Assembly: GCA_030691775.1 (NCBI GenBank)
Contig: JAUYDN010000099.1
Coordinates: 1-35,184, forward strand
Length of the DNA stretch: 35,184 nucleotides
Source of the DNA: Dehalococcoidia bacterium
GTDB lineage: Bacteria > Chloroflexota > Dehalococcoidia > Dehalococcoidales > Fen-1064
Direction of reading: 5' to 3'
Numbering within the stretch: the first letter of the stretch is position 1; the number at the start of each line of letters is the position of its first letter. A model generated the notes under the pieces. The model was given only the letters and a program-made list of their open reading frames with translations. It did no database searches and was not told the DNA's origin. Both the position numbers and the translations under genes were made by a program. This document shows, piece after piece, positions 1 to 35,184 of the stretch.

Positions 1-32
1 TTTCGAGATTCGGATTTCGTACTATCTTGTCG

Positions 33-2441
33 TTATGGTATACCCGCGTAGTCCAGTTCCCGCCACGCTTCTTTTCCCCCGTTAAACTCCACCGTGAAAA
101 TGAGAGACGGGTCTGCGGTCTCTTTAACGTTTGGAATAATGCGCCCGTTTGCCTTGCCCAGTCCGACCGGCACATATAATGTAAACGGCAGCTCTTTTCC
201 GCCGCCGTTAACCGCCTGGTGGTACTTCGCTATCGTCCCGTTGGCTGACGCAGGCGTCTCCAGCCCCTTGAACTCGCCGTTACCCCACTTTAGAGCCGCG
301 TAGCGGAATGCCAGTCCGTAAGGCACCATCATCAAATCGAACTGGTTGGGAAAGCTGGGCCCATAGACCCGCGCGAATAGTGATAACTCTGTGGCATACT
401 GGATGCTCGGCCATTTACCATTACCGAATGTTAAACCGGGTACGAACGGGTCGGGGGTTTCCGCTCGAAGCTGTGACAATCTCATCGCGATGGGCATGGC
501 GGCATTCAGGTCCATCCGTTTGCCCATATTGATGCCGCGCGTGTTCCACTCCGCCCTCAGCGACCGCATTGGTTGTGCCATCACGAGGAACCGTAATTTG
601 AGCAGTTCCATCGGTTCTATGTCCAGTGCCTGCATTCGGACCGAGAGCGCGCCGAAATCGATACCCGTTCCCCCACCCTTCCCCTTCTCGCTGTAATCGA
701 TAATACCGTCACCATTTTCATCGAGCTCCGCCATTACACCAGCGTGGTAGTTCGAACCGGTCAACTTGTCGTTTGCCGATGCATAGGCAAGGGTAGTTGC
801 CTGCAGGTCGTGGAGCATCTTACCGGTGGCGAAGTAGAGATTAGCGGTGAACAAATCGGTGAACCCGCCACCTTCTAAACGTCCGAGATGACCTTCAACC
901 GAAGCGAGCCTGCCGCCCTGCCACACATCCTCCCCGACTGCGTAATAGCTTAGCTGTCCCAGACTCCGGTCCTGGCAGTGCTGGAACGCCCTGTAGCGCG
1001 AGATGGGCGAATCATACCCGAGACCGGCAACTATTTGTGTGCCCTCGACACGGGGGATGGGCACTTTCTGCAGGAAATCGGTGGGTAAGCCATGCTCTTT
1101 CTGTGCCTTTCTACCCTCATCCATAGGTACATTTGTGAACAGGTAGCGGGCGCTGAAGACATCCAGGGCTACCGGGTCGCGGCTGGCAAATATATAGCCC
1201 TCCGGCATGGCGATACAGGTGGGACCTGCCTGACCGCCGTTGGTGGCTTCAATCGCTTCGACGATGTGGAGCATGTAAATATCCTGGCTCTTCACCACGG
1301 AAATCACATCCGCCATCGTCGCCGCCATACCGCCGGTTTTCCGCATTTTCACACGGCCGTTTTCATCGAGTAAAGGCGCCCCTGTTCTCTCATCATAGAC
1401 CGGCGACCAGGGCTGGTGAGGAATCAGACTTTTCATACCGGGGATGGGCTTGTTATAAGGATGGGCGTATAGCCACTTCAGCTTACCCGGCTCTCTAGTA
1501 CCATTGACCTCCATCGGGTATAAACCGATGCCGAGGTTTTTAATAGCGTTGGTGAACAGCTCAAGCACATGGCATTTAAGCTTGGGGACATTGATAAGGA
1601 CGCAACCGGGCCAGTCCTTACGGTCCCGTGCATTCGACGGGTCGCCGCCGATAACTGCTTTATGTAAAATAATCGATTTGAAGTTGACGCCGCCGGGCAC
1701 GGGCGTTTCCCGGCCGTTGCTCAGGTCGTCACCTATTTTGTTGATGTCATAGACGAGGAGCTTGTCATGAGCTTTGCCGGGCGGCAGGCACAAGCCCGCC
1801 ATGCTCTCCTCGAAGCCATTCATAGGGTCGTCACTGTGCCCGCGGGTATGTGTTTCCGCCAGGTATTTGCGGGCAAAGTAGAAACCCCACCCCCCGTAGA
1901 AATCACCGCACTTGCCCTCCATCACTGCCTGCGTGGTCACAGCACCCTTGCCTTTCCGCATCAGTGTGTAAGCGCCAGCAATGGCAGACATAGTGGTGCT
2001 CGCCTCGCCCACGGACATCTGGTGGTAAGTGATACCAAGCTCGTCATGGAACCAGCGCATCAGAGCGGCGATGAAGCCCCATGGGGTCATAGTGGATACA
2101 GCACCGGGCCCGTGTGTGGCTGGTTCGATAGAGTTGGGATTGACGAGGTTCGGTTTAAAGAGGAGTTTCTGCCCGCTCACGACCCTCGCCTTGATTTCGC
2201 GAGAGAAGCCGGTCTCATTATCCAGCGCGCCCAGTGCCCTCCCGATGCCATCATAAATATAGTCGATGCGCTGTACAATCTCCTGCCACGCTTCCCCATC
2301 GCCATTGTTGATGTGCTTCTGGAGCAAAAGCGGAATGGGCGAATACGCCCTCGCCGGGTCCATTCTCACCACACCGATGGCGGCACCTGTGTCGTCTAAT
2401 CTCACTTGCCCGATTGGTGAATTGACGATTGTGTTCTCCAT
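33..2441 (-). CDS. DUF362-like domain protein with an internal EF-hand-like loop
   Basis: 802-aa ORF with DUF362-like features (LFKPNLVNPNSIEPATHGPG, VLINVPKLKCHVLELFTNAIKNLGIG, SRDPVALDVFSARYLF); contains DENGDGIIDYSE. Family call from motif recognition, not a search. Confidence 0.75.
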   Translation of the reverse strand: MENTIVNSPIGQVRLDDTGAAIGVVRMDPARAYSPIPLLLQKHINNGDGEAWQEIVQRIDYIYDGIGRALGALDNETGFSREIKARVVSGQKLLFKPNLVNPNSIEPATHGPGAVSTMTPWGFIAALMRWFHDELGITYHQMSVGEASTTMSAIAGAYTLMRKGKGAVTTQAVMEGKCGDFYGGWGFYFARKYLAETHTRGHSDDPMNGFEESMAGLCLPPGKAHDKLLVYDINKIGDDLSNGRETPVPGGVNFKSIILHKAVIGGDPSNARDRKDWPGCVLINVPKLKCHVLELFTNAIKNLGIGLYPMEVNGTREPGKLKWLYAHPYNKPIPGMKSLIPHQPWSPVYDERTGAPLLDENGRVKMRKTGGMAATMADVISVVKSQDIYMLHIVEAIEATNGGQAGPTCIAMPEGYIFASRDPVALDVFSARYLFTNVPMDEGRKAQKEHGLPTDFLQKVPIPRVEGTQIVAGLGYDSPISRYRAFQHCQDRSLGQLSYYAVGEDVWQGGRLASVEGHLGRLEGGGFTDLFTANLYFATGKMLHDLQATTLAYASANDKLTGSNYHAGVMAELDENGDGIIDYSEKGKGGGTGIDFGALSVRMQALDIEPMELLKLRFLVMAQPMRSLRAEWNTRGINMGKRMDLNAAMPIAMRLSQLRAETPDPFVPGLTFGNGKWPSIQYATELSLFARVYGPSFPNQFDLMMVPYGLAFRYAALKWGNGEFKGLETPASANGTIAKYHQAVNGGGKELPFTLYVPVGLGKANGRIIPNVKETADPSLIFTVEFNGGKEAWRELDYAGIP

Positions 2442-2586
2442 TCCACCACCTCCTGAAGGAATAGCGGTATTCTAGCATAAAGTCAAGGGTAAAATCACTT
2501 CTGTGGACTGTGTATATTTGCATCTCTTGACTGTTTGTCTCCCGTCCACATATACTGGGCATTATCACCACAAGGGAAGTGTATCT

Positions 2587-3576
2587 ATGAAGACAATCAA
2601 CGTTATCACCGTCACACCCCTGAGCGAAGACGTGCGCCGCGCAATGCAAGCAGTCAGTCCCGCCGTTAAAGTGCAGGACATCACGGATTTAACCCGCAGG
2701 GAGTACAAAGGAGATGAGCAGGCGAAAAAAGAGGTGGACGCGGTCCTCGCCGAGGCAGAGGTACTGTACGGGGGACGTTTCCCGGTCAACCTGCTCGCCC
2801 GCGCACCGAGCCTGAAGTGGATACAGATTCCGTTCGCCGGCGTCGACCGCTTCCTCACCGACGAATTCAAACGGAGCGGTGTGACCCTGACCAATGCCAG
2901 CGGTATCCACGCCACGCCCATCAGCGAGTTCGTGCTGGAAATGATGCTCATGTTTGCCAAGCAAGCGCCTCTCTTATTCGAGGCGAAGCAGAGAAAGGAA
3001 TGGCGGCGGGTACAGCTTGCCGTGCTTCGCGATAAAACCGCTGGCGTTATCGGGCTGGGGAGCATCGGGCAAGAAGTGGCACGCCTTTGTAAAGCCTTCC
3101 GGATGAGAGTCATTGCCACACGCCGTTCCCCGCGCAGTCGAAAAGCGAGGAATGTGGATGTGCTTTTGCCGCCCAGCGGTTTGCCCAGACTGCTCGAGGA
3201 GAGTGACTACGTTGCCATCTGCCTGCCATTGACCCCTGAAACACGCAAACTTATCGGTGAGCGGGAACTGAAGATGATGAAACCGACGGCTTATATATTG
3301 AACATCGGGCGCGGGGAGATTATCGATGAGGCGGCACTGGTGCAGGCGTTGGAAGAGAAATGGATTGCGGGTGCTGGACTGGATGTCTTCGCCACGGAAC
3401 CATTGCCAAAAGAAAGCAAGCTCTGGGAACTGAACAACGTCATTATCAGCCCCCATGTTTCCGGGGGTATGGAGGACTACGAGCAACACGCCACCGAGGT
3501 CTTCATCCGCAACCTCAATCGGTACGTGGAAGGTAAGAAGCTCGTCAACGTAATCAGTAAAGAAAAAGGTTACTGA
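2587..3576 (+). CDS. D-2-hydroxyacid dehydrogenase (NAD-binding)
   Basis: Rossmann motif GVIGLGSIGQEVARLCKAF, NIGRGEIIDEAALVQALEEKWIAGAGLDVFATEPLP and SPHVSGG. ATG at 2587 preferred over the ORF-track start at 2503. Confidence 0.9.
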   Translation: MKTINVITVTPLSEDVRRAMQAVSPAVKVQDITDLTRREYKGDEQAKKEVDAVLAEAEVLYGGRFPVNLLARAPSLKWIQIPFAGVDRFLTDEFKRSGVTLTNASGIHATPISEFVLEMMLMFAKQAPLLFEAKQRKEWRRVQLAVLRDKTAGVIGLGSIGQEVARLCKAFRMRVIATRRSPRSRKARNVDVLLPPSGLPRLLEESDYVAICLPLTPETRKLIGERELKMMKPTAYILNIGRGEIIDEAALVQALEEKWIAGAGLDVFATEPLPKESKLWELNNVIISPHVSGGMEDYEQHATEVFIRNLNRYVEGKKLVNVISKEKGY

Positions 3577-3680
3577 AGAGAAAATCTCAACTGACAAATT
3601 CCAAGTATCGAGCCACACCCTTTTTCCCCAAGAAAAAAGTGTCACCCTTATTAAAATAGGAAAACGTCCGCCTCTAAAAC

Positions 3681-3720
3681 GTCATTGCGAGCCTCGATTC
3701 TATCGGGGCGCGGCAATCCG
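3681..3720. repeat. REP-like intergenic imperfect palindrome (GTCATTGCGAGC...GCGGCAATCCG)
   Basis: Noncoding gap; 5' ATTGCGAGCCTCG faces 3' CGGGGCGCGGCAAT as an imperfect inverted repeat, a form common in dispersed bacterial intergenic repeats. No second copy checked in this window. Confidence 0.4.
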
Positions 3721-4017
3721 ACTCGTTGTCGTTCTGAGCGCTTTGAGTAATGTTTTGCCTAAAAAGAATGATTGCGCGCGAAGAATCTCCAGGCGAGGTG
3801 GGGGTTTGATTATTGTGTATTAATTATTGTGAACATTGTTTCGGATTTCGTACTTCGTTCCCCGCCTTCGTGGGGACAGGGCTTCGGATTTTTTGCCAGA
3901 AAAAGCTCAAGGTTAACTTTTTGTAAAGCGAAAGTTCGATTTGTCACCCCAGCATGGTTGTGATAGCATAGCAGACGGAATATCGTGCATACAGAATTAT
4001 CGAGGAGGTATCATTGG

Positions 4018-4596
4018 ATGCTTACCGTAAAGGAAGCCATCGAAAAGCGTCGTAGTATCCGTAAGTTCAAGCCGGTGCCCGTTCCGGACGAGCTATTGAT
4101 GCAGGTGCTCGAAGCGGCACGCCTGGCGCCATCGGGAACGAACCGTCAGCCGTGGCGGTTCCAGGTAATCAAAGACGGTCCGCTCAAGAAGAAGCTTATC
4201 GAGGAGGCTACTTTCGGTAGTGAGGCGTTGAACAGCGCACCGGTTATCATCGTCTGCGGTGCGGAGATGTTGACATTCGTTAAAGGACACCAGTTGGCGC
4301 CTCCCGGTTCCCAGTATTACGGCGCCGAGAACGAAGACCCCGAAGAGCTGAAAAAGTTCGCGCCGGACGCTAATATGTACACGGCAATCGCAATCACGCA
4401 CATGACATTGATAGCGACTGCACTCGGACTGGGCACATGCTGGGTACAAAGAATCAAGTTCGGGCAAATGGCACGGCTTTTGGGCTGGCCACGGCATATG
4501 ACAGTACTCACCACCCTCGCACTTGGTTACCCGGATGAAGACCCGCCACCCAGACCACGTGTTCCCCTCGACACCATCCTGATTAAAGAGGGGTAG
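4018..4596 (+). CDS. nitroreductase family protein
   Basis: N-terminal KEAIEKRRSIRKFKPVPVPDELLMQVLEAARLAPSGTNRQPWRF is diagnostic; GAGGAGG RBS ahead of ATG at 4018. Confidence 0.92.
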   Translation: MLTVKEAIEKRRSIRKFKPVPVPDELLMQVLEAARLAPSGTNRQPWRFQVIKDGPLKKKLIEEATFGSEALNSAPVIIVCGAEMLTFVKGHQLAPPGSQYYGAENEDPEELKKFAPDANMYTAIAITHMTLIATALGLGTCWVQRIKFGQMARLLGWPRHMTVLTTLALGYPDEDPPPRPRVPLDTILIKEG

Positions 4597-4691
4597 ATAC
4601 CCGCTTAAGAAATCCCAACTTCCAAATCATCAATTACCAAGCTGGAGGAGATTCTCCTTACAGTTGACAATCAGCTTTCGATACCAGGTAT

Positions 4692-4726
4692 AGGAGCGCT
4701 TCGTGAGAGCCCAGGCGCTCCTTTTT
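4692..4726 (+). terminator. rho-independent-type terminator after nitroreductase
   Basis: AGGAGCGC (4692-4699) pairs with GCGCTCCT (4715-4722), followed by a T run. Confidence 0.65.
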
Positions 4727-4788
4727 GTGCATTGGGGGTTTGCGCTTGAGGGTGTGGTTTGGTAAGATAAGAATCTGGGACAACCCGT

Positions 4789-4864
4789 GGGCCACTAGCT
4801 CAAATGGCAGAGCAGCTGACTCTTAATCAGCAGGTTCAGCGTTCGATTCGCTGGTGGCTCACCA
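4789..4864 (+). tRNA. tRNA-Lys (anticodon CTT), CCA encoded
   Basis: Acceptor GGGCCAC/GTGGCTC (one G-T pair), anticodon arm GCTGA-CTCTTAA-TCAGC, T arm CAGCG-TTCGATT-CGCTG, then ACCA. Confidence 0.95.
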
Positions 4865-4877
4865 GGTTTTGAAGCTA

Positions 4878-4915
4878 ATAAAGCCCTTATGTAAATTACT
4901 GCATAAGGGCTTTAT
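4878..4915. terminator. perfect 14-bp hairpin between tRNA-Lys and integrase (bidirectional terminator candidate)
   Basis: ATAAAGCCCTTATG (4878-4891), 10-nt loop, CATAAGGGCTTTAT (4902-4915). Confidence 0.6.
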
Positions 4916-4921
4916 GATTAG

Positions 4922-4943
4922 TTGGCAATAATTTGGCAATAAT
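4922..4943. repeat. 11-bp exact tandem duplication TTGGCAATAAT x2
   Basis: TTGGCAATAAT at 4922-4932 and 4933-4943, between tRNA and integrase stop. Confidence 0.85.
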
Positions 4944-4946
4944 TGT

Positions 4947-6122
4947 TTACAATTCCGCTTCTACCGTATCCTTGTGCTTTGGCATGACTATATCATCGAA
5001 TCTGTTAGCGGCTGCTTCCTGTAGCCCCGGCGCTACATGGCTATAGGTATCAAGGGTTATCTGGATGCTGGAATGCCCTAACCTCTCCTGGACTATCTTC
5101 GGGTGAATCCCTTGTTTGAGCATTAACGAGGCGTGGGTATGTCTGGCATCATGCAATCGAACACCTTTTAATCCACACCGGAGCGCCAGTTTATGCCAGG
5201 AGTGTGTAATACCATCCGGTAGATAGGGCTTGCCAGTATGATGGCAGAAAACTAAATCATCATCCGTGAAAGGTAGACTTAGCGATTCCCTTAGCTTCTG
5301 TTGGGCTTCCCGGTGTTCCTTGAGAACTATCGTGGTTGATGGGGAGAGCGCTATCATCCGGCGGGATTTTGCGGTTTTAGCTTCTCCGTAGATAATCTGT
5401 CCATTATGTAGCTGGTGAATAGTCCGGCTAATGGATACCTGGCAGAGTATCAAGTCCACGTCAGACCACCGGAGCGCCAGTATTTCAGACCGGCGCATAC
5501 CAGTAAACAACAGGGTGTAGAATAAGGCGTAAAATGGGGTAGACCTGGCATATTCTAAAAATAGGTGTATATCGCTTTCATTCATAGTTCGCAATTCGTG
5601 GTAGTGCACCTTTGGAGCTTCTACAGCATCGGCAACGTTGCGGGGTATCATTCCTAGCTTGACGGCGCTTGATAGGGCTTTATGCATGGTAACGTGGCAA
5701 TAGCGGACAGTCCGGTTACTGAGTCCGCCTTTACCATCGGAGCGCCCGGCGGATAGCTTCTCTGAGTATAAATGCTGTAGATGTTCGGGCTTCAGTTGCG
5801 TGAGTAATATCTTACCCAGGGACGGTATCAAGTGAGTACGCACGATGTACTGATAGCTTTCAGCAGTCCGAGGTGTAAGATTAGACCAGCAGTAATCATG
5901 GAGCCATTGCTCTAGGTAGTCCGCAACTGTCTGCTTACCCGGCTTTACAAATATTCCTTTATCAAGTTCGGTTAATAACTCCCGGAGTCTTTTTTCAGCC
6001 TGGGCTTTATTGCCCCTCAGCGTCTCATAGTGTGAAGTGTATTTACCAGTGGTCGTGTCTCTGCCTAGAGATACCCTAACGCGGTAGGAATCCTCAGACC
6101 GTTTAATAATCGAACCTCTCAT
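4947..6122 (-). CDS. int: tyrosine recombinase / phage-type integrase
   Basis: SAM-like N-terminal domain plus catalytic R (FTGMRRSEILALRW), H-x-x-R (HDARHTHASLML), GHSS and DTYSHV tyrosine; next to tRNA 3' end. Confidence 0.95.
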   Translation of the reverse strand: MRGSIIKRSEDSYRVRVSLGRDTTTGKYTSHYETLRGNKAQAEKRLRELLTELDKGIFVKPGKQTVADYLEQWLHDYCWSNLTPRTAESYQYIVRTHLIPSLGKILLTQLKPEHLQHLYSEKLSAGRSDGKGGLSNRTVRYCHVTMHKALSSAVKLGMIPRNVADAVEAPKVHYHELRTMNESDIHLFLEYARSTPFYALFYTLLFTGMRRSEILALRWSDVDLILCQVSISRTIHQLHNGQIIYGEAKTAKSRRMIALSPSTTIVLKEHREAQQKLRESLSLPFTDDDLVFCHHTGKPYLPDGITHSWHKLALRCGLKGVRLHDARHTHASLMLKQGIHPKIVQERLGHSSIQITLDTYSHVAPGLQEAAANRFDDIVMPKHKDTVEAEL

Positions 6123-6844
6123 TTTTTCTCCTTTCTTGGCGATATTATCATCGTATTAGTCTGAAATCGTGACTTGAATGCCAATGTAGGGTCATAATCA
6201 TCCGCATTGACATGGATGGGTTCACCCAGTTGTTCATCATTACCTATTTTACCTTCTGTAAAAATATAGGAATCTAAACCGGAAGTGTCTGGATACTGTT
6301 CGCCTTCTAACTCGCTGAGCTGTTCTTGCGCTGCGTATTGGTAAGTAATAATCGCAAGTAAAGCTAAACGTGAATCATTATGGGGGGTCGGAATGCTGAC
6401 CGTATCCCCTTCCTTAGTGACGATTGGCTCCAGTCCCGACAGACAATCTTCCAAAGGACGTTTCGCAGCAGACATTTCATATACTACGGGCTTTAATCTG
6501 GCAAACCATCTGGCTTGACGGATAGTAAATTTCGGTTGTCCTACTTGTTCATGTTCAATCAGAGTGGGGATAATATCAGCCGGAATGTTGTATTTTTCAC
6601 AGGAGCCGATAGACCAGGGCGAATCTATAGGGTCAAATATTACTTTTTCCTTATTCTTTTGGATTATGTTATAAATAGCCCTTTCTTTTGGAATATATTT
6701 TGAACCTGGGTGAATCTTTAATAGTTTTTCTCTGATGTCTTTTGCTGATAATTTGCCCTCAACGTCATTTTTTTTGAGTAAAAGAATATCATCTTTTATA
6801 TCCTTTTTTGTGTTAGGTCCTCTTAATCCTTTTCTGCCATTCAT
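6119..6844 (-). CDS. unknown element protein, translationally coupled to integrase
   Basis: 241-aa ORF whose stop overlaps the integrase ATG (4-nt overlap); no recognised domain. Confidence 0.6.
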   Translation of the reverse strand: MNGRKGLRGPNTKKDIKDDILLLKKNDVEGKLSAKDIREKLLKIHPGSKYIPKERAIYNIIQKNKEKVIFDPIDSPWSIGSCEKYNIPADIIPTLIEHEQVGQPKFTIRQARWFARLKPVVYEMSAAKRPLEDCLSGLEPIVTKEGDTVSIPTPHNDSRLALLAIITYQYAAQEQLSELEGEQYPDTSGLDSYIFTEGKIGNDEQLGEPIHVNADDYDPTLAFKSRFQTNTMIISPRKEKK

Positions 6845-6869
6845 CTTATTGACTCCTAAAAATCATACT

Positions 6870-6928
6870 CATATGTGCAATTTGTCTATATTCACTAACT
6901 TATATGTGCATCATATGTGCGAAATGTC
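6870..6928. promoter_or_regulatory. candidate operator: three ATATGTGC direct repeats in divergent intergenic region
   Basis: ATATGTGC at 6871-6878, 6902-6909, 6913-6920; outer copies extend to CATATGTGCAATTTGTC and CATATGTGCGAAATGTC. Confidence 0.6.
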
Positions 6929-7003
6929 GTTTGACAAATCTAATAATAAACCTCAAAGTAGGAATTGTCAAGGGTGTGTTCTAGTTATTTGGAGGTAATT
7001 ACG

Positions 7004-7192
7004 ATGGATAGTAACAAAAGAGTTTTTTACCCGGAAGATATTGCGCAAGAAACCGGCTTAGGACTTAACCTGGTCTATCGGCTACTACGAGCTGGGGAAA
7101 TTTCCCATGTGAAAGCTGGCGATAGATATTTAGTAAGCCGAGCGAACTTTGAAAAATGGCTCTCTGGGGAAAGCCAGGCTCCGGCAAAATAG
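7004..7192 (+). CDS. excisionase/MerR-like helix-turn-helix protein
   Basis: MDSNKRVFYPEDIAQETGLGLNLVYRLLRAGEISHVKAGDRYLVSRANFEKWLSG matches the short DNA-binding excisionase pattern; GGAGG RBS. Confidence 0.75.
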   Translation: MDSNKRVFYPEDIAQETGLGLNLVYRLLRAGEISHVKAGDRYLVSRANFEKWLSGESQAPAK

Positions 7193-7218
7193 CGGCGATA
7201 CCACAAGGTGGTGATGAT

Positions 7219-7377
7219 ATGAAAGATAAAACAGAGGAAAAACAAATCAAATTTGAAGACCAAGCAATTTTGTGTATTGAGTGTGGTCATACTTTCCTAT
7301 TCTCTGCGCCCCATGCCGGATGTACAGGAAGCTCACCCTGGTTAAAGGGGGGAGAGAATGAGACCACGAGACTTTGA
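7219..7377 (+). CDS. small Cys-containing protein (partial zinc-ribbon-like)
   Basis: MKDKTEEKQIKFEDQAILCIECGHTFLFSAPHAGCTGS; one CxxC. Weak. Confidence 0.35.
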   Translation: MKDKTEEKQIKFEDQAILCIECGHTFLFSAPHAGCTGSSPWLKGGENETTRL

Positions 7378-9715
7378 GGACATACTCTCCAGGCTTCCCG
7401 GTGCTAAGCAAAGTGGTGATAGCTGGACAGCGCCTTGTAACCTATCGGGGCATAAGACACCGGCGGGACACCTTACCTTAAAGGATGCTGGAGACAAGGC
7501 ACTTGTTACTTGCCAGGGCGGGAAGCATAGCTACCAGGACTATTGCCAGGCATGGGGCTTTGATTCTCTTACCTATTCTGATAATGGTATAGGGGGGAGT
7601 ACCACCAACGGTAGACCCTGTCAACCTGTCAACGGTAGGGCAAAACAGGCACAAAACAGGGTTGACACCCCCCTGTCAACTGTTGTCAACGGTGTCAACC
7701 TTACGACTTTGGCGGAAGCCAAGCACCTACCAGTAGACTTCCTTAAATCTCTGGGTATGAGCGACTTCAAGTACAACGGACAGCCTTCAGTCAAAATACC
7801 CTACTATGCAGAGGACGGAACCGAACGGGCGGTACGTTTCAGGCTTGCCTTAACAGCAGCAGAGGGGACGCGCTTCAAGTGGCGGAAGGGCGACCATGCG
7901 ATGCCCTACGGATTAAACAGGTTAATAAAAATACGGAAAGCGGGTTGGGTTCTTATTGTTGAAGGTGAGTCTGACTGCTGGACGTGCTGGTTTCACAGCA
8001 TACCAGCACTAGGTGCGCCAGGGAAGGGGACATATCCGCCAGCGTGGGGGGAATATCTCAAGGGTCTCGATGTCTTTGTCTGGCAAGAGCCTGATGCCGA
8101 GGACTTCGTTTTGCGGGTACTTAAAGGCACGCCTGAATTGCGATATATCCCGGCACCGGACGGCATAAAGGACATTTCAGAAGCGCACATTCAGGGGCTT
8201 GATGTCCCGTCATGGCTAGAGGACTTGAAAGCCAAATCAGAATCAGGACAGGCACTAAAAGCTCAAAATGACAATGAGCGGTTAGGGCAGCTTTACATCA
8301 AGGCAAAAGCGGTTATCGAGGCTGAAGACCCCCTGGAACTAATATCGGCTGCAATCCGGGGCTTGGGTTATGGCGGTGATATAAGACCCACTATAATCGT
8401 TTACCTCGCTGCCACGTCCCGTCTACTGGCTATGCGTGATGGTGCTATGCCGGTACACCTTTTAATAATGGGGATTAGCTCTAGCGGCAAATCCTATACT
8501 TTGCGTGTAGTCCTGATTCTTTTCCCTGCGGAGGCTTACCACGTCATAAGCGCAGGCTCACCACGTACCATTATTTACGATGATACAGACCTTCAGCATC
8601 GGTTACTGGTATTCGGGGAAGCGGACAGTTTACCGGCGGGTGAAGATAACCCGGCAGCAAGCGCCATTCGTAATTTGCTTCAAGACCATTCTCTCCATTG
8701 GGAGGTCACCATTCGGGACGCTGACACCGGGGATTTCACCGTGCGCAAGGTAGTTAAGCCGGGACCTACGGTTTTAATCACTACCAGCACCCGGTCACTG
8801 GGAGCGCAACTAATGACCCGCCTTTTTACCCTGGAGATTGGGGATTCAAAAGAGCAAATCGAGGCGGCGCTTAAAACGCAGGCAGCACTAGAGATTGAAG
8901 GCTCAAAGCCTCTTGACGGTTCGCTTGTATCTTTTCAGGCTTATCTACAGTTGAAAGCACCATTCAAGGTGATTGTCCCCTACGCTGGAGAACTGGCTAA
9001 TGGCATGGCTAAAATGGCTTCAGCACCACGCATTTTAAGGGACTTTGCACGCCTTCTGAGTCTCATTAAGTCAGTCGCCATTATCCGTCACCACTGGCGG
9101 GAAACAGATAATGATGGGCGTCTTGTGGCTACTTTGACCGATTACGAGACGGTAAGGGAGCTGGTGAACGATATGTATATTGATTCCAGCACTGGTGCTA
9201 CTAGCGAGATAAGGGCACTTGTAGATGCGGTGAGAGCACTTGACGCCACCAGGGGTAACGGTGGTCAAATCACCAATACCACATTGGCAAAGCACCTGGC
9301 GACAGGCGTAAAGCAAGTCACCCGGCGGGCTGGTAGGGCTATCAAGGCTGGATGGCTAGTCAACCGAGAGCAACGGAAGTTCTATCCGGCGGATTATGCA
9401 CCGGGTGAACCTATGCCAGAAGTGGAAGGTTTGCCGGTGCTAGAAGGCTTGACAGGGTTGACATCCCTTGACACCCCCCTGTCAATGAATTCTGAAGCTA
9501 AAAATGAGGGGGTTGACAGGTTGACACACCTTACCGTTGGCGATATACCCCCTCCCCCTGACACCGACCTGCCGCCGGTTCCCAACCATCCCTGCCATGA
9601 CTGCGGGAAAGACGAATGGTCTTTTGAAGAGAAAGGTGGAACGGTGTACTCGAAATGTGCGAGCTGTGGCATTGTTCACTATCCGGCTGGCTGCCCGCAA
9701 TGCCGAGAAGGGTAA
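7358..9715 (+). CDS. mobile-element primase/helicase-type replication protein (TOPRIM-like + P-loop + C-terminal Zn ribbon)
   Basis: VLIVEGESDCWTCW (TOPRIM-like), GISSSGKSYTL (Walker A), LLVFGEADSL (Walker B-like), winged-helix-like VKQVTRRAGRAIKAGWLV, CHDCGKDEW...CASCG Zn ribbon. Confidence 0.75.
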   Translation: MRPRDFEDILSRLPGAKQSGDSWTAPCNLSGHKTPAGHLTLKDAGDKALVTCQGGKHSYQDYCQAWGFDSLTYSDNGIGGSTTNGRPCQPVNGRAKQAQNRVDTPLSTVVNGVNLTTLAEAKHLPVDFLKSLGMSDFKYNGQPSVKIPYYAEDGTERAVRFRLALTAAEGTRFKWRKGDHAMPYGLNRLIKIRKAGWVLIVEGESDCWTCWFHSIPALGAPGKGTYPPAWGEYLKGLDVFVWQEPDAEDFVLRVLKGTPELRYIPAPDGIKDISEAHIQGLDVPSWLEDLKAKSESGQALKAQNDNERLGQLYIKAKAVIEAEDPLELISAAIRGLGYGGDIRPTIIVYLAATSRLLAMRDGAMPVHLLIMGISSSGKSYTLRVVLILFPAEAYHVISAGSPRTIIYDDTDLQHRLLVFGEADSLPAGEDNPAASAIRNLLQDHSLHWEVTIRDADTGDFTVRKVVKPGPTVLITTSTRSLGAQLMTRLFTLEIGDSKEQIEAALKTQAALEIEGSKPLDGSLVSFQAYLQLKAPFKVIVPYAGELANGMAKMASAPRILRDFARLLSLIKSVAIIRHHWRETDNDGRLVATLTDYETVRELVNDMYIDSSTGATSEIRALVDAVRALDATRGNGGQITNTTLAKHLATGVKQVTRRAGRAIKAGWLVNREQRKFYPADYAPGEPMPEVEGLPVLEGLTGLTSLDTPLSMNSEAKNEGVDRLTHLTVGDIPPPPDTDLPPVPNHPCHDCGKDEWSFEEKGGTVYSKCASCGIVHYPAGCPQCREG
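7619..7699. repeat. iteron-like cluster 1: six TGTCAAC/GTTGACA in 81 bp
   Basis: 7619-7625, 7627-7633, 7661-7667 (reverse), 7674-7680, 7684-7690, 7693-7699. Confidence 0.8.
9449..9526. repeat. iteron-like cluster 2: six TTGACA/TGTCAA in 78 bp
   Basis: 9449-9454, 9458-9463, 9468-9473, 9480-9485 (reverse), 9513-9518, 9521-9526; shares TTGACACCCCCCTGTCAA with cluster 1. Confidence 0.8.
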
Positions 9716-9720
9716 AGTCT

Positions 9721-11112
9721 ATGTCGAAAGCTATGAATCAAATCCTGGAGCTTGGTCAAAATGCCGACAAGTTTCACCCGGCGGCTGTCAAGCAATACCG
9801 GGAGTTTCTTGATGAAATTTACGAGAAGGTACCGCTGGATACGATTACTGATGATGATGTGAAGGCATTTCTCTCTAAATCGGATTTTGAAGACTACCAG
9901 CATAGCATAAAAAGTCTATTTGAATGGCTTGCAAAATGCCTGCTGACCAATGATTCGTCCGCGCTCAAGAGTTATCCTCCTTTATTCCCCGTTTGGGGCG
10001 TATTTGGTTTTAAGAATTTATTGCTGAAAGTCTATCAAGGGAAACTGTACCGCCAAATGGTAGCAGATGCTCAAAATCGGGAGCATCTGGATTCGAGGCG
10101 GAGGGACCGAGAACGGGAAGAGGCAAGAATAGAACATCAGCAGTGGGTGAACCGGGTTAATAAAAGCCTGGATACTCTCAAGGCAAACCTGAGCAAGAAC
10201 ACCATGCCAGAATTCCAAACTCCGGTCTGGCTGAAATCTTACCATCCCTCAGTTTGGGTTAAACAGCTATCTGGTCCAACTAAAGACTGGTTCACTGCAA
10301 AGACCAGCATAATAGTTGCCGCTTACAAAGTGACACTGGAGAAAGCTCTTCGGGACCACGTATATGTTCAGTTCTTTTATTGGGCTTATCATCTCCCCGC
10401 TGTTCAGTATCAAGCGGTCAGCCCACCGCTGGTTTCGGTCAAAGGTCATCCGCTCAAAGTAAAGCCGGGGGTTCCCTGCCTTAAGTGGCTGCTGGCTACA
10501 TATATCATATCGGTCACCGAATTTTGGCAGGCAGCGGGGAATATTACCGATAGACGCTATGGCCATGATTTTCAAGTTCAATCTTCCCCTGAGAAATTGG
10601 GCACAGTTTATTCTGGACCTGCGTTTTGGAAATACCAGGACGCCTTCGTGACTCCCCTTAGTCTTCTCGCCCTGCTCGCTTGGGGAAAAGCCGAGCTGCC
10701 TGGTGTTGAGGTAGTAAATAGGGATGCACCCTGGACCGTATTCAGAGTCGCGGGATTCTCGACTGAAATTAGCTTACATGACGATTTTATTAAATTTGTC
10801 AGGGATATGACTAAAACAACTTCGCTGGATAAAGCTCTGCTGGACAGAAAGATGTGCGACAAGGAAACTGCCGGATTGGTTAAAGCAAAGCTAGAGAAGT
10901 TGAAGGAGCCGGAAGCTCATGCTGTAGTCCCCGGAACTACCAGTGAACCGGAGAGCACCGGAGACCCTTACATGGATGTGTTTTCCGCTCTCGTGGGGCT
11001 GGGCTATACCAAGGGTGAGGCGACAAAGGCGGCAAAGTTCGCCTGCGAGAAACATCCCCACGAAACGCTGGCAAATAAGATAAAAATTGCGTTGCAATAC
11101 CCGAGTAAATAA
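9721..11112 (+). CDS. unknown element protein with RuvA domain III / UBA-like C-terminal tail
   Basis: 464 aa from ATG 9721; tail DVFSALVGLGYTKGEATKAAKFA resembles the RuvA C-terminal three-helix motif; the rest is unrecognised. Confidence 0.5.
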   Translation: MSKAMNQILELGQNADKFHPAAVKQYREFLDEIYEKVPLDTITDDDVKAFLSKSDFEDYQHSIKSLFEWLAKCLLTNDSSALKSYPPLFPVWGVFGFKNLLLKVYQGKLYRQMVADAQNREHLDSRRRDREREEARIEHQQWVNRVNKSLDTLKANLSKNTMPEFQTPVWLKSYHPSVWVKQLSGPTKDWFTAKTSIIVAAYKVTLEKALRDHVYVQFFYWAYHLPAVQYQAVSPPLVSVKGHPLKVKPGVPCLKWLLATYIISVTEFWQAAGNITDRRYGHDFQVQSSPEKLGTVYSGPAFWKYQDAFVTPLSLLALLAWGKAELPGVEVVNRDAPWTVFRVAGFSTEISLHDDFIKFVRDMTKTTSLDKALLDRKMCDKETAGLVKAKLEKLKEPEAHAVVPGTTSEPESTGDPYMDVFSALVGLGYTKGEATKAAKFACEKHPHETLANKIKIALQYPSK

Positions 11113-11117
11113 TCTTG

Positions 11118-11215
11118 TGCCCTACATATCGCTATGGGCATACAGGACGGTAGTCCTGAGTGATATAGTCCGAGCCTGATTGATTGATAGCTAATAGATT
11201 GATTGATAGAGCTAA
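11118..11215 (+). other. structured intergenic region: two hairpins followed by a 17/19-bp direct repeat
   Basis: TGCCC/GGGCA (11118-11140), CAGGAC-GGTA-GTCCTG (11143-11158), GATTGATTGATAGCTAA (11178-11194), GATTGATTGATAGAGCTAA (11197-11215). Confidence 0.45.
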
Positions 11216-11229
11216 AGGGGAGAAAAACT

Positions 11230-11490
11230 ATGGCAAATGTTAAAACAGACTTGGTTCTAAAATGTCCCTGTGGGGCATCCAGTCCGGTGTTTGAAGGTAA
11301 GGGCTGGAATAGCCATTGCGTTGGTTGCGGACGGGTGAGCTTCTGGTCGAATCCTCTGCTTACCGAGCGGTTGAAATTTGGCGGTCCACTGTGTAAGCAC
11401 AAACCCGAATTAAAGCCCTGCAAGAATCCCAAGATACTGACATCTTTTTGTCTCGTTTGCAGGGTGCGGGTATTCCTGCCCGCTTCCTAG
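11230..11490 (+). CDS. small zinc-ribbon protein
   Basis: CPCGASSPVFEGKGWNSHCVGCGR Cys pattern; ATG 11230. Confidence 0.5.
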   Translation: MANVKTDLVLKCPCGASSPVFEGKGWNSHCVGCGRVSFWSNPLLTERLKFGGPLCKHKPELKPCKNPKILTSFCLVCRVRVFLPAS

Positions 11491-11507
11491 AAGGGAGGTA
11501 ACGGACA

Positions 11508-11726
11508 ATGATAGTTCAGTGTCCTCACTGCGGCAAAGAAATAGCGGTGAATGGTTTAGGTCGTCCGAGGTTAGATATACCACTCAAAAACGTTTATGAG
11601 TCCCTTTCGAGGCATTGTAGCGTGATAGCAGCAGCCAATGAGCTAGGTTGTAGTCCAGCTTACATATTTGGCGCCCTGAAAGCCAATGGGATGAAATTAA
11701 AGGATGTGCTAAAGAGATGCGAGTAG
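11508..11726 (+). CDS. small zinc-finger/HTH protein overlapping the serine recombinase start
   Basis: CPHCGKEIAVNG then GRPRLDIPLKNVYESLSRHCSVIAAANELGCSPAYIFGALKANG (resolvase-HTH-like); GGGAGG RBS; overlaps the next gene by 10 nt. Confidence 0.6.
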   Translation: MIVQCPHCGKEIAVNGLGRPRLDIPLKNVYESLSRHCSVIAAANELGCSPAYIFGALKANGMKLKDVLKRCE

Positions 11727-12274
11727 CAGCCTACCTTCGGGTATCAACTTCAGACCAGAGTGTTGATAATCAGTTACCTGCCATTGAGCAATTAGTTAAG
11801 GACAGGGGTTGGGAGCTGGCAGAAGTTTATGCGGAACATGAAAGCGCCTGGCGGTCCGGGCATCAGTATGAACTGAAGCACTTGCTGGATGATTTACGGA
11901 GCGGCAAACATAAATACGATTATGTGGTCGTTTGGAGCTTGGATAGATTAACCAGAGAAGGCATCGCCAAGATATTTGACCTGATGCATTCTTTTAAGAC
12001 GTGCGGTTGCCAGGTGATAAGCGTTAAAGAGCCGTGGACCGAGACGAGCGGTATTATGACTGACTTACTTTATGCTGTAAGCGCCTGGGTAGCTGAATTT
12101 GAAAGCAGCAGACGCTCGGAACGGATTCAAGCTGGTATCAAGCGAAAGACGGAAAGGGAGGGTTATAGACCAGGCCGTCAGAAAGGTGCTAAGGATAGGG
12201 GAAAGAGGGACCGCACCGGGTATCTCCTACGGTATGCCAAGAAGAAAAGAACACCGGTTGGAGCGAGCAAATAA
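11717..12274 (+). CDS. small serine recombinase (resolvase/invertase family)
   Basis: MRVAAYLRVSTSDQSVDNQ (catalytic Ser region), YDYVVVWSLDRLTRE, ESSRRSERIQAGIKR. Confidence 0.92.
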   Translation: MRVAAYLRVSTSDQSVDNQLPAIEQLVKDRGWELAEVYAEHESAWRSGHQYELKHLLDDLRSGKHKYDYVVVWSLDRLTREGIAKIFDLMHSFKTCGCQVISVKEPWTETSGIMTDLLYAVSAWVAEFESSRRSERIQAGIKRKTEREGYRPGRQKGAKDRGKRDRTGYLLRYAKKKRTPVGASK

Positions 12275-12427
12275 ACTATCGGGAAAAATCTACTTCTGGA
12301 TTAGATAGACCGAGGTATTAAAAAATTGACTGTAAATATAGGGTAGCTATTTTGCGTAAGGAATTTGGCCTACAAGTTACACCAGTGCTGTGGCAGGGAA
12401 TTGTAGATACTCCAAAAAAGTTATGTT

Positions 12428-12456
12428 TTGTTGACGACTGGCAATAAGTGTATAAT
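12428..12456 (+). promoter_or_regulatory. candidate sigma70-type promoter upstream of the GmrSD-like gene
   Basis: TTGTTG (12428-12433), 17-bp spacer, TATAAT (12451-12456). Confidence 0.4.
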
Positions 12457-12540
12457 TACGATAATCAAAAAGACTCTTATTCGTGTTTTCGGGAATAGGC
12501 CCAGAGGCATGTCAGGCTAGACATAGACAGGAAGGAAGCC

Positions 12541-14214
12541 ATGATTGATATCCAGCCTCAGCTCCTGACCCTAAGCGGGTTGCTAAGCAAGCGTCTTTTC
12601 CGGATTCCTCAATATCAGCGCGCTTACAGTTGGCACTCCAGGCACAGACAAGATTTGTTTAACGACATCGTCAACACATGGCGTGCCGAGGGTGACCGCC
12701 AGCACTTCATGGCCACAGTAGTCGGACTCCGCCGTGAGAGGCGCATGATTGGAACCGACGAACACCAAGTGGTTGAAATTGTTGACGGTCAGCAACGGAT
12801 AACAACTGTCATTCTGCTTTTGAAAGCAATTGCGAAGATTGTGAATCGTTCGGACCAAGAGGGAGATAGAGTTGGCCGCGAACTCGATGAGACTCTAGTT
12901 AAGCCGGACAAAGCCTCGCTATTGCTCTTGCAGACGAACCACGATATCAGTAACTACTTTGCCGATTATCTGAGAACGGGAAATCACCCAAGCTCGGATT
13001 TGGCGACTACCCAATCAGACCGCGAACTTTTGCTCGCCATTGAGGAATGCGAGCAATTTCTAATGTCCTGTAGTAAAGAGGGCCTACCAGTTATCGACTT
13101 GGTTAGTCTGCTCAAGAACCGACTGACATTCGTGTTCCACGAAATTAGTGACGAAGCGCTGGTTTACACCGTTTTCGAAGTGTTGAACAGCCGTGGTCTT
13201 GAAGTCTCTTGGTTTGACCGTCTGAAGAGTATGCTAATGGCCATCGTGTTTGAAGCTAAGGAGAACAGTCCTGAGATTACAAGAGAAGTTCATACTCTTT
13301 GGAGTGACATCTACAGATGCGTCGGATTGCGAATAGGGATGAGTACAGAATCGCTTCGTTTCGCTGCATGTCTGCGTGAAAAAGCTGCTCCGAGCCGACT
13401 CCCCAGTGAGGAGGATGCTGCAAATATATTACGGACGCGGGCCAAGGCTAGTACTGCAGACGTAATCGAGATTACCAACTGGCTGAAAACGGTGACTGCA
13501 GCAATGGACAAAGTGCTCGGCGACCGCCGGACTAGAGGTGTTACGAGGATTGTGCAAGCACGCTTGGTCGCTGCTGCAATACATATTCGCCGCGATTTGA
13601 CCGATGGGGATAGGACAGAGGTGCTTCGCCGGTGGGAAAACGTTGCATTCCGCATGTACGGCATGTTTGGCTTGGACGCACGCTACGCCGTTGGAGACTA
13701 CATTCGGCTTGCTTGGAGGGTCGCGAATGAAAACCTGGACCGAGACGCAATTCTGAAGGAATTGTCGAGTATTGGAGCCCAGTACCCGATTACTGAAGCC
13801 TTAGAGAACCTCCGTAGCGCCGACCGCTATAACGGTTGGCAGGAAGAACTACGATATTTTCTTTTCAGGTATGAAGAGCATCTCACGAAGAAGGCAGGAC
13901 AGAATTTCAACAACGAACAATGGAATCATATCTGGATAGCTAACGCCTCGGATTCTATTGAACACATTCTCCCTCAGAGTTCAGGAAGTGATAAGGTGGA
14001 CCGCCTGGGAAATTTATTGTTGCTTCCCCCTAAGTTGAACTCCAAACTTCGTGCCCTCAGTCCGTCGAAGAAGTCCGAGGAATATCGCAAGACCGGCCTG
14101 TTGATAGCCGGGAAGGCAGCAGACCAAGTAGAGAGTTCTCGATGGGGACTAGGACAAATCAAAATCAGAGAGGACGAACTGTTGGACTGGGCAAAAACTG
14201 AATGGGCTGATTGA
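12541..14214 (+). CDS. DUF262/DUF1524 (GmrSD/BrxU-like) nuclease
   Basis: FRIPQYQRAYSW and VEIVDGQQRITTVILLL (DUF262 DGQQR), C-terminal SIEHILPQSSGSDKVDRLGNLLLLPPKLNSKL (His-Me finger DUF1524). Confidence 0.88.
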   Translation: MIDIQPQLLTLSGLLSKRLFRIPQYQRAYSWHSRHRQDLFNDIVNTWRAEGDRQHFMATVVGLRRERRMIGTDEHQVVEIVDGQQRITTVILLLKAIAKIVNRSDQEGDRVGRELDETLVKPDKASLLLLQTNHDISNYFADYLRTGNHPSSDLATTQSDRELLLAIEECEQFLMSCSKEGLPVIDLVSLLKNRLTFVFHEISDEALVYTVFEVLNSRGLEVSWFDRLKSMLMAIVFEAKENSPEITREVHTLWSDIYRCVGLRIGMSTESLRFAACLREKAAPSRLPSEEDAANILRTRAKASTADVIEITNWLKTVTAAMDKVLGDRRTRGVTRIVQARLVAAAIHIRRDLTDGDRTEVLRRWENVAFRMYGMFGLDARYAVGDYIRLAWRVANENLDRDAILKELSSIGAQYPITEALENLRSADRYNGWQEELRYFLFRYEEHLTKKAGQNFNNEQWNHIWIANASDSIEHILPQSSGSDKVDRLGNLLLLPPKLNSKLRALSPSKKSEEYRKTGLLIAGKAADQVESSRWGLGQIKIREDELLDWAKTEWAD

Positions 14215-14271
14215 GCGGTTGCCCAGTCCCTCGGAGTGCAGTCATTTTCCCTTCGAAGCACAGGAGTCTTA

Positions 14272-17200
14272 ATGAATGTCGCCGACCAAGTCCAACAGCA
14301 GCTTCGGGCCCTCAATGGCTATGATGCCCTTCTTGCGCTGTTTGAAGCGCTGGGGTTCAGTTATGCCAATGAGCCGCACTCAACTGTGGATTGGACTGAG
14401 TCTGTAAAGCGAGATGTTTCCGACTTCCGTCTTGCCGCGAGACATGGTGCCTTTAATGTTTTCTACGTAGTTATTCCAGAATCGCACATGTTCAGCCGAG
14501 AACGGCAGATTACCTCGAAAATCCTGGCAACCGAGCCTCACAGTTTGATTGTCTTTACCGAGCCAGCACACCGGCTCTGGCATTTCGTACACGTCCGTTA
14601 CGATGAGCGCCTAGAACGGCGTAAACAGCTCCGTCGCTTTGTTGTTGACCTGGGAGAAGAACACACCGAGACCCGCCTTCGCACCACTGCCGAACGTCTT
14701 GCCCGCATTGCGATTCAACCCAGTGAGCAGGTTTCGGTACTGGAAATGCAAGAACGCTGTGATGAAGCCTTCCGCATCAGTGAAGTAACCAGGGGATTCC
14801 TGAAATCCTTTGTCAGCGTAGTCGCTGACCTGACCAACGCCCTGCTGAAGAATAATCCTGCCTTGCTGAAAACAGAGCCAGAAGCTTTATGCCAGGCGCA
14901 ACTTCTTATGGACCGGCTCGTCTTCCTCTACTTCGTACAGAAAAAGAACTGGCTGAATGGAGAGCCAGCCTATCTTTATTTACGTTTCCGTAAGTGCTAC
15001 GAGGCAGACCATGGGCAGGATACATTTTACCGGGAACGTTTGTTGCCCCTATTCCGTGCTCTATCTCATCGTGCCGCTCAGCGTCCTCACACAGATGACG
15101 GTAAAGATGAAGCGCTCCCGTTCTTAAACGGCGGCCTCTTTGACCTGCCGCTGTCCTATGGAACAGCCAATCCTCCCATCGATGAGCGACTGCGCCTCCC
15201 AAATCAGGCTCTCTACTCTGTTTTTGAGGATTTTCTGGAGCGTTACAATTTCACGACCACGGAAGACACGCCTCTCGATGTCGAAGTGGCAATTAACCCG
15301 GAGGTCATTGGCACGATTTTTGAGACGTTCGTGCTCACTTCGGAAAACGAGCCGGAAACTAATGCTCCTGACCGGCGCAAAGCCACGGGTAGTTATTACA
15401 CTCCTCGTTGCGTCGTCCATTTTATTTGCCAGGCAGTTTTCCGCCGCTATCTTGCCAGCCGGACGGGCATCGCCGAACGAGTCGTAAAGGAATTGGTGGA
15501 ATACCTGCCTGCCCAGCAGTTGTCCAGTGATGAGGAAAAGGAATTAGTCGGACTGATGTCCGTCAAGGATGCTGAAAAGTTACGCGAGGCAGCCGTTCAA
15601 ATACGTGCCTGCGACCCCGCCGTGGGTTCCGGTGCTTTCCCGGTGGGTTTGCTCCAGGAAGTGGTAAAGCTAGTCTCTTTACTGGATTTACGCATCAAAG
15701 GCAGGGACTACATTCAACACCTCAACTATGCCCACGACCTCAAAAAACGTGTTATTGAAGAATGCCTTTACGGCGTAGATATCCAGGAGCAGGCAGTGCA
15801 GATATGCGAATTGCGTCTCTGGCTATCGCTTGTGGTAGACTATGAGACTGACGAGAGGCTGCCTCTTATCGAGCGTATATCGCAGATAGAACCGCTGCCA
15901 AACCTGACGTTCCGCATACGAGTAGGTGATTCGCTCATTGACCAAATCTTTGGTCGTAATTGGGATGTCAAAAATCAGCGTCATGATGACCTTACCAGCG
16001 AATTGACTGCCAGGAAACGTTCTTACTACGAATCACAAACGCCGGAAGGCAAACGTGATTTGGAGCGGCAAATTATTGTACTGCAATTACGGCTGCTGGA
16101 ACGGTTGCTTGAGGCAGAGCGGCTGGAAACCGGCGCGGACCTGCCTATGCTCGACGAAATGGTGAGCGCCCAACAACGATTAAGAGTCACTTATATTAAG
16201 ATGCGCCTGCAGGAAATTGATGACTTGCTGAAGCACTGCCGTACAGCGATGGGGCAGGCAAATCAGCCGGTTGCAGAAGCCTGGGAGCACACCCGCCGCT
16301 TTGATGCTATCCGCAAGCAGCTTGGTGTCTCTTTCATCTGGGAACTGGACTTTGCCGAGGCATTTGACCCTGCACGCAGCGGCAATGGTGATAACAAGAA
16401 AGGCTTTGATGTCATTGTAGGAAATCCGCCTTTTGTTACCGCCCGCAACCCGGAAAAACGCGAACAGTACCGGAGGCGCTGGCCAACGAGCTGTTACAAG
16501 AAATACCACCTGCTGGCGCCCTTTACCGAACTCGCGCTTAGTAAGTTGCTGCGGAAGGGTGGGCAACTCGGTTACATTGTATCAAACGCCTTTGCCACGC
16601 GTGATTTTGGAAAACCTTTAGTGGAGCAGGTTTTCCAGCAGATGGAACTGCAGAACGTGGTTGATTGCTCCGGGCTGATGTTCCCAGGACATGGCACGCC
16701 CACCTGTATTCTTCTCGGGTACACCGTGGCAAATAGACCGAAACTGACTACGTATTTGTGCGGTACTAAACCAGGCATGGGCCAACTGCATGAGGAAGCG
16801 GAAGAAACCGAGTTGTGGGCTGAGATTGAAGACGGTTGGGAGAACCCCACTTTCAAAGGCAAACGGATGGAGGTCGCTGAATGGACTGAGGACGTAGCTC
16901 GAGCACATCCGTGGTCATTGAACGCGGCAGGTACGAATCTGAAGGACTCCATGGAAGAAGGTTCTTCAATGCTTGACGGATATTCTCCCTACTCGGTTAG
17001 TTACTCCACAGTTTCAGGAAAAGACGCTGTGTTCGTTTTACCGTTTGATTCTAGCCGAAGGTTCCTTTTGAAAGATTTAGCCAGATTATTTGTCCTGGGA
17101 GAAGAGCTGCGTGATTGGAGTGTTACTCCTTCTCAATTGGCTATCCACCCATTTAGCGATGATGGACTTTTACTTGAACCGGAACTGTTGTCTGCCGGAG

Positions 17201-18573
17201 CAAGCAAGTATTTCGCTAGATTTCGGGGATGTCTGGAAAACCGTCAGGGAATGCTGTTTCAACAAGGCATGAAGAAGGGAGAACCCTGGTACCGTTATGA
17301 ATACTACGACCAGAAGAGGGCGGGTAGTGAAGTTCGCATTATTTGGGCTTTCATTGCGACTCACATTTCGGCATGTGACGGGGTACTCGGTCTGCAGACG
17401 AATCGTTCAATAAATGACTTCATCCCTGGCGCAATTGGGGACCCGAAGTTATTTCTCGCCCTACTCAACTCTTCCTCTGCACTCTTCTACCTTAGGCAAA
17501 TCTGTTTCTGTAAGAGGGAAAGTAGTAACCCTGAAACTGATAACTACTACGAATTCGCGGGAGGCAAAGTAGAACAACTGTCGGTACCCCGCCTACTCCT
17601 GGAAGACAATCACGTGAAAGAACGTACCAGTTTGCTGGCGGGAAAATGCTCCGTACTTGGAGCACTCGTCCCGGGTCTCCATCCGCGTAAGCTCTTCGAG
17701 ATGCCGCGCGAAGCCTATACAGACTGGTACGGCGGCATCCGAGGTTACCAGTTGCCTCATCCCGCTCTGAACCTCAAGTGGAGAACGGCAAGCGAGCTGC
17801 TTAGGGCATGGCGTTGGGCAATTGATGAAATGCATACCATCCGCAGACAGATGATTGCCTTACAAGAAGAAATGGACTGGCTGATGTACGGCGCCTATCA
17901 GATACTGCCCCTAAACCACCCTGCGGTAAACCTGCATGGCCCTCCGCAACCCCAAGCCATCGACCGTATAGAACGTCCCTATCGTCTGGTGCAGAACAAC
18001 CAATCCTCTCCACCTGACTGGAGCGTGGAGCAAAGAAGACTTTGGCAGGCGCGCCTCGATGCCATTGCGGAGGAAGAATTTATTGGACAGGTAGAAAATC
18101 CGGCTTACAAACGGCGTTGGGAAGAACCCTTCGGTGATAAAGATTTCCTCACGGCGTATGAATGGTGGCTCAGGGAAAAGGCTGAGTGGTGGCTGGAAAA
18201 CAAACACAAAGGTGGCCCCATCAGTCTGGATGTGTGGGCAGCCGAACTATGGCAGGACAGACGCGTGAGAGCTGCATACGAAGCTGCCTTGGAGATTGGG
18301 CAAGCAATAGGAGACAAAGACTACCAGCGTGAAGCTGAAAATGGCAATCAAGCCCGGCACCTGAAGCGCGTTATCGAAGAAGAGACAGTGCCGGACCGGC
18401 GAGATGCATTTAAGAAAAAACACGAGAAACTGCGCAGCATTAGTGCCGAGAAACATTTGCCTAATGGCGTGCCCAGGGAAAGGTTCCGCTCGGTTACAGA
18501 TAAACCTGGCTATTACGTATGGGCGGGGAAGGACATCTGGGGCGGCGTTCAAGGAGATAAATGGGATGACTGA
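14272..18573 (+). CDS. Eco57I/PglX-like N6-adenine DNA methyltransferase
   Basis: Motif I RACDPAVGSGAFPVGLLQEV and motif IV FDVIVGNPPFVTARNPEKREQY, GSYYTPRCVVHFI; TRD-like region follows. ATG 14272 preceded by CAGGAG. Confidence 0.9.
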   Translation: MNVADQVQQQLRALNGYDALLALFEALGFSYANEPHSTVDWTESVKRDVSDFRLAARHGAFNVFYVVIPESHMFSRERQITSKILATEPHSLIVFTEPAHRLWHFVHVRYDERLERRKQLRRFVVDLGEEHTETRLRTTAERLARIAIQPSEQVSVLEMQERCDEAFRISEVTRGFLKSFVSVVADLTNALLKNNPALLKTEPEALCQAQLLMDRLVFLYFVQKKNWLNGEPAYLYLRFRKCYEADHGQDTFYRERLLPLFRALSHRAAQRPHTDDGKDEALPFLNGGLFDLPLSYGTANPPIDERLRLPNQALYSVFEDFLERYNFTTTEDTPLDVEVAINPEVIGTIFETFVLTSENEPETNAPDRRKATGSYYTPRCVVHFICQAVFRRYLASRTGIAERVVKELVEYLPAQQLSSDEEKELVGLMSVKDAEKLREAAVQIRACDPAVGSGAFPVGLLQEVVKLVSLLDLRIKGRDYIQHLNYAHDLKKRVIEECLYGVDIQEQAVQICELRLWLSLVVDYETDERLPLIERISQIEPLPNLTFRIRVGDSLIDQIFGRNWDVKNQRHDDLTSELTARKRSYYESQTPEGKRDLERQIIVLQLRLLERLLEAERLETGADLPMLDEMVSAQQRLRVTYIKMRLQEIDDLLKHCRTAMGQANQPVAEAWEHTRRFDAIRKQLGVSFIWELDFAEAFDPARSGNGDNKKGFDVIVGNPPFVTARNPEKREQYRRRWPTSCYKKYHLLAPFTELALSKLLRKGGQLGYIVSNAFATRDFGKPLVEQVFQQMELQNVVDCSGLMFPGHGTPTCILLGYTVANRPKLTTYLCGTKPGMGQLHEEAEETELWAEIEDGWENPTFKGKRMEVAEWTEDVARAHPWSLNAAGTNLKDSMEEGSSMLDGYSPYSVSYSTVSGKDAVFVLPFDSSRRFLLKDLARLFVLGEELRDWSVTPSQLAIHPFSDDGLLLEPELLSAGASKYFARFRGCLENRQGMLFQQGMKKGEPWYRYEYYDQKRAGSEVRIIWAFIATHISACDGVLGLQTNRSINDFIPGAIGDPKLFLALLNSSSALFYLRQICFCKRESSNPETDNYYEFAGGKVEQLSVPRLLLEDNHVKERTSLLAGKCSVLGALVPGLHPRKLFEMPREAYTDWYGGIRGYQLPHPALNLKWRTASELLRAWRWAIDEMHTIRRQMIALQEEMDWLMYGAYQILPLNHPAVNLHGPPQPQAIDRIERPYRLVQNNQSSPPDWSVEQRRLWQARLDAIAEEEFIGQVENPAYKRRWEEPFGDKDFLTAYEWWLREKAEWWLENKHKGGPISLDVWAAELWQDRRVRAAYEAALEIGQAIGDKDYQREAENGNQARHLKRVIEEETVPDRRDAFKKKHEKLRSISAEKHLPNGVPRERFRSVTDKPGYYVWAGKDIWGGVQGDKWDD

Positions 18574-21500
18574 CCGGCTGATAGATAACCAGGACTTACG
18601 CCTTTCTGACGCTCTCAGTGAGCTCATTCCACACGCTACGGTGGCGCGATTCGCGGTGGGCTATTTCTTCATTTCCGGGTTCAACGCCCTCGCGGACAAA
18701 ATAGGTAAACTCGACAAGCTGCAATTGCTTATTGGCACCACCAGTAGCAAAGAGACCATTGAGCAACTGGCGCTCGGTTACCGCCGCCGCGAGCTAATTG
18801 AAGAGAAACTGAGAGAACAGCGGTTTGTAGCCGTGGAACGGGCAATCGGGGAGACTGTAACCAGTATCCGTCAAGAAATCAGCGAGCTGCAACCCGGCGA
18901 GCGCGAAGAAAAGACAATCGCCACGCTCGCTGAGCTTATTACGTCTGGCAAAATCGAAGTCAAGGTCTACACACGTGGGACATTGCACGCCAAAGCCTAC
19001 ATTTTCGACTATCGGCATCCCCAGCCCAATTCTAAGGGCATCGGTATTGTCGGCTCCAGCAATCTCACTGAGCCTGGCCTGACCGTAAACAGTGAGCTCA
19101 ATGTTCAGGTAGACGACGACGCAAATGTTATGACTGGTGAAGGGCTCCACCGCGACTTGTGCACGTGGTTTGATAGGCTCTGGGCAGATGCAAAGCCATT
19201 CTCAACAGAGCTGATGAATGAATTAAAGGAAAGCTGGGCCCTTACCGTCGCCCGCCCGTACGATGTCTACCTGAAGATGCTCTTCGAACTGGTGCGGAGC
19301 AGACTCGAAGGTGATGGTTCGAAACTGATTTTGCCGGAAGAGATTCCGCTCGCGGCATATCAAAAAGTGGCGGTACAGCAAGCAATCCGCATGGTCGACC
19401 AGTACGGAGGGGCCTTCGTGGCAGATGTGGTGGGTGTAGGGAAGACTTTTGTTGGCTCGGCCGTTGCCCGCTTCTATTATGAATCAGAAAAACGCCGGCC
19501 GCTCATCATTTGTCCCAACGCACTCGTGGAGATGTGGGAAAAGTACAGCAAGATGTGGTTCCTCAATGCGGAAATCGTTTCCATGAGTATGCTGCGGGAA
19601 CAGTCTGCGGAAGGCGCAGACAGGAAAATCTCCGGGCTGGACGAAGAACTGGTGCAGCACTGCGGCTTCGTGCTTATTGATGAAAGTCACAACTTCCGGT
19701 ATTCAGATAGCCAGCGCTATCGGGTACTCTCGGACTTCCTGATGGAGGGCACGGACCGGAAGGTTCTATTGCTCACTGCCACTCCCTACAACAAATCGGC
19801 GCTGGACATTTATAACCAGCTAAAATTGTTCCACCACAACGAGACGACGATGATACCGGTCGAGCCCCGCAATCTGAAGCAGTATTTCAAACGAGTGGAG
19901 GATGGAGAACGGCGGCTCTCCGACCTATTGGTCCACATGCTCGTAAGACGGACCCGTTGGCAATTACTCCGCTGGTACGGGTACGACGAGAACACTGATA
20001 AAGCGGTAGATACTCACAACTTCCAACCTTACCTCAACAGCGAGAAACGTGCCTACCTCCGCTTCTATGATGCGGCGGGCACACTATCTAAGAAATTCTT
20101 CCCCTTACGGGAATTGGAGACAATCGATTACTGCATTGACGACGTATACGGTAATCTCTTCGGCAAATCGCTCTACGACCAGATTGTGGCTTTGCTGCAC
20201 AGGCGTAAAACCAGTATCAGTGAGGAAACACTCGAGGACGAGCCGGCGCCGGCGTCCGACCCCAGAGCGCTTACCTACGCTCGGTATGGGCTATGGAATT
20301 ACGTCAAACCGGAGTGGAAAAACGACGCTCGTTATAAGAGACTGGTGAGAGCCGGGAAGAACCTGCGCGGACTTATCCGCACTAGCCTTTTTAAGCGTCT
20401 CGAAAGCTCCGTGGAGGCTTTTCGCAAAAGCATCGGCCGGCAGGTAACTGTGCATGAGAACTTCTTGGCGGCACTCAGTAACGGGAAAATCGCTGCCGGT
20501 GAAAGGGCCGCCGACCTATTAGAAATTGACCGGGATGATACCGAAGAAGCGTTACAGTCCTTTCTCAATGCGCTTGAAGAATTCGAAGAGCAACGTGGCT
20601 TTCATTATGACATCGACGCCTTCGAGAAGGAGCACCTGCGCGCTGACGTGGAGCACGACCTAGACACTTTCCGTGACATCAATGAAATGGTGAGCACTGC
20701 AAAGATTCCCGCTTCAAACGACGACAAGCTGAAGACCCTTATGAAACAGCTGCTAAAATTAAGACAGAAAGGGAAAGTCATTCTCTTCACTCAATATGAG
20801 GATACAGCCAAGTACCTGATGGACAATCTGCCAACTGCCCTACGCTCGCATGCCGCTTTGGTTACCGGCGAAACCGAGAACAAGATGAGTGTTGTCAGGC
20901 GTTTCGCACCAGAAGCCAATGAATACGCTCCTGGGCGGGGTCAGGAACTGCATCTATTGATTGCTACGGATGTATTATCCGAAGGTCTAAACCTACAAGA
21001 CTGCCACCAGGTCGTCAACTATGACCTGCATTGGAATCCCGTCCGGTTAATTCAACGGTTTGGACGCATCGACCGCGTCGGCTCTAACCATGACAGGATT
21101 TTCGCCTTCAATTTCTTGCCAGAAAAGGCCGCAGAGCATGAGCTGGGGTTAAGCGAGAAGCTACGGGCAAGAATCAGTGAGTTCAATGAGATATTGGGGC
21201 TTGATTCACAAGTACTTGATAACAAGGAGAAGGTAAATACTGAGGCAGTCTATGCAGTCTACGAGGAAAAAGGCGGCAGACACTTGGGCGCTTTTGAAGC
21301 AGGAGAAACTGACCTGGTCGGAGTCACGCTGGCGGAAGCTGAGGAGTTCTTCCGGGATTTACGGGAGAAAGCGCCTGCAGAATATGACCGCATTAAGAAC
21401 TTGCGAGATGGCATCCGCACAGCCCGTTCGACGGGCGAAAAAAAAGTGCTTGTATTGTGCCGTGCCGGTGACTTCCTGCATCTGTATGTGCGTAATCTCG

Positions 21501-21973
21501 ATGACCAGTCTGTAGACATTGACACTCTTGACGCACTTAATCTTTTGAAATGCGGGCCAGAGGAGTTACCGGCGGAGCTTCCTAGAAACCTAAATGGCAT
21601 TCTAACAACGGTGAAGCTGAAACTCACAAATGATGTCGACGAGCTATGGAAACAAAGCCGCACCAAGAGTCCGCTTAGCCCAGGGCAAAAATACGTTCGC
21701 GACGGATTGGAACGATTGCGTGTGCAATTACCTCACTTGGATGCCGACGGGGGACTTAGCCGTCTTGCCGAAGCCACTGTGAAAACACGTCAGCGGCGTT
21801 TCCAGCGGGCATGCGATAGATTGCGCCGGGATAAAGTAGCTGGAGAAGCACTACTAAGGAGAACCCGACAGCTGTACTATGACTGTGCCCTTCACATTGA
21901 AGTCGCCGCCGTCAAGGAAGAAGAGATTGAAACCAGGATACCGAGAATTGTTGCGGTGGCGGCGCTGGTGTAG
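18566..21973 (+). CDS. PLD(HKD)-domain SNF2-family helicase
   Basis: HAKAYIFD (HxKx4D) with GSSNLTEPGL; DVVGVGKTFVG (motif I), LIDESHNFR (II), LLTATPYN (III), ATDVLSEGLNLQDCHQVVNYDLHWNPVRLIQRFGRIDRVGS (V/VI). ATG 18566 overlaps the methylase TGA by 8 nt. Confidence 0.92.
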   Translation: MTDRLIDNQDLRLSDALSELIPHATVARFAVGYFFISGFNALADKIGKLDKLQLLIGTTSSKETIEQLALGYRRRELIEEKLREQRFVAVERAIGETVTSIRQEISELQPGEREEKTIATLAELITSGKIEVKVYTRGTLHAKAYIFDYRHPQPNSKGIGIVGSSNLTEPGLTVNSELNVQVDDDANVMTGEGLHRDLCTWFDRLWADAKPFSTELMNELKESWALTVARPYDVYLKMLFELVRSRLEGDGSKLILPEEIPLAAYQKVAVQQAIRMVDQYGGAFVADVVGVGKTFVGSAVARFYYESEKRRPLIICPNALVEMWEKYSKMWFLNAEIVSMSMLREQSAEGADRKISGLDEELVQHCGFVLIDESHNFRYSDSQRYRVLSDFLMEGTDRKVLLLTATPYNKSALDIYNQLKLFHHNETTMIPVEPRNLKQYFKRVEDGERRLSDLLVHMLVRRTRWQLLRWYGYDENTDKAVDTHNFQPYLNSEKRAYLRFYDAAGTLSKKFFPLRELETIDYCIDDVYGNLFGKSLYDQIVALLHRRKTSISEETLEDEPAPASDPRALTYARYGLWNYVKPEWKNDARYKRLVRAGKNLRGLIRTSLFKRLESSVEAFRKSIGRQVTVHENFLAALSNGKIAAGERAADLLEIDRDDTEEALQSFLNALEEFEEQRGFHYDIDAFEKEHLRADVEHDLDTFRDINEMVSTAKIPASNDDKLKTLMKQLLKLRQKGKVILFTQYEDTAKYLMDNLPTALRSHAALVTGETENKMSVVRRFAPEANEYAPGRGQELHLLIATDVLSEGLNLQDCHQVVNYDLHWNPVRLIQRFGRIDRVGSNHDRIFAFNFLPEKAAEHELGLSEKLRARISEFNEILGLDSQVLDNKEKVNTEAVYAVYEEKGGRHLGAFEAGETDLVGVTLAEAEEFFRDLREKAPAEYDRIKNLRDGIRTARSTGEKKVLVLCRAGDFLHLYVRNLDDQSVDIDTLDALNLLKCGPEELPAELPRNLNGILTTVKLKLTNDVDELWKQSRTKSPLSPGQKYVRDGLERLRVQLPHLDADGGLSRLAEATVKTRQRRFQRACDRLRRDKVAGEALLRRTRQLYYDCALHIEVAAVKEEEIETRIPRIVAVAALV

Positions 21974-22246
21974 TCAATCGCAACAAATATAAATACACGG
22001 GTTCTCAATGTTCAAGTCGTAATTATCGGCGTTTGCCGAAGTATAGTCACCATTCGAGACTGCACATTTCGTCATGTTGTGTTATGAACCCCTGTCCGTG
22101 CGGAATGTAGTTACGACAATCGAGAGGGAGGTGGTTTTGAAATAGGGTTGCGGTCACCGGTGCCCCCGAGATGCAGCAAGGTAAATGAGGTTAGTGCTGA
22201 CAAGAAACCAGCCCATGTGTATAATTGGAACACAGAGAACTACGCC

Positions 22247-22588
22247 ATGTCTGAAACTACTTCTGCTCAAATGGAAAAGCGTCAGCGTGTCATGGGGTGG
22301 GTGGCTGTAGCACTATCCACGCTGGCCGCCTCAGTCCTGGGCATCGTCGCCGGTGAAGAGGTCATCATGCGCGACTGGCTTGGCGCCCTTTCGCACGCGG
22401 CTCAAATGTTGGTCGTAATAGTAGCTACCCTGGTCGCCCTGCGCTGGCCGCAATTTGGTGGCAGCCTCCTTGTGCTGGCCGGACTGGGGTTTATGTTACA
22501 GCTTGCACTAGTACTACTACGTTATGTTGCATTCGACGACATATGCCAACATATATTATTGCTTCGATGTCTCGGTCATGAAAGGTAA
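22247..22588 (+). CDS. small multi-pass membrane protein
   Basis: MSETTSAQMEKRQRVMGWVAVALSTLAASVLGIVAG...MLVVIVATLVALRW...SLLVLAGLGFMLQLALVLLRYVAF; about three hydrophobic segments. TATAAT at 22220. Confidence 0.55.
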   Translation: MSETTSAQMEKRQRVMGWVAVALSTLAASVLGIVAGEEVIMRDWLGALSHAAQMLVVIVATLVALRWPQFGGSLLVLAGLGFMLQLALVLLRYVAFDDICQHILLLRCLGHER

Positions 22589-22636
22589 AGAGGGAGAGCA
22601 GTTCCAAGCTGACTTTGGGTACTTAACGCAGTAGTA

Positions 22637-23964
22637 CTAGCAGGGTGCTGAAAAACGGGTGTTGGTGGGCATTTCTTCAGCCCTGATGCCTCTTTGTTGA
22701 TAATTCCTCACTGCTTTTTAGTTTTCGAAGTCGCTGGAAGGGGCTAAAACTGGTGTTTCGAGCCCGGTTTCAGTTTATTAGGCATAGTTCACCCCCAGCG
22801 GGCATGGCCAAGGCAAGTTTGGCCATCCTCACCAGGTTGTAGGCCACAGCGGTGAGCTCCCACCAGAGCCGGTTGCGCACCAACCCCTTATACCTGAGCT
22901 TGCGACCTCCGCCGACTGTCTTCACCCAGCCAAATATCTCCTCGACACGCTTGCGTATCCGCTGACTGGCTTGATAACCCGTATGGCGGGTGGTGCGTCC
23001 ATCCACCTTCGAAGTCTGGCGGCGGGCTACATGGGGCGTGATGTTCATTCTACGGCACATGGTGACGAAATCCTGTGTGTCGTAGCCCTTGTCTGCCCCG
23101 ACGGTAATCCGGCGTGACACCGGCACTCCCTCCAGCATGTCCAGCGCCGCGTCACGTTCCGCCGTGCCGGTAGCCTGAGTAAAGGTGACATCTACTACCA
23201 TGCCATTGCGGTTCTCCATCAGGACGTGGCCGGCAAAACATAGCTTGGCTTCCTTACCACGTCCCTTCCTGGCCAGCCACGCCTCGGGGTCCGTAGTCGA
23301 TTGGTGAGTATCATTCGTCCGCTGTTCCCCATGGAAGTCTACGCTGGGATTCTTCTCCCCGGTAGTGGGTGTGTCATTGCCCGCATCCTTGGGACGAAAA
23401 CTCTTCAAGGATGCCCACGCCTCCAGTAACGTGCCATCTACGGTGAAGTGGTCCTCTGATAGCAGCCTGCGCCGCCGCGCCTCTTCCAGTACCACTACCA
23501 GGAACTCCCTCGCCACGTCATGCTCTAGCAGTCTCTCCTTGTTCTTGGAGAAGGTCGAGGCATCAAACGCCGGGTCTATTATGTTGAGGTCCAGAAACCA
23601 CTTGAACAGCAGGTCGTACTGTAGTCGTTCACAGAACTGGCGCTCACTGCGCACCGAGTACAGGGCAATTAGTAGACATGCTTTGAGCAGGTGCTCGGGT
23701 GGTATTGAAGGCCGACCTGTCTCGGCATACATCCGGCTGAACGTAGGAGACAGCTCCCGCAGAGCGTTATCCACAATCGGTTTGATTTGACGTATAGGGT
23801 GGTCTTCAGGCACTAACTGGTCGGCCGTCACCAGACTGAGCATCGTCACCTGCGCATCTGCTTTGCCACGCATCTAAGCCTCCGATTATCTCGTTGGCTC
23901 TAATCTACCACAACCCGCAGGCTAAGTCAGCTACCCCCAAGAGACTTTTTCAGCACCCTGCTAG
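22637..23964. mobile_element. complete IS5/IS1182-like insertion sequence (22641-23960) with CTAG target duplication
   Basis: CAGGGTGCTGAAAAA (22641-22655) matches the reverse complement of TTTTTCAGCACCCTG (23946-23960); CTAG at 22637-22640 and 23961-23964; one full-length transposase inside. Confidence 0.93.
22770..23873 (-). CDS. IS5/IS1182-like DDE transposase
   Basis: DUF772-like N-terminus (MYAETGRPSIPPEHLLKACLLIALYSVRSERQFCERLQYDLLFKWFLDLN), DDE domain (FTVDGTLLEAWAS, GADKGYDTQDF, RIRKRVEEIFGWVKTVGG). Confidence 0.93.
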   Translation of the reverse strand: MRGKADAQVTMLSLVTADQLVPEDHPIRQIKPIVDNALRELSPTFSRMYAETGRPSIPPEHLLKACLLIALYSVRSERQFCERLQYDLLFKWFLDLNIIDPAFDASTFSKNKERLLEHDVAREFLVVVLEEARRRRLLSEDHFTVDGTLLEAWASLKSFRPKDAGNDTPTTGEKNPSVDFHGEQRTNDTHQSTTDPEAWLARKGRGKEAKLCFAGHVLMENRNGMVVDVTFTQATGTAERDAALDMLEGVPVSRRITVGADKGYDTQDFVTMCRRMNITPHVARRQTSKVDGRTTRHTGYQASQRIRKRVEEIFGWVKTVGGGRKLRYKGLVRNRLWWELTAVAYNLVRMAKLALAMPAGGELCLIN

Positions 23965-23994
23965 AGTTGGCGCGGGCACGGCAATTAACTGCCT

Positions 23995-24798
23995 ATGCGA
24001 TACGTGGCGGGATCATTTTGGCAGACGAAGCCCCTTGAAATTACGTGGAATTGGGTATTGACAGATTGCCTTCCTCATGGTAACCTTAATGTCGACCAAG
24101 CGATTGCTCGAAAACGTGAAAGTGGGTCTGCGACATTGAGTGACATTCGTAGCTACAGCCGGAATCAGGCACTGGTTGAGCAGCGCCGTCTGGAGCTTCT
24201 GCATACCGCGGCTCGGGTTTTCGCCAGAAACGGATATCACAGGACGACTACCCGGCAGTTGGCTGACGCTTGCGGCATGGGTTCAGGTACGATGTACCAC
24301 TACTTGGGTTCGAAGAGCGACATACTCCGGATGATGCTCGACTACTCTGTGGTCCATATCTACGGGGCCAGCGAGTCCTTTGTGGAGACCTTGCGGCCAG
24401 CCGACCCCGCATATGCGCTTGCCGAAACGATACGGTACCTCTCGCGTTTATTGGCCGAATACCATGATTTGCACAACGTTCTAAACCAGGAAATGGTCCA
24501 CCTGCAATCAGGTGACCAAGAGCTGTTCTTGAATCTGGCGCTCCGGCGTGTAACTATGTTCGAAAAATTGCTCAATGATGGTGTGAAGGCGGGGGTTTTC
24601 AAAGTCAGCGACGTCAGTCATGCGGCTCAGGTGATCAGCTACTTGGTCACCATGTGGGTTAGAAGGTATCTTCTACTTAAAGGCCGTTACACCTTGGAAC
24701 AGCATGCTGACCAATTGACGCTGGAGATCTTGAGGATGCTCGGCGTGCCCGACGAAAACGTGCGTGCGGAGGGCAAGGCAATCACGCTGTGCGATTAA
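23995..24798 (+). CDS. TetR/AcrR family transcriptional regulator
   Basis: RRLELLHTAARVFARNGYHRTTTRQLADACGMGSGTMYHYLGSKSDIL is a TetR HTH. Start uncertain. Confidence 0.9.
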   Translation: MRYVAGSFWQTKPLEITWNWVLTDCLPHGNLNVDQAIARKRESGSATLSDIRSYSRNQALVEQRRLELLHTAARVFARNGYHRTTTRQLADACGMGSGTMYHYLGSKSDILRMMLDYSVVHIYGASESFVETLRPADPAYALAETIRYLSRLLAEYHDLHNVLNQEMVHLQSGDQELFLNLALRRVTMFEKLLNDGVKAGVFKVSDVSHAAQVISYLVTMWVRRYLLLKGRYTLEQHADQLTLEILRMLGVPDENVRAEGKAITLCD

Positions 24799-24836
24799 AA
24801 GAGAACAGCCCGAGTTGACGGTCGAATAAGCGCGAG

Positions 24837-24858
24837 GGTGACTCTTGGGGGAGTCACC
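24837..24858. terminator. hairpin downstream of TetR gene
   Basis: GGTGACTC-TTGGGG-GAGTCACC perfect 8-bp stem; no T run, so terminator role is weak. Confidence 0.35.
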
Positions 24859-25026
24859 ATCAGGAGAGAAAATGACAAAAATGGATAGCGGTCGCTATGC
24901 ACTTTCATTTATCTCTCAAAGTTTTATACCTGCATAATTCTGTCACATTGTCAACAGAGGTCAGGATAACCTTTTACTCAATCATAGTTGGTGGTATAAT
25001 CTTCTCAAAGGCAAGGGAGGCAAATC

Positions 25027-25569
25027 ATGATTAGTTTTGCCCTTGCCTATGTGAGAGGACTAATGGTTAAGTTTAAGCCACTGAAATGGAACGATTATCT
25101 GATATGTCTCCTACACGACAAGGATAATATTAGGAGAACAATAGGTTTGATTCCATATTTTTGGGATGATGATATACATTTCACTCTTGCTTTAAGACCA
25201 ATAAGAAATGTCGAACACCATGATGATATATGGAGTATAAAGTGGCGTTTGTTAGATTTGGATGGTAATCGTCTAAAAGAGGGTAAAGATACTGTCAATA
25301 TTACAAATGCTAAGTGGATGCGTAGATATTTTGGTGGTCCTTGGACATCAGGGAAAAGAAGGGCTATTGTGCTTGGTAATTTAAGTCCGAATAGAAATTA
25401 TATATTGAAAGTCGTTTTAACTAACGGAATAGGCAATAGCGTTGAAGAAGCGATGGCGACATTCAGTACAAAAGATAGAGGAGATTTTTATTCCCAGATA
25501 TTTCTAATCCTATTTAGTATAGTGGCAGCATTGATATTCTCTGCTCTAGCGAAATGGTGTGGGTTATGA
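25027..25569 (+). CDS. unknown protein with C-terminal transmembrane helix
   Basis: Beta-rich soluble part (WSIKWRLLDLDGNRLKEGKDTVNITNAKW) and TM tail (IFLILFSIVAALIFSALAKW); TATAAT at 24995-25000 and GGGAGG RBS upstream; stop overlaps next start. Confidence 0.6.
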   Translation: MISFALAYVRGLMVKFKPLKWNDYLICLLHDKDNIRRTIGLIPYFWDDDIHFTLALRPIRNVEHHDDIWSIKWRLLDLDGNRLKEGKDTVNITNAKWMRRYFGGPWTSGKRRAIVLGNLSPNRNYILKVVLTNGIGNSVEEAMATFSTKDRGDFYSQIFLILFSIVAALIFSALAKWCGL

Positions 25570-26546
25570 GTTGTAAATATTGCTTATCTGAGAACATAAT
25601 CAAATACGGCAAGTACAAAGATACCCAATACTACTACTGTAACGACTGCAAACGTAAGTTCTCTAATCCCGATGCTATCCCCAAGATGCAGTACTCCACG
25701 TCCAAAGTAGCCGATGCTATCTCAATGTACTTTGAGGGTATGAGTCTCAAAGAGATACGGCGCAATTTCATACAACAACATAACGACTACATCTCGGACG
25801 TAACAGTCCTGAACTGGGTAAACCGATTTACGGACTTGGCTGTGACCGAGTCAAAAAAGCATTATCCCAATGTTGGTTCAGTTTGGATTGCCGATGAGAC
25901 TGTTTTGGACATTGACGGTAAAAATATCTGGCTGTGGGACATCATAGATTCTGATACCAGATTCCTGATAGCCACTCATATGTCATACACTCGCACTTCC
26001 AAAGATGCTGAACAGCTAATGAAGTTGGCTTACGAGCGAACGGGTAAAATGCCACGAATCATTTACACAGATAAGCTCAGAGCCTACTTGGAAGGGATTG
26101 AGCGGATATTCGGAGCAGACACAACTCACAAGCAAGGTGCTCCGTTTGATGTGGAAAACAATACCAACTATATTGAGCGGTTTCACGGTACAATCAAGTC
26201 CCGCACAAAGGTGATGCGTGGGTTGCACACTGAGGGGTCTGCTAGAAAGTACCTTGACGGCTGGCTGGTTCACTACAACTTTTTCCGTCCACATATGAGT
26301 CTCAATGACCAGACTCCAGCGAGTGTAGCTGGTATCAAGTTCCCTCTCCGAAATTGGAAGGATGTTTGTGAGCAACCTTACGAAGTAACAGCCAGAATAC
26401 CAATTAAGGCTAGTGTGCCGATACCAGAGACTACGTTACCGAGTGTGGGCATCAAGACTGTCACCAAGCGTAAGAAACTTGTTAAGCGCGGGTTTCACAG
26501 TCGGAAAAAGATAGAAACCAGCCTGTCTCAAATGAGGGTAAAATGA
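25566..26546 (+). CDS. zinc-ribbon DDE transposase (IS6/IS240-like)
   Basis: CKYCLSENIIKYGKYKDTQYYYCNDCKRKF ribbon; DDE residues in WIADETVLDIDGKN, IIYTDKLRAY, NYIERFHGTIKSRTKVMRG. Terminal repeats not found by eye. Confidence 0.85.
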   Translation: MSCKYCLSENIIKYGKYKDTQYYYCNDCKRKFSNPDAIPKMQYSTSKVADAISMYFEGMSLKEIRRNFIQQHNDYISDVTVLNWVNRFTDLAVTESKKHYPNVGSVWIADETVLDIDGKNIWLWDIIDSDTRFLIATHMSYTRTSKDAEQLMKLAYERTGKMPRIIYTDKLRAYLEGIERIFGADTTHKQGAPFDVENNTNYIERFHGTIKSRTKVMRGLHTEGSARKYLDGWLVHYNFFRPHMSLNDQTPASVAGIKFPLRNWKDVCEQPYEVTARIPIKASVPIPETTLPSVGIKTVTKRKKLVKRGFHSRKKIETSLSQMRVK

Positions 26547-26680
26547 GGCAAGAACAACTAAGATTCAGTAGAACCCAGGATAAAACGACGCCACGAAATG
26601 CTGTGATTGAAAGGAGGGATTAAAGCGAGAGGATCCCAACCAATTGGCACTAAATTTATCCAATAAGAAGGAGGTTTTAA

Positions 26681-27487
26681 ATGGTGTCAACCAAGAAGGA
26701 ATACAAGCTTGTCATTCTGGAGAAAAAGGGAAACATCGCGACCATCACGTTCAACCGCCCAGAGAAACTGAATGCCTTGAATCCTCAAATGAGACAAGAT
26801 TTCACTGACGCACTGGTTGAAGTGGATAATGACCCTACAATCAAATGTCTGATCGTGACAGGGAAAGGCCGAGGTTTCTTCGCCGGGGTCGACTACCGAG
26901 AAGGATTCAAAGCTGGCATTGAGGAAAGGAAGAGGGAAGGTATTGATCCAACGAGGGGGTGGGGAATAGCCCCCCGACGTTCAGTGCAACTCGAGCAAAT
27001 GAAAGTGCCAGTTATCGCCGCGGTTAACGGCATTTCTGTAGGCGCCGGTTGCACCTTTCTCTGTCATGCCGACATCGTCATCGCCTCAGAGGAAGCCACT
27101 TTCAGCTTCAGGTTCTCAAAGATAGGCTTGATTCTCGAGTGGGGCTCTACTTATTATTTGCCACGCATGATCGGAATCCGTAAAGCGGCCGAATTGGCTT
27201 ATACAGCTAGGTGGTTTGATGCAAAAGAGGCTTTGGAGATCGGTTGGGTGAACAAGGTGGTTCCGCACGCCCAGCTGATGAAAGCAAGTTTGGATATGGC
27301 TAAAGAAATCTGCGAGAACTCGGTCATATGTAACCGGTTCAACAAGCGCGGCTTGTGGTACGGGCAGGGAGCTAGTCTGGAACAAGCACAGATGTTTGAA
27401 TCTTTTGGATTGAGTCATGTAAGCAATCTGCCATACTTTGAAGAGACTGTGGACGCATTCTTAGAAAAGCGACCACCCAAGAGATAG
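26681..27487 (+). CDS. enoyl-CoA hydratase/isomerase family protein
   Basis: ATITFNRPEKLNALNPQMRQDF, GRGFFAGVDYREGF, IAAVNGISVGAGCTFLCHADIVIASEEATFSF. Confidence 0.93.
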   Translation: MVSTKKEYKLVILEKKGNIATITFNRPEKLNALNPQMRQDFTDALVEVDNDPTIKCLIVTGKGRGFFAGVDYREGFKAGIEERKREGIDPTRGWGIAPRRSVQLEQMKVPVIAAVNGISVGAGCTFLCHADIVIASEEATFSFRFSKIGLILEWGSTYYLPRMIGIRKAAELAYTARWFDAKEALEIGWVNKVVPHAQLMKASLDMAKEICENSVICNRFNKRGLWYGQGASLEQAQMFESFGLSHVSNLPYFEETVDAFLEKRPPKR

Positions 27488-27580
27488 GCGACTCCTTCTT
27501 GCGTCTTGCGCAAGCAGTGTGTCCAATCTGTGAAACACAAACGTCACCAGGAAGTTGTCCGGTGACACAGGAAGTTATGA

Positions 27581-28531
27581 ATGTATGCGTATATCGTTAG
27601 ACGGCTCTTACTAATAGTACCCACGATTATCCTGGTGACGTTTGTTGTCTTTTTTCTCATTCGATTGATTCCGGGGAACGTCGTTGATTTACTTGCAGCA
27701 CGTAATATTGGCGCTGAGGACGTAGACGTCGAGAAGCTGAGGAATATGCTCGGACTCGATGTGCCCATCCACCTGCAATATGTGCGATGGGTTGGTAACC
27801 TCTTACAGGGAGACTTGGGATCATCACTCTGGACGCGCCGGCCGCTTGTCGAGGAGATAAAAGCACGTCTTCCCGTGAGCATTGAACTTGGCATACTGGC
27901 GATAGTTATCGGACAGCTAGTGGCTATTCCGGTGGGCGTGCTTTCGGCTGTGCGCCAGGATACTGGCGCAGACTATATTGGAAGAAGTGCGGCGATTCTT
28001 TTCATGTGTGTCCCGAGTTTCTGGTTAGCAACTTTAGTAATGGTGTTTCCGTCTATATGGTGGCAATGGACTCCACCTCTTGAGTTCGTTGCGCTTACCC
28101 AAGATCCGTTAGGTAATCTGAAGGGGATAATCATACCTGCTTTAATAATGGGTTTGGCAGCTTCTGGAACGTCCATGAGGATGGTGCGTACCATGATGCT
28201 GGAAACCCTAAAACAAGACTATATCAGGACAGCGTGGGCAAAAGGGCTCAAGGAGCGGACTGTGGTTGCGAGGCATGCGATGAAGAATGCACTCATGCCA
28301 GTTATCACGATGATAGGAATGAATATTCCAGTGCTGATATCGGGCACGGTTATCATTGAGCAGATTTTTAACTTGCCCGGGATGGGCCGGCTGCTCGTAG
28401 ATGCTTTGACCAAGAGGGATTACCCGATAATCTCCGGTGCTAATCTGTTTGTCGCCGGGTTTGTGCTCCTATGCAATCTGTCTGTTGACATCACATACGG
28501 GTACTTAGATCCTAGGATTCATTACAGGTAG
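27581..28531 (+). CDS. oligopeptide/dipeptide-type ABC transporter permease (DppB-like)
   Basis: MYAYIVRRLLLIVPTIILVTFVVFFLIRLIPGNVVD N-terminus and YIRTAWAKGLKERTVVARHAMKNALMPVIT loop. Confidence 0.93.
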   Translation: MYAYIVRRLLLIVPTIILVTFVVFFLIRLIPGNVVDLLAARNIGAEDVDVEKLRNMLGLDVPIHLQYVRWVGNLLQGDLGSSLWTRRPLVEEIKARLPVSIELGILAIVIGQLVAIPVGVLSAVRQDTGADYIGRSAAILFMCVPSFWLATLVMVFPSIWWQWTPPLEFVALTQDPLGNLKGIIIPALIMGLAASGTSMRMVRTMMLETLKQDYIRTAWAKGLKERTVVARHAMKNALMPVITMIGMNIPVLISGTVIIEQIFNLPGMGRLLVDALTKRDYPIISGANLFVAGFVLLCNLSVDITYGYLDPRIHYR

Positions 28532-28543
28532 AGCGAGAGTCGA

Positions 28544-29497
28544 ATGACTGAGGCAATTCCAACCATGGAATCCGTCGAACGCAAAACAAAGAGACGCTCG
28601 TCTTTTTGGGTAGAGCTGTTTGTAAGGTTGCTGAGGGAAAAACCCCTAGGCAGTGTGGGCGGTGCGATCGCGCTAGTGATGTTTCTCGTTGGCATCTTCG
28701 CCACGTTTATAGCACCTTACGGAATGAACGAAGTCCATCTAGGCGACTCGTTGCAGTCTTCCACCGCGAAGCATCTAATGGGGACCGATCAGATGGGTAG
28801 AGATATCCTTAGCCGTGTCATATACGGGGCTCAGATCTCGATGATCGTCGGTGTCGGAGCTACAGCCATCAACACCCTAGTATCTCTATTGATCGGCGTT
28901 ACCTCGGGCTTCATCGGTGGTAAGTTGGATCTGATAGTGCAAAGGTTCGTGGACACATGGATGTGTTTTCCTGCGTTGATCATGTATCTGAGCGTAATGT
29001 CGCTCACTGGTCCTGGCCTTACGCAGGTAGTCGTGGTGCTTGGTGTGGCTGGAGGAATCGCCGGCTCGAGAACGATTCGAAGCGTCGTCATGGGAATCAG
29101 GCGCAATGTCTATATAGACGCCGCCCAGGTCGCCGGTTGCTCGACCCTAACCACTCTCGTCAAGCATATACTTCCGAACATCATGCCGGTAATCATAATC
29201 GTATCGAGTACACATGTGGTTGGCGCGATTCTTGGCGAAGCGAGCCTGAGCTTTCTCGGTTTTGGAGTACCGCCTCCCGTCCCGAGTTGGGGAGGGATGC
29301 TCAGCGGTGAAGGCCGCCGCTACATGAGTGTAGCCCCGTGGATGGCGCTTTGGCCTGGCTTGGCGCTGAGCGTAACTGTCTACGGAGTAAACATGTTTGG
29401 AGACGCTCTTCGTGATCTTCTTGATCCGCGGTTGAGGGGCGGTCTTGGCCGGTACTCCACCACGAGTATGAGAAGAAAGAGAGGAGGACATATGTAG
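28544..29497 (+). CDS. oligopeptide/dipeptide-type ABC transporter permease (DppC-like)
   Basis: LMGTDQMGRDILSRVIYGAQISMIVG, YIDAAQVAGCSTLTTLVKHILPNIMPVI, EASLSFLGFGVPPPVPSWGGML. Confidence 0.93.
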   Translation: MTEAIPTMESVERKTKRRSSFWVELFVRLLREKPLGSVGGAIALVMFLVGIFATFIAPYGMNEVHLGDSLQSSTAKHLMGTDQMGRDILSRVIYGAQISMIVGVGATAINTLVSLLIGVTSGFIGGKLDLIVQRFVDTWMCFPALIMYLSVMSLTGPGLTQVVVVLGVAGGIAGSRTIRSVVMGIRRNVYIDAAQVAGCSTLTTLVKHILPNIMPVIIIVSSTHVVGAILGEASLSFLGFGVPPPVPSWGGMLSGEGRRYMSVAPWMALWPGLALSVTVYGVNMFGDALRDLLDPRLRGGLGRYSTTSMRRKRGGHM

Positions 29498-29593
29498 TGC
29501 CAATAATTCTGGAGATTATCTGCTTCAAAGTCCCCAACGCTAGTGGTAGAATCACGAACCAAACTAAAAGTCGATAAGAAAAGGAGGTGCTCC

Positions 29594-31396
29594 GTGCACA
29601 GACAACTAGTGGCCATAGCAGGTATCATGGTGGCAATCGCGATCATGGTGGTAGCTTGTGAACCACGCACCGAATCGCCCATCACTACCACAGAGACACA
29701 AACACCTCAGTCAACCTCAAAACCGACTGAAACCTCGCAACCAACACAACCTACTCAAACGCCGACCTCCACAACGCCTTCGAGCACAGCCAGGCCGACA
29801 TATGGGGGAACTATAACAGTTGGCAATGCCGGAACAGGGTCTTTCGCTGCCCCCGGCGTAACAGGGATGGGGCAGGAATACATCCGGCAGCATCTGGTCT
29901 ACCAACCCTTAGCCCAGCCAGACTGGTCGAAGGGACCTGAAGGCACAAAGGAAATCTCGTTCAACTCGGCGTACACTCCCATGGAATACCACTCCCCCCT
30001 GTTGGCCGAAAGCTGGGAGATTCCCAACTTGGCGACGTATATTTTCCACTTACGCAAGGGAGTGCGTTTCCACAACAAGCGGCCTGCATTCGGCCGCGAA
30101 ATGACTGCGGCTGACTGGGTGTGGTCATTACAGCGTATAGGAGCCACAGCGGGCGCTGCTTTTCCAGTCCCGCCCACGAAAGTGACTGCTGTAGACAAGT
30201 ACACTCTCCGCATTGAGATCGCGGATCCAGATCCCAATGCCTTCTGGAACCTGATGTACGGTCATTTCGTTTACGCGCCCGAAATGGGGGATAGTGCAGA
30301 TTGGCGAGATGCTAATGGCACTGGGCCGTACATGGTAAAGGAAGTGGTTGTGGGGAGCTCCGCAACCCTAGTGAGAAATCCGGACTACTTTGAGACAGAT
30401 CCGCTCTATCCTGGAAACAGACTGCCCTATATCGACCAGGTAAGAGAGATCTTCATTACCGACCCTGCAACCCAACTGGCAGCTCTTCGCGCCGGTAAGA
30501 TTGATCGCGCCTGGGGAGTGGCGTGGCAGGACGCCGAACAGCTTCAAAAAACGAATCCGGGGATTCTGTCGAAGAAGGGTCAAGGGAACGCCTCGATGAT
30601 TTTGGTGTTGAGGATTGACAACGACAAGTTCAAGGACCTGCGGGTGAGGCAAGCGTTATCGATGGCGATTGACAAACAAGCGATACTTCAGCACTACTAC
30701 CGTGGTAATGCGGATTTGATTTCGTGGCCTTTACAACCCGATTCCATTAATGAGTTCACGCCATATGATAAGTTGCCAGCGGATTTAAAACAACTGTGGG
30801 AATACCACCCAGACAAGGCGAGACAACTATTGGCAGAAGCGGGCTTCCCGAACGGGTTCAAGACGACAATGTTGATGTACCCGTCTCCCTCCTACCAAGA
30901 CGTTGCAGCCATAGTCAAAGACAATTGGATAGCCGTAGGCGTGGATGTAACACTAGTTCCAAGCGAGCCGGCAACTTACTGGAACATCGTTAATGCGACG
31001 CCGCGTGGCTTCGAAACCAACATGGCTCCCTACGGCAACAGCAATCCATACAACTTCTTCAATAGATTCTACAGGCCGCCCCATAACCTCAATTGGTTCT
31101 GGACAGATAAAACCACTTTCCAGGATGATTACATAAACGAGGCTCGTAATAAGATCAATAGCACACTCGACCCAGCGGAACGTTCTAAGATGATTAAGCA
31201 ATTGGGTCTCGACCTGATGGGGAGAGTGTACGTCATACCGATGCCATTGCCTAGCAACTACACCTTCTGGCAACCATGGCTGAGGGGTTATAGCGGGGAA
31301 ATCGGCATCGGACACGTATGGGGGTATGAGGGCTTCTGGCAGTATGTTTGGATAGATCAGGACCTGAAGGCTAAGATCACAGGCGTGAAGCAATAG
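29594..31396 (+). CDS. ABC transporter substrate-binding lipoprotein (SBP family 5)
   Basis: GTG start after AGGAGG; signal with lipobox IMVVAC; Ser/Thr/Pro linker; FHLRKGVRFHNKRPA...TAADWVWSLQR and VRQALSMAIDKQAI. Confidence 0.9.
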   Translation: MHRQLVAIAGIMVAIAIMVVACEPRTESPITTTETQTPQSTSKPTETSQPTQPTQTPTSTTPSSTARPTYGGTITVGNAGTGSFAAPGVTGMGQEYIRQHLVYQPLAQPDWSKGPEGTKEISFNSAYTPMEYHSPLLAESWEIPNLATYIFHLRKGVRFHNKRPAFGREMTAADWVWSLQRIGATAGAAFPVPPTKVTAVDKYTLRIEIADPDPNAFWNLMYGHFVYAPEMGDSADWRDANGTGPYMVKEVVVGSSATLVRNPDYFETDPLYPGNRLPYIDQVREIFITDPATQLAALRAGKIDRAWGVAWQDAEQLQKTNPGILSKKGQGNASMILVLRIDNDKFKDLRVRQALSMAIDKQAILQHYYRGNADLISWPLQPDSINEFTPYDKLPADLKQLWEYHPDKARQLLAEAGFPNGFKTTMLMYPSPSYQDVAAIVKDNWIAVGVDVTLVPSEPATYWNIVNATPRGFETNMAPYGNSNPYNFFNRFYRPPHNLNWFWTDKTTFQDDYINEARNKINSTLDPAERSKMIKQLGLDLMGRVYVIPMPLPSNYTFWQPWLRGYSGEIGIGHVWGYEGFWQYVWIDQDLKAKITGVKQ

Positions 31397-31429
31397 CGAT
31401 TGCTGTCTGCAAGTCTGCATGACTCTGGG

Positions 31430-31455
31430 GCACGGGGAGCTGGGTTACCCCGTGC
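31430..31455 (+). terminator. GC-rich hairpin after SBP gene
   Basis: GCACGGGG (31430-31437) / CCCCGTGC (31448-31455); no T run. Confidence 0.4.
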
Positions 31456-31597
31456 TCTAGCAAAGGACCGTCAGACATCAAGTTCTAAAGGACCCGAAGG
31501 ACAGAGTTCCACGTGTTGTGCGCGTGGGTGAATGTTGTATCCTACAGCGTGAATTCAGTCATGATGGGGGCCAACCGAAGTTTGAATTGCTAAAGTG

Positions 31598-31616
31598 CCA
31601 CGAGCTTTGCTCGTGG
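31598..31616 (+). repeat. perfect palindromic hairpin CCACGAGC-TTT-GCTCGTGG (IS200/IS605-end-like)
   Basis: 8-bp perfect stem, 3-nt loop, flanked by AAAGTG and GTATC; looks like an IS605-type right end. No tnpA/tnpB adjacent. Confidence 0.4.
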
Positions 31617-31649
31617 GTATCTACGAGGGTTCCTAGAGGTGGTTGTCTT

Positions 31650-32903
31650 ATGAGCGATGTTCCTATAGGTATGCTGAGCCCATATCGTGTCCTGGACCTG
31701 ACAGACGAAAAGGGTTGGTTCTGTGGCAAAGTGCTGAGCGACCTCGGTGCCGACGTCATCAAGATAGAAAAGCCCGGTGGTGATCCCGGTAGAAAGACCG
31801 GCCCTTTCTTTCATGACGAGGTGGAACCGGAGAAGAGCCTTTACTGGTTCGCCTACAATACTAACAAGCGAGGGATAACGCTCAACCTGGAGAGTACCGA
31901 TGGGCAAGAGATATTCAAGAGGCTGGTGACGACCACTGACTTTGTCATCGAGTCGTTTGAGCCTGGGTACCTTGACAAGCTTGGTATTGGATATGCCCAT
32001 CTGGAAAAACTCAATCCACGTCTCATCATGGTTTCGATTAGCCCTTTCGGTCAGACTGGGCCATATTGTCATTACAGGTCATCGGATGTGGTGCTTTGGG
32101 CGTTGAGTGGGTACATGCAGCCATTCGGAAATGAAGACAGGGCTCCGCTGCGGGTGAGCCATCACTCTCAAGCATACTTGCACGCGTCAGCTCAAGCAGC
32201 GATAGGCGCGCTGCTGGCCCTGCGACAACTCAACCTCACGGGAGAGGGGCAGCATGTTGACGTTTCTATACAAGAGGCCGTCGCATGGATTGTTGACTTG
32301 CCCGTCATCGCCTGGGACATGCTGAAAGTGACCATGCAGAGGGACCACGGTCAGCACCAGAACCAGAGCCTGCGGATCCGCCAGATTTGGCGGTGTCTTG
32401 ATGGCTTCGTGTATTGGAGGTATGGCCTTGGCGCCCGCTCAACTCGCACCACTCAACCGTTCGTAGAATGGATGAAAACCGAGGGCTTCGCAGACGACTT
32501 CCTCCGAGGCTTCGATTTTGAGAAGGCTGATATCAGGCAGCTAACTCAGGGGACTATCGACCGTTTGGAGCAACCGACCGCACGCTTTCTGGCCAGCCAC
32601 AGCAAGGACGAACTGTTCAAGGGGGGCGTGGAGCACCAGGTGCTGCTATATCCGGTCAGCACGATAGCCGACCTTGCCGGGCTCGATCAGCTGTCGGCCA
32701 GAGGTTTTTGGTCAACTCTACAGCATCCGGAATTGGGTGGTTCGATAAGGTACCCGGGTCCTTTCGCACAAGCGAGTCTTACCCCACCCGCTGTGGTGAC
32801 TCGCGCACCGCTTCCCGGCGAGCACAACCGTGAGATCTATGAACTTGAGCTAAGACTGTCACAAGACGAGATCTCCAAGTTGGCGCATTCAAGGATGATC
32901 TAA
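31650..32903 (+). CDS. CaiB/BaiF class III CoA-transferase (catalytic Asp retained)
   Basis: LSPYRVLDLTDEKGWFCGKVLSDLGADVIKIEKPGGDPGR; HYRSSDVVLWALSG; ATG 31650 preferred over 31518. Confidence 0.92.
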   Translation: MSDVPIGMLSPYRVLDLTDEKGWFCGKVLSDLGADVIKIEKPGGDPGRKTGPFFHDEVEPEKSLYWFAYNTNKRGITLNLESTDGQEIFKRLVTTTDFVIESFEPGYLDKLGIGYAHLEKLNPRLIMVSISPFGQTGPYCHYRSSDVVLWALSGYMQPFGNEDRAPLRVSHHSQAYLHASAQAAIGALLALRQLNLTGEGQHVDVSIQEAVAWIVDLPVIAWDMLKVTMQRDHGQHQNQSLRIRQIWRCLDGFVYWRYGLGARSTRTTQPFVEWMKTEGFADDFLRGFDFEKADIRQLTQGTIDRLEQPTARFLASHSKDELFKGGVEHQVLLYPVSTIADLAGLDQLSARGFWSTLQHPELGGSIRYPGPFAQASLTPPAVVTRAPLPGEHNREIYELELRLSQDEISKLAHSRMI

Positions 32904-32926
32904 CGCACAAGAACACGAGGCTGATC

Positions 32927-34138
32927 ATGCCAAAGAAGCTACTGGAGGATGTCAAGATTGCGGACTTCACGTGGGCCCTTGTTGGGCCAATCTCGACTAA
33001 GCCATTTTCTGACTACGGCGCCCAGGTCATCAAAATAGAAGGCAGAACCAGGCCCGATTCGAGAAGGGCCTCTGGACCGTTTAAAGACGATATCCTTGGA
33101 CTCGACCGGAGTGGCGGCTCTAACCCTTTCAGTTCAGGCAAGATGAGTCTCGGTTTGAACCTGGCGCACCCCAAAGGACTGGAAACAGCCAAGCGTCTGG
33201 TTGCCTGGGCAGACGTGGTCGTTGAGAACTTCGCCGGAGGCGCGATGGAACGGATGGGGCTAGGGTACCGAGAATTGGTGAAGATCAAGCCTGATATCAT
33301 CATGCTGAGCTCATGCATCATGGGTCAGACCGGCCCGCTGGCGACACATCGAGGCGCTGGACTTACTCTAACCGCCTTGGCTGGGTTCAACTCGATCACA
33401 GGGTGGCCAGACCGTGAACCGGTCAGCATCGGCTTCTACACCGACTTTATCGGCCCCTACTTCAACACGATTCTTCTGCTCGCGGCTCTTGACTACCGAC
33501 TCCGGACGGGAAAAGGACAGTATTTCGACGTGTCGCAGCTCGAGACCTCCGCGCACATGCTCGCACCGTTGATCCTTGATTGGACTGTGAATGGCCGATC
33601 GGCTCAAATGGAGGGGAACTCGTCGCCGTACTCGGCACCGCATGGGGCATACAGGTGTCGGGGAAACGATAGATGGTGTGCGATAGCTGTGTCGACTGAG
33701 GAGGAGTGGCACAGCTTTTGTCTTGCCATCGGGAGTCCCGGATGGACAAAGGACCGAAGATTCGGCACTCACGAATCAAGAAAGGAACACGAGACTGAAC
33801 TCGACCGACTCGTTGAATCGTTCACCGTGGCTCTTACGCCAGAAGAGGTGCAAGAGTTGATGCAGTCGGTGAACGTGCCCGCTGGCATCTTGCGTTCGGC
33901 CGTCGACCTTGTAACCGAAGATCCCCAGCTGACGTCGCGTGGGTTCTGGCATACGGTGGACCACCCTGATGTGGGTAAGTACATCGCTTGGAGAATGCCC
34001 TTCATATTGTCCAAGTCGCAGTGCGAAGTCCGGCGCGCGCCTCTTCTAGGTGAGCACAACGAATATGTGTGCAAAGAGATTCTTGGCATGTCAGATGAAG
34101 AGGTCAGTGAGCTGGTCGTGGAGGGTGTTCTCGAATAG
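32927..34138 (+). CDS. CaiB/BaiF class III CoA-transferase paralogue (expected catalytic Asp replaced by Gly)
   Basis: VKIADFTWALVGPISTKPFSDYGAQVIKIEGRTRPD; VVENFAGGAMERMGLGYREL; HRGAGLTLTALAGF. Confidence 0.92.
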   Translation: MPKKLLEDVKIADFTWALVGPISTKPFSDYGAQVIKIEGRTRPDSRRASGPFKDDILGLDRSGGSNPFSSGKMSLGLNLAHPKGLETAKRLVAWADVVVENFAGGAMERMGLGYRELVKIKPDIIMLSSCIMGQTGPLATHRGAGLTLTALAGFNSITGWPDREPVSIGFYTDFIGPYFNTILLLAALDYRLRTGKGQYFDVSQLETSAHMLAPLILDWTVNGRSAQMEGNSSPYSAPHGAYRCRGNDRWCAIAVSTEEEWHSFCLAIGSPGWTKDRRFGTHESRKEHETELDRLVESFTVALTPEEVQELMQSVNVPAGILRSAVDLVTEDPQLTSRGFWHTVDHPDVGKYIAWRMPFILSKSQCEVRRAPLLGEHNEYVCKEILGMSDEEVSELVVEGVLE

Positions 34139-34219
34139 GCGGGCATGTCAGCCATTGGAAACAGCCGACACTCGACTGCCTCCGCGGAACAGTTTTCATA
34201 AGAACAGTAAGGGGTAAAG

Positions 34220-35184
34220 ATGCCTAAGGCGAAACTGAACGGAGTTGAAACTTACTATGAGGTGCACGGCCAGGGATTGCCTGTGCTATTGATTCACGGG
34301 GGTGCTGGCGGTCCTTCATCCACTCTAACCTCTGCTGTGGGTGGGTATCCGGCTGAAGTCTTCACTGGCTTGTTCCCGCTCGACCGCGTGCAACTGACCC
34401 TATACGACCGTCGTTCAGCTGGACGATCGCAGTACGTGCTGGCTCCCTACACACTATTTGACCTGGTCAGGGACGCTCATTCTCTGACAGATCTCTTGGG
34501 TGCAAAGCGCTCTGTTGTCATAGGCGACTCCATGGGCGGGCCCATTTCGATTCTGTACGCGCTAACCTATCCTCAAGACACGATCGCATTGGCTCTCGTG
34601 GAAACCAGCGCAGCCCTTATGTCCGGAACAGCGAGACCACGCGGTGGCAGCAACCTGGCTAGCCAGGTTGAAAGGGCTCGTGAGCTGGGCGACCGTGCTT
34701 TCTTTGAGTGGCGCAAAGACGAGCTCCGCCATCCTCCAGATCCTCCCGTGTTGTCCATGCGGGAGAACGAACGCGTGAGATTCAGAAGAACGTACTGGAG
34801 GGGATACCTGGAGGCTCTCTCAAGGATAAGCGATGAGGACCTGTACATCTACTCTACGGGTTCTCTCCGTAACATGGAAGCTGCGTACGGAGTCGATCTC
34901 AGGCCTCGCCTGGCGGAGCTGAGAATGCCAGTCTTAGTTGTTCAGGGATCGCAGGATGAAGCGGTGAACCCGGTATCCGCTGAAGAATTGCGCAACGGAA
35001 TTCCCCACGCGGAAGTACACGTGATTGAAGGCGGGACACAAATCATCTTTGCGTATAGTCCGTTCGCCTCAAGTAGCTGTTCGTGTGTTCCGTCCTCCAC
35101 AATTTCAGAGGAATCCATAACAAGGATACGTTCGGCCAACCTTGCAGAACCGAGCCGGTGCGAAATCATAAAGGTGGTCTTATC
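34220..35184 (+). CDS. alpha/beta hydrolase, 5' part real, 3' end apparently chimeric and open at window end
   Basis: Translated by me (absent from track because no stop): MPKAKLNGVETYYEVHGQGLPVLLIHGGAGG..., nucleophile elbow VVIGDSMGG, acid QGSQDEAVNP; homology appears to stop at HVIEGGT near 35040. Confidence 0.8.
   Translation, partial: MPKAKLNGVETYYEVHGQGLPVLLIHGGAGGPSSTLTSAVGGYPAEVFTGLFPLDRVQLTLYDRRSAGRSQYVLAPYTLFDLVRDAHSLTDLLGAKRSVVIGDSMGGPISILYALTYPQDTIALALVETSAALMSGTARPRGGSNLASQVERARELGDRAFFEWRKDELRHPPDPPVLSMRENERVRFRRTYWRGYLEALSRISDEDLYIYSTGSLRNMEAAYGVDLRPRLAELRMPVLVVQGSQDEAVNPVSAEELRNGIPHAEVHVIEGGTQIIFAYSPFASSSCSCVPSSTISEESITRIRSANLAEPSRCEIIKVVL
34942..35184 (-). CDS. partial ABC-exporter-type ATP-binding protein (C-terminal end of NBD)
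   Basis: Reverse strand from window end reads DKTTFMISHRLGSARLAERILVMDSSEIVEDGTHEQLLEANGLYAKM, the H-loop and C-terminus of an exporter NBD; downstream residues look non-native. Confidence 0.8.
   Translation of the reverse strand, partial: DKTTFMISHRLGSARLAERILVMDSSEIVEDGTHEQLLEANGLYAKMICVPPSITCTSAWGIPLRNSSADTGFTASSCDP

Follow-up and report, generated by a model that had tools for sequence, protein, structure and literature searches.

In the restriction-modification (RM) class of NgoAVII, CglI and BceSIV, a PLD nuclease is driven by a DNA-dependent ATPase and a methylase gives protection; nuclease and ATPase are separate proteins in the characterised members, and more than 95 relatives in which the two are fused have been reported (PMC4267653). 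SauUSI (PDB 7clg) consists of an N-terminal single-HKD PLD domain, an SF2 translocase and a C-terminal SRA domain that reads modified DNA; it has no methylase partner, dimerises via its PLD domains and translocates (PMC7913695). An HKD-SNF2 helicase also stands with an N6-methylase in the Type-2 BREX-Related systems, which centre on DUF499, and BREX offers, in BrxU, a precedent for a GmrSD-family companion (PMC12839542). Lastly, orf33/orf34 of the Lactococcus lactis plasmid pLd8, a putative type II RM system (PMC6098607), and other plasmid pairs such as that of pJM1F (L038) combine a PLD-SNF2 helicase with an N6-methylase annotated as IIG-like.

The window, the whole 35,184-nt stretch that we analysed, comes from a Dehalococcoidia contig and contains four forward-strand genes that the original prediction had read as a single defence module. 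Every motif quoted for it lies where it had been placed and in the frame given; the grouping itself was not borne out. The second and third genes form a pair, from which the other two are separable on linkage, and the four are thus probably not one new module, the methylase and the PLD-SNF2 helicase being accompanied by two probably independent neighbours. Domains were assigned with Pfam, at scores far above chance.

The first gene of the pair (14272..18573, + strand) encodes an Eco57I-type N6-adenine DNA methylase, with Pfam matches to Eco57I (97 bits), N6_Mtase and DUF7008 (49 bits). The longest ORF begins at 14236, and the start is most likely the ATG at 14272, which lies behind AGGAG. Motif I, DPAVGSGAF (15613-15639), and motif IV, NPPF of the adenine N6 type (16423-16434), are both present. 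A nuclease hidden in the N-terminal domain (residues 1-140) was considered and rejected as unlikely, because no acidic or lysine position is invariant in the alignment of relatives, so that an invariant catalytic set is lacking, and because in structure comparison the fragment came closest to MmeI, with a weak match, and the fold gave no nuclease match. No relatives of the methylase were found in viral contigs; phage records yielded nothing for its C-terminal half and only nine partial matches to the helicase.

The second gene (18566..21973, + strand) encodes in one frame a PLD nuclease fused to a SWI2/SNF2 helicase (Pfam PLDc_2, 41 bits; SNF2-rel_dom, 41 bits; Helicase_C, 67 bits). Its start is most likely the ATG at 18566, behind AAGGAG, which corrects an earlier start at 18404 and gives an overlap of 8 nt with the methylase stop (ATGACTGA). 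The nuclease active-site stretch (18986..19096) begins with the HAKAYIFD motif (18986-19009) and comprises HxK (18986-18994), GSSN (19052-19063) and a glutamate (19094-19096). Numbered from the 18566 start, H141 and K143 are invariant in the 34 aligned sequences and N166 of GSSN and E177 are kept in 33-34, whilst the last D of 'HKD' is kept in only 7 and is not conserved. H141, K143, N166 and E177 make up what we take to be the BfiI-type residue set. Behind it, on the same strand, lie the motor motifs (19430..21076): Walker A VGVGKT (19430-19447), DESH (19679-19690), TATPY (19775) and QRFGRIDR (21053-21076). HxK, GSSN, Glu, Walker A, DExH and QRxGRxxR are all conserved across the 34 sequences. 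The AlphaFold model (pLDDT 81) matches SNF2 motors and SauUSI 7clg, and the nuclease domain matches SauUSI by sequence. Pfam detected no PD-(D/E)XK nuclease of the HsdR/Mrr kind found in Type I and ISP RM systems, a PLD nuclease being present instead. For the PADLOC label C3a139 a literature search returned no naming paper.

Public loci found with the PLD-SNF2 helicase, 80 in number, showed how regularly the two genes occur together. In one public scan a methylase of the same family was found at 71/79 loci, on the same strand every time, and within 100 nt of the helicase at 40 of the 79. Where at least 5 kb was available on both flanks, a same-strand Eco57I-type N6-methylase was present without exception (31/31), and the 8 loci lacking one all fall short of 5 kb on one flank or both. 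The pair extends over many bacterial phyla and archaea, and is carried on plasmids of archaea, cyanobacteria, Deinococcus, Rhodococcus, Lactococcus and Pelobacter. The methylase and the PLD-SNF2 helicase are an obligate, widespread pair. We found no biochemistry or methylome for any member of the family. That the methylase would mark self and the PLD-helicase restrict unmodified DNA, as originally proposed, is still the best reading of a pair that recurs wherever the flanking sequence suffices.

The C-terminal half of the methylase (16681..18570, + strand), the putative target-recognition half, is BREX-2 PglX-like and carries the DUF7008 domain. The PglX model matches the protein with 288 bits, mostly in this half and below the NCBIfam cutoff of 400. 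BLAST with the C-terminal half found only locus L144, whose methylase also has DUF7008, and the BREX-2 PglX of locus L032, and among 400 genomes of the phylum the only match was the genome itself. This chimera of a PLD-helicase-type front and a PglX-like C-terminal half is therefore known from one other genome, a lower bound because the 400-genome sample left out the genome of L144. The L144 methylase is adjoined by its own HKD helicase, which falls on a distant branch of a FastTree phylogeny. Over 70 loci, helicase similarity correlated with that of the methylase front half at rho 0.41, a moderate value, and with that of the C-terminal half at rho 0.14, although the C-terminal half also evolves faster overall, which in its own right depresses the latter value. 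L035 and L036, for example, have similarities of 0.72 for the helicase, 0.66 for the methylase front and 0.08 for the C-terminal half. The much faster turnover of this half, compared with the helicase or the methylase front, suggests that target specificity probably resides there, and a C-terminal half of BREX-2 PglX kind implies that the target of the window methylase should differ from those of its relatives.

Upstream of the pair lies an intact GmrSD-like gene (12541..14214, + strand; 557 aa) with GmrSD_N (99 bits) and GmrSD_C (59 bits) domains. It combines DUF262 with DUF1524/HNH, as the family does, and has DGQQR (12784-12798) and EHILPQ (13960-13977) on the same strand. Before it comes a small serine recombinase of the resolvase/invertase type (11717..12274, + strand; 185 aa; Pfam Resolvase, PHROG DNA invertase). 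An invertible target-recognition cassette beside this recombinase was considered and set aside, no inverted repeat of the L038 kind having been found. The fourth gene encodes a small membrane-type protein of 113 aa (22247..22588, + strand; ATG 22247, ORF from 22148) with a weak DUF7670 match below the Pfam cutoff. The single promoter once assigned to all four genes is weak: the best match upstream of the GmrSD-like gene is 9/12, with 3 sites seen against 0.9 expected, and the fourth gene has a promoter-like site of its own (22197-22225, 11/12). The proposed integrated element is supported only on its left, where a tyrosine integrase (4947..6122, - strand) adjoins tRNA-Lys (4789-4864); a search of the window for a repeat of the tRNA-Lys end on the right found none. 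A genome of the same genus has the same dehydrogenase-nitroreductase-tRNA-Lys block, with no integrase detected.

The domains present, the intact set of invariant motifs, same-strand pairing at each locus with sufficient flanks, the gene overlap and the fast turnover of the methylase C-terminal half form the observed basis on which we read the two genes (14272-18573 and 18566-21973) as a two-gene ATP-dependent RM system whose chimeric methylase sets the target, with a probability of roughly 70%. The N6-adenine methylase would locate a specific DNA site via its C-terminal half and methylate the host copies. On an unmethylated site it would recruit or activate the SF2 (SWI2/SNF2) motor with its single-HKD nuclease in front. 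Two helicase-nuclease copies would then join through their nuclease domains, travel on DNA with ATP and cut, while methylation of its own sites would keep the host DNA safe. We infer methylation, cleavage, complex formation, translocation and phage defence, and the single-HKD protein is probably a dimer by analogy with SauUSI or BfiI.

It is very unlikely that all four genes act together, the pair restricting unmodified DNA, the GmrSD-like enzyme targeting modified phage DNA and the membrane protein helping. The genes share a strand, only 57 nt separate the GmrSD-like stop from the methylase start, BrxU provides a precedent, and on plasmid pRadio5 of Deinococcus radiophilus a DUF262 gene lies between methylase and helicase. 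DUF262 genes also occur near pairs above chance: the 0.98 Mb of flanking sequence contains 3 complete ORFs, where a background of roughly 75 matches in about 179 Mb would predict about 0.4. However, tabulating the pair with and without DUF262 placed a complete DUF262 gene at only 3/50 pair loci, with none at the other 47 in the stretch examined, up to 10 kb on each side. None was found near the nearest relatives of the helicase (L042, L043 and L047). No methylase/PLD-helicase pair lies near the four proteins most similar to the GmrSD-like one (40-65% identity, the two nearest 65% and 62%). In BLAST comparisons the DUF262 proteins adjoining other pairs gave a weak match to it (L106) or none, and are therefore independent arrivals. 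The GmrSD-like gene probably represents a type IV-like restriction function of its own, a defence gene separate from the pair although it may be co-transcribed with it. Directly upstream, it resembles an operon member, but independence from the pair accounts for it better. The fourth gene, with a promoter-like site of its own and without BLAST relatives at pair loci, is probably outside the pair as well.

The pair itself could also be read differently. A SauUSI-like nuclease that depends on modification, with the C-terminal region of the helicase reading modified DNA and the methylase merely travelling along, would suit the PLD-helicase order and the variability of that region; yet such a nuclease would not need a methylase, which is never absent where sequence is sufficient, and Pfam detected neither SRA nor EVE nor any other reader domain on the helicase, so that we consider this unlikely. 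Even less probable is a Type-2 BREX-Related (DUF499-centred), DISARM or BREX locus reduced by loss of its ATPase and other parts. The shared HKD-SNF2 helicase and N6-methylase (PMC12839542) and the PglX-like C-terminal half speak for it, but the bare pair is the rule (31/31) and not a decayed exception, and of the DUF499 frames found in 50 genomes with the pair none lies within a pair locus. Moreover, the PADLOC models HmaA, DrmD and BrxH match the helicase mainly in its motor, and PglZ, BrxC, DrmA and DrmB are absent. An IS element lies 48 nt past the fourth gene, with inverted repeats at 22637 and 23964, as might be expected if the genes were decaying on a mobile element; with all frames full length and the catalytic and motor residues, gene overlap and ribosome sites intact, we regard decay as extremely improbable.

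If the two-gene RM reading is correct, a very common gene pair would constitute one RM class, in which the methylase sets the target and the PLD-SNF2 protein cuts. RM specificity would then be predictable and swappable. More tentatively, and with the odds somewhat against it, this class may span phyla, with the methylase as the interchangeable specificity subunit of a sequence-blind nuclease-motor, able to take target-recognition halves of BREX PglX, such that BREX and RM systems would share a pool of specificity modules. Within BREX, what PglX contributes to defence is difficult to disentangle from PglZ and BrxC, and the window methylase would open the target-recognition part of PglX to study outside BREX.

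The original prediction held that the locus matches none of the known sets. Domain and system searches confirmed that PglZ, BrxC, DrmA and DrmB are absent from the window, as are PglW, PglY and other BREX genes, the DrmA model matching only the helicase motor; among PADLOC models, HKD+Snf2 matched the helicase (228 bits) and HEC-06 came nearest to the GmrSD-like protein (174 bits). The absence of any match is correct only in part, since HKD+Snf2 (PDLC01075) already covers the helicase family, fused PLD-ATPase relatives of NgoAVII/CglI have been reported (PMC4267653) and orf33/orf34 have the same make-up (PMC6098607). With DUF262 (DGQQR) and DUF1524/HNH, the upstream gene resembles GmrSD, BrxU and HEC-06, but it has no close relative of known target and its nearest relatives stand apart from pairs. 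The pair shares with Type-2 BREX-Related systems the HKD-SNF2 helicase and N6-methylase, but the DUF499 ATPase is missing here and from the loci of 50 relatives; no window protein scanned matched DUF499 or DUF3780 in Pfam, and only two of ten DUF499 loci include an SNF2 helicase, which in both cases lacks an HKD motif. The window methylase shares its DUF7008-bearing C-terminal half with BREX-2 PglX, but has the kind of front half that accompanies PLD-helicases. SauUSI has the same order of PLD domain and translocase, but differs in its SRA reader and in lacking a methylase. The methylases of pLd8 and the plasmid pairs likewise have no recognisable nuclease of their own, but carry a TaqI_C-type recognition domain (pfam12950) in place of the PglX/DUF7008-like half. 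Finally, the pair appears to share with NgoAVII, CglI and BceSIV a PLD nuclease driven by a DNA-dependent ATPase and a protecting methylase; in contrast to the characterised members, nuclease and motor are fused in one frame (18566-21973), the motor is SNF2-type and the methylase is of the N6-adenine type. The pair is unnamed, and because fused PLD-ATPase RM systems are already in print we consider it a variant of this known kind.

All of the motifs named in the original prediction lie in the window where it placed them, and Pfam assigns the domains of these genes far above chance. Two gene starts had to be moved, the helicase most likely beginning at ATG 18566 (18566-21973, plus strand), where it overlaps the methylase stop by 8 nt (ATGACTGA), and the methylase at ATG 14272 (14272-18573, plus strand), preceded by AGGAG. 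Among the helicase relatives the final residue of 'HKD' is variable; the invariant nuclease residues are His-x-Lys, the Asn of GSSN and a Glu, which make up the BfiI-type set. In the helicase structure model (mean pLDDT 81), a PLD domain precedes a two-lobed SNF2 motor that bears a large insertion, and the C-terminal region is mixed. The solved structures matching this model are SNF2 motors and SauUSI.

A single scan of one-per-species genomes with the helicase profile gave 80 loci, 79 of which hold a helicase frame of >700 residues and form the base for pairing counts. A methylase of the window methylase's family adjoins the helicase in 71/79 loci, on the same strand in 71/71, downstream in 50 and upstream in 21; in 40 it lies within 100 nt. 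Moreover, wherever 5 kb or more flanks the helicase on each side (31 loci), the methylase is present; the 8 loci lacking it are all short of 5 kb on one side or both. Plasmid-borne pairs occur in archaea (Halorussus, Thermococcus), cyanobacteria, Deinococcus, Rhodococcus, Lactococcus and Pelobacter. The host genome holds a second pair (contig G000:C224; L142 7281-13656) near a Prim-Pol gene. Its helicase falls on a tree branch distant from that of the window helicase, beside a Methanoculleus helicase, and this pair is probably on another mobile element. At L140, which comes from another member of the same order, methylase and PLD-SNF2 helicase have between them a distinct 351-aa protein (10796-11851) that matches PLD weakly.

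The GmrSD-like gene (12541-14214, plus strand) and the fourth gene (22247-22588, plus strand) had been placed in one module with the pair, a grouping that the other loci do not bear out. GmrSD_N (PF03235) was searched for in 50 genomes that hold pair loci, and 33/50 contain at least one match. Complete genes lie around the pair at only three loci (L053, L075, L106), and L054 has a cut gene on the opposite strand at the locus edge. From genome-wide density, using printed genome sizes, ~0.4 GmrSD_N genes would be expected around the pairs, compared with the 3 complete ones observed; this enrichment is as large as one would expect for genes in defence islands and does not amount to a fixed partnership. 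In agreement with this, no helicase or methylase of the pair families was found, within the stretches read, near the closest relatives of the window GmrSD-like protein (G270, 65%; G077, 62%; a Rhizobium plasmid, 45%; a Kozakia plasmid, 40% identity). By BLAST, the DUF262 proteins beside other pairs show weak similarity, or none, to the window GmrSD-like protein, and the fourth gene has no relatives in any of the pair loci. For this fourth gene there is a separate strong promoter-like match (22197-22225), and its Pfam score is under cutoff. Other pairs neighbour Schlafen/AlbA, PD-(D/E)XK, AIPR, nucleotidyltransferase and a separate PLD-like protein. At L106 (Pseudonocardia humida), a gene at 5084-7192 near the pair joins GmrSD_N and GmrSD_C to a DNA-binding domain of the alkyltransferase type (PF01035, just over cutoff).

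Judged by its sequence matches, the window methylase is chimeric. Its first ~815 residues resemble methylases of other pairs, and residues about 815-1445 match only BREX-2 PglX (L032; NCBIfam BREX_2_MTaseX) and the methylase of L144, a locus from the same order. The window protein scores 288 bits against BREX_2_MTaseX, under the model cutoff of 400. The L144 methylase matches residues 180-1445 of the window methylase at 31-42%, also carries DUF7008 and is adjoined by its own PLD-SNF2 helicase, which is distant from the window helicase in the tree but on a long branch; no DUF262 was found among the scanned frames of this 11 kb contig. A C-half search of 400 genomes in the phylum, a sample that happened not to include the L144 genome, matched only the host itself.

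Across 70 loci, similarity of the helicase and of the methylase front half changes together (rho 0.41), and that of helicase and C-half is hardly linked (rho 0.14). Median normalised similarity is 0.03 for the C-half, compared with 0.12 for the helicase and 0.10 for the front half. Closely related pairs conserve helicase and front half and diverge in the C-half (L035/L036: 0.72, 0.66 and 0.08). The observed turnover is what one would see if the methylase carried a target-recognition half used for modification and restriction alike. The nuclease-motor would act as SauUSI does, but with the methylase at an unmethylated site as trigger; SauUSI dimerises stably through its PLD domains and translocates by means of its ATPase (PMC7913695). 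Sequences, motifs, pairing, overlap and the turnover pattern are observed, and every activity ascribed to the pair is inferred.

In Lactococcus cremoris pJM1F (L038 7794-9579), a 321-nt inverted repeat (71% complementary) connects the 3′ portion of this pair's methylase with a TaqI_C specificity fragment in opposite orientation, next to an Mpi-type serine recombinase. The arrangement resembles a phase-variable switch of target recognition in the pair's RM class. Small serine recombinases lie beside several plasmid-borne pairs (L030, L031, L034, L038) and in the window (11717-12274), where an inverted cassette was sought and not found. A 785-aa frame (7358-9715) with a weak primase/helicase match contains a long inverted repeat (7593-7633/9512-9552) and the palindrome TTGACACCCCCCTGTCAA, repeated at 7662 and 9468; these may serve the element in replication or recombination. 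An IS element (22637-23964) with 19-nt perfect inverted repeats and a minus-strand DDE transposase (22770-23873) bounds the cluster on the right.

Lastly, over 95 CglI/NgoAVII relatives with fused PLD nuclease and ATPase are recorded (PMC4267653), and the orf33/orf34 pair of L. lactis pLd8 is described as a putative type II RM system (PMC6098607). The PADLOC HKD+Snf2 model is the best match for the window helicase and seven family members tested. Our literature search found no paper naming or testing the bare pair. DUF499-centred BREX-Related type 2 systems hold an HKD-SNF2 helicase and an N6-methylase (PMC12839542), which the window pair shares, although it has neither DUF499 nor DUF3780; DUF499 was absent from all 50 pair loci searched and occurs elsewhere in 15 of the 50 genomes. 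The pair's kind is thus already known in outline, and the chimeric methylase sets the window copy apart as a variant.
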